Part shown: one piece after another, positions 1-50,672 of the stretch
How positions within the stretch are numbered: the first letter of the stretch is position 1
Layout: each line of letters begins with the position of its first letter
NCBI RefSeq assembly: GCF_025127995.1
Contig: NZ_JAHLYP010000053.1
Span: 1-50,672, forward strand
Origin: Synechococcus sp. CS-1332
Lineage (GTDB): Bacteria; Cyanobacteriota; Cyanobacteriia; PCC-6307; Cyanobiaceae
Direction: 5' to 3'
DNA length: 50,672 nucleotides
Position numbers and translations under genes: made by a program
Notes under the pieces: generated by a model
What the model was told of the DNA's origin: nothing
What the model saw: only the letters and a program-made list of their open reading frames with translations
The model's database searches: none

Positions 1-130
1 CTCTCGCGGCGCGTCGCCTCTCGGCGACTTAGAAAACTTACAGCACCGTCGGCTCGCGCCTCTCAGTCTCAGTAAGTCCGCGTCCCGCTTGAGCTCTCGC
101 TCTCTGGGGCGCAGTCCAAAATCATATCAC
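1..130. other. Intergenic edge of window, nothing recognised
   Basis: This short stretch lies downstream of the minus-strand inositol-monophosphatase gene. I see no credible coding region, terminator or RNA gene in it. It may belong to the upstream region of a gene outside the window. Confidence 0.4.
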
Positions 131-943
131 CTAAGCCGGCGGCCTTTGCGGCTTGAGGACTTCGGCCCACGGCATGAAGCGATCCAGTGTCTCCTGGCGG
201 TTGGCCACCAACACCGGGAAATCCGTCTGGGCCAGATCTTCCCCGGCCTGCAGTCCATTCGGACTTGCTCCCAGCCAGCGCAGGGGACAGCCCAGTTCCT
301 CAAGCACCAGCCAGGCCGCCGCCAGGTCCCAGATTTTCGGAGTGGCCTCCAGGGCCGCCACGGTCTGGCCCATGGCCACCGACACCATGTTCAGGCTCGC
401 CACACCCAGCAAGCGGATCTTTCCCGGGAAGGGACGGTGCGGCAGCTTCTGAAGCACCCGGATCGAACGGCTGCAAAGGGAGGCGCAGCCGGCGTTGTGC
501 AACTGCTGCGCCGGGGGCGGGATGGGCTTGCCATTGCGCCAGGCTCCCCTCCCCCTGATCGCCACGATCCGCTGACGTAGCGGAGGCACATCAAGGATCG
601 CCAGCACAGGCACTCCGGCCTCGAAGCGAGCCATCGAGATCGCCCAGTAAGGGATGCCGGCGGCGAAGTTGGTGGTGCCATCCAGCGGATCCACCACCCA
701 GTAGGCCTCCGTGGCCGGCACCTGCTGCCGGCCTTCCTCGCTGAGGACGCCTTCGCCCGGGAACAACTCCGCCAGGCCCTCCACAAGGGTGGCGTCGCTC
801 CAGCGATCACAGGCGGTGATAAAGGAACCATCCGCCTTCAGATCCGGCTGGCTGTGGCCGAAATCGGCGCGCTGTCGCTCGGCGACCCGATCGATCAGGG
901 CCTCCAGCCGGGAATCGAGGCGGTGCGGGACATGGTCCGTCAT
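131..943 (-). CDS. Inositol monophosphatase family protein
   Basis: This is a 270-residue member of the Mg-dependent inositol monophosphatase / CysQ-like family, which removes phosphate from small sugar or nucleotide phosphates in the cytoplasm. The metal-binding motifs are visible: the acidic SEE pair near residues 69-70, the DPLDGTTN motif at about 85-92, and a second aspartate motif (KIWDLAA) around 205. The ATG at 943 was chosen because it overlaps the stop of the upstream transporter gene as ATGA, which indicates translational coupling. The same frame is open further upstream but runs through the transporter gene. The exact substrate cannot be read from sequence; inositol phosphate, histidinol phosphate and PAP are all possible for this family. 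Confidence 0.88.
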   Translation of the reverse strand: MTDHVPHRLDSRLEALIDRVAERQRADFGHSQPDLKADGSFITACDRWSDATLVEGLAELFPGEGVLSEEGRQQVPATEAYWVVDPLDGTTNFAAGIPYWAISMARFEAGVPVLAILDVPPLRQRIVAIRGRGAWRNGKPIPPPAQQLHNAGCASLCSRSIRVLQKLPHRPFPGKIRLLGVASLNMVSVAMGQTVAALEATPKIWDLAAAWLVLEELGCPLRWLGASPNGLQAGEDLAQTDFPVLVANRQETLDRFMPWAEVLKPQRPPA

Positions 944-2334
944 CCGAGTTCCAGCTCCAGAACCTGGCTGAGGCTGCGGGAGGTGTCCTCCCGGAACTGG
1001 CGCACATTGACACGGGACAGCAGCACCAGGGCCGCCAGGGCCACCAGCAATTCCACCCCCAGCACCAGGGCGAAGGGGCCGTAGGGACCCTGACCCAGCG
1101 GCAGCGAGCGGCCGATGTCGTACAAGCCACCACCAAGCAGCTTGCCGATCGCCCGGGACAGGGCCTGGGCCAGTCCCCAGACGCCGACGAAGGTGCCGGC
1201 CGCCTGGGGCAGGGTGAGGTCGAGCATCAGGCAAAGGGCGCTGTTGGTGCCGATGCCGGCCGCCAGGCCGAACAGCACCATCACAGCCTGCAGAAAGGGG
1301 ATTCTGGCCGTCAGGCCCGCCACAATCAGCAGCAAAAGGGACAGGGCGATCAGCTGGCAGCCGAGGCGCGCGGTGGCCATCTTCCCTAGCCGCGGCACCA
1401 CCCAGAGCCCTGCCAGCAGCAGGCCCACCAGGGTGCCGACGCCCCAGAAGGCGTTGAGCTGGGCCGTGGCGGCAATCGGCATGGCGAAGACCTGGGCGCC
1501 ATAGCTCTCGAGCACCGGATCCTGCAGGAACAGGGCGAGGGTGAACAGGATCAGGAAGGAAAAGAAGATCAGCACCTGGCGACTGGAGGTGATCAGGGTC
1601 CAGGACTGGTGCAGACCGATCGCATCCTCCCGCCTGGTCGCCGTCCCATCGGGGCCTTCACGCAGGGGCGACTCCATCCCCCAGGTGGCCACCACGGTGA
1701 GGAGCATCACGACGGCGGCCACGATCGTCATGAAGCGGGAGAGGGTCGCCTGGAGCACCACAGGATCGCTGACCCCATCCAGGGAGCGCAGGCTTACTCC
1801 GATAGCCACGGCGCCGACGACGATACCGACCGTGAGCATGCACCAGATGACACTCACTGCCCGGGGGCGTTCCTGTTCGCTGGTGCGGTCGATCACCAGA
1901 GCCAGGTAAGGGGTGGTAGCCAGAGAAATAGCCAGGCCGTAGAGAGCAAACAGGCCGCAGAGGGCCGCGATGCCAAGGGCGAGGCCAGGCTGACTGCCGT
2001 CCTGCAGAAGGCGTCCGACCTGGAAAATCAGCGGTACCGACAGCACCGCCAGCAGGCAGAACGCCGCTGTGCCGATCAGGACGTAGGGAACCCGGTGACG
2101 GGAGGCCAGGGGGTGGGCATCGGAGATCTGACCGAACAGCACCCGCGACGGGGCCACGAACTGCTCGAAGGCCAACGCTCCGCCCACCAGCAGTCCGGGG
2201 AAGCCCAGCTCACTGAGCATGATCCGGTTGAGCAGTCCGGAAAAAATCACCGCCAGGCAGCCCAGGCAACCCTGGAAGAGACCGAGGCGCACGGTGGCGG
2301 GGAGGGTCAGGCCGGGGCGAAGGTGGGATGACAA
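940..2334 (-). CDS. BCD/PucC-family MFS transporter (chlorophyll-transporter type)
   Basis: This 464-residue protein has about 12 hydrophobic segments and the pattern of the PucC/LhaA (BCD) branch of the major facilitator superfamily: an N-terminal RLGLFQ segment, a LNRIMLSELG stretch, and a loop with SDAHPLASRHRVPY after the second helix. In purple bacteria this family assists assembly of light-harvesting pigment complexes; the cyanobacterial role is less clear but is probably pigment or membrane related. The start appears to be TTG at 2334, only 6 nt after the TolC-like gene's stop, and the end overlaps the downstream phosphatase as ATGA. TolC, transporter and phosphatase therefore probably form one transcription unit. 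Confidence 0.85.
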   Translation of the reverse strand: MSSHLRPGLTLPATVRLGLFQGCLGCLAVIFSGLLNRIMLSELGFPGLLVGGALAFEQFVAPSRVLFGQISDAHPLASRHRVPYVLIGTAAFCLLAVLSVPLIFQVGRLLQDGSQPGLALGIAALCGLFALYGLAISLATTPYLALVIDRTSEQERPRAVSVIWCMLTVGIVVGAVAIGVSLRSLDGVSDPVVLQATLSRFMTIVAAVVMLLTVVATWGMESPLREGPDGTATRREDAIGLHQSWTLITSSRQVLIFFSFLILFTLALFLQDPVLESYGAQVFAMPIAATAQLNAFWGVGTLVGLLLAGLWVVPRLGKMATARLGCQLIALSLLLLIVAGLTARIPFLQAVMVLFGLAAGIGTNSALCLMLDLTLPQAAGTFVGVWGLAQALSRAIGKLLGGGLYDIGRSLPLGQGPYGPFALVLGVELLVALAALVLLSRVNVRQFREDTSRSLSQVLELELG

Positions 2335-2340
2335 CGGGCC

Positions 2341-4050
2341 TCAGGACCCCGGCGGCATGGCCTCGGGCCCGATCGGGCTGCCCGCCCGACAGGCGGGAAT
2401 CAGGGGCTGGGGCTCCACTGGAATCAAGGTCGATCCCGCTGGCCTCGGACTGGTGGCTGGCAGGGACTGACGCTGGCAAAGGCCGACCTGGTCGAGGCCG
2501 GTGAAACGCCGCAACCGGGCCAGGGCCTTGTTGTAGTCGGAGATGGCCGTCGACCAGCGCACTTCGGCCTGGGTGAGGTCACGCTGGGTATCCACCACCT
2601 CCCGCTGGGTGGTGACTCCGGCCTGGAAGCGGAGACGGGCCAGACGCAGGGATTCCCTGGTCGAGATCACCTCGCGGGAGGTGGTGGTGATATTGCGGTT
2701 GTTCTTTTCGAGCTCGTAGAAGTTGGTCTCGACCTGCTGGCGGATCGCGTCGCGCTGCTGGGCGAACTGATACGTGTTCTGTTCAGCAACCTGCTTCTGG
2801 CGGCGGTAATTGGCCCGGGCGGCACCACCATCGAAGAGGGTCCAGTTGAGGTTCAGACCCACCGTGTTCTCCACCGACCAGCCCTCGTTGCCGAAGTTGA
2901 CGCCCGGGGTGCTGCGGTTGGCGAACTGAACACCCCTGGTGCGACCACCGGTCAGTCCATAGGCGATGTTCAGGAAGGGTTGGACCCGGCCCAGTGCGGT
3001 GTTCGCCTCACTGTTGGCGATGGAAATGTTGAGCAGGACGTTGTCGAGCTCCTCGCGGAAGGCGTAGGCGGCAACAATGCTTTCCTGCAGCGAGGGCAGC
3101 CAGGACCCCACCACCCGGGAGGGCTCCTTGGAGGTGGGCGTCACGTCCTGGGGAAGATCAAGCAGGGCGGCGAGGGCGCGGCGGGCGATGGCCTGATCAG
3201 ACAGACCCTGGGTGAGAACCTGCTGATCGCGGGCCAGCTGGGTTTCCGCTTCCAGCACCTCCAGCTTCGTGGCCACCCCAGCCTGGAAACGGGCCTTGGC
3301 ATCGCGCAGGCTCACCAGGGAGGAGCGGACCGATTCCTGACCGATGCGGACCGTTTCGTCGGAAACCTGGAGATTGAAAAAGGCCTCGGCCGCCTCCAGA
3401 CGCCTTGCCCGCAGGCCGATCAGGTACTGGTTCTTGGCCTGCTCAAACCGGTCACGGGCCGCAGCGATCTGCGGCGTGCGCGTGGGGTTGATCAGGCCCC
3501 AGCTGGCCTGCAGCACCGCCGTCATCCGCCAGATGCTGGTGATCGTGTTGCCGGGCTGCTGGCCGGTGCCAGTGAACGCGCTGCTGAACTGCTGTCCACC
3601 GGTGTAGGTGGGCAGGCTGTTGGCATTGAGCTGGATCGTCGGGTACCAGAGGGCGATCTGGGCGCGTAGGGCCGACTGGGCCTGCTCGACCTGGCTGGCG
3701 ATCGCCTTGAGCTCGGGGTTATTGACTTCGACCAGGGTTTCCACATCGGCCAGAGCCAGGGGCCGCAGTTCCCGGATGCGCACCTGGGAGGGCTTGATCG
3801 GCAAGGCCAGGGGATTGGGAGCCCGAAGGTCCTGGAGCGCCGGGGGCAGCTCCTTGGCGGCGGGAGCCAGCACGCTGGGGTTCGACTTCGGCCTGGATCC
3901 CTTGACCTCCGGCGCCAGGGGCAGGGGCTGGGGAGCCGGAAGGGTCTGGATGGCGGGGGCTGGAGCCGGCTGGGCCCCCACCGGCAGCGACTGGAAGCCA
4001 ACCGAGGGGAGCACCACCAGTGCCGCGAGCAGGAGTGGTTGGCGCCTCAC
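2341..4050 (-). CDS. TolC family outer membrane efflux protein
   Basis: This 569-residue protein begins with a signal peptide (about residues 1-26, ending near VGAQP), then a proline/alanine-rich linker of about 60 residues, then two homologous outer-membrane efflux repeats rich in Q, A, R and E. Each repeat carries the family's RFQAGV(T/A)T segment (ARFQAGVATKLEVLEAE and RFQAGVTTQREVVDTQ). Members form trimeric channels across the outer membrane and periplasm and work with type I secretion or RND pumps. No inner-membrane partner is encoded next to it, so it may serve several pumps. The start is GTG at 4050. The long Pro-rich N-terminal spacer is typical of cyanobacterial TolC proteins as I recall them. 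Confidence 0.9.
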   Translation of the reverse strand: MRRQPLLLAALVVLPSVGFQSLPVGAQPAPAPAIQTLPAPQPLPLAPEVKGSRPKSNPSVLAPAAKELPPALQDLRAPNPLALPIKPSQVRIRELRPLALADVETLVEVNNPELKAIASQVEQAQSALRAQIALWYPTIQLNANSLPTYTGGQQFSSAFTGTGQQPGNTITSIWRMTAVLQASWGLINPTRTPQIAAARDRFEQAKNQYLIGLRARRLEAAEAFFNLQVSDETVRIGQESVRSSLVSLRDAKARFQAGVATKLEVLEAETQLARDQQVLTQGLSDQAIARRALAALLDLPQDVTPTSKEPSRVVGSWLPSLQESIVAAYAFREELDNVLLNISIANSEANTALGRVQPFLNIAYGLTGGRTRGVQFANRSTPGVNFGNEGWSVENTVGLNLNWTLFDGGAARANYRRQKQVAEQNTYQFAQQRDAIRQQVETNFYELEKNNRNITTTSREVISTRESLRLARLRFQAGVTTQREVVDTQRDLTQAEVRWSTAISDYNKALARLRRFTGLDQVGLCQRQSLPATSPRPAGSTLIPVEPQPLIPACRAGSPIGPEAMPPGS

Positions 4051-4076
4051 GTTGGACCGTTCGCTTCCGCCCGAGC

Positions 4077-5522
4077 TTAAGCATCTCCCCGTGGGGTGCC
4101 GAGGCAGGCGGCCACCAGATCGTCCGCACCCCCCAGCAAACGGACCGGGACGGGCAGCCGGCTGCGCAGGTCGGCGAGTGTGGTGTCGTCCAGAAACACC
4201 TCCTCCACATCCCGCAGCATCACCCTGGGCAGCAGCAGTTCCTCACCCAGGTCACGGCCGCTGAGCCCCTCGATCAGGTCGGAGCCCGTGAGCAGCCCAG
4301 TGACCACCTGCTCCTGGCCCCAGTAAGGACTGGGCAGGCCATGGAGCAGCAGCTCCAGCCCCTCGACCCGGTTCAGGCGCTCCACCACCGGTTGCAGCGC
4401 CTCGGCCACCAGGCGGCCGACCACCCAGCTGCAACGGCGGACGGTAGCGATCCTGCTCGGCAGGTCCCGGGTGACCCCCTCCAGCTCCTCCAGGAAGGCG
4501 CGGATGCTGCCGACGCCGTTCTCCTGCTGGGGCAGGTCCTCGTAGCTGGCCCTGGGCGGCAGGGGCTGGCCGGCGATCAGAAACCACTCATCGGAGAGCC
4601 AGGCGAAACGGCTGCCAGTGCTGGCCTGGAAGATCCGCTGCAGCCGCTCGACCCGAGCGATCACCTCCAGGGCCCCGTCACGGTCGACCGGACGCAGGGC
4701 ATCACCATCCGGCCGGAACCGCGTCAGACCCACCGGCACGACGGCGGTGGACAGCACAGCGGGCCAGGGTCCGGTGGCGAAGCGCGCCAGGTCGGTGAGG
4801 GTCCGCTCCAGGGCCTCGCCATCGTTCAGCCCCGGACACACCACCACCTGGGCGTGGATCTGCAGGCGCCGCTCGGCGAACCAGTCCAGCTGCTCCAGCA
4901 GCAGGCCGGCCCGCGGGTTCACCAGCAGGCGGCTGCGCAGCTCAGGGTCAGTGGCATGGACCGAGACGAAGAGGGGGGAGAGGCGCTGCTCCTCGATCCG
5001 GACCCAGTCGGCCGCCGTGAGATTGGTGAGGGTGAGGTAGGAGCCGTAGAGGAAGCTGAGCCGGTAGTCGTCATCCTTGAGGTAGAGGCTCCCGCGGCGC
5101 CCTGGCGGTTGCTGATCGATGAAGCAGAAGGGGCAGTGGTTGTTGCACTGACGCAGGCCATCGAACAGGGCTTCGCTGAAGCCCAGCCCCAGCCCTTCGT
5201 CCAGGTCCTTCTCCAGCTCCACCACGTGGAGGGTTCCATCGGGGTCTTCCACCTCCAGTACCAGCTCCTCCTCCCCCTGCAGCACCTGGAGATCGATCAG
5301 ATCCCGCGGGCGCACTCCGTTGATGCTGCGCAGGCGGTCACCGGGCTGAAAGCCCAGCTCCTCGGCGATCGAGCCAGGCTCCACCGAGGCCACCAGCGCG
5401 GGCAAGGGTTGGGTGACGGGCCCGGCGAGGGCAGAGGAGGGCTCCTTCCACACGGGGGTGACGGCAAAGGCGACAGGGATATCGCTCCAGTGTGGCGGCC
5501 CTGCCCCCTCAGGGGGTGACAC
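4077..5522 (-). CDS. TIGR03279-type radical SAM protein (PDZ-like N-terminus, DUF512)
   Basis: This is a 481-residue protein of the cyanobacterial TIGR03279 family. A PDZ-like segment (about 40-105, PGSIAEELGFQPGDRL) precedes an iron-sulfur cysteine motif CNNHCPFCF (C126, C130, C133) and a C-terminal DUF512 region. The cysteine spacing CX3CX2C is that of radical SAM enzymes. No substrate is established for the family as far as I know. The start is uncertain: the GTG at 5522 overlaps the uppP stop by 14 nt, but a start nearer the PALVASVEPGS segment would match the usual family length better. It lies immediately after uppP on the same strand and is probably co-transcribed with it. Confidence 0.85.
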   Translation of the reverse strand: MSPPEGAGPPHWSDIPVAFAVTPVWKEPSSALAGPVTQPLPALVASVEPGSIAEELGFQPGDRLRSINGVRPRDLIDLQVLQGEEELVLEVEDPDGTLHVVELEKDLDEGLGLGFSEALFDGLRQCNNHCPFCFIDQQPPGRRGSLYLKDDDYRLSFLYGSYLTLTNLTAADWVRIEEQRLSPLFVSVHATDPELRSRLLVNPRAGLLLEQLDWFAERRLQIHAQVVVCPGLNDGEALERTLTDLARFATGPWPAVLSTAVVPVGLTRFRPDGDALRPVDRDGALEVIARVERLQRIFQASTGSRFAWLSDEWFLIAGQPLPPRASYEDLPQQENGVGSIRAFLEELEGVTRDLPSRIATVRRCSWVVGRLVAEALQPVVERLNRVEGLELLLHGLPSPYWGQEQVVTGLLTGSDLIEGLSGRDLGEELLLPRVMLRDVEEVFLDDTTLADLRSRLPVPVRLLGGADDLVAACLGTPRGDA

Positions 5523-6381
5523 CCTCCAGCCCCCGGAACCCCAGCAGGATCACCAGACCGAACAGCAGCCGGTAGATCACGAAGATCCAGGTGCTGTTCT
5601 GCTGCAGGAAGCGAAGCAACCAGGCGATCGCCAGCCAGGAGACCACCGCCGCCGCGGCAATGCCCACCAGCATCGGAATCACACCGCCGTTCTCGACCGA
5701 GCCGAAGGCCGACTTGAGTTCCACCAGCCCGGCCAGGGTGATGGCGGGTATGCCCAGCAGGAACGAGAAGCGTGCCGCGTCCGCCCGCTGCCAGCCATCA
5801 AAAAGCGACGCTGTCAGGGTGCTGCCCGAGCGCGACACCCCGGGGATCAGGGCCAGGGCCTGGGCCAGGCCCACCAGCAGGCCGTCCCGGGGGGTGACGG
5901 CCTCGAGCAGGCGGCGGCGGCGGCCCACCAGTTCGGCCACCGCCAGCAGCAGCGCCATCACGATCGAGACGATGGCGATCGACGTCAAGCTGCGCAGGGG
6001 GGATGTCTCGTAGCCGGGCACCAGCACTTTGATGGCCAGGCCCGCCAGCACGATCGGCACGGTGCCGAGGGCGATGGCGACCCCCAGCCGGGCCGGCGGG
6101 TCGTTCCACTGGCCGTGGCGGAAAGCGCGGGCCACGCCGGCGCCCACCTCAGCCAGATCCTTGCGGAAGTAGCCGAGCACGGCGGCAATGCTGCCCAGCT
6201 GGATCACGGCCGTGAACGCCACTCCAGGATCTCCCCAGCCCAGGAGCACCGGTACCACCTTGAGGTGGGCCGTGCTGCTGATCGGCAGGAACTCCGTTAA
6301 CCCTTGAACGATCCCCAGAACGAGGGCGTGCCAGCAGGCCTCGACCAGGGGCAGGGTGGCGGCCGTGGCGACCAGCGGCAT
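5509..6381 (-). CDS. uppP: Undecaprenyl-diphosphatase UppP/BacA
   Basis: This is a polytopic membrane enzyme of 290 residues that dephosphorylates undecaprenyl diphosphate, recycling the lipid carrier for peptidoglycan and surface polysaccharides. Two signature motifs are intact: GLTEFLPISSTAHL near the N-terminus and PGVSRSGSTLTASLF in the second half, which together form the active site. I chose ATG at 6381; a GTG at 6438 in the same frame would add 19 residues that are not hydrophobic and would nearly abut the divergent DUF3120 gene. The 3' end overlaps the start of the radical SAM gene by up to 14 nt. Confidence 0.93.
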   Translation of the reverse strand: MPLVATAATLPLVEACWHALVLGIVQGLTEFLPISSTAHLKVVPVLLGWGDPGVAFTAVIQLGSIAAVLGYFRKDLAEVGAGVARAFRHGQWNDPPARLGVAIALGTVPIVLAGLAIKVLVPGYETSPLRSLTSIAIVSIVMALLLAVAELVGRRRRLLEAVTPRDGLLVGLAQALALIPGVSRSGSTLTASLFDGWQRADAARFSFLLGIPAITLAGLVELKSAFGSVENGGVIPMLVGIAAAAVVSWLAIAWLLRFLQQNSTWIFVIYRLLFGLVILLGFRGLEGVTP

Positions 6382-6452
6382 GGGGAAAGCCGATACTGCG
6401 GCTGACCCTATGGCCGGACGGGTCACGGAAGCACCCACCCCGCCCTTTAAGG

Positions 6453-7211
6453 TTGGTCAACTTTCTTCACAACCAGGTGCTCGGGGTCCCACCCACCCTT
6501 TCGACTCGCGCCACGGCCCTGCCGAGGCTTCCGATCGTGGCGACGCCGGCTGCCATCCCAGCCGCGGCGATCCTGCCCCTGGCAGCCGCCTTGTTGGTCA
6601 CCGTGCCGGTGTTCCTCCAGGCTCCCTGGGTGCGGGCCGCGCCGATGGCGGCGGCCCTGTTCACCATCCCCCTGATGGCCGTGGCCCTGCTGCTGGAGCG
6701 CCGGGGCCAGGGGCAGTGGCAGCAGTTGGGTGTGCTCCTGGTTGGCTTCTGCGGCAGCTGGCTGGGGGGCTGTCTGTTCTGGGGTTGGCTCCGGCTCCAC
6801 CCGGTCTTGCATCTGCCGATCGAGGCTTTCGCCCTGCCTCTCGCGTTGGCGGGTCTCGGGGGCCGCTGGCGCCTGGCGGGGGCTTTCTATCTGAGCTCCC
6901 TGCTCGGCACCGCCAGCACCGACGGGGTGATCGCGGCCGCCGGACTCATGGACCTCTGGCCCCAGGTTCTCAATGCACCGCTGGCCGAGGCACCGCTGCT
7001 GCTGCAAGGGGCCGCCATCCAGGTGCTGCAGCCCTGGCCCCTGGCCCTCGTTGGCCTGACCGCGAGCCTGCTGGTGCTGATCTGCCGCCGGCTCTGGATC
7101 CTGGGGGGGGCCTGGCGGGTTGCCGCCTCAGCCCTTGGCACCACCCTGGCCGTCGACGCCCTGTTCCTGGGTGCTGCCCTGGTGGCCCCTCATCTGAGTG
7201 GCCTGATCTGA
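6453..7211 (+). CDS. DUF3120 family integral membrane protein
   Basis: This is a cyanobacterial conserved membrane protein of up to 252 residues with about six hydrophobic segments, recognised as DUF3120 from features such as the TASTDGVIAAAGLMDLW stretch in the fourth segment region. Its function is not known to me. The start is unclear because no ATG lies near the N-terminus: TTG 6453, GTG 6477 and GTG 6537 are all possible. The later ones leave more room for a divergent promoter with uppP and begin just before the first hydrophobic segment. psbU follows on the same strand after a 130-nt gap. Confidence 0.75.
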   Translation: MVNFLHNQVLGVPPTLSTRATALPRLPIVATPAAIPAAAILPLAAALLVTVPVFLQAPWVRAAPMAAALFTIPLMAVALLLERRGQGQWQQLGVLLVGFCGSWLGGCLFWGWLRLHPVLHLPIEAFALPLALAGLGGRWRLAGAFYLSSLLGTASTDGVIAAAGLMDLWPQVLNAPLAEAPLLLQGAAIQVLQPWPLALVGLTASLLVLICRRLWILGGAWRVAASALGTTLAVDALFLGAALVAPHLSGLI

Positions 7212-7342
7212 AGATCTGCAAAAGCAGAGCCGCCCGCCGGGGAAGACCAGGGGGCTTTCTGTAACGTTGCACCGGTGGTCTGCTGATCACCGCCCTGTTA
7301 CTGCCAGGGTCCCCTGGTTCTATCCCCCAAAGGAGTGTCGTG

Positions 7343-7720
7343 ATGAAGCGGCTGCTTGCCTGGTTGATGAGTGGTGTGGTCCTGGCCGGTCTGCTCATGA
7401 CCCTGGTTCTGCCCGGTGCCGCCCTCGCCGCGGAGCGCCGTAACGAGATTGACGACAAGATCGCCGAGAGCGGCGGCAAGGTGGACCTCAACAACGCCTC
7501 GGTTCGCCGTTTCCAGCAGTACCCCGGGATGTATCCGACCCTGGCCGGCAAGATCGTCCTCGGTGGTCCTTACGACAGCGTCGACGACGTGCTGGCGCTG
7601 GATCTCACCGACCGCCAGAAGGAGCTGTTCAACAAGTACAAGGGCAACTTCACCGTGACCCCGCCTGCGATCGCCCTGAACGAAGGCTTCGATCGCATCA
7701 ACGACGGCGTCTACCGCTGA
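7343..7720 (+). CDS. psbU: Photosystem II 12 kDa extrinsic protein PsbU
   Basis: PsbU is a lumenal extrinsic subunit that stabilises the oxygen-evolving Mn4CaO5 cluster of photosystem II. The 125-residue precursor has a thylakoid/Sec signal peptide (about residues 1-30, ending ALAA) followed by the mature domain with its helix-hairpin-helix-like core (KVDLNNASVRRFQQYPGMYP and the GGPYDSVDDVL segment). ATG at 7343 is preferred over the adjacent in-frame GTG at 7340 because the Shine-Dalgarno AGGAG at 7331-7335 is then 7 nt away. A strong hairpin terminator follows at 7789-7814, so the gene is probably monocistronic. Confidence 0.96.
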   Translation: MKRLLAWLMSGVVLAGLLMTLVLPGAALAAERRNEIDDKIAESGGKVDLNNASVRRFQQYPGMYPTLAGKIVLGGPYDSVDDVLALDLTDRQKELFNKYKGNFTVTPPAIALNEGFDRINDGVYR

Positions 7721-7788
7721 GCCCATCGGCAACCCGGCGGGCCATTCCCGGCTTTGCCTGGACCACCATCTACGAACCGCCGTCTATG

Positions 7789-7814
7789 AACCGCCGTCAC
7801 CCCGGCGGTTTTTT
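7789..7814 (+). terminator. Rho-independent terminator after psbU
   Basis: An 8-bp perfect stem (AACCGCCG / CGGCGGTT) with a 6-nt loop runs straight into a T-tract (7809-7814). Just upstream, a roughly 14-nt unit ending GAACCGCCGTC occurs twice in tandem (about 7772-7798), and the second copy supplies the left arm. Confidence 0.85.
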
Positions 7815-7909
7815 GATGGCAGGCCTGCCGCCGCCCTGGCCATAGGCTCTCCAGCACAAGGCACGGTGTAAAGGGGTGAAGCAGCCACTTGGATGAGCCG
7901 AATCCACGC

Positions 7910-9553
7910 ATGGCCTCCCACTGGGACGTGGTGGTGGTGGGCAGTGGCGCCGCAGGACTGATGACCTGCCTGGAGTTGCCACCCCAGCTGCGGGTGCTGC
8001 TGCTGAGCAAATCCAGCAGTCCACCATCTGCCAGCCGATGGGCCCAGGGCGGTATCGCCGCCGTGACCGGAGCCGACGACAGTTTCGCCAGCCACATCGC
8101 CGACACCCTCAGGGCCGGTGCCGGCCTTTGCGATCCGGAGGCGGTGGACGTGCTGGTGCGGGAAGCGCCGGCCTGCGTTGAGCGGCTCGTGCAACTGGGC
8201 ATGGACTTCGACCGCACCGCCCAGGGCCTGAGCACCACGCTTGAAGCGGCCCACAGCCACCGCCGGGTGCTGCACGCCCAGGACCGCACCGGCGGCGCCC
8301 TGGTGGATGCCCTGGAGCGGGAGGTGCAGCGCAGGCCAGGGCTGGAGCAACGCAAGGGCATCCCCGCCCTGCAGCTGTGGGTGGAGAACGGCCGCTGCGT
8401 CGGGCTGCAGGTGCTCGAGGGTGACCGCCTGCGCTGGCTGAGGGCCGGTGCGGTGGTGCTGGCCAGTGGGGGCGGCGGCCATCTTTTTGCCCACACCACC
8501 AACCCGACCCAGGCCAGCGGCGATGGCGTGGCCATGGCCTGGAGCGCCGGGGCCAGGGTGCGGGACCTGGAGTTCGTGCAGTTCCACCCCACGGCACTGA
8601 TGCTGCCAGGTGCGCCCCATTTCCTGATCAGTGAAGCCGTGCGCGGCGAAGGGGCGCGGCTGTTCGACGCCGCCGGCCGCTCTCCGGTGGCTCAGCTGGA
8701 GGGAGGCGATCTGGCCCCCCGCGACCAAGTGAGCCGCGCCCTGGCCCGCTGCATGGCGGAGCAGGGGGTGACCCATCTATGGCTCGACCTGCGGCCTGTG
8801 GGCCGCGAGCGGCTGGAACGCCAGTTCCCGACCATCCTGCGCCGCTGCCGTGAGCTGGGGCTGTCGCCCTGCGACGCCCCGATTCCCGTGGCCCCGGCCG
8901 CCCACTACTGGATGGGGGGGGTCGGCACCGATCTGCAGGGCGCCACCAGTCTGGGCGGCCTCTATGCGGTGGGGGAAGTGGCCAGCACAGGCGTGCACGG
9001 GGCCAACCGCCTGGCCAGCAACTCCCTGATGGAATGCCTGGTCTTCGCCCGCCGGCTGCGCCACCTGCGCCCCCAGCCCCTTCCCCCTGCAACTCCCGGC
9101 ACCCCAGTGGCGGCACCGGGGCTCAGCCGAGCTGAGGTGCAGGCGAGCCCGGACGAAGCCACCCTGATCGCGGCGATCGGCGACCTGCGCCGGTTGTGCT
9201 GGCAGGTGGCGGGGGTGGAGCGGCGCGGCGTGGATCTCGAAGGCGCCCTGCATCAGGTCCGCCGTGAACGCTCCGCCCATGAACGGGCTCCCCTGCTGCG
9301 CCGGGCCCACGACCTGCCGCCCGGTCAGGAGCTTCCATTGACGTCGGAGCAGAGCCAGCACCTGTTGCTGCTGCAGGATCTGCGCCAGCGGCTGGTGCTG
9401 GCTGAACTGCTGATGGAGGCCGCCGCTTTCAGGGTGGAGAGCCGGGGCGGCCATCACCGCACCGATGCCCCGACCCCCCAGCCGTTCTGGCGGCGTCACA
9501 CACTTCAGCGGCTGAGCCGATCTCCCTTCACAGGTCCGGTGGGCCAGAGCTGA
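7910..9553 (+). CDS. nadB: L-aspartate oxidase NadB
   Basis: This FAD-dependent enzyme oxidises L-aspartate to iminoaspartate, the first step of de novo NAD synthesis (with NadA). The N-terminal Rossmann motif is VVVVGSGAAGL. The flavoprotein motifs SRWAQGGIAAV, HRRVLHAQDRTG and GVHGANRLASNSLMECLVF identify the succinate-dehydrogenase/aspartate-oxidase family, and the C-terminal helical domain is present. I take ATG 7910 (547 aa); a TTG at 7889 in frame would add 7 residues and has a purine-rich AAGGGG 12 nt upstream. The gene follows the psbU terminator, so it likely has its own promoter within 7815-7909. Confidence 0.93.
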   Translation: MASHWDVVVVGSGAAGLMTCLELPPQLRVLLLSKSSSPPSASRWAQGGIAAVTGADDSFASHIADTLRAGAGLCDPEAVDVLVREAPACVERLVQLGMDFDRTAQGLSTTLEAAHSHRRVLHAQDRTGGALVDALEREVQRRPGLEQRKGIPALQLWVENGRCVGLQVLEGDRLRWLRAGAVVLASGGGGHLFAHTTNPTQASGDGVAMAWSAGARVRDLEFVQFHPTALMLPGAPHFLISEAVRGEGARLFDAAGRSPVAQLEGGDLAPRDQVSRALARCMAEQGVTHLWLDLRPVGRERLERQFPTILRRCRELGLSPCDAPIPVAPAAHYWMGGVGTDLQGATSLGGLYAVGEVASTGVHGANRLASNSLMECLVFARRLRHLRPQPLPPATPGTPVAAPGLSRAEVQASPDEATLIAAIGDLRRLCWQVAGVERRGVDLEGALHQVRRERSAHERAPLLRRAHDLPPGQELPLTSEQSQHLLLLQDLRQRLVLAELLMEAAAFRVESRGGHHRTDAPTPQPFWRRHTLQRLSRSPFTGPVGQS

Positions 9554-9563
9554 GGGGAGCGCC

Positions 9564-10556
9564 TCAGTTGGCGGGGGCTGCAGGGTCCTTGAAGCCACTC
9601 AGGGCGGCGAGCTGGGCGAGGCTCTTCTGGCCGGAATCCAGCTGGCCCTTGATTTCCCAGGTGGGGAAGCCCTGGATGTTCTTGCTGGTGCAGAGCGCCG
9701 CCTGGCTGTTGCGGCCATCGGGCGCGCACTCAATGATCTTGAGCTTGGCCGTGGCCTCCTTGCCGAAGAGCTCCTTCTGGTCGTGGCAATGGGGGCACCA
9801 GTAGGCCGAATACATCACCGCGCCTGTGGCGGTGAGGTGCTCGGCGAGGGCCAGGGTGGCTGGGGTGCTGGCGGCGACCACCGGCCTGGGCATTCCAGGG
9901 CCGGTGGTCGCCTCGGGGCGGTTGAGGGAGGTCGCCCAGCCGAGTCCGATCAGACCGACAGCCAGAGCGGTGAGCACGCCGCGGAAGATCAAGGCGCCGG
10001 TGTCCTCCCATTCCCCGCCGATCAGGCTCAACACGAACAACGACACACTGATGAGTGCCGACATCAGGCAGAAGGTGCAGAAGGCCTTGATCTGGAAGGC
10101 CATCACCCCTACCAGCACCAGGCTGAAGATCGCCATGCCGGCGCTGAGCAGGAACAGGCCCCACCAGCTGAGCCCGTTGATGCTGGTGCGGGCCTCGCCC
10201 TTGAGCACCAGCGGCAGCAACGCCATCACCAACACCGCCCCGTAGGCCAACAGACCGAAAAGGGACAGGGGCTGGCCGAAGACACTCCCCCAGGGGCTGT
10301 TGAGCACCTTGTCGCAGCCCTCGGCCCCTCCAGGACAGGTGAGGCTGCCGATCACGCCCCAGCGGTTCAACGTGATCGATCCGGTGTCGATCACGCCGAT
10401 GGTGGCCAGCACGGCCATCACCACCCGCGCCCAGCGGCGACCCGGCTCGGGTCGGCGGCGATTGGTGAGGCGGCTGGCGAGGCGGGTGGAAGTCACAGGC
10501 ACGGACGCGTCGTGGAGGGATTCTCGCAGCCGCGGGGGCTTGCATAGGGTGGACAT
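9564..10556 (-). CDS. Vitamin K epoxide reductase / thioredoxin-like fusion (VKOR)
   Basis: This is a 330-residue thiol oxidase with a VKOR domain of four to five membrane segments (about 43-210) fused to a C-terminal lumenal/periplasmic thioredoxin-like domain. The key cysteines are present: the loop pair C74/C81, the membrane CTFC pair C160/C163, and the thioredoxin CPHC at 254-257. In cyanobacteria such fusions form disulfide bonds in the lumen and periplasm using quinone as electron acceptor, and they are linked to photosystem II assembly in plants (LTO1). The start is ATG at 10556. The frame remains open upstream but overlaps the divergent rimO gene, so the shorter form is preferred. It is convergent with nadB, with a 10-nt gap. 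Confidence 0.93.
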
Positions 10557-10620
10557 TGGCGTTGGCGCCCACTCCCTTGGTGCCGGCGTCCCGGCCCGTT
10601 CCCCCTCCACCCGCAGCAGC

Positions 10621-12015
10621 ATGTCCCCCCAGCCCAGTCGAGAACGGCCCACCGTGGCCTTCACCCACCTGGGATGCGAGAAGAACAGGGTGGACACCGA
10701 GCACATGCTCGGCCTGCTGGCTGAGGCCGGCTACGGCGTCAGCGCCGACGAAAGCGAGGCAAGGGTGGTGGTGGTCAACACCTGCAGCTTCATCCAGGAG
10801 GCCCGCGCCGAATCGGTGCGAACCCTGGTGGAACTGGCCGAACAGGGCAAGGAGCTGATCATCGCCGGCTGCCTGGCCCAGCATTTCCAGCAGGAACTGC
10901 TCGAATCCCTGCCGGAGGCGCGGGCGATCGTCGGCACCGGCGATTACCAGCACATCGTGGAGGTGCTGGAGCGGGTCGAGGCCGGGGAGCGGGTCAACAG
11001 GGTCAGCCCGGTGCCCACCTTCGTAGGCGATGAACACCTGCCCCGCTATCGCACCACCTCCGAGGCGGTGGCCTACCTGAAGGTGGCCGAAGGCTGCGAC
11101 TACCGCTGCGCCTTCTGCATCATCCCCAGGCTGCGCGGCGACCAGCGTTCCCGCACGATCGAATCGATCGTGGCCGAAGCCCACCAGCTGGCCGCCCAGG
11201 GCGTCAAGGAGCTGATCCTGATCAGCCAGATCACCACCAACTACGGGCTGGATCTCTATGGCAAACCGCGGCTGGACGACCTGCTGCGGGCCCTCGGGGA
11301 CGTGGAGATTCCCTGGATCCGGGTCCACTACGCCTATCCCACCGGCCTCACCGAGAGCGTGCTTGCCGCCTACCGGGATGTCCCCAATGTTCTGCCCTAC
11401 CTGGACCTCCCTTTGCAGCACAGCCATCCGGAGGTGCTCAGGGCCATGAACCGTCCCTGGCAGAGCGGCGTCAACGGCGCCCTGCTGCAACGCATCCGCG
11501 CACAGCTGCCCGACGCCGTGCTCCGCACCACCTTCATCGTCGGCTTCCCCGGTGAGACGGAGGAGCACTTCGAGCATCTGCTGGCCTTCGTGGCCGAGCA
11601 GCGTTTCGATCACGTGGGCGTCTTCACCTTCTCCCCCGAGGAGGGCACCGCCGCCGCCGAACTGAGCGACCCCGTGCCACCGGAGATCGCCAAGGAGCGG
11701 CGGGACAGGCTGATGGCCCTGCAGCAGCCGATCGCCGCCGATCGCAACGGCGCCTGGGTGGACCGGATTGTGGATGTGCTGATCGAGCAGGAGAACCCCT
11801 CCAGCGGCGAGATGCTGGGCCGCTGCGCCCGCTTCGCCCCTGAGGTCGATGGCGAGGTGCATGTCAGCCCCGGTGAGGGTGGACTCTGCGCCGCACCCGG
11901 GACGATGGTGCCGGTGCGGATCACCGCGGCCGACACCTACGACCTGCGCGGCGTGGTGGTGGGGGCGGGCGCCATGGTGCGTGAGGCCCAGGCCGCCACG
12001 CGGAGCCGGGCTTGA
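10621..12015 (+). CDS. rimO: Ribosomal protein S12 methylthiotransferase RimO
   Basis: RimO is a radical SAM enzyme that adds a methylthio group to an aspartate of ribosomal protein S12. The 464-residue product has the UPF0004 N-terminal domain with cluster cysteines C19, C55 and C84, the radical SAM motif CDYRCAFC (C159, C163, C166), and a C-terminal TRAM domain. The [16 protein letters not shown] start region and the [12 protein letters not shown] segment favour RimO over MiaB. ATG 10621 matches the usual family start; the open frame to 10300 overlaps the divergent VKOR gene. The last codon overlaps the TTG start of the downstream MFS gene. Confidence 0.95.
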
Positions 12016-13241
12016 GCCCCGGCAGCAGAGACGGTTGGCTGCAACGGCACCAGCGCCCCCTTTTCCTGGTCGCTTCCGGCCTGAGCACCTCCGGATCCTT
12101 CGCCGGGCTGACCGCCAAGGGCTGGATCCTGATGGCCGGCACCGGCAACCCGCTGCTGCTGGCCCTGCACTTCGCGGCCCTGGCCCTGCCCAGCCTGCTG
12201 GTCAGCGGCCGGGCGGGGGTGCTCACGGATCGGCTGGGCTGCGAAACCATGCTCATCCGCTCCCAGTGGGGTCTGTTCGGCGGGGCGGCCCTGGGGGCCT
12301 TGGCCATCCCCCTGCTGCAGGGGACGGGGCAGGTGGTCCTGCTGCTGCTGAGCACCCTGGTGGTGGGCGTATCCAGCTCCTTCGAGCTCACAGCGCGCAG
12401 CAAGTACTGCTCCCTCCTGGTGGACCAGCCGGAGCAGGTGGCGCCCTATCTGGCCAGTTTCTCTGTCGTGTTCAACGTCGGCAAGCTGGTGGGCCCTCCG
12501 CTCGGGGGGTGGCTCGTGGCCCTCTCCGGGCCCGCCATGGCCCTGGCGATCGATGCGGCGTCGTACCTGCTGCCGATCGCCACCGTGATCTGGCTGCTGC
12601 GACCCCACAGGGAGCTGGAGCAGCGCAGTGCCGGCGGTGAAGGGGCCAGCCTCGGCGCCGCCTGGCGGGATTGCGGCTCCACCCTGCGCCACGTGCTGCG
12701 CTTCACCACCGTGGCCTGCCTGGTGGGCTTCTTTCACCCAGGCCTGGCCCCCCTGATCGCCGCCGAAGTGATCGGGCCCTCGCCGCAGGCCCTCGGACTG
12801 TTCACCAGCGTGCTGGCGGCTGGCAGCATCGCCGGCGGCGTGGTGCTGCAGCGCAACAGCCTGGCCCTGAGCGAACGGCCGGTGCTGCTGCTGGGGGGCT
12901 GCGCCGTGCTGGTGGCCCTGGCCCAGCTGGGCATGGCGGCGGCCACCAGGGGCACGGCCGCCCTGGCGATGGCCCTGTTGATCGGAGCCGGCACGGCGGG
13001 CCTGCTGGCGGGATCGAGCCTGATCCTCCAGGTGGGGGCACCCATGGCCTTGCGCGGCCGCATGGCCGGTCTGGGGCAGATCGCCTTCCTGGGCGGCGGC
13101 GGGGTGAGCGGACTGGTGGCCGCTGCCCTGGCGATGACCCTGGGACTTCAGGCCACCTTCGCCCTGCTCGGCGGCCTGGGGCTGGTGGTGGGTGTGCTGG
13201 AACTGGGGCGCAACGGAGCCCTCAGGCTCAGATCAGCCTGA
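12012..13241 (+). CDS. MFS transporter (MFS_3 / EntS-like)
   Basis: This 409-residue major facilitator protein has about 12 hydrophobic segments. The loop [16 protein letters not shown] resembles the family's G-x-L-x-D-R motif, and [15 protein letters not shown] plus GPPLGGWLV match the MFS_3 subgroup that includes EntS and macrolide exporters. The substrate is unknown. The gene probably begins with TTG at 12012, giving a TTGA overlap with the rimO stop. The 3' end overlaps the minus-strand petL-like gene by 14 nt. Confidence 0.82.
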
Positions 13242-13347
13242 CGCCCTTGAGCACGACAGTGGCCAGGAAGGCGGCGGTGAGCCCGCCACCGACGAGCGCC
13301 AGATAAATCACCACACCCACGGCCGCAACTGCGAGGAACCGGATCAT
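13228..13347 (-). CDS. petL: Probable cytochrome b6f subunit PetL (39 aa)
   Basis: This is a 39-residue, single-helix membrane protein (ATG at 13347) ending in LKGVRLI. From memory, PetL subunits of cyanobacteria and chloroplasts are about 31 residues, start with a hydrophobic stretch containing a Tyr, and end 24 residues later with a basic-hydrophobic tail such as KIRLI or KSIKLI. Here the distance from Y15 to the C-terminal Ile is the same 24 residues and the tail type matches, with about eight extra residues at the N-terminus. PetL helps stabilise the cytochrome b6f dimer in thylakoids. The alternative is an unrelated small membrane protein of the same size. It is convergent with the MFS gene and overlaps it by 14 nt. 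Confidence 0.55.
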   Translation of the reverse strand: MIRFLAVAAVGVVIYLALVGGGLTAAFLATVVLKGVRLI

Positions 13348-13369
13348 TACAGCAGAGGATCCGCCCCCT

Positions 13370-13393
13370 CTCTCCCCCACAGCAGGGGGAGAG
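13370..13393. other. GC-rich hairpin in petL leader
   Basis: A perfect 9-bp inverted repeat (CTCTCCCCC / GGGGGAGAG) with a 6-nt loop lies 23 nt upstream of the petL-like start and within the divergent spacer to the B12-radical SAM gene. There is no T-tract, so it does not look like a terminator. It could be a leader structure. Confidence 0.4.
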
Positions 13394-13514
13394 GAGGTAG
13401 AACGGCCTGATATTTCCCGAAACCTCCTAGGGTTGCGGCGCAGCGGGACCTGCTCAAGACCCCCTTCCCGTTGCCGCGCAATCGCCCACGGCCCTTCCAC
13501 AACGCTCCTGCAGC

Positions 13515-15125
13515 ATGCGCACCCTTTTCATCTATCCCGAATTCCCGAAGACGTTCTGGAGTTACGAAAAGATTCTCGAGCTGGTGAACCGCAAGGTGCT
13601 GCTTCCGCCACTCGGAATGGTCACCGTGGCGGCCCTGCTGCCCCAGACCTGGGAGATGAAGCTGGTGGATCGCAACGTCCGGGAGGTGACGGAAGCGGAA
13701 TGGAACTGGGCGGAACTGGTGGTGATCTCGGGGATGATCGTTCAGAAGGCCGACATGGCCGCCCAGATCGCCAGGGCCAAGCAGCGGGGACTGCCGGTGG
13801 CAGTGGGCGGCCCTTTCGCCAGTTCCACCCCGGACGCCCCGGAACTTCAACTGGCCGACTTCAAGGTGCTCGACGAGGGGGAAATCACCCTGCCGATGTT
13901 CATCGAGGCCATCGAGCGCGGCGACAGCCAGGGTCGTTTCAGTGCTGATGGCGAAAAGCCCGACGTCACCGGCACCCCCATCCCCCGCTTCGATCTGCTC
14001 GAACTGGATGCCTACGACTCCATGTCGGTCCAGTTCTCGCGGGGCTGCCCGTTTCAGTGCGAGTTCTGCGACATCATCGTGTTGTATGGCCGCAAACCGC
14101 GCACCAAGGCCCCTGATCAGCTGGTGGCCGAACTTCAATATCTGTACGACCTGGGCTGGCGCCGCTCCATCTTCCTGGTTGACGACAACTTCATCGGCAA
14201 CAAGCGCAACGCCAAGCTGCTGCTGCCCGAGATCAAGCGCTGGCAGATCGCCCACGGCTACCCCTTCAGCTTTGCCACCGAGGCCTCGGTGGATCTCGCC
14301 GCCGACGAGGAAATGCTGGAGATGATGGCGGAGGCCCGCTTCGACAGCGTTTTCCTCGGCATCGAGACCCCCGATGAGGCCAGCCTCGAGACCGCCCGCA
14401 AGCTGCAGAACACCCGCAGCTCGCTGGAGGAATCGGTCGACCGGATCACCGCCTATGGCATCAGGGTGATGGCGGGGTTCATCATCGGCTTCGATGGCGA
14501 GAAGCAGGGCGCCGGCGACCGGATCGTGGAATTTGTGAGCCGCACCGGCATCCCCGCCGCGATGATGGGCATGCTGCAGGCGTTGCCCAACACGGGCCTC
14601 TGGCATCGGCTGGAGAAAGAGGGCCGTCTGGTGCAGGAAAAAACCGACGCCAAGGGTGTCAACCAGACCAACCTGCTCAACTTCGTGCCCACCCGGCCGA
14701 TCCGCCAGATCGCCAACGAGTACGTGGATGCCTTCTGCCGCCTCTATGAGCCCAACGCCTACATCGATCGGGTCACCCACTACTACCTGAAGATGGGCCA
14801 GCCCCGCTGGCAGCAGTTCGTCCCGGCGGCGGCCTTCGGCAAGGCCAGCCTGCCCACCTGGACCGATGTCCGCGCCCTGCTGATCGTGATCTGGCGTCAG
14901 GGCCTTAAGCGCGACACCCGCGGCCGTTTCTGGCGCTCCCTGCTCACCATCGCCCGCAAGAATCCCAACAACCTGGAGCAGTTCCTGGTGACCCTCGCCC
15001 ACAACGAGCACTTCCAGGAGTACAGGGGTGTGGTGACCAGGGAAATCCAGGACCAGCTCGCCGCCCTGCCCCCGGAGCCGCCGGAAGGGTCCCGCGCCAC
15101 CAGCCGCGAGCTTCAGCCTGCCTAG
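13515..15125 (+). CDS. B12-binding domain radical SAM protein (DUF4070 type)
   Basis: This 536-residue protein has an N-terminal cobalamin-binding-like Rossmann region (about 1-135), a radical SAM core with the motif CPFQCEFC (C178, C182, C185), and a C-terminal DUF4070-like region. The overall layout resembles HpnJ/HpnR and related class B radical SAM methylases. The canonical DxHxxG cobalamin motif is not obvious, as is common in this subgroup. The substrate is unknown. The start is ATG 13515. It has its own upstream spacer of 167 nt, shared divergently with the petL-like gene. Confidence 0.87.
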   Translation: MRTLFIYPEFPKTFWSYEKILELVNRKVLLPPLGMVTVAALLPQTWEMKLVDRNVREVTEAEWNWAELVVISGMIVQKADMAAQIARAKQRGLPVAVGGPFASSTPDAPELQLADFKVLDEGEITLPMFIEAIERGDSQGRFSADGEKPDVTGTPIPRFDLLELDAYDSMSVQFSRGCPFQCEFCDIIVLYGRKPRTKAPDQLVAELQYLYDLGWRRSIFLVDDNFIGNKRNAKLLLPEIKRWQIAHGYPFSFATEASVDLAADEEMLEMMAEARFDSVFLGIETPDEASLETARKLQNTRSSLEESVDRITAYGIRVMAGFIIGFDGEKQGAGDRIVEFVSRTGIPAAMMGMLQALPNTGLWHRLEKEGRLVQEKTDAKGVNQTNLLNFVPTRPIRQIANEYVDAFCRLYEPNAYIDRVTHYYLKMGQPRWQQFVPAAAFGKASLPTWTDVRALLIVIWRQGLKRDTRGRFWRSLLTIARKNPNNLEQFLVTLAHNEHFQEYRGVVTREIQDQLAALPPEPPEGSRATSRELQPA

Positions 15126-15164
15126 GTCGGAGTACGTTTGATCTGCTGCCTATGAGGCGCAGTG

Positions 15165-15686
15165 ATGCGGCAATCACAAGTCACCAACGCTGGGCTCACC
15201 AAGTTTTTTGTCCTGGCGATCATCGGCGGCTTGGGCGTGCTGGTGCTGGCGTTGAGTCGCTGGGACACCATCGGTCCCCAGTCGATGATCTGTCGCCATC
15301 GCGATGACCCCACAGGACAGATCGATTTCAGGGTGGATGTGGGCCAGGGCGATGACCGGGTCCGCTTTGCTGACGGCCAGACCCTGCCGGTGAAAACCTC
15401 CCGTGATCAGATCACCTTTCTGGAGAAGGAGTCCAACAACTTCCACCTCTCCGACAATGACGGTGATGAGGTTGCCCTGGGCCACGCCCCGACCCAGGAG
15501 CAGCTTCCCGGCATCGCGGCGGTGAAGCCCCCGATGGTGATCCATCCCGACCACGGCCACGACGTGGAGCACCACACCACGATTGACCGTCGGGCCCTCA
15601 CCTTCCAGGAAAACGCCATGCAGAAAGGCGGTGGGCGCGGGGACCTGATGATGGATGGTCGCTGCCGTCTGATCGCGTCCAGCTGA
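15165..15686 (+). CDS. Hypothetical single-pass membrane protein
   Basis: This is a 173-residue protein that I do not recognise. It has a short polar N-terminus, one transmembrane segment (about residues 15-33), and then a soluble domain rich in Asp, Gly and His. Two cysteines, in MICRHR and in GRCRLI near the C-terminus, bracket the soluble domain and could form a disulfide. ATG 15165 is preferred over the adjacent GTG 15162. It follows the B12-radical SAM gene by 39 nt and is convergent with the DUF4346 gene. An opposite-strand open frame also exists here, but it lacks the signal-anchor organisation. Confidence 0.6.
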   Translation: MRQSQVTNAGLTKFFVLAIIGGLGVLVLALSRWDTIGPQSMICRHRDDPTGQIDFRVDVGQGDDRVRFADGQTLPVKTSRDQITFLEKESNNFHLSDNDGDEVALGHAPTQEQLPGIAAVKPPMVIHPDHGHDVEHHTTIDRRALTFQENAMQKGGGRGDLMMDGRCRLIASS

Positions 15687-15709
15687 CGTCGCTCCGCGGC
15701 CGATCCCCC

Positions 15710-16093
15710 CTAGTCCTGCACGTAGGGCAGGCTCTGTGCCAGGCAGAGCTCGGCCTTCTGCAGCTCCCGGCCCAGGTAGAGGGCATGGTCGAGACGTGAC
15801 AGAGGATGGGGGCCCTCCGCCTCGGTGAGGGCGATCCCGAGTTCCTTGGCTGTCCGGCCCCGGTAGGTGGCCAGGGGCGCTCTCGGGTCGCTGCTCCGGC
15901 AGCTGAGCACCTCACCGGTGTCGGGGTCGGTGGCCAGCCCCCGTTCATCGATGCCGTTGGCGTAGTGCTCGGCCACCAGCTCACCGGCAGCGGCATCCAC
16001 TTTGATCAGGAAGTAGCCCGACGGGTCGAGGGCGATGAAACGCTGGGAAAGCGCCTCATCCAGGCTCAGGCGTGGGCACGGGTCGCGGTGCAT
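15710..16093 (-). CDS. DUF4346 domain protein
   Basis: This 127-residue protein matches the cyanobacterial DUF4346 family as I recall it: LDPSGYFLIKVD, AEHYANGIDERGLATDP and the highly conserved TYRGRTAKELGIAL and HALYLGRELQKAE segments. In some organisms the domain sits next to a dihydropteroate-synthase-like protein, but its role is not known to me. The only available ATG (16093) overlaps the 3' end of the upstream GNAT/FemAB-like gene by 38 nt on the same strand, which suggests coupled translation. Confidence 0.82.
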   Translation of the reverse strand: MHRDPCPRLSLDEALSQRFIALDPSGYFLIKVDAAAGELVAEHYANGIDERGLATDPDTGEVLSCRSSDPRAPLATYRGRTAKELGIALTEAEGPHPLSRLDHALYLGRELQKAELCLAQSLPYVQD

Positions 16094-17285
16094 GGGGGGG
16101 ATCGTAAGCAGCGGTGAAGGGGAGTTCCGCGTTCATCGCCGCGATCGCCTGGTGCATCTCCTGGTTGGCACCTGGCAGCCACTCCCGCAGGATGGCGTCG
16201 AAGCGGGGGTCGTACCAGCGGTGCAGGCTGGCCCTGGGCTGGGCCACGAAGCCCCGTCGCCGCTTGTGGCTGCCACCGGCGCCGGGATCGAAGCTCTCCA
16301 GGCCCCGGGCGATGGCCCAGGCGATCGGGGCGTAGTAGCAGACCTCGAAGTGCAGGTTGTCGAGCTCGATGTCACTGCCCCAGTAGCGGCCCCAGAGGCC
16401 GGTGGCATCGTGCACGCAGAGCGACATCGCCAGGGGCTGCATCGGCTCGCCCCGATGGGCACTGAACAGCACCAGGTGCTGGCGCAGGTCGGAGGCGGCC
16501 GCCTGGAAGAACGACTCGGTGAGGTACTTGCTGCCCCAGGGACCCCAGCGGCTGCAGTGCTGCTCATAGAACCCGTGCATGCGCTCCAGCAGCGGCGGCG
16601 GGATGTCCTCCCCGGCCAGGGGCGTGACCGTCAGCCCTGCCTCCGCCACCGAGCGACGCTCGCGGCGGATGTTGCGCCGCTGGTTGGCATTGAAGCTGGC
16701 CAGGTAGGCCTCGAAATCCCCATGGCCAGGATTGCGCCATTCGCTTTGCTGATTGATCCACAGCGCGCAGCCTGCGGCCTCCGCCAGGGGCTGCCAGGCC
16801 GGATCCACATAGAGGAAGTTGCAGCTGAGAATGCGCTGCTGCCGGCAGAAGCTGTCGATCTCCGCCAGCATCAACGCCGTCAGGGCGGCGGCGTCCTCGC
16901 CGGGGGCCACATGGAAGCGGTAGCCCTGCACCGGACTCACCGGGCTCATGCCGACGAGTTTGGGGTAGTACCGCAGGCCCAGCTGGCCGGCCAGCTGGGC
17001 GAAGGATTGGTCGAAGACGAATTCTCCGTAGCTGTGGCCCTTGAGATACAGAGGGGCAAGGGCCACCAGTTGCCCCTGGCGCCAGAGCCCCAGATGGCAG
17101 GGCTGCCAGCCCTGGCGGGGCACGATGCTGCCGCTGGCCTCCAGGTGGTGCAACCAGCGCCAGCCGTAGAAGGGGCGATCCACGGCCTCTCCCGGCGCCC
17201 CGCCGTCGCCCCCCACCAGCCCCTGCCACTGGTCTTCAGGGATCTCCTGCGTTGCCTGGTGCCAGCGGACTTGCAGCTCGGCCAT
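16056..17285 (-). CDS. GNAT/FemAB-like peptidogalycan biosynthesis protein (DUF482)
   Basis: This 409-residue protein is of the peptidogalycan biosynthesis/recognition (DUF482, FemAB-like acyltransferase fold) family. Diagnostic stretches are NQRRNIRRERR in the middle, FYEQHCSRWG, the YWGSDIELDNLHFEVCYY segment, and the C-terminal GAGGSHKRRRGF. Such proteins have tandem GNAT folds and probably transfer an acyl or aminoacyl group; the substrate is unproven. ATG at 17285 was chosen. The frame stays open to 17780, but that region is occupied by a secreted-protein gene on the other strand. Confidence 0.85.
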   Translation of the reverse strand: MAELQVRWHQATQEIPEDQWQGLVGGDGGAPGEAVDRPFYGWRWLHHLEASGSIVPRQGWQPCHLGLWRQGQLVALAPLYLKGHSYGEFVFDQSFAQLAGQLGLRYYPKLVGMSPVSPVQGYRFHVAPGEDAAALTALMLAEIDSFCRQQRILSCNFLYVDPAWQPLAEAAGCALWINQQSEWRNPGHGDFEAYLASFNANQRRNIRRERRSVAEAGLTVTPLAGEDIPPPLLERMHGFYEQHCSRWGPWGSKYLTESFFQAAASDLRQHLVLFSAHRGEPMQPLAMSLCVHDATGLWGRYWGSDIELDNLHFEVCYYAPIAWAIARGLESFDPGAGGSHKRRRGFVAQPRASLHRWYDPRFDAILREWLPGANQEMHQAIAAMNAELPFTAAYDPPHAPRPVPTPEPG

Positions 17286-17364
17286 GGCCGGTCGCGACAC
17301 AGGGGGACGGGGCAGGCGCAAAACTAACCGTTGATTCCCTGCGACCGAGCGTCTTTCTCCCGCC

Positions 17365-17805
17365 ATGGCCAAGCCCCTGCGGATCCTGATGCTCCTGGCG
17401 GCCGGCACGGCCCTGGTCCTGCCGGCGGCGCCGGCCAGGGCTGGGCTGCTGCGACCGGTGCTGATGATGCTGCGTCCCCAGCTGGAAAACCAGTTGACGC
17501 GGGTCTGCATGGAAACGGCCTCCGCCGGCAGGGCAGATCTGGAGAAGAGCCTGCAGGATCCCTGCCGCAAGCTGGCGGTGCCCACCAGCAAATGCCTGAT
17601 CGAGGAGACCGACAACAGCGGCCGCAGTCTGGGGGTGCTCACCGAGATGGTGAGCGGCCGCTTCGGCGATGACAGCGAAGTGGTGGTGAAACGCTGCCTG
17701 GCCAGGATGTTCGGCCTCCCCACCGACAGCCTGCGGGACATGCCGCTGCGGGAACTCGGCAAACGTTTCGGCAGTTTCAAGCTTCAGGAGGAGGTCACGC
17801 CCTGA
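17365..17805 (+). CDS. Secreted hypothetical protein, cyanobacterial
   Basis: This 146-residue protein has a Sec signal peptide (about residues 1-26, cleavage after PARA) and a mature domain with four cysteines (in RVCMETA, DPCRKLA, SKCLIEE and KRCLARM) that could form two disulfides. I do not recognise a named family. It is likely periplasmic or lumenal. Its 3' end overlaps the convergent RibD-C reductase gene by 22 nt. Confidence 0.7.
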   Translation: MAKPLRILMLLAAGTALVLPAAPARAGLLRPVLMMLRPQLENQLTRVCMETASAGRADLEKSLQDPCRKLAVPTSKCLIEETDNSGRSLGVLTEMVSGRFGDDSEVVVKRCLARMFGLPTDSLRDMPLRELGKRFGSFKLQEEVTP

Positions 17806-18497
17806 GCCTCAGGTCGCCGCCAGCGCAGCAGCAGTTCGTCCCCCTGCAGCGCCCGGTGCTCCACCAGCCGCCAGCCCGTTTGGGCCTCCGGGGCCACCAG
17901 GGCCTCGGCCGGCAACCAGCCATGGACACCACCGAGCAGGCGGGGGCAGACCGTGAGCTGGAGTTCATCAAGCAGGTCCTCGGCGGCCAGGGAGGCCGCC
18001 AGCTGCGCCCCCCCCAGCACCACCAGCCGCCGCTGACCCAGGCCCGCCAGGGCGCCCAGGGCCTGGCGCCAGCTCTGCAGGGGCAGGTGGCGCTCGAAGC
18101 CCTCGTGCGGTGCACCCTGGGTGCCGGGAGGGTCCTGGAGCAGCCAGCGGGCCAAGGGCTGGCGGAAGAAGGGCAGATCTGCGGGCAACCGGCCGCTGCG
18201 GCTGACGGCGATCGCGATCGGCTGGGCGGAGCGTTCCTGGCGGCGACGAGCCTCAACCAGCTCAGGCCGGTGGATCAGGCAGGTGCTGCCGTGGCGCCGC
18301 AGGGTCTCGGCCCCCACCAGGGCGGCATCGGCCCAGGCCAGGGCCTCCTCCAGCACCTGCCGGTCACCGGTGCCACCCAGCTGGGCGGCACCACCTTCCG
18401 CCGGGGCGAGGCGACCGTCGAGGCTCACCGCCAGGACAAGCCGCAGCTCGGGCCGGGGGCCGGGCCCCTGGGGCGCGGCTACCGCTGCCGGACTCAA
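17784..18497 (-). CDS. RibD C-terminal / dihydrofolate-reductase-like protein
   Basis: This 237-residue stand-alone RibD-C domain has the features of pyrimidine reductases: an N-terminal RLVLAVSLDGRLAP segment (substrate and NADPH site), DAALVGAETLRRHGS, and RRLVVLGGAQLAASL followed by DELQLTVCPRLLGG. The fold binds NADPH and reduces pterin- or riboflavin-type intermediates. Its TTG start at 18497 overlaps the stop of the PTPS-like gene upstream (TTGA), so the two are translationally coupled. This suggests a shared pterin or deazapurine pathway, which is an inference. Confidence 0.85.
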   Translation of the reverse strand: MSPAAVAAPQGPGPRPELRLVLAVSLDGRLAPAEGGAAQLGGTGDRQVLEEALAWADAALVGAETLRRHGSTCLIHRPELVEARRRQERSAQPIAIAVSRSGRLPADLPFFRQPLARWLLQDPPGTQGAPHEGFERHLPLQSWRQALGALAGLGQRRLVVLGGAQLAASLAAEDLLDELQLTVCPRLLGGVHGWLPAEALVAPEAQTGWRLVEHRALQGDELLLRWRRPEAQGVTSS

Positions 18498-19456
18498 ACG
18501 GCCGCGAGGGCTTCGAGGGCCGCCGGCAGCATCTCCAGCTGGGGCGTCTCAGCGAAGACCTCGGCGGCATTGTTGGGGCTCTCCTGCAGACGCACCTTGT
18601 GCAGCCGGGCGCCGGTGGTGGCGATCGGGGCGCTGAGCAGGTCGGCGATGTGGAGCGCGATGTTCTCGGCCGTGGGAACGCAGCCGGCGAAGTGCTCCAC
18701 GTCCTTGTTCAGAAAGGTGTGGTCGAAGGGCTCCACCACCAGATCGGCCACCAGCCGCTGCAACTCCGCCAGGTCGCAGACCATGCCGGTGCGCGCATCG
18801 ATCGGCCCCCGCACGGTGACATCGAGCAGGTAGTTGTGGCCGTGGCCGTGGGGGCGAGCGCACTTGCCGTAGATGGCCTCGTTTTCGCTCTGGCTGAGCT
18901 CGGGTCGGGCCAGGCGGTGGGCCGCAGCGAAGTGGGTGCGGATCGAGAGAAAGGCTTCCATGGGATCGATGGTGGGACCGCAGAGCACGTCGGCCCAGAG
19001 GTTGGTTTGTTCGTGGAGCCGCAGGGCCACCAGCGGCAGATGGGGCGCCAACCGCTCGCGGATGGCCAGCAGCAGGGCTTCGGTGGTGGGCAGCCGCCCC
19101 TCGGGCCGGGAAAGGTCGAACTCGGGCCAGACCTCGTTGAGAAAGCGGAAGTCGAGGGGGTCACTGACTTCCCGGCGGATGGCGTGCTTGACGTCCGAGA
19201 GGTTGAGCACCATGCCGTCGCCGTCGAGGGGACCGCCCATCGCCACGGTGAGCTCGTAGTTGTGGCCGTGGCCCGGAGCCAGGCTGCAGCGGCCGAAGCG
19301 GCGGGCGTTCTCGGCCTCGTCCAGCTCCGGCAGCCGGTAGAGGTGGCTGGCGCTGAAGGTGGCCCGGCGCGTGATCACGCAGGGCCGGCCGCGCCCGTGG
19401 GCGGTGCTGGTGGGGGAAGGTGCCGCAGGAAAGGCGGTCAACCGGGTTGCGGTCAT
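18494..19456 (-). CDS. Tandem 6-pyruvoyl-tetrahydropterin synthase / QueD-like protein
   Basis: This 320-residue protein contains two PTPS/QueD domains in tandem (about 26-155 and 166-305). Each keeps three candidate zinc histidines (H38, H63, H65 and H180, H205, H207), a cysteine before the HGH motif (C57, C199) and a late glutamate (E149, E293). The second domain has the expected DH pair (FDHTFLN, D245-H246). The first has LDFRFLN, with Phe103 at the usual catalytic His. The family makes 6-carboxytetrahydropterin (queuosine pathway) or 6-pyruvoyltetrahydropterin from dihydroneopterin triphosphate. ATG 19456 was chosen; an alternative ATG at 19480 adds 8 residues. It is divergent from aroK. 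Confidence 0.87.
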   Translation of the reverse strand: MTATRLTAFPAAPSPTSTAHGRGRPCVITRRATFSASHLYRLPELDEAENARRFGRCSLAPGHGHNYELTVAMGGPLDGDGMVLNLSDVKHAIRREVSDPLDFRFLNEVWPEFDLSRPEGRLPTTEALLLAIRERLAPHLPLVALRLHEQTNLWADVLCGPTIDPMEAFLSIRTHFAAAHRLARPELSQSENEAIYGKCARPHGHGHNYLLDVTVRGPIDARTGMVCDLAELQRLVADLVVEPFDHTFLNKDVEHFAGCVPTAENIALHIADLLSAPIATTGARLHKVRLQESPNNAAEVFAETPQLEMLPAALEALAAV

Positions 19457-19519
19457 CGCCGAGGCCCAGGGGACGCCCATCCTAGAAACGGGGTCAGGAT
19501 CGCCGCCGACCGCGCCCGC

Positions 19520-20119
19520 ATGGCCCCTGACGCCACCGCTTCCCCCAGCCACCGGGCCCTGGCCCGCCGCCTCGATGGCCTCAACATCTACCTGGTGGGG
19601 ATGATGGGGGCAGGCAAGAGCGCCGTGGGGCGGCCGCTGGCCGAGGCCCTCGGCTACCGCTTCATCGATGCCGACGTCACCCTGGCGGAAGCCGCCGGTC
19701 GGCCGATCGCCGAGATCTTCAGCAGCGATGGGGAGGAGACCTTCCGTGCACTGGAGACCAGCGTGCTCAATGGCATCGCCAGCTGGCATTCCCTTGTGGT
19801 GGCCACCGGCGGTGGTGCGGTCACCCGGCCTGAGAACTGGGGTCACATGCACCAGGGGGTCGTGGTGTGGCTGGATGCCCCCGAGGCGGAGCTGCTGCGG
19901 CGTCTGAGCGCCGATCCCACCCACCGGCCCCTGCTCGACGCGCCCGATCCCGCCGCCCGCCTGGAGGCCCTGCTGCACGAACGGCGGCCGCTCTATGCCC
20001 AGGCCGACCTGACCGTCGTGCAGGACGCGGGCCTTCCTGCCGAGGTGGCCCGGCAGGTGCTGGACGCGCTGCCCTCGGTGCTGCGCGACCCCCGCCAGCC
20101 CCCGGGCCTCCCGGACTGA
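19520..20119 (+). CDS. aroK: Shikimate kinase AroK
   Basis: AroK phosphorylates shikimate in aromatic amino acid biosynthesis. The 199-residue protein has the Walker A motif GMMGAGKSAVG (27-37), the shikimate-binding DADVTLAEAAG segment, the ATGGGAV glycine loop, and a lid arginine in the THRPLL segment. The ATG at 19520 gives the usual length; the frame is open far upstream but overlaps the PTPS gene on the other strand. It converges on the CRR7-like gene with a 15-nt gap. Confidence 0.94.
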   Translation: MAPDATASPSHRALARRLDGLNIYLVGMMGAGKSAVGRPLAEALGYRFIDADVTLAEAAGRPIAEIFSSDGEETFRALETSVLNGIASWHSLVVATGGGAVTRPENWGHMHQGVVVWLDAPEAELLRRLSADPTHRPLLDAPDPAARLEALLHERRPLYAQADLTVVQDAGLPAEVARQVLDALPSVLRDPRQPPGLPD

Positions 20120-20134
20120 GCGGTGCCCAGGTGC

Positions 20135-20419
20135 TCAGCCGGGGGGCTCCAGCCGCACGGCGAACCATTGGATCGAGCAACCTGGCGCCAGCTCCAGCTC
20201 GCAGGCGGTGTCGAGCAGCCGGCCGGCACGGGCTTCCGGATCGGCCAGATCGGCCAGGTCGGCGGGAGGCTCGCCCAGGGCCTCCACATGGGAGGCCAGC
20301 CAGAGCAGGGTTTCGGCCGCCGTGAGGATGCATTCTCCCTGGCCGGGCTCCAGCACCACGTAATGCTCGAGCTCCCGCAGCAGCGGATCGGACAAGGCCA
20401 GGACAGCGGTGGATCCCAT
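20135..20419 (-). CDS. Chlororespiratory reduction protein 7 (CRR7-like)
   Basis: This 94-residue protein resembles CRR7, a small factor needed for assembly or stability of the NDH-1 complex in chloroplasts and conserved in cyanobacteria. The recognisable parts are HYVVLEPGQGECILTAAETLLWL in the middle (acidic, helix-rich) and the C-terminal signature CELELAPGCSIQWFAVRLE. ATG at 20419 gives the expected size; the frame extends upstream into the GST gene region. ndhO, another NDH-1 gene, lies about 11 kb away. Confidence 0.78.
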   Translation of the reverse strand: MGSTAVLALSDPLLRELEHYVVLEPGQGECILTAAETLLWLASHVEALGEPPADLADLADPEARAGRLLDTACELELAPGCSIQWFAVRLEPPG

Positions 20420-20453
20420 CCTGGCGGGTGGGGGGCCTGGCGGATGGGCAGCC

Positions 20454-21173
20454 TCAGGCCCGTCCCACCTCGGCCAGCACCCGGTCCCGCCAGGCGAACA
20501 GGGGCTCAAGCACGGGGTTATCAGCGATGCCTTCCACACCCCGCCCGGCCAGGGGGGCGCCGGCACAGGTGGGGAACTTCAGCAGGTACAGCTGGGCCAC
20601 CACGGCGAGGTCGGCCAGGCTGAGGCCATCTCCCTCCAGGTAGGGGCGCTGGGCCACCAGCAGGGCGAGCTGCTCGAGGCTGCGGTGCAGTTGCCGCACC
20701 TCGCAGGGCCCCAGGAGGTCGCGCATCGCCTCGGTGGCGGAGCCAATCAGGCCACCGGGCAGGGCTGCCACCAGATCGCGCAGGGGGCCCGGGGTGGCCT
20801 CAGGCAACAGAGCCGTGCGCAGCACCGGGTCGCTGGCCGCCGCCTGGAGCAGGGCCAGACGGGCACCCCGAGCCAGGGCGGTGTCAGCCCAGTCCTCCAG
20901 AAGCAGCACCCTGGCGCGGGCGATCGGATCGGCCGGCAGCAGGGGTGGCTGCGGGTGGGTGCCCTCCAGGTGCAGGGCAATGGCCGTGGAATCGGGGATC
21001 ACCTCACCGCCCTCCACCAGCACCGGCACCTGCCGCTGGCCGGAGAGACGGAACAGCTCCAGCTGGCCCAGGCCGGGGGTCACTTCGACGATCGTGGCGT
21101 CCAGACCCTTGCGGGCCAGCAGCAGGCGCACCTTCTCGCAGAAGGCGGAATGTCTGAACTGATGCAGCTCCAT
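20454..21173 (-). CDS. Glutathione S-transferase family protein
   Basis: This 239-residue protein has an N-terminal thioredoxin-fold GST domain (SAFCEKVRLLLARKG, and RQVPVLVEGGEVIPDSTAI, which contains the cis-proline and the glutathione-binding DS pair) followed by an all-helical C-terminal domain. SAFCEK suggests a cysteine or serine catalytic residue near position 12. The substrate is unknown. The ATG at 21173 begins the family's usual MELHQF; an upstream in-frame ATG would extend toward the divergent DUF751 gene. Confidence 0.88.
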   Translation of the reverse strand: MELHQFRHSAFCEKVRLLLARKGLDATIVEVTPGLGQLELFRLSGQRQVPVLVEGGEVIPDSTAIALHLEGTHPQPPLLPADPIARARVLLLEDWADTALARGARLALLQAAASDPVLRTALLPEATPGPLRDLVAALPGGLIGSATEAMRDLLGPCEVRQLHRSLEQLALLVAQRPYLEGDGLSLADLAVVAQLYLLKFPTCAGAPLAGRGVEGIADNPVLEPLFAWRDRVLAEVGRA

Positions 21174-21248
21174 GGACCCTCGATGACGGCTGTGCGTGGC
21201 CCTGGGCGGCAGAGTAGCCAGCATCCGACCAGGACCGCCGCCGAGGCC

Positions 21249-21455
21249 ATGAAAGAGTTTTTCGTCAATGTGACCCGCTATCCGCGCTATCTGATCGCCT
21301 TCAGCCTGGGGGTGTTCAACTCGGTGTTCGAACCCCTGGCCCGGCGGCGCAGCAACCCGGTCACGGCGGTGGCCCTGGTGGGCGCCCTGATCAGCGGCAT
21401 GGTCAGCCTCACCCTGGTGCTGCGTGCCATGGTGCAGACCGGGCCGGTTTCGTAG
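21249..21455 (+). CDS. DUF751 (Ycf33-like) small membrane protein
   Basis: This 68-residue protein has two hydrophobic segments, an N-terminal [17 protein letters not shown] and a C-terminal [23 protein letters not shown], separated by a basic loop (ARRRSNP). This is the layout of the DUF751/Ycf33 family conserved in cyanobacteria and plastids. Its function is unknown. ATG 21249 is taken. It ends 2 nt before rbfA and is very probably co-transcribed with it. Confidence 0.85.
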
Positions 21456-21457
21456 TC

Positions 21458-21901
21458 ATGGCACAGAGCCGTCGGGTGGAGCGGGTGGCGGCCCTGATCC
21501 GCCGCGAAGTGAGCGAGCTGCTGATCAGCGGCATCAAGGACGAGCGGGTCCAGCACGGCATGGTGAGTGTCACCAGCGTCGAGGTGGCCGGCGATCTGCA
21601 GCACTGCAAGATCTTCGTGAGCATCTTCGGCAGCGCCGAGGATCAGGAGGTGGCGATGGCCGGCCTGCAGGCAGCCTCCGTCTACGTGAAAGGGGAATTG
21701 GGCCGCCGCCTCAAGATGCGCCGCACACCGGAGGTGGCCTTCGTCCTCGACCGGGGGCTGGAGAAGGGCAACACCGTGCTGGGACTGCTGCAGCGCCTGG
21801 AGACGGAGCGGCGCGAGCGCGGTGACGGGGAAGGCCCGGCGGATCCCGCAGATCCGGCGGGCGCCACCGACTCCGACTCCGACTCAGACTCAGAAGCCTG
21901 A
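21458..21901 (+). CDS. rbfA: Ribosome-binding factor A RbfA
   Basis: RbfA binds the 30S subunit and helps mature the 5' end of 16S rRNA. The 147-residue protein has the KH-like domain ([51 protein letters not shown]). It ends in an acidic low-complexity tail with alternating Asp-Ser (about 138-147), encoded by a 6-nt repeat that is absent from the core family. It sits between DUF751 (2-nt gap) and the GH3 gene (8-nt gap). Confidence 0.95.
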
Positions 21902-21909
21902 CTCGCCCC

Positions 21910-23562
21910 ATGGCGCCATCCATCGACCAGCAGCAGGCCCTGGACCGCACCGTCGCCGCCCTGCTGGTGGTCCGCTGCAGCGGCCATCCGGCCGATGGCC
22001 AGCGGCGCTATCCCCGCTGGGAGCTGGACAACGCCAGCCTGCAGCGCCTGTTGAAGCGCGGGGTGGGCGGGGTGATCCTGCTGGGGGGGAGCGCCGCTGA
22101 ACTGCGGCTGCGCACCCGCCAGCTGGCGGCCTGGGCCAGCGAACCCCTGCTGCTCTGCGCCGATGTGGAGGAGGGGGTGGGCCAGCGCTTCGAGGGGGCC
22201 AGCTGGCTGGTGCCGCCCCTGGCCCTGGCCCGGATCCACGCCGCCGACCCCGCCTTGGCCCTGGATCTGGCCCGGCGTTACGGGGCCTGCACGGGCCGGG
22301 AGGCCCGCCAGCTCGGGCTCAACTGGGTGCTCGCCCCGGTCTGCGACGTCAACAACAACCCGGCCAACCCGGTGATCAACGTGCGGGCCTGGGGGGAGGA
22401 TCCGGCCACGGCCGGTGCCCTGGCGGCCGCCTTCTGCCTTGGCGCCCAGGCCGAAGGGGTGCTCACCTGCGCCAAGCACTTCCCCGGGCACGGCGACACC
22501 GCCAGCGACTCCCACCTGGAGCTGCCCCTGCTGCCCCACAGCCGCGCCCGTCTGGAGGCCGTGGAGCTGCCGCCGTTCCGGCACGCCATCGCGGCCGAGG
22601 TGGCGGCGGTGATGACGGCCCACCTGCTGCTGCCGGCCCTCGACGCCGAGCACCCGGCCACCCTGTCGCGGCCAGTGCTCACCGGGCTGCTGCGCCAGGA
22701 GCTCGGTTTCGAGGGGCTGATCGTCACCGACGCCCTGGTGATGGAGGCGATCGCCGGCCGCTACGGAGCCTCGGAAGCTGCCGTGCTGGCCCTGGAGGCG
22801 GGGGCCGACCTGGTGCTGATGCCCAGCGATGCGGACGGGGCGATCGACGCCATCGTCGCGGCAGTCCACAGCGGCAGGCTGCCCCTGGAGCGGCTGCAGG
22901 CCAGCCTGGACAGGCGGCGCCTGGCCCTGGGGCGCTGCCCCGCCGGCGACGCCCACAGCGCCGCCACCCCCCTGGGCCAGCTCAGCAATGGCCCCTCCCC
23001 CTCCGACCAGGCCCTGGCCCTGGAGCTGGTGCAACGCAGCCTGGAGCTACAGGGACAGGGACCGGTGCGGGACCCCGGGGTGAACCTGATCCGGCTCGAC
23101 AACAGCCTGGGCTGCCCCTTCCTGGCGGCGACCGCTCCGGCCCTGGCCCTGCCGGCGGCCGCGGGATGGCGGGTCTGCCTGATCGACGGCCAGGGGCCCT
23201 CCCCCTGGAGCGGGGATGGGGAGGCCCCCCTGGCCCTGGAGCGGCTGGGCGAGGGTCCGTTGCTGCTGCAGCTGTTCGTGCGCGGCAACCCGTTCCGCGG
23301 CCGGGCCGACGGCCCGGATCCCTGGCCTGCGGTGATCCGCCAGCTGCAGGCCGCCGGTCGACTGGCGGGCCTGGCCGTGTACGGCAGCCCCTATGCCTGG
23401 CAGGCCCTGAAGCCGCTGCTGGAGCCAGGCGTTCCGGCCGCCTGGTCACCGGGGCAGATGGCCCTGGCCCAGAGCCAACTGCTGGGCCACCTCGGCTTCG
23501 GGCTGAAGGCAAGCGGCGGCAGCGCCCCTGGCGCAGCAGCTGAGGTGGACTTCACCGACTGA
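21910..23562 (+). CDS. Glycoside hydrolase family 3 (NagZ-like beta-N-acetylhexosaminidase)
   Basis: This 550-residue GH3 enzyme carries the N-terminal TIM-barrel catalytic domain with the NagZ-type KHFPGHGD motif (189-196), the Asp nucleophile candidate D274 in GLIVTDALVMEAI, and the loop residues D200/H202 in ASDSHLELP, whose Asp-His pair acts as general acid/base in NagZ enzymes. A C-terminal domain of about 200 residues follows. NagZ enzymes remove N-acetylglucosamine from cell-wall fragments during peptidoglycan recycling. No signal peptide is seen, so it is probably cytoplasmic. It lies in a plus-strand run from DUF751 to hemD. Confidence 0.9.
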   Translation: MAPSIDQQQALDRTVAALLVVRCSGHPADGQRRYPRWELDNASLQRLLKRGVGGVILLGGSAAELRLRTRQLAAWASEPLLLCADVEEGVGQRFEGASWLVPPLALARIHAADPALALDLARRYGACTGREARQLGLNWVLAPVCDVNNNPANPVINVRAWGEDPATAGALAAAFCLGAQAEGVLTCAKHFPGHGDTASDSHLELPLLPHSRARLEAVELPPFRHAIAAEVAAVMTAHLLLPALDAEHPATLSRPVLTGLLRQELGFEGLIVTDALVMEAIAGRYGASEAAVLALEAGADLVLMPSDADGAIDAIVAAVHSGRLPLERLQASLDRRRLALGRCPAGDAHSAATPLGQLSNGPSPSDQALALELVQRSLELQGQGPVRDPGVNLIRLDNSLGCPFLAATAPALALPAAAGWRVCLIDGQGPSPWSGDGEAPLALERLGEGPLLLQLFVRGNPFRGRADGPDPWPAVIRQLQAAGRLAGLAVYGSPYAWQALKPLLEPGVPAAWSPGQMALAQSQLLGHLGFGLKASGGSAPGAAAEVDFTD

Positions 23563-23615
23563 TCCCTCACCGGCGCCTAGCCTCCTGGCACGACCGTCCT
23601 GCCCCGCAGCGTCCG

Positions 23616-24809
23616 ATGCTGAGCCTGTCGATGATCGTGCGCAACGAGGCGGAGCGGCTGGAGCGCTGCCTGCTTTCGGTGGCCGGCTTCGTCGACGAGA
23701 TGGTGGTGGTGGACACCGGCTCCGACGACGGCACGGCAGCGATCGCCGCCAGCTGCGGCGCCAGCGTGCACCATCTGGCCTGGCCAGGGGACTTCGCCCC
23801 AGCCCGCAACCACGCCCTGGATCTGGTGACCGGCGACTGGGTGCTGGTGCTGGATGCAGACGAGTGGCTGCGGCCCGAATCCCGCGCACCGCTGAGCGTC
23901 CTGATGGCGCAGCCGCAGCTGCTGCTGATCAACCTGCTGCGCCAGGAAGTGGGGGCTGCCCAGTCCCCCTACTCCAGCGTCAGCCGCCTGTTCCGGCGCC
24001 ATCCAGCGATCCGCTGGAGCCGCCGCTATCACGCGATGGTCGACGACAGCGTGGCCACCCTGCTGGAGCAGGAGCCCCACTGGCAGGTGGTGGCCTGCGG
24101 GGAGCCGGCCCTGGTGCACGAGGGCTACCGCCCGGACCTGCTGGCGGCCTCGGACAAGGCCGCGCGCCTGCGCGAAGCCATGGAAGCGGAGCTGGCCGCC
24201 AGGCCCGGGGATCCCTACACCTGCGCCAAGCTCGGCGCCCTGGAGGTGAGCCAGGGCCATCACGCCAGGGGTATCGCCCTGCTGGAGGAGGGGTTGGCCC
24301 AGGCCGAAACGACCTCTCTCGCCGTGCGCTACGAACTGCTGCTCCATCTTGCGATCGCCCGCAGCCCTGGGGAACCCGCCGCCGCCGCCGCCCTCTACCG
24401 CCAGGCCCTGGAGCTGCCCCTGGAGGAGCGACTGACCCTGGGGGCCCGGCTCAACCTCGGGGCCCTGTTGTTGCGCCAGGGAGCCCTGGAGGAGGCGGCG
24501 GCCCAGACGGCGGCTGTGACCCGCCTCTGCCCGGAGCTTCCCCTGGCCTGGGTCAACCTGGGCCTGATCGAACGCCAGCGGGGTCGCCTGCTGGAGGCGA
24601 TCGCCGCCTACCGCCAGGCCCTGGCTCTGGAACCGCAGCAGGCCGACGCCCAGCGCAGCCTGGCGGCCGCCCTGCTCCTGGCAGGCGACATTCCCGGGGC
24701 CAGGGATGGTTTCCGTCGGGCGATCGCCCTGCTGGAGGGCCAGGGCCAACAGGAGCAGGCCACCGAGCTGGCCCGACGGGCCGGCGCACTCGTCCGGCTG
24801 GACGCCTGA
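23616..24809 (+). CDS. Glycosyltransferase family 2 with TPR repeats
   Basis: This 397-residue protein has an N-terminal GT-A domain (LSMIVRNEAERLERC at the start, DTGSDDGT nucleotide-sugar segment, VLDADEW as the DxD metal motif) and then about 190 residues of TPR-type helical repeats (for example AWVNLGLIERQRGRLLEAIAAYRQAL). This architecture is common in bacterial GTs that modify peptides, proteins or glycans; acceptor and sugar are unknown. It has no membrane segment. The TGA stop overlaps the ATG of hemD (TGATG... arrangement), so the two are coupled. Confidence 0.9.
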   Translation: MLSLSMIVRNEAERLERCLLSVAGFVDEMVVVDTGSDDGTAAIAASCGASVHHLAWPGDFAPARNHALDLVTGDWVLVLDADEWLRPESRAPLSVLMAQPQLLLINLLRQEVGAAQSPYSSVSRLFRRHPAIRWSRRYHAMVDDSVATLLEQEPHWQVVACGEPALVHEGYRPDLLAASDKAARLREAMEAELAARPGDPYTCAKLGALEVSQGHHARGIALLEEGLAQAETTSLAVRYELLLHLAIARSPGEPAAAAALYRQALELPLEERLTLGARLNLGALLLRQGALEEAAAQTAAVTRLCPELPLAWVNLGLIERQRGRLLEAIAAYRQALALEPQQADAQRSLAAALLLAGDIPGARDGFRRAIALLEGQGQQEQATELARRAGALVRLDA

Positions 24810-25612
24810 TGGATACGACGCTGCCACTGGCCGGCCGCACGGTCGCCGTGACCCGGGCCGAAACCCAGCTGGGCGCAGCGCGCCAGCTGTTCGAGCAGGC
24901 CGGCGCCAGCGTCATCGACCTGCCGGCCCTGGTGATCGGCCCCCCCGATCTCTGGGGCCCCCTCGACGATGCCCTGGCGGAACTGGATCAGTTCCACTGG
25001 ATCGTCTTCTCCAGCGCCAACGGGGTGGACGCGGTGGAGCAGCGGCTGCTGCGGCGGGGATTCGGCCTGGCCCGCAGGCCCAGGGGGGTCCGCCTGGCCG
25101 CAGTGGGCCGCAAGACCGCCCAGTCACTGGAGGGCCTGGGGGCCCCAGCCGATTTCGTGCCCCCGGCCTTCGTGGCCGACAGCCTGATCGAGCATTTCCC
25201 GGTGTCGGGCTGGGGGCAGCGGCTGCTGCTGCCGCGGGTGCAGAGCGGCGGGCGCACGCTGCTGGCGGAAGCCTTCGCCGCCGCCGGCGCCCGGGTGGTG
25301 GAGGTGGCCGCCTACGAGACCCGCTGTCCGGCGGGACTGCCCACCGGGGCCCTGCAGGCCCTCGAAAGGCATGGGCTCGATGCCATCACCTTCAGCAGCG
25401 GCAAAACGGTGGACCACACCGCCCAGTTGCTGGCCGGCAGCTTCGGTGATGCCTGGATCCAGCAGCTGGAGGGGGTGCAGGTGATCTCCATTGGCCCCCA
25501 GACCAGCCATCGCTGCAGGGAGCGGCTGGGTCGGGTGGATGGGGAAGCGGATCCCCACGATCTGGAGGGGCTGGTGGCGGCCTGTATCAGGGCGGTGGCA
25601 GCGGCTTGCTGA
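24809..25612 (+). CDS. hemD: Uroporphyrinogen-III synthase HemD
   Basis: HemD cyclises hydroxymethylbilane to uroporphyrinogen III, the branch precursor of chlorophyll, heme, bilins and cobalamin. The 267-residue product has two Rossmann-like lobes. Family segments are AVTRAETQLGAARQLFE at the N-terminus, WIVFSSANGVDAV, AAVGRKTAQSL, and DAITFSSGKTVDH with SIGPQTSHRC near the C-terminus. The start overlaps the preceding GT2-TPR gene. The 3' end overlaps the broken lipoprotein gene on the other strand by 26 nt. Confidence 0.92.
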   Translation: MDTTLPLAGRTVAVTRAETQLGAARQLFEQAGASVIDLPALVIGPPDLWGPLDDALAELDQFHWIVFSSANGVDAVEQRLLRRGFGLARRPRGVRLAAVGRKTAQSLEGLGAPADFVPPAFVADSLIEHFPVSGWGQRLLLPRVQSGGRTLLAEAFAAAGARVVEVAAYETRCPAGLPTGALQALERHGLDAITFSSGKTVDHTAQLLAGSFGDAWIQQLEGVQVISIGPQTSHRCRERLGRVDGEADPHDLEGLVAACIRAVAAAC

Positions 25613-26131
25613 CCTTGCGATCGCCGCTCTGAAGGATCAGACGACCTTTCGGGATATCGACAGCGGCAACGCTCCAGCCGGGGGGAAGCAGTTTCGTTTC
25701 GCGGCCGCCGCGATCGCCCCGGCGCAGGCTGCCGCTTTCGCCGTTGAAGGTCGCCACCACCTCGGTCTGGCCGCCGCTCTGGATCACACCAGAGATCTGC
25801 AGCTGCTGCAGAAAGACCGGGGGGGGAGCGCCGCCACCGCTGTGGCACCACGACCAGCCGCCCCAGGAACCATCTCTGGCACGAGGGAACCGAAAGGATC
25901 CTTGCGACCCACAGGGAAAGCCGCCACCACCTGCTGGGCGGTGGGCAGAGGGGTCAGGCCTGCTGGCACTGCCCCAGAGGCTGCGGAGGGGGGGGCTGGC
26001 CTGGGTGGGGCCGGCGCCGGGGGGGCTTCCACAGTGGGAGCAGCTCCACATCCAGCAAGCAGCAGTGACGCCAAGGCTGCGAAGCCGAAGCGGCCGTTAC
26101 CCTTTCTCAACCAGGTCGCGAAATCGGTCAA
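25587..26131 (-). pseudogene. Lipoprotein gene broken by frameshift in a C8 tract
   Basis: Two minus-strand frames join into one sensible product of about 181 residues. Frame one (from ATG 26131 or TTG 26110) encodes a lipoprotein signal with the lipobox LLAGC, a Pro/Ala-rich linker and a GRKDPFGSLVPE segment, but stops at 25784. The other frame continues with LQQLQISGVIQSGG, GSLRRGD, LLPPGWSV and ends at 25587. The join falls in a run of eight C (25819-25826 on this strand). One extra C would restore the frame. The KDPF motif plus the repeated strand pattern recalls PilP-like or competence lipoproteins, but this is only a resemblance. The start overlaps the SRPBCC gene by 14-35 nt. It may be a sequencing error or a real slipped-strand mutation. 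Confidence 0.7.
25819..25826. repeat. Homopolymer of eight G (C on minus strand)
   Basis: The tract sits exactly where the reading frame of the lipoprotein gene must change. It encodes two of the prolines in an alanine/proline-rich stretch. Such a tract is prone both to polymerase slippage and to sequencing error. Confidence 0.85.
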
Positions 26132-26531
26132 GGTTGGCCTGCAATTCTCTGGTGACGATGCCCCCCATGATGGTGGGTTCCATCAAGGGCGCAAGCGCGC
26201 CGGGGAGTTCATAGCTCACCGTCAGCTTGACAGCCGTGAGGTCGGGTCCCAGGGGATAGAAGCGCACGGCCCCCTTGGTGGGCAGGCCACCCACCGATTC
26301 CCAGTGCAGCCTCTGGGAATCGACACGCTCGGTGATCCGGGCCTTCCAGTGGAAACGGAAGCCTTGGGCCGCCAGGGTCCAGTCGGTGAGGTCAGGGTCA
26401 TCGAGGGTGACAACCGATTCGATCCAGCGCATCCAGCGGGGCATGGCCTCCAGATCGCTCCACACCTCCCAGACTCGGGCCACCGGGGCCTTGATCTCGG
26501 TGGTGACGCTGTGCTCGAGCCATTTCCCCAT
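26097..26531 (-). CDS. SRPBCC family (polyketide cyclase/dehydrase-like) protein
   Basis: This 144-residue START/Bet-v1-type fold protein has an initial strand (EHSVTTEIKAPVARVWEVWSD), the WSDLEAMPRWMRWIE motif, and a C-terminal long helix ending FRDLVEKG. These proteins bind hydrophobic ligands. It is separated from crtQ by 10 nt on the same strand, so a role with carotenoids or membranes is plausible but unproven. The ATG at 26531 is clear, and its 3' end overlaps the lipoprotein gene start. Confidence 0.87.
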   Translation of the reverse strand: MGKWLEHSVTTEIKAPVARVWEVWSDLEAMPRWMRWIESVVTLDDPDLTDWTLAAQGFRFHWKARITERVDSQRLHWESVGGLPTKGAVRFYPLGPDLTAVKLTVSYELPGALAPLMEPTIMGGIVTRELQANLDRFRDLVEKG

Positions 26532-26541
26532 GGTTCCGCTC

Positions 26542-28017
26542 CTAGGCCACCGCCGCGCAGGTGGCCAGGGCCACGGGTTGGTTCAGGATCGCAGCCGCGG
26601 CCAGCCGGCCGCTCATTGTGGCCCCCTCCATCGAGTCGATGTAGTCCTGGCGGGTGTAGCTGCCGGCGAGGAAGAAATTGGCCACGGGGGTGCGCTGGTC
26701 GGGGCGGAACGGCTCCATCCCGGGGGCTTCCCGGTAAAGGGACTGGGCCAGTTTGACCACGTTGCTCCAGACCAGCTGCAAACCGGCGGCGGAGGGAAAC
26801 AATTCACGCACCTGGCGATCGGTGTGGGCGACGATCTCCTCGGTTTTCAAAGGAATCCAGGGGTCACCGGGAGTGAGCACGCACTGCAGCAGGGAACCCA
26901 GTCCCTCCCGCCGGTAATCGGCGGGGCTGGCCAGGGCCAGGTCAGCAAAGCAGCTGAAATCGGCATCAGCGGTATATAGGAGATTGTCGAGACCGGCCGG
27001 GCGGCTCAGGTCGGCGCGCCGGGCCTGGGGTTCGGCCCCATCGCCCAGTTCGGTCACCCAGCCGTCGTAACGGAGCTGCACTGTGGCCACCGGCACCGTT
27101 TCCAGTCGGTCGATGGCGGCGAACTCTGGGAATCGGCGCCAGGCCTGGGGCAGCAGCCGCTGGGCTCCAGGCACATCGCAGGCGGCCAGGTAGGCGTCGG
27201 CCTCCACCCGCTTCTCCCCATCCGGAGTGCCGAGTACCAGGGAGGTGACGACAGTCCGGCCGTTGCGCTCCTCGTGGCGGACCTCGCTCACCCTGTGGCG
27301 CAAGTGCAGGCGGCCGCCCCGGGCCTGGATGTAGTCGAGGATCGGACCGGTGAGCCAGCGGTGGGGGGAACCCTTGAGCAGGTTGAGCTTGGAGGCCTCG
27401 GTTCGGGAGGCGAACATCATGAAGATGGTGAGCATGCAGCGGGCCGAGATGGCCTCGCAGTCAATGAATCCCAGCGCGTAGGCGATCGGGTTCCACATCC
27501 TCTGGATGCTCCTGGGGCTGCCCCCATGGCCAAGGAACCATTTCTGGAAGCTGATCGCATCCAGGGAGCGGATCACCGTCATGGCTCCGTCGTAATCGAT
27601 CAGCCCCCGGACAATCGGGCTGGTGCCAAGTGCCAGGGCATTGCGCAGCTTGTCGATCCAGTCGAGCTGGGACGTGGTGAAGAAGGCCTTGAGACCATTG
27701 AACGGAGCCCCCACGGGAAAGCGGAAATCCAGGGCCCGCAGGTCCCCGCCGCGGTTGACGAACAGGTGCCAATGCTCCTTGGGCAGGAGATTGTCGATGG
27801 CGCCCACCTTGCGCATCAGGGCGAAGAGGTTGGCGTAGTTGAAGAAGAAGACGTGCAACCCCATCTCGATGTGGTTGCCGTCCGGGTCCTCCCAGCTGCC
27901 GACCTTGCCCCCCATGAAGGGGCGGGATTCATACAGATCCACCGCATGACCGGCGTCGACCAGATCCACGGCAGCGCTCAGACCGGCCAGACCCGCACCC
28001 ACGATGGCAACCCGCAC
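26542..28017 (-). CDS. crtQ: 9,9'-di-cis-zeta-carotene desaturase CrtQ (ZDS)
   Basis: CrtQ converts zeta-carotene to prolycopene/lycopene by two desaturations, using FAD and a quinone pool acceptor. The 491-residue protein starts with the FAD-binding [10 protein letters not shown] motif (7-16) and has the ZDS-typical segments [18 protein letters not shown] and [11 protein letters not shown]; it ends with the carotene-desaturase signature [17 protein letters not shown]. These separate it from phytoene desaturase CrtP. It leads a minus-strand unit with the SRPBCC and lipoprotein genes. Its upstream region is shared with an A-type Fe-S carrier gene and contains a 10-bp inverted repeat. Confidence 0.94.
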
Positions 28018-28041
28018 CCTTGGATTCCCGCGAAGGTCACG

Positions 28042-28088
28042 ACTCTATGGACCGGAGCCTACCCACGGCGGATGGATCTCCATAGAGT
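28042..28088. promoter_or_regulatory. 10-bp inverted repeat between crtQ and the iscA-like gene
   Basis: ACTCTATGGA (28042-28051) and its exact reverse complement TCCATAGAGT (28079-28088) flank 27 nt of GC-rich spacer in the divergent intergenic region. The arms are A/T-richer than their surroundings. The arrangement fits two operator half-sites or a stem in a leader; no known factor is identified. Confidence 0.5.
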
Positions 28089-28146
28089 GGGCTCTCACCG
28101 CGTCGTCCGGCGGCCCGATTCTTCCCATCCGACCCCCTTGCGCCCG

Positions 28147-28581
28147 ATGAGCAGCCCCGTCCAGACCCCCAGCTCCACGGTCACCGCCACAGCCGCCGTT
28201 ACAGACAACGTCACAGCCACGGCCGGTGTCGATGGCAAGGGCATCCTGATCACCGAGCCCGCCATGCGCCAGCTCGGCACCCTGATGGCCTCCCAAGGGG
28301 GAGACAAGGTGCTGCGGGTGGGCGTGCGCTCCGGCGGCTGCAGCGGCATGAGCTACACGATGGATTTCATCGAGGGCACCGGGATCCTGGGCGACGACGA
28401 GACCTACACCTACGAACCCGCCGGGGCCCCGAGTTTCCGGGTCATCTGCGACCCCAAAAGCCTGCTGTACATCTACGGCATGCAGCTGGATTTCTCCTCG
28501 GCCCTGATCGGCGGCGGCTTCAACTTCACCAACCCCAATGCCTCCCAGACCTGCGGCTGCGGCAGCTCTTTCGCGGTCTGA
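28147..28581 (+). CDS. A-type iron-sulfur cluster carrier (IscA/SufA/HesB family)
   Basis: This 144-residue protein has a Thr/Val/Ala-rich N-terminal extension of about 35 residues followed by an A-type carrier domain. The three cluster-binding cysteines are visible in SGGCSGMSY and in the C-terminal CGCGSSF. It transfers [2Fe-2S] or [4Fe-4S] clusters to targets such as radical SAM and photosystem proteins. It is divergent from crtQ. The N-terminal extension is longer than in typical SufA (about 110 residues). Confidence 0.92.
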   Translation: MSSPVQTPSSTVTATAAVTDNVTATAGVDGKGILITEPAMRQLGTLMASQGGDKVLRVGVRSGGCSGMSYTMDFIEGTGILGDDETYTYEPAGAPSFRVICDPKSLLYIYGMQLDFSSALIGGGFNFTNPNASQTCGCGSSFAV

Positions 28582-28656
28582 AGTCGGGCCGCCGCTGGCG
28601 TTGTGGCCCCGTGGCGTGGGAGTCTGACGATCCTCACCCAGCCTCCCCCAGCCGCC

Positions 28657-29073
28657 ATGACGGCCCAGCAGGACTCCCGCTTCGACCAGGCCATCGCCCG
28701 CTACCAGCAGGGGGCTGCGCCCGAAGACCTGATTGATGAGTTCCTGCAGATCACGGCCCAGGAACCGCGCCAGTCAGCCGGATGGACCTGCCTGGCCTGG
28801 TTGCAGTTGCTGCTTGACCAGCCCCAGGCGGCCCTGCCCTCGGCCCGCAACGCGGTCAAACTCAATCCCCAGGATCCCCAGGCCCGCATCAACCTGAGTG
28901 TGGCGATGCTGGAGACGGGGGCCAAGGGGGTGCGGGAGCATATCGACGTGGTCAAGCGCGTGATGCTGATGGCCCCCGAGCTGGCGGGGGAACTGCAGGG
29001 CTCGATCGCCGATGGCCTGCAGCGCCGGCCGGGCTGGCAGGCCCTGGAGAAGGTGAAGGCCTGGCTCAGCTGA
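28657..29073 (+). CDS. TPR-like small protein
   Basis: This 138-residue helical protein contains about two to three tetratricopeptide-type repeats (WTCLAWLQLLLDQPQAALPSARNAVKLNPQDPQARINLSVAMLET is the clearest pair in composition, here described by its W-LA-Y/F-AL-A-P spacing). It has no signal peptide and probably scaffolds a protein interaction. The gene ends convergently with the LpxB-like gene, overlapping by 8 nt. I do not recognise a more specific family. Confidence 0.72.
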   Translation: MTAQQDSRFDQAIARYQQGAAPEDLIDEFLQITAQEPRQSAGWTCLAWLQLLLDQPQAALPSARNAVKLNPQDPQARINLSVAMLETGAKGVREHIDVVKRVMLMAPELAGELQGSIADGLQRRPGWQALEKVKAWLS

Positions 29074-30292
29074 GTCCCGACCGTCCCTGGGCAAGGGTTT
29101 CAAGCACGGTTTCGGCGATGCGCCGGGAGCCCCCCGGCGGCCCGACCCGCTCAAGGGCCGCCTGGACACAGCGCGCCGGCAGCTCAGCATCGGCCAGCAG
29201 GCGCAGGATCAGATCGGCGGCCTCCTGAAGCTCGCCGCTCTCGGCCGGCCGCCGCCCGACGGTGTGGACCGTGGGACCCAGCAGCCGCATCTGGGATTCG
29301 GCGAAGGCATAGCTGAACTGGGGACCGCGTCCCACGAGCTGCACCACCGGCAGTCCGAATCCCACCGCCTGCTCCACGGCGGTCCCAGCCATGCCCACCA
29401 CCAGATCACTGGCGGCCAAGATCGACGGAAGGGCCCCCTGCAGCAGGCGCACCTCCAGGTGGCCGGAGTCGGAGTGGAGCACCCCATCGGCCAGATGCCA
29501 GCCCACAGAGGCGGCCAGGGATTCCAGCTCCGACCAGTGCGGGCTCTCCACCACGGCGACAAGAAAGCGCCAGTGACCATCCCCGGCCAGGCTCCCCAGC
29601 TGGCTGCAGAGCCGCAGCATCAGCACCAGGTTGTGGAGCGCCTCCGGGAAGCGACTGCCGGGCACCAGGGCCAGGCTTCGGGTGCCCTGCTGGCGGGACA
29701 CCTGGCCGGGGTCAGGGGGAGGGAGATCCATGATCGGGTAGCCGCGGAACAGGGCCTTGGCCAGGCCCTGGGCCTGGAGGTCGCTGGCGGTGAAGGCATC
29801 ACGGGTCAGCACCAGCCGCACCCGCCGGCGGCGGCAACACCAGCGGGTGAAGGCGGAGAGCCGCAGCCTGCCCTCATAAAAGCTCGAGGTGGAGACCAGG
29901 AACACCACCGTCGGCCGCCCGGTGAGCAGGGCGAAGATCAGCGGGACGTGGTCGCCGATGCTCACCACCAGGTCGTAATGGCGGCCCTGGCGCCAGGCCG
30001 TCCAGAGCTGGGCCAGGCTCTGCTGCAGCCAGCCGGCTGCCAGATCCTTCCAGATGTTCAGGCCCTGGTACACCATCCCTCCGGACGGCAGGGTCCTGCC
30101 CTGGAAGAGGAGCGGCAGACCCCGGCGTCCGTAGGCCGAGCCAGCGCCCACGATCGGCAGGGCCGCCAGTTGGAGCCCTGACGCACATTGGCGCAGACCG
30201 TCCGCAATCAATCCCCCATTGAGATCCTCCCCATGACCGTTGCTGATCAGCAGGATCCTGGGAGCAGGGGAAAGGGGCACACGGGACACCAA
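29066..30292 (-). CDS. Lipid-A-disaccharide-synthase-related protein (TIGR03492)
   Basis: This 408-residue GT-B fold protein is of the cyanobacterial TIGR03492 family, related to LpxB but distinct from it. Family features are ISNGHGEDLNGGLIA near the N-terminus, FLVSTSSFYEGRLRLS, LVPGSRFPEALHNL (sugar-nucleotide binding) and VGMAGTAVEQAVGFGLPVVQLVG in the C-terminal lobe. Its substrate is not established; a glycolipid glycosyltransferase role is likely. The start is uncertain between TTG 30292 and GTG 30289 or 30280. It is convergent with the TPR gene. Confidence 0.86.
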   Translation of the reverse strand: MVSRVPLSPAPRILLISNGHGEDLNGGLIADGLRQCASGLQLAALPIVGAGSAYGRRGLPLLFQGRTLPSGGMVYQGLNIWKDLAAGWLQQSLAQLWTAWRQGRHYDLVVSIGDHVPLIFALLTGRPTVVFLVSTSSFYEGRLRLSAFTRWCCRRRRVRLVLTRDAFTASDLQAQGLAKALFRGYPIMDLPPPDPGQVSRQQGTRSLALVPGSRFPEALHNLVLMLRLCSQLGSLAGDGHWRFLVAVVESPHWSELESLAASVGWHLADGVLHSDSGHLEVRLLQGALPSILAASDLVVGMAGTAVEQAVGFGLPVVQLVGRGPQFSYAFAESQMRLLGPTVHTVGRRPAESGELQEAADLILRLLADAELPARCVQAALERVGPPGGSRRIAETVLETLAQGRSGLS

Positions 30293-30357
30293 GTCCGGTC
30301 GAGTTTAGGTTTGGGCACAGCCGGGATTCCCGCTCCCTCCCGGCTCACCCCAACGGC

Positions 30358-30618
30358 ATGAGCACTCCCGCCACGGGCCCTGGCGCCCAAATGCGCCGCG
30401 TTCTCGACATGGTGCTGGTGGCCGACGTGTTCCTCGTGCTGGCCGGGGCCCTCTTCTTCGCGGTGGCGGTCGTTCTGCATGGCCAGCAGCTGGACGCCCC
30501 CCTGGAGCTCTTCCAGCGGCTGTGGCAACCGCTGTTCACCCCGGCCATTGGCGTGCTGATGGCGGCGGCGCTGCTCAGCGGCGCTCTGGGCTGGTGGCAG
30601 CGGCGAGGGCAGCGCTGA
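30358..30618 (+). CDS. Small membrane protein, cyanobacterial hypothetical
   Basis: This 86-residue protein has two predicted membrane helices (about 19-42 and 62-78) separated by a short amphipathic loop (QQLDAPLELFQRLWQPLF). I do not recognise the family, but the arrangement and good start context support a real gene. It overlaps the convergent TIGR01777 gene by 44 nt, which is long for this window. Confidence 0.65.
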   Translation: MSTPATGPGAQMRRVLDMVLVADVFLVLAGALFFAVAVVLHGQQLDAPLELFQRLWQPLFTPAIGVLMAAALLSGALGWWQRRGQR

Positions 30619-31510
30619 GGTCGGTGAACTGGAAGTGAAACCCCTGAGCCAGCAGGCGATCGGGCCTCACCTGTTGCCCTTCGAGCACCACCTTGGCGCC
30701 ATCGCCGAGCAGCAGTTGCAACAGGGGGCCCGGCACGGGCAGCAGGCTGGGCCGGCCCAGGTCGCGGCCGAGGGTGGAGGCGAAGATCGCCATGCGGGTG
30801 GGCTCAGGGGCCACGGCGTTGTAGGGGCCGGCGTACGAGGCGTCCTCCAGGGCGGTGGCGATCAGCCGGCAGAGATCGTGGCGCTGGATCCAGCTCATCC
30901 ATTGCTGGCCGCTGCCCACCGGCCCGCCGAACCCGGCCCGGAAGATGGGCAGCATCTTGCCGAGGGCACCGCCGTCGGGGCCGATGACGATGCCGATCCG
31001 CAACACCACAACGCGGCAGGCTTCGGGGGCGACCTGGGTGGCGGCTTCCCAGCGGGCGCAGAGCCGGCCGAGGAAATCGTCGCCCGGCGGGCTGGCCTCC
31101 GTGAAGCAGCCCTCCAGGCTGGTGCCGTAGTAGCCCACCGCCGATCCGCTCACCAGCACCGAGGGAGGCTTGGCCAGGTTCGCCATCGCCCGCACCAGCT
31201 GGGCCGTCGTGACCAGCCGGCTGTCGAGCAGCCGCTGGCGATAAGTGGGCGTCCAGCGCTGGTCGGCGATCGACTCACCGGCCAGGTTGACAACCCCATC
31301 GGCCGCTGCCAACGCCTCAAGCAACGGGGTCTGGAGCCAGCTGGCCGGATCAGCCAGATCGAGGCAGAGGTTGGTGATCCTGGGATCGGCCGCCTCGCTG
31401 TCCGGCCGGGGCCGCCGGCTCACCAGGGTCAGCTGGTGGCCGAGGTTGAGCAGGAACGGCACCAGCTCCCGACCGACGAAACCCGTGCATCCGAGCAGAA
31501 GCAATCGCAT
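30575..31510 (-). CDS. TIGR01777 family SDR-like oxidoreductase
   Basis: This 311-residue protein is an NAD(P)-binding epimerase-like protein with DUF1731 at its C-terminus. The motifs are LLLGCTGFVGREL at the N-terminus, DGVVNLAGESIADQRW, LVSGSAVGYYG with the YxxxK-type replacement typical of the family, and the DUF1731 segment near GRPSLLPVPGPLLQLLLGD. In plastids a homologue (GC1/SulA-like) affects division, but a function here is not established. The start ATG is at 31510, divergent from ndhO with a 77-nt spacer. Confidence 0.87.
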   Translation of the reverse strand: MRLLLLGCTGFVGRELVPFLLNLGHQLTLVSRRPRPDSEAADPRITNLCLDLADPASWLQTPLLEALAAADGVVNLAGESIADQRWTPTYRQRLLDSRLVTTAQLVRAMANLAKPPSVLVSGSAVGYYGTSLEGCFTEASPPGDDFLGRLCARWEAATQVAPEACRVVVLRIGIVIGPDGGALGKMLPIFRAGFGGPVGSGQQWMSWIQRHDLCRLIATALEDASYAGPYNAVAPEPTRMAIFASTLGRDLGRPSLLPVPGPLLQLLLGDGAKVVLEGQQVRPDRLLAQGFHFQFTDLSAALAAATSPERR

Positions 31511-31587
31511 GCCCACAGGTTCATCGCAGTCCTGTTCCGAGGTTAGGTTCCGCCGGCCCTAACCTGGGCCGACCGTTCCTCCGCACG

Positions 31588-31833
31588 ATGGTTGACTCCG
31601 CGCCTGCCGCTGCCTTGAGCCTCAAGAAGGGTGCCCTGGTGAGGGTGAACAGAACGGCCTACACCAACAGCCTGGAGGCCGGCGCCAGTGATCCGGTGGC
31701 CCCCAGCTACCTGTTCGAGGGGCCCGGGGAGATCCTCGCCATCCAGGGGAGTTACGCCCAGCTGCGCTGGCGCCGGCCCGTACCCGATGTGTGGCTGCGG
31801 CTCGACCAACTCGAAGCGATGCCCGCGGCCTAG
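31588..31833 (+). CDS. ndhO: NAD(P)H-quinone oxidoreductase subunit O NdhO
   Basis: NdhO is a small subunit specific to oxygenic-phototroph NDH-1, which runs cyclic electron flow and CO2 uptake in the thylakoid. The 81-residue protein has the family's LKKGALVRVNRTAYTNSLEA segment, SYLFEGPGEILAI and LRWRRPVPDVWLRLDQLE. The stop codon TAG (31831-31833) is directly followed by the terminal repeat of a decayed IS5-type element, so the natural 3' untranslated region is lost or replaced. Confidence 0.95.
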   Translation: MVDSAPAAALSLKKGALVRVNRTAYTNSLEAGASDPVAPSYLFEGPGEILAIQGSYAQLRWRRPVPDVWLRLDQLEAMPAA

Positions 31834-32986
31834 GAGTTTGCGGAAAAACCGTCTCATAAGCCGCGCTTTACACTCCTCATTGAGCTGATCGTTCCGGGAT
31901 CGGGCTGGATTTTGATGTTTCAGCGGTTCAGATCGCACGGTTCCGATGGTTTTGCGTTGTTTTGGCTCTCTTGCGAGTGCCGTTTGGCCACACCTCTGGG
32001 CAACCGAGTGTTCACGCTGGGGCCATGGCGGGCTTGAGCAGGTTGCCCAGGTGGATCAAGGTGTAGGCGATCACGTGCAGGCCAAACACCTTCTCGATCC
32101 CACGGCGGGCATTGATCGATTGGGCACCGCCCTCATGCCGGGTGATGCGGCCATCGATCGCCGAACCACCTGGGCGAGAGGTGTTCTGCGCCACGTGGGG
32201 GGTGACATCGAGCCGGCGCATCTCAGCAACGAATGCCTTGGTGTCGTCGTTCTTGTCGGCGCCGATCGTCTTCTGTGGGCACCGGCAAGATCAGCGGCCA
32301 TCGCCTTGGCCGCATCCCTTTCGCCGTAGCCATTGGCCGGTGTGATGCAGCAGTCAACGATCAGGTCATGGCGGTTGTCCATGAGCACAGGGCCCCGGTA
32401 GCTGGGTCGTGCGGAATGGGTGATGGGTCGTCCTGACCATCGATTCGCTCCAACAACGCGTGAGAAGCCCAGGCCTGGAGTAGAAATCCATCCACCGAGA
32501 AGTGCTCATTGCTGAGAAGGGGTTTCACCACCGGTGCCCCATCAGCAGCGTCTCCAGGAACTTGCCCATCACCTGCTCGTTGAGCAGGTGATCCCTGTTC
32601 TTGGTGAACCTGGTCGGGTGCCAGATCGGATCCTCGGGGCTCAAGCCCACAAACCAGAGGAACAGCAGGGTGTAGTGGAGCTGCTCCAGCAGCAAGCGTT
32701 CGGAGCGAATCCCGTAGAACGCCTGCAACAACGAGGCCTGCAGCAGTTGCTCCGGCGGCACCGATGCGCGGCCTTCTGAGGCAGACAGCTCACAACAGGT
32801 GGGATTGAGTCGATCGAGAGCTTGATTCGCCAACTTCCGAATCCTCCGCAACGGGTGGCTGGCCGGGATCCGCTCCTCGATCGACACCTAGGAGAACAGG
32901 GAGCCACTGAGCTCCTGCTGACCTCGCATCATGACTTGGGCCGTTGCCCCGTTTTCGCAGAGGTGGCGGGGGTTTTCAGCAGGCTC
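31834..32986 (-). mobile_element. Decayed IS5-type insertion sequence
   Basis: The element is bounded by imperfect terminal inverted repeats: GAGTTTGCGGAAAAACC at 31834 and, on the other strand, GAGCCTGCTGAAAACCCC ending at 32986. The flanks are CTAG (31830-31833) and TTAG (32987-32990), which match the YTAR target of IS5-type elements with one mismatch between copies. The left copy contains the ndhO stop codon. Its single transposase gene is on the minus strand and is broken several times. The other flank is an IS110-type remnant, not ndhO 3' sequence, so the insertion or later deletion joined two contexts. Confidence 0.75.
32012..32932 (-). pseudogene. IS5-family transposase pseudogene
   Basis: Reading down the minus strand from ATG 32932, the frame hits a TAG where homologues have a Tyr codon (LFS-stop-VSIEERIPASHP). 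The N-terminal helix-rich part continues to about 32525, then shifts frame near a GGGG run. The catalytic region starts with SNEHFSVDGFLLQAW (first DDE aspartate), and a deletion joins DPSPIPHDP to RGPVLMDNRHDL. A further frameshift follows LAGAHR, and a second internal deletion precedes the conserved C-terminus HVIAYTLIHLGNLLKPAM. At least one nonsense mutation, two frameshifts and two deletions make it non-functional. Confidence 0.85.
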
Positions 32987-32990
32987 TTAG

Positions 32991-33256
32991 GGGGTAATGG
33001 TGGCGGTGCCGGCGAAGAAGGCCTGGGCCGCGGCCTCGGCATCGATGCTCACGGCACAGGCCTGAGCCAAAGGAGCCCGTGCCCTTGATGGCGAACACCA
33101 GGGGACTGCCGATCTCAAGGCTCCAGCCCAACAGGTGGCCGTAGCCATGGCCGTTTGCAGGAATGCTGCATGCCCCATGCAGGGCGCTGTTGGGAACCAG
33201 GGCCACGGCGAAATGGAGGACCTTGTGGGTGTCAATACCTATTACGACGTCGCTCT
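32991..33256 (-). pseudogene. IS110-family recombinase N-terminal fragment
   Basis: Translation of the minus strand gives DVVIGIDTHKVLHFAVALVP, then PANGHGYGHLLGWSLEIG and FAIKGTGSFGSGL, which match the DEDD (RuvC-like) N-terminal domain of IS110 recombinases: GIDTHK holds the first acidic residue and the second lies in the position of KGTGSFG (normally EGTGSYG, here Lys for Glu). A frameshift and an internal deletion then join to SIDAEAAAQAFFAGTATITP, the DAEAAA motif that carries the next catalytic residues. The fragment ends at the IS5-type element. Confidence 0.8.
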
Positions 33257-33309
33257 GTTCAGCGAAGGAGGGCTATCTGAGGGTTGGTGGTGCCATTGAC
33301 ACCTAGTAG

Positions 33310-33455
33310 AGAAATCAGCAGGCAAGCCGGCCAGAACTTGTGATGGGGCCTCTTGACCAGGCTCCTATCAGCTCACGACACTCCCTCTGGTCGGCCCCAT
33401 CCACCCAAGACTACAAATCTGTCTAGAGGCACCAACAGGGGCTGCTTGGCCAGCC
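33310..33455 (-). ncRNA. Candidate IS110 bridge-RNA relic
   Basis: Immediately upstream of the recombinase fragment, on its strand, lies a nested stem: ATGGGGCC (33393-33400 on the complement) pairs with GGCCCCAT (33343-33350), and an adjoining 6-bp GACCAG/CTGGTC stem (33355-33360 with 33387-33392) encloses a 26-nt loop. A second small stem (CAAG/CTTG, 33323-33340) and a 5-bp stem (33440-33455) flank it. IS110-group elements encode a bridge RNA in this position with a 5' stem-loop and two guide loops. The identification rests on position and folding only. Confidence 0.45.
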
Positions 33456-33650
33456 AGTACAGAAGTTAGCTTGGATGGAAGGGATTACCAGAATCATCAC
33501 AGCCAGGCAAGATGATTCCCTGCTGCCGATCTGGCGGCGATGGTCAAGCTAGGCTGTACAGCGTCGATTACTGTAAGCGGTGGATTGATCCTCAGGTTGG
33601 GGCACAATCTTGGTGGTTGAGCTGGTTGACGTCAATCGCAGGAGTCAGTG
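33456..33650. other. Intergenic, upstream of pentapeptide gene
   Basis: No coding remnant is recognisable. A TTGACG hexamer near 33626 and the Shine-Dalgarno GGAG at 33641-33644, 6 nt before the ATG, are the only signals I can point to. Confidence 0.4.
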
Positions 33651-34529
33651 ATGGGCCGCATTCCAACCTGGCGCTGGCGCCTTCTGCGAGGCTCATGGCC
33701 ACCCGCTGGCTCTTCACGGCAAAAAGCCCCTCCGCCGCCTAACGCGATCAAGGAGCGGGCATATCTGCTGAGCAAGGCTGCCCCCTGGAGAACGGCTGAG
33801 GAGAATTTGGAGCTGGCGAATCGGGAGCTCACGAGACCCTGGCCGTTTCCATTCCTGGTTTCCCTGTGGCGATGGACTGGGATCTCTGAGAAAACAGGAT
33901 GGGAATTATTTGCTGGCATCTCGCTTCCAGTTCTATTGACTGCCGGCGGATGGTACATTACGACATTGGATAACACGAGACAGCGGGAGATGGCAGGCGA
34001 TGTTCAGAGAAACAACGTATTGCAGGCTTATGTGGAAAGTATTAAATCACTTCTTCTGGATAAGGAACAACCCCTAGTCGCTTCAAATCCAAGCACGGTG
34101 TCACAAGGGATTGCTCGGGCATTGACGCTTGCTGCTCTGACGCAGCTTGACAGCAAAAAAGGCTCCATCCAGGATCGGGTTGGCGTGAATGTAAAGAAAA
34201 GTCTGGCCATTAACTTTCTGCTTGATTCAGGTCTGAATAGCACACCAGGAATGATCTTCTCCCTCAGTGGAGCCAACCTCAGTGGGGCCGACATCAGCGG
34301 GGCTGATCTCCGCGGGGCCGATCTCAGCGGGGCCGATCTCAGCGGGGCCGACCTCCGCGGAACCGACCTACGTGGGACCGACCTACGTGGGGCCGATCTC
34401 AGCTTCGCCAATCTCAGTGGGGCCGACCTCAGCGAGGCCTTTCTCAGCGGGGCCAAGTTCTGGCACACAATTTGCCCGGAGGGGAACGAAACGAACTTGG
34501 ATTGCCTGGTCCCTCCTGCAGGTCAGTGA
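33651..34529 (+). CDS. Membrane-anchored pentapeptide repeat protein
   Basis: This 292-residue protein has a basic N-terminus, one membrane segment (about 84-106), a connecting helical domain with REMAGDVQRNNVLQAYVESIKSLLLDK, and a C-terminal pentapeptide array (about 205-269) with A(D/N)L(S/R)G units. The central helical stretch after the membrane segment resembles other cyanobacterial pentapeptide proteins with a similar anchor. The array probably forms a right-handed quadrilateral helix facing one side of the membrane. ATG 33651 has GGAG at 33641-33644. Its first two-thirds are less GC-rich than neighbouring genes, and the gene sits directly after the IS remnants, which suggests acquisition. 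Function unknown. Confidence 0.82.
   Translation: MGRIPTWRWRLLRGSWPPAGSSRQKAPPPPNAIKERAYLLSKAAPWRTAEENLELANRELTRPWPFPFLVSLWRWTGISEKTGWELFAGISLPVLLTAGGWYITTLDNTRQREMAGDVQRNNVLQAYVESIKSLLLDKEQPLVASNPSTVSQGIARALTLAALTQLDSKKGSIQDRVGVNVKKSLAINFLLDSGLNSTPGMIFSLSGANLSGADISGADLRGADLSGADLSGADLRGTDLRGTDLRGADLSFANLSGADLSEAFLSGAKFWHTICPEGNETNLDCLVPPAGQ
34262..34457 (+). repeat. 15-bp repeats encoding pentapeptides
   Basis: About 13 imperfect copies of a 15-bp unit with core GGGGCCGATCTCAGC lie in tandem. Several adjacent units are identical or differ by one base, so the array can gain or lose units by slippage. It is coding sequence and has no spacers, so it is not a CRISPR. Confidence 0.85.
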
Positions 34530-34646
34530 TTGCATCCACAGCCTTCTGCGATGGTCGTGGCCACGGGAGACCCCCCATCAACCAAGCCGTTTCCTGCGTT
34601 CACGCGGCCATTGGCTCGTGAATGGGGTGGCTTTTCCAGAGTCTCC

Positions 34647-35324
34647 CTAGAGCGCCAGCCGGCGCCGTTCCTCCTTCAGCCGGCTGCGGCGCTGGCGGGC
34701 CTCACGCAGCATCTCCTTGCCGTCATGGAGGTAGCTGTCCACGTAGCCCATGGTGTAGCGCTCCAGCTCCACCAGGGCATCCTGCACCTGGCTGAGGCAG
34801 TGGTAAAGGCTGAGGCCAAACCCCCGTGCCACCGCTGGGCAGGCCCGGGAGCGGTAGAGGGCCTCCACCTTCTCCATCCGTGAGCGGCTCTGCTCGAGAA
34901 AGGAACAGAAGGCCTCCATCAGGTCGTCGTCGTAGGGATCAGCCGCCAGGGAGCGCAACTGGGCCGGGAAAGGATTGATCACCTGGCCGATCAACCGGTC
35001 GATCGGCACATACACCTGCTGGAGCCAGCCCAGCAGCTCCTCGTCGCTGGCCGCCCCTGCGCCCCGGCCCGGGCCTGAACCATGTCCACCGGGGCGCGGC
35101 GGAGCCACCACCCCAAGCCCGGCGCCGTGGTCGTAGTGGCGGCGACGGTCCCGATCCCGGAGCACTTCCCAGGCGGCATTGAGGGCCAGGATCGTGCATT
35201 GATCGCCTCCGGCATCAGGGTGGTGCCGTTTGACGAGGGCTCGGTAGGCGGCCTTGATCTCGGCGAGGGTGGCCCCGGGGGGAACCCCGAGGGTGGCGTA
35301 GTGGTCGGCTGGGGTCCTGGCCAT
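34647..35324 (-). CDS. J-domain (DnaJ-like) protein
   Basis: This 225-residue protein starts with a J domain (about 6-68) containing the essential HPD motif in KRHHPDAGGD, and then a Gly-rich linker and a helical C-terminal region of about 130 residues not found in canonical DnaJ. Such proteins recruit an Hsp70 (DnaK) to a particular client. The client is unknown. The ATG at 35324 is clear. Confidence 0.88.
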   Translation of the reverse strand: MARTPADHYATLGVPPGATLAEIKAAYRALVKRHHPDAGGDQCTILALNAAWEVLRDRDRRRHYDHGAGLGVVAPPRPGGHGSGPGRGAGAASDEELLGWLQQVYVPIDRLIGQVINPFPAQLRSLAADPYDDDLMEAFCSFLEQSRSRMEKVEALYRSRACPAVARGFGLSLYHCLSQVQDALVELERYTMGYVDSYLHDGKEMLREARQRRSRLKEERRRLAL

Positions 35325-35380
35325 GCGCTGGAAGCGCCGTCTGGCACCAGCATCGCCGATGGAGCAGCCCGCTGGAGCTC

Positions 35381-35409
35381 AAAAAAAAGCCCCCCTTGGA
35401 AGGGGGGCT
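35381..35409 (-). terminator. Rho-independent terminator of porin 1
   Basis: Read on the minus strand, AGCCCCCCTT and AAGGGGGGCT form a 10-bp stem with a 2-nt loop, followed by eight T. It is 71 nt past the porin stop codon. Confidence 0.9.
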
Positions 35410-35479
35410 GGGGGGGTGGTGAGGAAGGGTGAGAAGGAAGGAACGCCCAGGCCAGGAGACCTGGAGGGGACCCGGAGGA

Positions 35480-37252
35480 TCAGAACTTGAACCGGGTCGA
35501 GACGAAGCCGCCAAACACGTTGCTGGACTGGCCGATGGTGGTGAACTGGCCGTTGGGCTTGCTCAGGAAGAACAGCGTTGGGGTCACGCTGATGGCGTCG
35601 GTGACCTGGAAGTTGTACCACCACTCCCAGGCAAAGTTGCCGTCCTGAGGGGTCTCGCCGTTGCGCAGCGAGGTGGCGAAAACCGGCTGACCGACGGCCA
35701 TGCCGGCCTGGTTGCCCTTGATGAACACATCGGACCACTGCAGTCCGACGCTCCAGGACTGGCTGGCGCCCCGGTTGGTCGACTGGTTGAAGGTGGGAAC
35801 CTGGTCGAAGCCCGTGGGGACGTTGAACGTGGTGGCGCCTACACGAACCGACCGGGTGAGGGGGTTCAGGCTGGGCTGGGTGAGGGCGTTGTAGCCCCAG
35901 CCCAGGTTGATCGAGGGGATCCAGCCGCTGTTCTTCGGCTGCCAGGCGGCCGTCAAAGCGAAGTTGTTCGAGTAGGAGGCGCTGCTGTTGAAATCGCCTG
36001 CACCAACGAAGTTGTTGTTGATGTTGGAGCAGTCGACCGCTGGCTGGGCAAAAGAACTGCCACGGCGGAAGTTCTGGTTGCACTGCAGGTAGCTCCAGGC
36101 GAAGGCCGTGCGCCACTGCTTGCCGACTAGGGCCAGCTGGGTGGTGAAGGTGCCGGCGCTGCGCTCGGTGAACAGGCCGCCCTGGTTCGGGTTGCCGTTG
36201 TCGCCATTGGGGGCGACGTACATGGTGGAGGCAGCGAAGTAGGGCTTGCCCTTCTTGACGTTCTGCTTCCAGACCAGGCCGAAACCGGCACCGGTGGCCT
36301 TGTTGTAGGTGCCAGGAGCACCCCAGAGTGAAAATACGTCGAGCAGGTCAGGCTTGTAGAACCAGGGCGTGACAGCGAGAGATTCCGTGTTCCTGACCCT
36401 GGCACCGAGGAAGACGGTCAGATCCCTGCCGATCGGGAACTTGTAGTAAAGACGATCGAGATTGACGACGTTGGCGCCACCGGTGGGAGCAAAGGCCCGA
36501 TCCAGGGCCATCAGGTTGTAGGGCTGGCCGTTAAAGGGGCTGTTGTTGAAGTTGCCGCTGCGCAGGCGGGTGTACAGCAGGTCCTTGCCAGTAAAGCTGG
36601 TGAGGAAATTGAGGCGGACGTCGTAGTTGAAGACAGCGCCGCCCCAGTTGCGCCGGTTGCTGTTGGGGAAGGCGTTGGCGGCAGCGGCCGGAACACCGAG
36701 GGCCGGGTTGGGCAGGGTCTGGTTGCCACCGAAGCTGTTGGCGCCGATCACGAAGACCGTGTCACCCTGAAGCCTGGTGGTAGTGGAGAACTGGGTGGCT
36801 TCCAGCTCACCCACCTTGGCCTCCAGGCCATCCACGCGGCCGCGCAGCACGGCGAGTTCCTTCTCGAACTCGTCCATCAGGCGCTTGAGCTCGTCGGTCA
36901 CCTCGGTGATCCGGTCGAGGCAGGCGTTCAGCAGGGCCGCCGCTTCGTAGCGGGTCATGGCCTGGCCGCCCTTGAAGGTGCCGTTCGGATAGCCGGCGAC
37001 GCAGCCGTAACGCTCGACCAGGTTGGAGAGCGCCTGGAAGGCCCAATCGGTGGGCTTGACGTCGGAAAACTGGTTGACGCTCGTGACCTGGTTCTGGGCT
37101 TCCCAGGCCTTGAAGCTGTCGATGTTCTGCTGCTCCATGTAGGTGGAGATCTCCGCCCTCTGGGAGGGGGAGATCTCACTGGCGGAAGCGGCAAGCGGCG
37201 AAAGCAGCCCAAGGGCTACCGGCGCCAGCAGAAGTTGCTGGAAGGGTTTCAT
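35480..37252 (-). CDS. SLH-domain porin (SomA/iron-uptake porin type), copy 1
   Basis: This 590-residue outer-membrane protein has a signal peptide (about 1-24), an SLH domain (VNQFSDVKPTDWAFQALSNL, then YPNGTFKGGQAMTRYEAAALL) that anchors it to cell-wall polymer, a coiled coil (TDELKRLMDEFEKELAVLRGRVDGLEAKVGELE pattern, about 120-150), and a C-terminal OprB-like beta-barrel ending in a terminal Phe (TRFKF), a common signal for outer-membrane insertion. Such proteins admit small ions and nutrients through the cyanobacterial outer membrane. ATG 37252. It has its own terminator and lies 3' of a close paralogue. Confidence 0.93.
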   Translation of the reverse strand: MKPFQQLLLAPVALGLLSPLAASASEISPSQRAEISTYMEQQNIDSFKAWEAQNQVTSVNQFSDVKPTDWAFQALSNLVERYGCVAGYPNGTFKGGQAMTRYEAAALLNACLDRITEVTDELKRLMDEFEKELAVLRGRVDGLEAKVGELEATQFSTTTRLQGDTVFVIGANSFGGNQTLPNPALGVPAAAANAFPNSNRRNWGGAVFNYDVRLNFLTSFTGKDLLYTRLRSGNFNNSPFNGQPYNLMALDRAFAPTGGANVVNLDRLYYKFPIGRDLTVFLGARVRNTESLAVTPWFYKPDLLDVFSLWGAPGTYNKATGAGFGLVWKQNVKKGKPYFAASTMYVAPNGDNGNPNQGGLFTERSAGTFTTQLALVGKQWRTAFAWSYLQCNQNFRRGSSFAQPAVDCSNINNNFVGAGDFNSSASYSNNFALTAAWQPKNSGWIPSINLGWGYNALTQPSLNPLTRSVRVGATTFNVPTGFDQVPTFNQSTNRGASQSWSVGLQWSDVFIKGNQAGMAVGQPVFATSLRNGETPQDGNFAWEWWYNFQVTDAISVTPTLFFLSKPNGQFTTIGQSSNVFGGFVSTRFKF

Positions 37253-37455
37253 TGGTCCTCACACCAAAAAGAGGAATCCCCGTAAAGGGGGTGGCTCAAA
37301 ACTATTGGAATCCCATCCCAAGTCATCTGGTCTCGATCACATCTGGAGGTATCGCAGATGACATGAGCGAAGGTGCACATTCAAGGCAACAAAAAAACCG
37401 GCTGCAAAGCAGCCGGGCAGACACAAGGAGGTTGTGAGGGGTGGATCCGAAAGGA
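37253..37455. other. Spacer between tandem porin genes
   Basis: The stretch contains the terminator of copy 2 (37391-37416) and the leader of copy 1. No open reading frame of note is present. Confidence 0.5.
37391..37416 (-). terminator. Rho-independent terminator of porin 2
   Basis: On the minus strand, CCGGCTGC and GCAGCCGG form an 8-bp stem with a TTT loop followed by seven T. It lies 40 nt after the copy-2 stop codon. Confidence 0.9.
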
Positions 37456-39198
37456 TCAGAACTTGAAGGTGGTCTTGATCAGGCCGCCAAAGTTGTTGAA
37501 CTCGGAGCCGCTGTTGGGCAGGCCGCCGATGTTCTTGGAGATCTGACCGAGGGGGGCGCTCAGGTAGTAGAGAGCCGGGGTCACGCTGATGTTGTCGGTG
37601 ACCTGGAACTTGTACCACCACTCCCAGGCGTAGTTGCCATCGGCGATGGTGTTGGCGGAGAGAATACCGGGCAGCGGGGTGCCACGGGTGACTGAGGTCA
37701 GGAACGTGGGCTGACCGACCGCCATGCCGGCGGAGTTGCCCTTGATGAACACATCGGACCACTGCAGACCGACGTACCAGGACTGGCTGGTGGCCTGGGT
37801 GAGGCCGACACCGGGGGTGGTGACCAGATCCGTGGCACCGTTGGTGAACAGACCGTTGTAGTTGCTGGTGTTGATGCCCCAGCCGCCGCTGATCGAGGGG
37901 ATCCAACCGGAGTTGGTTGGCGACCAGTAGGCGCTGATGCCCACCGAGTTGGTGGAATCGGCGTTGGTCTGGAGGATGGTCGCCAGAGGGGTGCCGTTGC
38001 CGGTGTAGAGACCCGTGCCACCCGAAGAGTAGGTGTAAGCCGCCGCGATGCCGTAGTTGGCACCGCTGTAGGCCACCTGAACCGTGCCGGTCTGGGCGGA
38101 GCAATCGTTGCCAATACCGCCGCAAGTGGCGAAGTCGGTGCTGGGGGCGCCATTGCCGGCATTGGCCGACACGTAGTTGGCACTGATGCTGAAGCCTCCG
38201 CTCTTCCACCACAGACCACCACCACCACCGAGGTTGAGGCTGTAGGTGCCGGGGGCACCGGCGTAGGTGAAGATGTCAAGGATGGTGTCAGCCGGGTAGG
38301 CGCTGGGCCACACGGCGAGCATGTCGTCCTGGCGGACCCGGGGACCGATGGTGGCGGTGAAGCCGGAGCCGATCGGGAACTGGTAGAACAGCCGGTTGAT
38401 CTCGACCATGTTCGGACCGGCAGGACTCTCAAATCCAGCTTCCAGGGCGTTTAGGCCGACCACGGGCCCCCCGAAGGGGCTATTGCCGAAGTTGCCGGCG
38501 CGCATGCGGGTGCGCAGCAGATCCTTGCCGGTGAAGCTGGTGTCGAAGTCGATGCGCAGGTCGTAGTTGAAGACCGTGGCGCCCTGCTGGCGGCGAGCCT
38601 GGTTGGCCCAGGTGTTGGGCACAAAGCCCACAAGGGCTGCATTGGGACCGAAGGCACCCGGGACCAGGGCCGGGAAGGTGGTGAAGGCTGCCGCCAGGGG
38701 GCTCACCCGAGCGTTGCCGCCGAAGCTGTTGGCACCGATCACGAAAGCGGCGGTTCCCTTGAGCTTGGTGGTGGTGGAGAACTGGGTTGCCTCAAGCTCA
38801 CCCACCTTGGCCTCCAGGCCATCCACGCGGCCGCGCAGCACGGCGAGTTCCTTCTCGAACTCGGCCATCAGCCGCTTGAGCTCGTCGGTCACCTCGGTGA
38901 TCCGGTCGAGGCAGGCATTCAGCAGGGCCGCCGCTTCATAGCGGGTCATGGCCTGGCCGCCTTTGTAGGTGCCGTTCGGGTAGCCGGCGACGCAGCCGTA
39001 GCGCTCGATCAGGTTCGAGAGGGCCTGGAAGGCCCAGTCGGTCGGCTTGACGTCGGAAAACTGGTTGATGCTGGTGACTTGCTCCTCGGCGGCGTACTTG
39101 TTGACGCCGTCGATGTTGAGCTCAGCTGCCTGGACCGCCACGGGGGCGAGCAGGCCGAGGGCTGCGGGAGCAACCAGCAGTTGCTGGAAGAGTTTCAT
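37456..39198 (-). CDS. SLH-domain porin (SomA/iron-uptake porin type), copy 2
   Basis: This 580-residue paralogue of the neighbouring porin has the same layout: signal peptide (1-24), SLH domain (INQFSDVKPTDWAFQALSNL), coiled coil and OprB-like barrel ending LIKTTFKF. The first 150 residues and parts of the barrel are almost identical to copy 1 at DNA level, while the intervening loops differ widely. The ATG at 39198 is taken, although the frame stays open upstream to 39345. The gene diverges from the glycan-assembly operon with a 128-nt spacer. Confidence 0.93.
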   Translation of the reverse strand: MKLFQQLLVAPAALGLLAPVAVQAAELNIDGVNKYAAEEQVTSINQFSDVKPTDWAFQALSNLIERYGCVAGYPNGTYKGGQAMTRYEAAALLNACLDRITEVTDELKRLMAEFEKELAVLRGRVDGLEAKVGELEATQFSTTTKLKGTAAFVIGANSFGGNARVSPLAAAFTTFPALVPGAFGPNAALVGFVPNTWANQARRQQGATVFNYDLRIDFDTSFTGKDLLRTRMRAGNFGNSPFGGPVVGLNALEAGFESPAGPNMVEINRLFYQFPIGSGFTATIGPRVRQDDMLAVWPSAYPADTILDIFTYAGAPGTYSLNLGGGGGLWWKSGGFSISANYVSANAGNGAPSTDFATCGGIGNDCSAQTGTVQVAYSGANYGIAAAYTYSSGGTGLYTGNGTPLATILQTNADSTNSVGISAYWSPTNSGWIPSISGGWGINTSNYNGLFTNGATDLVTTPGVGLTQATSQSWYVGLQWSDVFIKGNSAGMAVGQPTFLTSVTRGTPLPGILSANTIADGNYAWEWWYKFQVTDNISVTPALYYLSAPLGQISKNIGGLPNSGSEFNNFGGLIKTTFKF

Positions 39199-39326
39199 GG
39201 GGTTCCTCACACGGAAGCGGCGCAATGCGCCAAACGAAGAATCACCCAGGGAGACCTGTCCATCCAGTGTCCATGTGCCAGAAAACACAACGTCCGGTAC
39301 CCGGAGGTGCTGCCAGAGTGCCGCCC

Positions 39327-40892
39327 ATGAAGGCCCTTTGGGCAACGTTGCCCTTCCTGCCCCTGCTTCTGACGGCGGCGCCGCGCAGCTTCCTGGCCCA
39401 CGACGAGGGCTACTACGCCCTGCAGGCCCGCTGGATCGCCCAGAGCGGCCAGTGGCTGGCTCCCCCTTGGTGGGACCAGGTGGTGTTCGATCGCACCATC
39501 GGCCTGCCCTGGCTGATCGCCGCGGCCTACCGGCTGTTGGGGGTGGGCCCCTGGGTGGCCCATGTGCCGTCGTTGGTCGCCGCCGTGGCCTCCCTGCTGC
39601 TCACGGCGGCCCTCGCCAGGCGCCTGCTGGGAGGTGAAGGAGTCGGCTGGCTCGCCGCGGCCGTGCTGGCGCTCACCCCCCTGTGGCTCGACTACGCCCA
39701 CCTGGCCAGCCAGGACATGCCGCTGCTGGCCCTGGAGCTGCTGGGCCTGCTGGCGCTGCTGCGGGCCGGCGACACCCCACAAAGGCACTGGACGCTACTG
39801 GCTGGCGCCTGGATCGGTCCGGCTGTCCTGATCAAGGGCTTCATGGTGGCGCTTCCCGTGCTGGCCCTGCTGCCCTTTGCCCTGCTGGAGCGGCGGCCCG
39901 TGCTGCGGCGACCCGCCTTCTGGCTCGGCCTCGCCCTCGGCTGGCTGCCGGTGGCGCTCTGGCTGGGCCTGAGCCTGCGGGAGCTTGGCCTGCCGGTGGT
40001 GGCGGGGCTGTGGCAGAAGCTGCACTACCTCTCGCAGAGCGATGTCTACAGCGCCGGTCCGCTCTATTACCTGTGGAACCTGCCGGCCAATACCTTTCCG
40101 TGGTGTCTGTTCGCCCTGGCGGGCTGGCGTGGCTGGCTGGGCACAGCGATGGACCGATCCAGGCGTCTGCTGTTGCTCCTCTATCCCCTGCTGATGCTGC
40201 TCCTGCTCAGCGCCTTCCGCACCAAGACCCCGTATTACGGACTTCAGCTCACCCCCTTTGTCGCCCTGGCGGCCACCGCCGGCCTGCGCTCCTGGAGCAG
40301 CGGAGGCCACAGGAGCGCCCGCTGGGCCAGCCTGGGCCTCGGTGGCCTGGGAATGGTCCTGCTGCTGGCGGCGGCGGTGGTGCTCTCGCCTGGGGCGCCG
40401 GCCGGACGTCTTGTCGCCAATGGGGTGGCCAGCCTCGCGCCGACACCAGAACAGTTCGCCCTGGCGGCGGGAGGCCTGGGCCTGGCCTGGGCCCTGGTGC
40501 CCTGGTGCCGCTCCAGCTCCCGCCGGCTGGGGGCCCTGCTGATCGGTCCCTGGCTGGCCCTGGTCCTGCTGGTGCAGGCCGGCCTGTTCACCGACAGAAG
40601 CCCCCTGCAGCGGCAGGCGCTGGCGCGCCCTGAGGCGGCGATGGCGCTGGCCGCCGGGCCCATCGCCGCCGCGGCCGGCGCCCCCCTCAGCGGTGAGGAG
40701 CACGCGGGGCTGATCCTGGTGGCCCTGGCCAGCCCCAGCCTGATACCCCGCATCGGAGCGGCGGAGCGGGTCCCCGCAGGGGAGCGGGTGTGGATCCGGC
40801 GCCAGGAGCTGCCGACCGGATGGCCCGTGCGGCTGCAGGCCCCCGAACTGGAGCCCTGGGTGCTGGCCGAAGCCTCAGGAGCGGGCCGATGA
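39327..40892 (+). CDS. GT39/ArnT-like membrane glycosyltransferase
   Basis: This 521-residue polytopic protein has about 11 membrane segments. A first-loop acidic pair in AHDEGYYA (D26-E27) matches the catalytic aspartate region of GT39/ArnT-type enzymes, which use polyprenyl-phosphate sugars and act on the outer face of the membrane. A RTKTPYYGLQLTPFVAL-type segment near residues 295-311 is also typical of the family. The ATG at 39327 starts the first hydrophobic segment. The last codon overlaps the next gene as ATGA, so it leads a coupled five-gene operon. Confidence 0.85.
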   Translation: MKALWATLPFLPLLLTAAPRSFLAHDEGYYALQARWIAQSGQWLAPPWWDQVVFDRTIGLPWLIAAAYRLLGVGPWVAHVPSLVAAVASLLLTAALARRLLGGEGVGWLAAAVLALTPLWLDYAHLASQDMPLLALELLGLLALLRAGDTPQRHWTLLAGAWIGPAVLIKGFMVALPVLALLPFALLERRPVLRRPAFWLGLALGWLPVALWLGLSLRELGLPVVAGLWQKLHYLSQSDVYSAGPLYYLWNLPANTFPWCLFALAGWRGWLGTAMDRSRRLLLLLYPLLMLLLLSAFRTKTPYYGLQLTPFVALAATAGLRSWSSGGHRSARWASLGLGGLGMVLLLAAAVVLSPGAPAGRLVANGVASLAPTPEQFALAAGGLGLAWALVPWCRSSSRRLGALLIGPWLALVLLVQAGLFTDRSPLQRQALARPEAAMALAAGPIAAAAGAPLSGEEHAGLILVALASPSLIPRIGAAERVPAGERVWIRRQELPTGWPVRLQAPELEPWVLAEASGAGR

Positions 40893-43339
40893 GGCTGGCG
40901 CGGAACCGGGACGGTTGGGTCCTGCTGGGGTTGTGGTTGGCGGGTGTTCTCCTGGATGTTTTGTGGCTGCAGCGCCACACCCAGCCGCCGGCCTGGGACC
41001 AGGGGGAACATCTCAGCCGCGCCCTGGGGGTCTGGCAGGTGCTGGGTGAGGCCGCGCCCTTCGACCCCTCCTGGTGGCAGCGGCTCTGGGCCGAGACCCC
41101 CACCTACCGGGGACCCTTCACCTATCTGGTGACGGCACCGGTGTTCAGCCTGCTCGGGCCCGGTTATGGCAGTGCGATTCTCTCCAACAGCCTGTTCCAG
41201 GCGCTGCTGCTGGGGAGCCTGTACGGCCTGGGTCGCCTGGCCCACAGCCGGGCCGCTGGCCTCTGGGCCGCCTTTCTCTGCGGCGTCTCCCCGGCCCTGC
41301 TCAACCAGCGCAGCGACTACCTGATCGATTTCAGCCTGACGGCCGTGCTCACAGCCACCTGGTGGCTGCTGAGCGTGCGGGTGCTGGCCCGCCCCCGGCA
41401 CCCGTGGCTCTGGAGTCTGGGGGGCGGCCTGGGGCTCGGGGCGGTCGTTCTGACCCGTCCGACCGGCCTGGTGATGCTGTGGCTGCCCCTGCTGGCGCTG
41501 GCCTGGATGGCCCTGGCGGCCCTGGTCCAGCGGGGCCGACCGGCCCGCCTGGGCGAGTCGCTGCTGGCGCTGGCTGCGGCGACGGCCGTGGCCTGGCCCT
41601 GGTGGAGCCAGAACTGGCTGACGATCCTCTCCACCGTCAACAAGGCCCGCCAGTGGGGGGTGCTGTATCAGGACGGGCTGGAGGCCAACACCCTGGCGGG
41701 CTGGCTGTTCTATCCCCGCCTGCTGCCCACGATGGCCGGGGCCGCCCTGGTGGCGGTGGTGGTGGCGGGAGGGTTGCTGAGCAGGTCGCTCCGCCGCAGC
41801 CCGCCACCCTCCCGGTGGCCGAAGCAGCGCCTCGCCTGGTGGCTGAGCTTTCCGCTTGGGGGCCTGCTGCTGGCCACCTTGATGAGCACCAAGGACTTCC
41901 GCTTCGTGCTGCCCCTGGTTCCCCAGCTGTGCCTCGGCCTGGGGATCCTTTTGGCCTCGGCCGCCGGTCGCTGGACGACCGGCTGGCGGCTGGCGGTGGT
42001 GGGAATCGGGGTGTGGGGCGCCCTGGCCAGCCAATTCGCCCTGGCGGCCAACCCCACCGGATTCCCGCCGCGGCCCCCCATCGCCGGTCCCCCCTGGCCC
42101 CTGGAGGCGATCGTTTCCACGATCCGGCAGCGCAGCCCGGAGCAGCTCTCCACCCTGGCGGTGCTGCCCGACAGCCAGGGGCTCAACGCCTTCAACCTCG
42201 ACGCCGAAGGTCGCCGTCAGAAGTTTCGCGTTGCCGCCCGCCAGACCGTGGCTCCCGTTGACCAGCTTGACGGGGACCTGGCCGGCTTCGACTGGTTCCT
42301 GCTCAAGGGGGGCGACCAGGGGGTGATGAGCGACGACCGCCAGGCCGCCCTCGATGGGATGGTGCGCCGTTCGCCGGCGTTCCAGGCCGCCGGGAGCTGG
42401 CCGCTGCCCGACGGCAGCAGCGCCGAGCTCTTCGAGCGGCGGCAGCTCAGCCTGGAGATGACCCCGGTGGCCTGCGGGGCGGATCCCAGCCTTCAGCTGG
42501 ACCTCAGCGTCGAACCCTCCTCCCCCCTGCGTCCGGGCAGCGAGGCGGTGCTGGTGAGCCGCCTGCGGGGGCCGGCGGCCGAGCTGCGGGACGGCCTGCT
42601 GCTGCTCGACTGGCGACCGGAAACCGCCGGCGCTGGCCTGCCGAGCTGGCGCCATGACCGCGGCATCGGCCAGGGGATGCTGCGCGTCGATTCTTCCGCC
42701 TGCCTGGAGGTCCGCGAACGCCTGGCCCTGGTGGTGCCGGCCGGGCTGCCCGACGGGACCTACCAGCTGCGGGCCCGCGCCCTTGACCGCCAAGGGCAGC
42801 CGCTGGCCCTGCGACGTTCACCGCTCCCGCTGACGGTGGCGGCCGATGGCGGCGGCGGAGACAGTGGGGCGCCCCCGAACCGCATCGACCAGCTGCTCGC
42901 GCTGGGGAGACTGCTCCGCGAGGGCGAGCTGGATCTGCTGTTCCGGCAGGTGGGACAGATCAACCAGCGCGATCCCCAGCAGACCTACCTGGCCCAGGGG
43001 GAGCGGCTGCTGCGGGCCCGGCTCCAGGAGACTCCCCCCGACGCCGGTGGGGGGGATCTTGAGGACCTCTATGGTCTGGCCCTGGCCCAGGCGCTGCAGC
43101 GGCACGCCGATGGGGCCGTCGACACCCTGCAGCGCATCGTGTCCCTCGAACCCAGCAATCCCCATGCCCTGATGGCCCTCGGCTTCGTCCAGCTCTACCG
43201 CTTCCACCCTGGCCAGGCCCAGGTGGCGCTCGATGCCGCCGCCCGGCTGGACCCCGGCAATCGCACCCTGCGGACACTGCGGGCTGTGGCCAGCGGCCTG
43301 CGGCTGGATGTGGCCGGCACCCTGGCGCTGCTGCGATGA
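40889..43339 (+). CDS. GT39-like membrane glycosyltransferase with C-terminal TPR-like region
   Basis: This 816-residue protein has about 11 membrane segments in its first 400 residues, with an acidic pair D37/E40 in PAWDQGEHL at the position of the GT39 active site. A soluble domain rich in beta-type sequence (about 400-650) is followed by two to three helical repeats of TPR character at the C-terminus (about 680-810, for example the NPHALMALGFVQLYRFHPG stretch). The domain order, membrane enzyme then large periplasmic part, is uncommon. It overlaps the upstream and downstream genes as ATGA on each side, suggesting that the products assemble together. Confidence 0.82.
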   Translation: MRLARNRDGWVLLGLWLAGVLLDVLWLQRHTQPPAWDQGEHLSRALGVWQVLGEAAPFDPSWWQRLWAETPTYRGPFTYLVTAPVFSLLGPGYGSAILSNSLFQALLLGSLYGLGRLAHSRAAGLWAAFLCGVSPALLNQRSDYLIDFSLTAVLTATWWLLSVRVLARPRHPWLWSLGGGLGLGAVVLTRPTGLVMLWLPLLALAWMALAALVQRGRPARLGESLLALAAATAVAWPWWSQNWLTILSTVNKARQWGVLYQDGLEANTLAGWLFYPRLLPTMAGAALVAVVVAGGLLSRSLRRSPPPSRWPKQRLAWWLSFPLGGLLLATLMSTKDFRFVLPLVPQLCLGLGILLASAAGRWTTGWRLAVVGIGVWGALASQFALAANPTGFPPRPPIAGPPWPLEAIVSTIRQRSPEQLSTLAVLPDSQGLNAFNLDAEGRRQKFRVAARQTVAPVDQLDGDLAGFDWFLLKGGDQGVMSDDRQAALDGMVRRSPAFQAAGSWPLPDGSSAELFERRQLSLEMTPVACGADPSLQLDLSVEPSSPLRPGSEAVLVSRLRGPAAELRDGLLLLDWRPETAGAGLPSWRHDRGIGQGMLRVDSSACLEVRERLALVVPAGLPDGTYQLRARALDRQGQPLALRRSPLPLTVAADGGGGDSGAPPNRIDQLLALGRLLREGELDLLFRQVGQINQRDPQQTYLAQGERLLRARLQETPPDAGGGDLEDLYGLALAQALQRHADGAVDTLQRIVSLEPSNPHALMALGFVQLYRFHPGQAQVALDAAARLDPGNRTLRTLRAVASGLRLDVAGTLALLR

Positions 43340-44739
43340 ACGGCACTCTTCAGCCCGAGGCCCTGCAACGGTTCCACCGACGCAACCGGGCCTACTACGA
43401 GGACCTGAACCGGCTGCATCAGCTGCTGGTCGCACCGGGCCTAAGGGTGCTCGAGATCGGTTGCGGCCTGGGCGATCTGCTGGCCGCCACCCACCCGAGC
43501 CACGGGGCTGGCATCGAGCGCGACCCCGCCATCGCCGCCGCCGCCCGGGCGGCCCATCCCAACCTGCGGATCGTCTGCGCCGAAGCGGCGGCCATCACCC
43601 CGGAGGCGATCGGAGAGAGCGAGCCGTTCGATGTGATCCTGCTGGCCAACACCCTCAACACCCTCGAAGACGTGCAAGGGGTGATCGAGCGGCTGGCGGC
43701 GTTCTGCCATGACCGCACCCGGCTGGTAGTGAGTTTCCACAACTGGCTGTGGCAGCCCCTGCTGAAGACGGCGGAAACCCTGGGTCTTCGCCAGCCCCAG
43801 CCGCCCGAGAGCTGGCTCACCCCCAGGGACGTGCAGAACCTGCTCGACCTGGCCGGCTGGGAGGTGCTCAAGCAGGGGCACCGCTGCCTGCTGCCGCGCC
43901 AGATTCCCGTGCTCGGCCCCCTGGCCAACCGCTGGCTGAGCCAGCTGCCTGTGCTCGAACAGTTCGGGCTCACCCACTGGCTCGTGGCCCGTCCCGCCAC
44001 CCCGGCCCAGCGCCGGCCCAGCGTCAGCGTGGTGATCCCGGCCCGCAACGAGGCGGGCAACATCGCCGCCGCCATCGACCGCATGCCCCTGCTGGGATCG
44101 GCCACCGAGGTGCTGTTCGTGGAGGGTCATTCCTCCGATGACACCTGGGCGGAGATCGAGCGGGTCTGCGCTGCGTACTGCGGCCCACTGCAGCTGCGGG
44201 CCCTGCGCCAGAGCGGCCGCGGCAAGGCGGACGCCGTCTGGTTGGGCTTCGATCAGGCCGAGGGGGACGTGCTGATGATCCTGGATGCGGATCTCACCGT
44301 GCGTCCCGAAGACCTGCCGCGGTTCTACAAGGCCCTGGCCGAGGGCCGGGGGGAGTTCGTCAACGGCTGCCGACTGGTGTATCCCCGCACCTGCGCCGCC
44401 ATGCCGCCACTGAACACGGCCGCCAACCGTTTCTTCGCCGCGGCCTTCTCCTGGCTGCTGCGCCAGCGGCTGAAGGACACCCTCTGCGGCACCAAAGTGA
44501 TCTGGAAGGCCGACTACGAGCGCCTCAAGGCCGGGCGCGCCTACTTCGGCGACTTCGACCCTTTCGGCGATTTCGACCTGCTCTTCGGTGCCTCCAAGCT
44601 GAACCTCAAAATCGTGGAGGTGCCGGTGCGGTACCAGGAACGCAGTTACGGCAGCTCCAACATCGCCCACGTGAAGGAGGGACTGATCCTGGCGCGGATG
44701 TGCCTCTACGCGGCCCAGAAGCTGCGTTTCACGCCGTGA
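43336..44739 (+). CDS. Methyltransferase-GT2 (Dpm1-like) fusion protein
   Basis: This 467-residue protein joins a class I SAM-dependent methyltransferase (1-215; motif I VLEIGCGLGDLL at about 38-49) to a GT2 domain (from about 229; SVVIPARNEAGNI, DxD D317-D319 in MILDADLTV, and the C-terminal SYGSSNI typical of polyprenyl-phosphate mannosyl/glucosyltransferases). The GT2 part probably makes the polyprenyl-phosphate sugar used by the two GT39-like enzymes upstream, and the methyltransferase may modify the sugar or lipid. It overlaps the gene before it by ATGA. Confidence 0.85.
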   Translation: MNGTLQPEALQRFHRRNRAYYEDLNRLHQLLVAPGLRVLEIGCGLGDLLAATHPSHGAGIERDPAIAAAARAAHPNLRIVCAEAAAITPEAIGESEPFDVILLANTLNTLEDVQGVIERLAAFCHDRTRLVVSFHNWLWQPLLKTAETLGLRQPQPPESWLTPRDVQNLLDLAGWEVLKQGHRCLLPRQIPVLGPLANRWLSQLPVLEQFGLTHWLVARPATPAQRRPSVSVVIPARNEAGNIAAAIDRMPLLGSATEVLFVEGHSSDDTWAEIERVCAAYCGPLQLRALRQSGRGKADAVWLGFDQAEGDVLMILDADLTVRPEDLPRFYKALAEGRGEFVNGCRLVYPRTCAAMPPLNTAANRFFAAAFSWLLRQRLKDTLCGTKVIWKADYERLKAGRAYFGDFDPFGDFDLLFGASKLNLKIVEVPVRYQERSYGSSNIAHVKEGLILARMCLYAAQKLRFTP

Positions 44740-44797
44740 GCGCCCAGGAGTGCGCCCCAAGTCCCCGTCGCCACCACAGGTGTCGCCGTCGCCGCTG

Positions 44798-45742
44798 ATG
44801 AAAAAGCGCTGGTTTCTTGGCCTGGTGGCGACCCTGGTGCTCTACCTGGGGCTCAGTTTCTGGTTCGGCTTCGCCAACGTGATGCGCTCCCTGTCGGCGC
44901 TGCCCTGGTGGTGCTGGGTCGTGGTGCCGGCGCTGGTGGTCCTGGGCTATCTGCTGCTGTTCCAGCGCTGGCAGTTCTATCTGCGGCAGCTGGGACACCC
45001 CCTGCCCTGGCGTCCCAGCGGCCAGATCTATGCCGCCGGCCTCTCGCTGGTGGCCGCGCCAGGTCGCAGCGGTGAGGCCCTGCGCGGGCTGTGGCTGCAG
45101 CGGCGCCACGGCATCCCGATGCAGGTCGGCGTCGGGGTGACCCTGGCGGAGCGGGTGACGGACCTGGCCGGGGCCCTGCTGGTGCTCGCCTGGGGGCTCG
45201 GGGGCCGCGTCCTACCGGCCCTGCTGGCTGGCGGGGGGACCCTGGCCATCGGCGCCTGGCTGCTAACCCACCCGGCGGCCCTGCGGCGCCTGGAGGCGTT
45301 CCTCGATCGGCTGCCGGCCCACCGGCGCTGGCGCGGACTGACCCGGCTGCTGCGGGAAGCCCTCGGGGCAGTGAGCCGGCTGCGCCGGCTGCTGCGGCCC
45401 TGGCCGCTGCTGGTGGGCACCGCCCTGGCCGCACTGGTGTGGCTGATCGAGGCGGCGGCGCTGATGGGCCTCTTTCTGACGCTGGGGGATCCCTTGGCCC
45501 TCACCCAGGCTGCCGTGATCCGCACGGCCATGGCCCTCGGTGGCGTCCTCTCCTTCCTGCCGGCGGGCGTCGGCACTGCAGAGGCCACGGCCATCGGCCT
45601 GGCGGTGGCCTTCGGTGTCGATCGGTCGGCGGCGCTGGCGGTCACCCTGGTGCTGCGGGTGTGCACTGTGCTGCTTCCCACCGCAGTGGGATTGCTGGTG
45701 CTGGCCCGCCACAGGGACGGTGGCGAGGGGGTGGGCGCTTGA
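44798..45742 (+). CDS. Lysylphosphatidylglycerol-synthase-TM-like / AglD-YbhN family protein
   Basis: This 314-residue integral membrane protein has about seven hydrophobic segments and belongs to the UPF0104 / lysylphosphatidylglycerol synthase TM family, recognised by SLVAAPGRSGEALRGLWL and, near the end, FLPAGVGTAEAT. Members include archaeal AglD and proteins proposed to move or modify lipid-linked sugars. I prefer ATG 44798 (MKKRW, start of the first helix); a GTG at 44750 directly after an AGGAG also lies in frame. Its stop overlaps the TTG start of the acyltransferase gene. Confidence 0.82.
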   Translation: MKKRWFLGLVATLVLYLGLSFWFGFANVMRSLSALPWWCWVVVPALVVLGYLLLFQRWQFYLRQLGHPLPWRPSGQIYAAGLSLVAAPGRSGEALRGLWLQRRHGIPMQVGVGVTLAERVTDLAGALLVLAWGLGGRVLPALLAGGGTLAIGAWLLTHPAALRRLEAFLDRLPAHRRWRGLTRLLREALGAVSRLRRLLRPWPLLVGTALAALVWLIEAAALMGLFLTLGDPLALTQAAVIRTAMALGGVLSFLPAGVGTAEATAIGLAVAFGVDRSAALAVTLVLRVCTVLLPTAVGLLVLARHRDGGEGVGA

Positions 45743-47811
45743 TCGAGGCGATTCGCTCTCCGGACTCCAAGGCCAGAGGCCGCGCTCCCGCCTCGCCCAG
45801 CGGCTACCGGCCCGAAATCGACGGCCTGCGGGCCCTGGCCGTGGTGGCGGTGATCCTCAACCACATCGATGAACGGCTCCTGCCCAGCGGCTATCTGGGG
45901 GTGGACGTCTTCTTCGTGATCTCGGGCTTCGTGATCACCGCCTCCCTGACCCGCCGCCCGGCCCGCTCCCTGGCCGATCTGCTGCTCGACTTCTACAGCC
46001 GCCGGCTGAAACGGCTCGTGCCGGCGCTGCTGCTCTTCGTGGTGGTGGTGGGTGTGCTGTCCTGCCTGGTGATCCCGCGCCCCCATACGGCCCTGCGCAC
46101 GGGGATCAGCGCCCTGTTCGGGTTCTCCAACGTCTACCTGCATGGGCAGGCCACCGACTACTTCGGCACCGCCACCAAACTCAACCCCTTCACCCACACC
46201 TGGTCGCTGGGGGTGGAGGAGCAGGTCTACCTCTTGTTCCCCCTTGTGGCCTGGCTGACGGGCTTCGCCCGCCCAGGAGCCGGTGGCCAACGGAACCTGT
46301 TCGCCGTCATGGGAGTGGCTTCGCTCGCTTCTCTGATCACCTTCGTTCAGCTCTACCCCAGCCAGCAGGCGGCCGCCTACTTCCTGATGCCGCCACGGCT
46401 CTGGGAGATGGGGGCCGGCTGCATGCTGTTCTGCGCCGGCGGCGTCTGGCCGGCGGCGGCCCGGGGGCTTGGCCGCGTGCCGCCTTTGGCGCCGGCCCTG
46501 GGCCTGGTGGGCGTGATGCTGCTGCCCCTGAGCTGGGCGATCCCGGCCACGGCCGCCGCCGTTGGCTTCACCACGGCGCTGATCGGCAGCCTGAGGGAGG
46601 GCACCGCCGCCTATCGCCTGTTCACCCTGCCGGCCCTGGTGGCCGTAGGTCTGATCTCCTATTCCCTCTACCTCTGGCACTGGGGCGTGCTGTCCCTAAG
46701 CCGCTGGACCATCGGCCTGCACTGGTGGTCGCTGCCATTCCAGGTCGCCCTGATCGTGATTCTTTCGCTGGCCTCCTACCGCTGGGTGGAGCAGCCCCTG
46801 AGGCAGGCCTCCTGGGCGCCTCGGCGGGGGGGAACAATCGCCATCGGGGTGGGCAGCCTGGCGGCCGGGGCGGGCCTGCTGATCGGGGTCGACAACCTGC
46901 CCCCGTTCAGCCTCTACGCCGGACGCAACCCGATCCCGGCGGGCATGGGGGTGGAATCGCTGGTCGATCCCTATCGGGTGGCCGGCGCCGCCGGGACCTG
47001 GCAAGGCGCACCCTGCGTCCTGGCCAAGGAGGCTGATGCGGACAAAACCATCCCCCTCGAGGCCTGCACCCTCGGGGACTTCGCCACGGCCCGCCATCGG
47101 GTGCTGGTGGTCGGCAATTCCTTCTCGGCCTCCTTCGCCGAAGCCTTCGACGACCTGGTGGCCAAAGACAACTTCGCCGTGACGATCACCTCGGCCTGGG
47201 CCGCCTCGCCGGTGGCCAACTTCGCCACCGTGGGCGGCGGTGGCCCTTTCGCCGCCATCAATCGGGCCTACTGGAACCGGGTGGTGCCGGAACTGGTCGA
47301 CCGGCTCTCCCCGGGCGACTGGGTCTTCCTGGTCAACGACATGGTGATGTTCTCGCCGCCCAGCCAAGGGCCTGGCAACCGGCTGATCCTGCAGACCCTC
47401 AGGGTCGGCCTCACCGACTTCTCGGCCAGCCTGGCGCGGCGCGGTGTGCGCCTCGCGGTGCTCAACGGGCTGCCCTTCGCGCGGGAGGCGAACTGCCATC
47501 CGGCCAGCGCCTTGCCCCAGTGGTTCTCGCCCTTCGGGGGTCCCTGTCTGATGCCGGGCCGGACGGAGTCCCTGCGCCGCCGCCAGCCTCTGGACGACCT
47601 GCTGACGCAGCTGGATAACCAGGGAACGCTGCAGGTGGTCGATCTGTTCGACCTCTTCTGCCCCGAAGGGGCCTGCACTTACCGCTCCAAGGGTGGGGCG
47701 ATTCTCTACCGGGACGAGCATTCCCATCCTTCGAAGCCAGCGGTGCGGCTCGCCGCCCAGGAGATTCGCCGGGTGCTGACGTCGGCGCCGAAAGCGCAAA
47801 GCCCGCCATAA
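45739..47811 (+). CDS. Acyltransferase-3 / SGNH fusion (OafA/OatA-like)
   Basis: This 690-residue protein has an N-terminal acyltransferase-3 domain of about ten membrane segments (GLRALAVVAVILNHI with the catalytic His42; SGYLGVDVFFVISGF) and a periplasmic SGNH-type domain from about 450. In that domain the usual GDSH box reads GNSF (G459-F462), so the serine is kept but the Asp and His of the box are not. A D-x-x-H-like DEHSH lies at 659-663. These proteins O-acetylate peptidoglycan, lipopolysaccharide or exopolysaccharides. The likely TTG start overlaps the upstream stop as TTGA. Confidence 0.87.
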   Translation: MIEAIRSPDSKARGRAPASPSGYRPEIDGLRALAVVAVILNHIDERLLPSGYLGVDVFFVISGFVITASLTRRPARSLADLLLDFYSRRLKRLVPALLLFVVVVGVLSCLVIPRPHTALRTGISALFGFSNVYLHGQATDYFGTATKLNPFTHTWSLGVEEQVYLLFPLVAWLTGFARPGAGGQRNLFAVMGVASLASLITFVQLYPSQQAAAYFLMPPRLWEMGAGCMLFCAGGVWPAAARGLGRVPPLAPALGLVGVMLLPLSWAIPATAAAVGFTTALIGSLREGTAAYRLFTLPALVAVGLISYSLYLWHWGVLSLSRWTIGLHWWSLPFQVALIVILSLASYRWVEQPLRQASWAPRRGGTIAIGVGSLAAGAGLLIGVDNLPPFSLYAGRNPIPAGMGVESLVDPYRVAGAAGTWQGAPCVLAKEADADKTIPLEACTLGDFATARHRVLVVGNSFSASFAEAFDDLVAKDNFAVTITSAWAASPVANFATVGGGGPFAAINRAYWNRVVPELVDRLSPGDWVFLVNDMVMFSPPSQGPGNRLILQTLRVGLTDFSASLARRGVRLAVLNGLPFAREANCHPASALPQWFSPFGGPCLMPGRTESLRRRQPLDDLLTQLDNQGTLQVVDLFDLFCPEGACTYRSKGGAILYRDEHSHPSKPAVRLAAQEIRRVLTSAPKAQSPP

Positions 47812-47855
47812 ACGCTGCGGGTTAGTGACGACCATTTGTACCGTCCATTAACGAT

Positions 47856-47907
47856 GCCCCCGAAACCAAAATCTCCAGATGAACCTGGGGACAACGGTTT
47901 CGGGGGC
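47856..47907. repeat. 12-bp inverted repeat with 28-nt loop
   Basis: GCCCCCGAAACC (47856-47867) and GGTTTCGGGGGC (47896-47907) are perfect reverse complements; the loop contains a further ATCT/AGAT mini-stem. No T-tract follows, so it is not a standard terminator. Confidence 0.75.
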
Positions 47908-48062
47908 TCTCGCCGGGTCCGCTCTGGCGCGGAACCGATGGATCAGGAGTCAGCAGCCGTGATCAGCCGGCATTCTCCGCGATCAGCAGACCCTGGATGG
48001 GACAACTTGGGGGCATGGACACCTCCTCCTGTGGGTTGGATGCCAGCCGGCGACGCCTTCGG

Positions 48063-48116
48063 GACGGCTTGGAAACGGTTTTCGGGGAAACCCCGAAACC
48101 GAAGCCTTGAGCCGTC
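48063..48116. repeat. Nested hairpin with CCCCGAAACC arm
   Basis: An inner stem CGGTTT(T)CGGGG / CCCCGAAACCG (48076-48101, one bulged T, AAA loop) lies within an outer stem GACGGCT / AGCCGTC (48063-48069, 48110-48116), with an alternative GGCTT/AAGCC pairing. The arm shares sequence with the hairpin at 47856-47907. Confidence 0.7.
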
Positions 48117-48398
48117 ACCACGCCACTGCTGACAGGACCCAGTGACTGTAACGACTTTTTGAACCTTGCCGCAGGCAACTCCTGCGGGGAGGTTCGGATG
48201 GCCTGGCAACACCCTGGCCAGAGAGATCTGCGTAGGAGAATTCTGGTACATCAGTACCTTCTTGGCACGCCACGACATCTGCGCCTTCACGGGTGGGCGG
48301 CATGGCAGAGGAATCGAAAGACATCAGTGCAAAGCTTTGACACTCATGTCAGGTAGGTTTCAGATCTCGTGGGGTGCCCCACCAGTCTCCCGGCTTTG

Positions 48399-50276
48399 AT
48401 GATGCCACCCGCCCTTACGTCCTTGGCCAGTCAACTGGCCGTCATTACTGTCTTCATACTCTTCAGTTTTGGACTGCTCGCAGCAACAAGGCTGAAGACG
48501 GGTGCCAGAGGCAGCACCAATAGCCAAAGCCGGAAGGTCCCAGAGGAGCGCAATGACGGCCTTGACCTTCTGGCCGGCCTCATCGCTTTTGGCGTGGTCT
48601 GCAACATCCTACTGATCCTGCCAGGGCTGATTGAACGTCTCACCGGATCGGGCGAACAGCCGATCCTGATGCTGCATCGATTCTGCAGCGGCCTCTCCAC
48701 GGCAGCCGTGCTGGTGGTGGCGCTGCTCGGATTCCTGGCCCTGATGCAAAGCAATCACTGGCCTGTGCCGAAGCCATTGCGTTCCATAACATCGCCTCTG
48801 GCCTCACGCTTCGGGACCGATGCCATCAACCCAATCAATGATGCCAGCCTGCGTGTGCTGTTCTTTGTGCCAGCCGTCTACCTTCTCTCCGTTCCCTACT
48901 TAGGACTGCAATATGATACTGGCCTTTATCATTTGCCGTCCGTACTTCATTTCCAAGCCTTCGGCCCTGAACTTGGACTGGCCAACTTTCATTTCAGCTT
49001 TGGATTTTTCAACCTGCAGCAGTTCGCCCAGGTCTCACTGCAGAATCTGAGCCCTTCAAGATTCATTCTCTCCCCGTCACTCAACCTCATTTTCCTGGAA
49101 GCCTTCATCCTCACGGTCGTCTCAAGCCTGGCATCAATTCAAAAGCCAGAGAAACCAAATGGATCGAGACAGACAACAACAAGGGCCCTGCTCTATCTTG
49201 CCACAGGCCTCCTCTTTGGGATTCAATCACTGAACTCACTGGTGTCATTTGATGCGGATTTTGCGGTATCAATGACAACGCTGATGCTGGTCTACATCGT
49301 CTACTTCTGCGGCCCTGGCCTGCGACGTGATCAGGCTCTGGCTCTTTCCCTTTTTCTGCCGCTGCTGAAGCTCTCAGGAGCCTTGGGCCTTGCCCTGATT
49401 CTCTTGCTGGAGTTGCTGCATCAGAGGCCCGCGATCAAGAACTATCGCCTGCGAGGAGCCTTTCGCGTCGTCGGCCTAGCGCTGCGCACTCTCAAAATGA
49501 AAAGCACCTTGGCAGGCGCCACCCTGTTGGCCTACGCAGGCATGCTGGCGACGAACCTGATCACGTCCGGATATCTTCTCTTCCCCCTTCCCATGACTGG
49601 ACCGTGGGGAGAACAGGCTGTTCCCTTGGCCTCAACCAAGTTCATCAGAAGTGCACTGGTCACAAATTATGCTCGTTTCGATGACAACATATCGCTGTCG
49701 GCAAGCGTGTATCCGAAACATCTGACGCTATCCGATTGGCTGCCAAGATTTCTATCTACATCCAGAGGGCAGCTGATGACGTTCTGGATCGTTTCCGCCT
49801 TGGTCCTATTTCTCGTCCTCGCTGCAATGACGATCGCAAGCAGGCGAAAGATTCGTGAACAAAAGTTGATGCATCTCAGTGCCTGCCTCCTACCTGTGAC
49901 GGTACTGGCGCTGTTGGCATTACCTCCCAATCCACGGTTCTTTCCTTGGATTGGCTCTCTGATCGGCTTTGAGTTCACCGAGCTGGTGATTTTCTATCCA
50001 CTGATTTCCTTGCTGACATCCACCCTACTGATGTCATTGCTGAGCGTGCGCTTACAGCGATCGCTTCTCAAGGCGACCGGTCCTGAACAGTACTCCATCA
50101 GGTCGCTTTCGAAAAATCAACTTTATGGTTGGCACTCAAGACACGAATCTGCTGCTGACTCCAAGGGAATTCAGGTCCGCTCTCCCAAAAAAGACAAATG
50201 CTGGTCGATTCAGCCTCCATGCACCCCCTACCTTCCATCCGCTGAAGGAAAATCCAAAAAGACGACAATGAACTGA
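48399..50276 (+). CDS. LIC_10190-like polytopic membrane protein
   Basis: This 625-residue protein has at least 12 hydrophobic segments. The segment YDTGLYHLPSVLHFQAFG followed by GLANFHFSFGFFN resembles, as I recall it, the LIC_10190 family of membrane proteins of unknown function (DTxLYHLQ... and GLxNLHxRxGFN), which are often near surface polysaccharide genes. It may be a glycosyltransferase-C-like or polymerase-type protein. Its composition is less GC-rich than its neighbours, with more TCA, CTT and AGA-type codons, which fits horizontal acquisition. The start could be GTG 48369, ATG 48399 or ATG 48402. Confidence 0.72.
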   Translation: MMPPALTSLASQLAVITVFILFSFGLLAATRLKTGARGSTNSQSRKVPEERNDGLDLLAGLIAFGVVCNILLILPGLIERLTGSGEQPILMLHRFCSGLSTAAVLVVALLGFLALMQSNHWPVPKPLRSITSPLASRFGTDAINPINDASLRVLFFVPAVYLLSVPYLGLQYDTGLYHLPSVLHFQAFGPELGLANFHFSFGFFNLQQFAQVSLQNLSPSRFILSPSLNLIFLEAFILTVVSSLASIQKPEKPNGSRQTTTRALLYLATGLLFGIQSLNSLVSFDADFAVSMTTLMLVYIVYFCGPGLRRDQALALSLFLPLLKLSGALGLALILLLELLHQRPAIKNYRLRGAFRVVGLALRTLKMKSTLAGATLLAYAGMLATNLITSGYLLFPLPMTGPWGEQAVPLASTKFIRSALVTNYARFDDNISLSASVYPKHLTLSDWLPRFLSTSRGQLMTFWIVSALVLFLVLAAMTIASRRKIREQKLMHLSACLLPVTVLALLALPPNPRFFPWIGSLIGFEFTELVIFYPLISLLTSTLLMSLLSVRLQRSLLKATGPEQYSIRSLSKNQLYGWHSRHESAADSKGIQVRSPKKDKCWSIQPPCTPYLPSAEGKSKKTTMN

Positions 50277-50342
50277 CCACCTGCATGGGCAAACCCAGCG
50301 AGCGGGCGAAATGGCCGCAGCCTTCAGAGGCGCATTGAACAC

Positions 50343-50368
50343 AAAAAAGTGCCCTTGCTAAGGGCACT
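50343..50368 (-). terminator. Rho-independent terminator after psbD
   Basis: On the minus strand, AGTGCCCTT and AAGGGCACT form a 9-bp stem with a 3-nt loop, followed by five to six T. It lies 36 nt beyond the psbD stop codon. Confidence 0.9.
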
Positions 50369-50404
50369 AAGTGTACTCAGAAGTGAGAAAGGAAAGATCT
50401 GCGA

Positions 50405-50672
50405 TCAGAGCGCGTTGCCGCGGGGCAGAACCTCTTCAGGGAAGATGAAGTTTTCGTGCGGCTGGTCGGCGGGGGCCATCCAGGCACGCAGACCTTCGTT
50501 GAGCAGGATGTTCTTGGTGTAGAACGTTTCAAATTCAGGATCCTCCGCGGCGCGGATCTCCTGGCTCACAAAGTCATAGGCCCGCAGGTTGAGGGCCAGA
50601 CCGATGATGCCGATGCTGCTGGTCCACAGACCCATCACCGGCACGAACAGCATGAAGAAGTGCAGCCAGCGC
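50405..50672 (-). CDS. psbD: Photosystem II D2 protein PsbD, C-terminal part (cut by window edge)
   Basis: The last 88 residues of D2 are visible: [36 protein letters not shown] and the ending [18 protein letters not shown]2 is one of the two photosystem II reaction-centre proteins in the thylakoid. In most cyanobacteria a psbD copy overlaps psbC, whereas here a terminator follows 36 nt after the stop, so this is likely a second, monocistronic psbD copy, of the kind usually induced by high light. The 5' part lies beyond position 50672. Confidence 0.95.

Follow-up and report, generated by a model that had tools for sequence, protein, structure and literature searches.

An exchangeable gene cassette between SLH porins and psbD in Synechococcus sp. 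CS-1332, with a probable role in polyprenyl-phosphate-sugar-dependent decoration of the envelope

Introduction

Among the abundant primary producers are the picocyanobacteria, whose envelope sugars have few assigned genes and are candidates for phage receptors. Five adjoining genes in Synechococcus sp. CS-1332, lying in the 50,672-nucleotide stretch of contig analysed here (the window), raise the question of whether membrane transferases, a methyltransferase–GT2 fusion, a flippase-like protein and an acyltransferase serve one route of sugar transfer, and what that route might decorate. A first-pass annotation made from the sequence had proposed a complete sugar-transfer and acylation system containing two GT39-like enzymes. 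Small exchangeable sets of a polyprenyl-phosphate-sugar synthase, a flippase and an outer-face transferase are familiar from the Gtr (GtrA–GtrB–GtrC) O-antigen cassettes.

Results

The five open frames all lie on the forward strand, from 39327 to 47811, and their number, shared direction and junctions are as first described. The first transferase gene (GTa) overlaps the second (GTb) through ATGA at 40889, GTb overlaps the fusion gene (MT-GT2) through ATGA at 43336, and the flippase-like gene (FLIP) overlaps the acyltransferase gene (AT3-SGNH) through TTGA at 45739; the exception is the passage from MT-GT2 to FLIP, where 10 bases (GTG start at 44750) or 58 bases (ATG at 44798) intervene. The unit is a real coupled gene set. 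A promoter scan of the sequence found none, and terminator-like sites number five against 3.2 expected in a sequence scan, which is near chance. Since there is no sugar-nucleotide gene within the five-gene unit, the description of the route as complete is not upheld.

By family, conserved acidic positions and predicted fold, the 521 aa product of GTa (39327–40892) is an ArnT-type GT39 membrane glycosyltransferase, in keeping with its first description as GT39-like. It scores 76.3 bits against PF13231 (cut-off 26.1; E 4.2e-21), and in a search of solved-structure sequences its only credible match is to ArnT (5ezm, 1.2e-15), the other row (E 0.055) being a receptor chain. The predicted model (pLDDT 86.6) aligns with ArnT 5f15 at a VIA Z of 31.9 over 483 residues (rmsd 3.7), and the fold ranking places the ArnT entries at 31.9 and 31.5 with the next at 24.8. 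The acidic positions are kept in the alignment (D26 in 19/19, E27 in 18/19, D55 in 19/19), and in the profile alignment D26 and D55 line up with the ArnT acidic residues D and E, which we take to be active-site residues of the outer loops. Against the NCBIfam equivalog for ArnT proper, the lipid A aminoarabinose transferase, GTa reaches 37.3 bits where the cut-off is 567.

The second transferase does not bear out its earlier placement in GT39. GTb (40889–43339; 816 aa) is predicted to be a GT-C-fold membrane protein with a periplasmic domain and has matches to TPR repeats in its C-terminal part; because its PF13231 score of 19.5 bits falls below the cut-off of 26.1, we call it GT-C-like rather than clearly GT39. 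Its hhalign probability to GTa is 2.9, and its first loop reads WDQ in 15/15 aligned sequences, so that the conserved acidic pair which had been expected of both transferases is kept in GTa and lacking in GTb. The model, of only moderate quality (pLDDT 71.8), gives a VIA Z of 21.4 to STT3 8age and 19.6 to ArnT 5f15.

MT-GT2 (43336–44739; 467 aa) encodes, as proposed, a class I SAM methyltransferase fused to a Dpm1-type GT2, with 42.9 bits to PF13489 (cut-off 27), 70.4 bits to PF00535 (cut-off 23.3) and solved-structure matches to PfDPMS (9.9e-19) and an ArnC-type protein (2.3e-13). Glycines 42, 44 and 46 (G42, G44, G46) of SAM motif I (GxGxG) and the DxD residues D317 and D319 are invariant in 12/12 aligned sequences. 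On sequence grounds the GT2 half is nearest to polyprenyl-phosphate-sugar synthases; its best NCBIfam match is AglJ, of the archaeal AglJ/dolichyl-phosphate hexose transferases, at 90.9 bits (family cut-off 325), from which the CS-1332 protein differs in having a methyltransferase half. That half is missing in all three homologues aligned from one genus of the family (g17). The fusion, which NCBI annotates as 'bifunctional class I SAM-dependent methyltransferase/glycosyltransferase family 2 protein', also occurs in other cyanobacteria, in a Syntrophales MAG and on Azospirillum plasmids, where the 15 records listed, out of 16, are 48–51% identical to MT-GT2. Ten plasmid regions from the 16 Azospirillum records were viewed, and in seven of them the gene immediately upstream of the fusion is of PF03706 type, going by its annotated product. 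In CS-1332 the fusion is coupled to GT-C enzymes. Among 14 MT-GT2 loci outside the family (f1), ten are without a recognised GTa, GTb or FLIP.

The protein paired with this GT2, FLIP (44750–45742 from the GTG), is flippase-like by PF03706 (144.3 bits, cut-off 33.4) and TIGR00374 (79.7, cut-off 43.2), which, with its repeated pairing with MT-GT2, agrees with the earlier assignment; its scores against the MprF and GlcN-PG flippase equivalogs are 31.4 (cut-off 600) and 32.7 (cut-off 320). FLIP was not found at two Prochlorococcus loci (L038 and L039) that have GTa, MT-GT2 and GTb, and GTa was not found at L044 and L035. AT3-SGNH (45739–47811), which starts with TTG, combines PF01757 (90.1 bits, cut-off 31) and PF19040 (73.7, cut-off 27); no match was found on searching it against solved structures. 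It had been counted into the core route, a position we reject, as the gene is broken or absent at 5/12 close loci; it is an accessory to the cassette.

Full-length MT-GT2 occurs in 37 of 251 family genomes, of which 35 also have GTa (E<=1e-60) and 31 an orthologue of GTb (E<=1e-79), GTb being missing in the remaining six. These counts argue that the arrangement is not due to chance, although the Fisher tests of co-occurrence ignore kinship, and the scattering of families into separate contexts that would have spoken against the unit is not seen: GTa, MT-GT2, GTb and FLIP-type families recur together. That the five are unrelated envelope genes, neighbours by accident and without a common route, is very improbable given the overlaps, the 35/37 genomes that hold MT-GT2 and GTa together and the comparable gene sets that Prochlorococcus carries at other positions, even though the acyltransferase comes and goes between loci and some genomes have MT-GT2 without the others nearby.

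GTw, an enzyme of the alternative gene set described below (E<=1e-40), is found in 124 of the 251 genomes and GTa in 49, with no genome having both, an exclusion that depends on a GTa cut-off (E<=1e-60) set after a gap was seen in the match list. No genome has both GTw and a GTb orthologue, and MT-GT2 and GTw meet in a single genome (G148). Both kinds of genome, with GTa and with GTw, are found within each of two genera (g1 and g9). Strict exclusion of every GTa-like protein does not hold: GTw genomes account for 24 of 33 weaker GTa-like matches, five of these 24 lying within 10 kb of GTw. The 33 have E values of 1e-20 to 1e-35 and identities of 24–31%, apart from two fragments (42 and 46%).

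The cassette has a fixed place, with SLH porins on one side and psbD on the other, and some relatives carry a different GT-C set in this slot. On its left, all on the reverse strand, are an SLH/Som porin (37456–39198; NF033921 por_somb, 1.9e-84), for which the open frame reaches 39345 and we infer a start at MKLFQQ (39198), a second SLH porin (35480–37252) and, as conserved left flank, a DnaJ-domain protein (34647–35324) and a ThyD-like SDR protein (30578–31516; TIGR01777 319.9 bits, cut-off 207.35; ThyD NF050030 322.2, cut-off 400). The conserved right flank is the 3' part of psbD (photosystem II D2; 50405–50671, reverse strand), cut by the contig end and 99% identical to the psbD of locus L099, itself identified by TIGR01152; a right-flank 'gene' cluster (c22) proved to be an antisense frame of psbD. 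Inside the slot and separate from the operon coupling is a multi-TM protein (48369–50276, forward strand; NF047510 66.9 bits, under the cut-off of 100), which among 75 loci recurs only in L009 (74%).

We term the cassette with these genes type I and the other GT-C set (GTb-like, often with GTw) type II. Both flanks are present at 24 of the 76 loci examined, 16 of type I, eight of type II and none mixed; a short archaeal match (L046) was left out of the slot count, and loci without the full pair of flanks (L012, L019, L041 and others) are not among the 24. At least three type changes are needed on the flank tree, and the AU test disfavours a single clade of type I loci only marginally (p 0.047). 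GT2-GtrA, present in 133/251 genomes, was considered as a replaced partner of MT-GT2 and dropped because type I genomes, CS-1332 included, also carry it.

Discussion

In our preferred reading the type I unit is an exchangeable cassette that decorates an envelope glycan by way of a polyprenyl-phosphate sugar; we give this a probability of about two in three, graded lower because 24 of the 33 weaker GTa-like matches share genomes with GTw. Its exchangeability at the slot goes beyond what the first-pass annotation could see. From family and motifs, the GT2 half of MT-GT2 would act at the cytoplasmic face, joining a sugar to polyprenyl phosphate. Methylation of that sugar or donor is the probable task of the methyltransferase half and the weakest step of the scheme. 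FLIP may then move the lipid-linked sugar across the membrane, as its family and repeated pairing with MT-GT2 suggest, GTa and GTb, with their predicted folds, would pass the sugar to outer-face acceptors, and, in a subset of strains, AT3-SGNH could contribute an O-acyl group.

Modification of lipid A or the LPS core in the manner of Rgt and ArnT, with MT-GT2 making a polyprenyl-phosphate sugar that GTa and GTb place on lipid A, is conceivable, at something like one chance in four. In rhizobia, RgtE with RgtD/RgtF is held to work in this way with galacturonic acid. GTa is nearest to ArnT, and marine Synechococcus lipid A is described in a review as having galacturonic acid and lacking phosphate (PMC4515613); a second source gives RgtD, RgtF and RgtE as 4'-GalA, 1-GalA and bactoprenyl-phosphate-GalA transferases (PMC7663294). 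Against this, MT-GT2 is full-length in only 37/251 genomes, which rules it out as a lipid A step common to all, and the patchiness of the cassette makes lipid A galacturonosylation less attractive as a first choice; the Rgt route, as far as that source describes it, has no place for a methyltransferase, and a scan of the neighbours recognised no gene for lipid A. The ArnC/ArnT (undecaprenyl-phosphate-aminoarabinose) and RgtE/RgtD-type lipid A systems share with the unit a Dpm1-type GT2 and an ArnT-type GT-C enzyme acting on a polyprenyl-phosphate sugar, but the unit differs in the methyltransferase fused to its GT2, in a second GT-C protein with a TPR tail, in a PF03706 flippase-like protein, in lacking a recognised lipid A gene nearby and in being exchanged at a fixed locus.

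Rather unlikely is the decoration of a peptidoglycan-linked polysaccharide bound by the SLH domains of the adjoining porins. SLH porins adjoin the slot in the 24 loci with both flanks, although having that flank was a condition of their selection, and a porin is in the stretch at 12 of the 14 GTb-like loci fetched; in some cyanobacteria the SLH domains of OmpM-type proteins are reported to bind pyruvylated polymers of the wall in vitro (PMC10628300). The porins beside the slot, however, do not group by cassette type in their SLH domains, and we reject such a co-variation; the adjacency may be mere inherited position. The Prochlorococcus stretches examined with type I genes show no porin, so that adjacency alone cannot name the target; of the porin link first proposed, the conserved position stands in the Cyanobium/Synechococcus group, and the envelope target it was to indicate does not follow from position by itself. 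Protein O-glycosylation, for instance of the porins by PMT-like enzymes with the TPR repeats and periplasmic tail of GTb binding protein, is more doubtful: the GTb model is at least as close to the STT3 protein glycosyltransferases as to ArnT and GTb has TPR repeats, but GTa is nearest to a lipid A enzyme and a GT-C fold does not reveal the acceptor.

The type I cassette resembles Gtr in being a small exchangeable set of synthase, flippase and outer-face transferase, and differs in that FLIP belongs to PF03706 rather than GtrA and in having no phage genes among the neighbours scanned around it. Neither the locus nor its exchange is described in the titles and abstract openings among the matches listed in a literature search that covered few subscription papers.

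That one slot takes either of two gene sets yields a simple prediction, testable by comparison of strains within a genus, and with the MT-GT2 fusion, which occurs from Prochlorococcus to Azospirillum, sugar methylation at the level of the donor becomes open to test. More speculatively, and with the odds well against it, the porin–psbD interval of picocyanobacteria might be a surface-type switch locus, at which alternative GT-C cassettes are swapped between species at a fixed site, altering the envelope sugar and setting phage and grazer attachment, with type I MT-GT2 making a methylated polyprenyl-phosphate sugar; if so, methylation in type I would be decided at the donor stage, before the glycan is complete.

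The five-gene unit and its enzymes

The five genes lie in one direction on the forward strand at 39327-47811, as the first-pass annotation had described them, and reading of the sequence bears out three overlapping junctions (ATGA at 40889, ATGA at 43336 and TTGA at 45739) and one that does not overlap, between the GT2 and flippase genes, where the gap measures 10 or 58 bases according to the start chosen. The host genome is 2.97 Mb in 57 contigs and 99.4% complete, with the window on contig C36.

GTa (521 aa), an ArnT-type GT39 enzyme, is a PF13231 member. A profile built from 19 orthologs retrieves ArnT from the PDB (1.2e-15), and the sole other row is a receptor chain at 0.055. ArnT is also the best structural match for the GTa model (pLDDT 86.6; Z 31.9 over 483 residues, rmsd 3.7), and the top non-ArnT structure scores Z 24.8. 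D26 and D55 are present in all 19 aligned orthologs and E27 in 18; the first two align with acidic residues of ArnT which we take to be catalytic. The ortholog at L024 6007-7614, with HDA for HDE, is alone among the 19 in lacking the glutamate.

GTb (816 aa, with a TPR tail) had been proposed as a second GT39 enzyme, an assignment we do not retain: it falls under the GT39 cut-off and has WDQ in 15 of 15 sequences, and profile-profile comparison finds no kinship with GTa. Its model (pLDDT 71.8) resembles STT3 (8age, Z 21.4) and ArnT (5f15, Z 19.6), and it is only by this predicted fold that GTb is a GT-C protein. The wider GTb-like family, of about 700 aa, has matches in 155 of 251 family genomes at 1e-20, mostly one per genome.

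MT-GT2 (467 aa) joins a methyltransferase half with GxGxG to a GT2 half with DxD, both motifs being invariant in 12 of 12 sequences; its closest solved relatives are dolichol-phosphate-mannose synthase (9.9e-19) and ArnC-type transferases (2.3e-13). The flippase-like protein, FLIP, is a member of PF03706/TIGR00374. MT-GT2 is the best-kept part of the orthologous loci across the family (65-97% identity, versus 32-90% for GTa) and was found at 1e-30 in 50 of the 251 genomes, at full length in 37 and as a partial match of 28-30% identity in 13, which belong to genus g17. At 1e-60 it occurs in 23 of 386 genomes of the phylum. Outside the family 14 such loci were compared: GTb-MT-GT2-FLIP is seen in one, GTa-MT-GT2 in two, and a distant match to GTa, on the opposite strand, in another, whereas in the other ten neither GTa, GTb nor FLIP was recognised; some have GT87 or weak PMT_2 neighbours. 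Beyond the cyanobacteria, a Syntrophales MAG encodes the fusion (49%), as do 16 Azospirillum plasmid records. MT-GT2 and FLIP are a recurrent pair, since a gene annotated 'lysylphosphatidylglycerol synthase transmembrane domain' lies directly upstream of MT-GT2 in seven of the ten Azospirillum plasmid regions viewed; it is missing there in the other three.

The AT3-SGNH protein contains both domains, but its proposed place in a complete route is better described as accessory: in 12 close loci the gene is near full length in six, cut by a contig end in one, interrupted by a single in-frame stop in one, a deletion remnant in two and absent in two. Nine of 251 genomes, CS-1332 among them, have orthologs of at least 86% identity; all nine belong to genus g1, and in one an in-frame stop interrupts the gene. 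AT3 proteins of lower similarity are common, with matches in 65 of the 251 at 1e-40. Decay of the gene is visible at L014 12413-12896, L016 12413-14431 and L017 12407-13415, as a deletion remnant in two of these relatives and an in-frame stop in the other. The CS-1332 genome has a second AT3-SGNH-like protein, 35% identical, at C33:87909-89921.

Just 3' of the acyltransferase gene an inverted repeat was found by eye (arms 47856-47867 and 47896-47907, 28-base loop), with a second, compact one at 48077-48100; their arms are related and GGTTTCGGGG-like, and they may mark where the operon ends or belong to a repeat element. The interval from the acyltransferase to psbD encodes, at 48369-50276, a 635-aa multi-TM protein with no Pfam family and a weak likeness to LIC_10190, whose only homolog in 75 loci (tblastn, 1e-8) is in L009 (74%).

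Linkage and the slot between SLH porins and psbD

Thirty-eight loci came from a scan of named genomes. In those of Cyanobium, Vulcanococcus and Synechococcus the four genes GTa, GTb, MT-GT2 and FLIP stay together, except in a group lacking GTb (e.g. L031, L034, L041) and on short contigs. The named Prochlorococcus loci differ among themselves: GTa, MT-GT2 and FLIP in L036 and L037; GTa, MT-GT2 and GTb, with FLIP not found, in L038 and L039; GTa and MT-GT2 in L040, where the contig stops; and MT-GT2 and FLIP only in L044. Three complete-looking small genomes (L093-L095) have GTa-MT-GT2-FLIP, with GTb next in two. The GT2 of genus g17 lacks the SAM-binding half (three of three aligned), and GTa adjoins it in four of six loci fetched; a fifth locus carries a fragment of GTa. 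These g17 loci (L109-L114) come from small, apparently Prochlorococcus-like genomes; a radical-SAM gene is next in L109.

The shared order at the slot is a ThyD-like gene, a DnaJ-domain gene, SLH porins, the cassette and a convergent psbD. In addition to the six g17 loci, 14 of the GTb-like branch were fetched (L097-L108, L115, L116), 12 of them with an SLH porin in the region. Their GTb-like gene is often beside GTw, a GT-C-like enzyme with an RDFDE motif, which a profile of two sequences relates remotely to GTa (hhalign probability 91, E 1e-6). In L102-L104 the porins separate the GTb-like gene from GTw, and the stretch contains no psbD. Porin and psbD are both present in 24 of 76 loci examined, of which 16 are type I (GTa, MT-GT2 and FLIP, with GTb in 15) and eight type II (GTb-like, with GTw in five), a ratio that is not a frequency because the loci were chosen by MT-GT2 or GTb-like queries. 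None of the 24 is mixed (tblastn, 1e-10), and this absence is informative despite the query-based sampling.

The same separation is seen between genomes. Neither GTa (49 genomes at 1e-60, a cut-off placed at a gap in the match list) nor GTb orthologs (34 at 1e-79) share any of the 251 genomes with GTw (124 at 1e-40), and MT-GT2 meets GTw only in G148, where a GTb-like gene occupies the porin slot and MT-GT2-FLIP lies at another site; Fisher p values, which ignore kinship, are 4e-11 to 1e-17. The exclusion holds for GTa proper and not for every GTa-like protein, since of the weaker matches, 33 in all with E 1e-20 to 1e-35, 24 occur in genomes that have GTw; apart from two fragments, these 33 are a distant GTa-like protein. 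Five lie within 10 kb of GTw (27-31% identity; G078:C1, G039:C1, G016:C14, G234:C10 and G174:C1), and the protein may be a third part of type II loci.

Both kinds of genome occur within genus g1 (11 with MT-GT2, GTa and GTb, five with GTw alone, plus G148) and within g9 (seven, seven, and one with neither), which counts against pure kinship as the cause. A tree of two left-flank proteins from 15 loci needs at least three changes of type, its deep branches being poorly supported, and weakly rejects a single type I clade (p-AU 0.047).

Discussion

The protein families, their predicted folds and the kept motifs were observed, as were the coupling and linkage of the genes, the fixed slot and the GTa/GTw exclusion. 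In the route we propose, a polyprenyl-phosphate sugar would be loaded at the cytoplasmic side, the donor or sugar would be methylated, FLIP would flip the lipid-linked sugar, and GTa and GTb would transfer the sugar outside.

Lipid A is a plausible acceptor because Synechococcus lipid A carries galacturonic acid (PMC4515613) and RgtD/RgtE follow the same logic (PMC7663294), although the patchy distribution of the cassette speaks against a step common to all strains. An alternative acceptor, a wall polymer, is plausible too because in some cyanobacteria the SLH proteins bind pyruvylated wall polymers (PMC10628300), yet the SLH domains of the porins do not split by cassette type.

Every enzyme class here is already known; the way they are combined, and most of all the fixed slot with its exchangeable contents, is what distinguishes the unit from related systems. 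In an Antarctic Synechococcus-like cyanobacterium, variation in glycosyltransferases and porins was inferred to be an answer to viruses (PMC9716671), and that inference fits the exchange of a surface trait.
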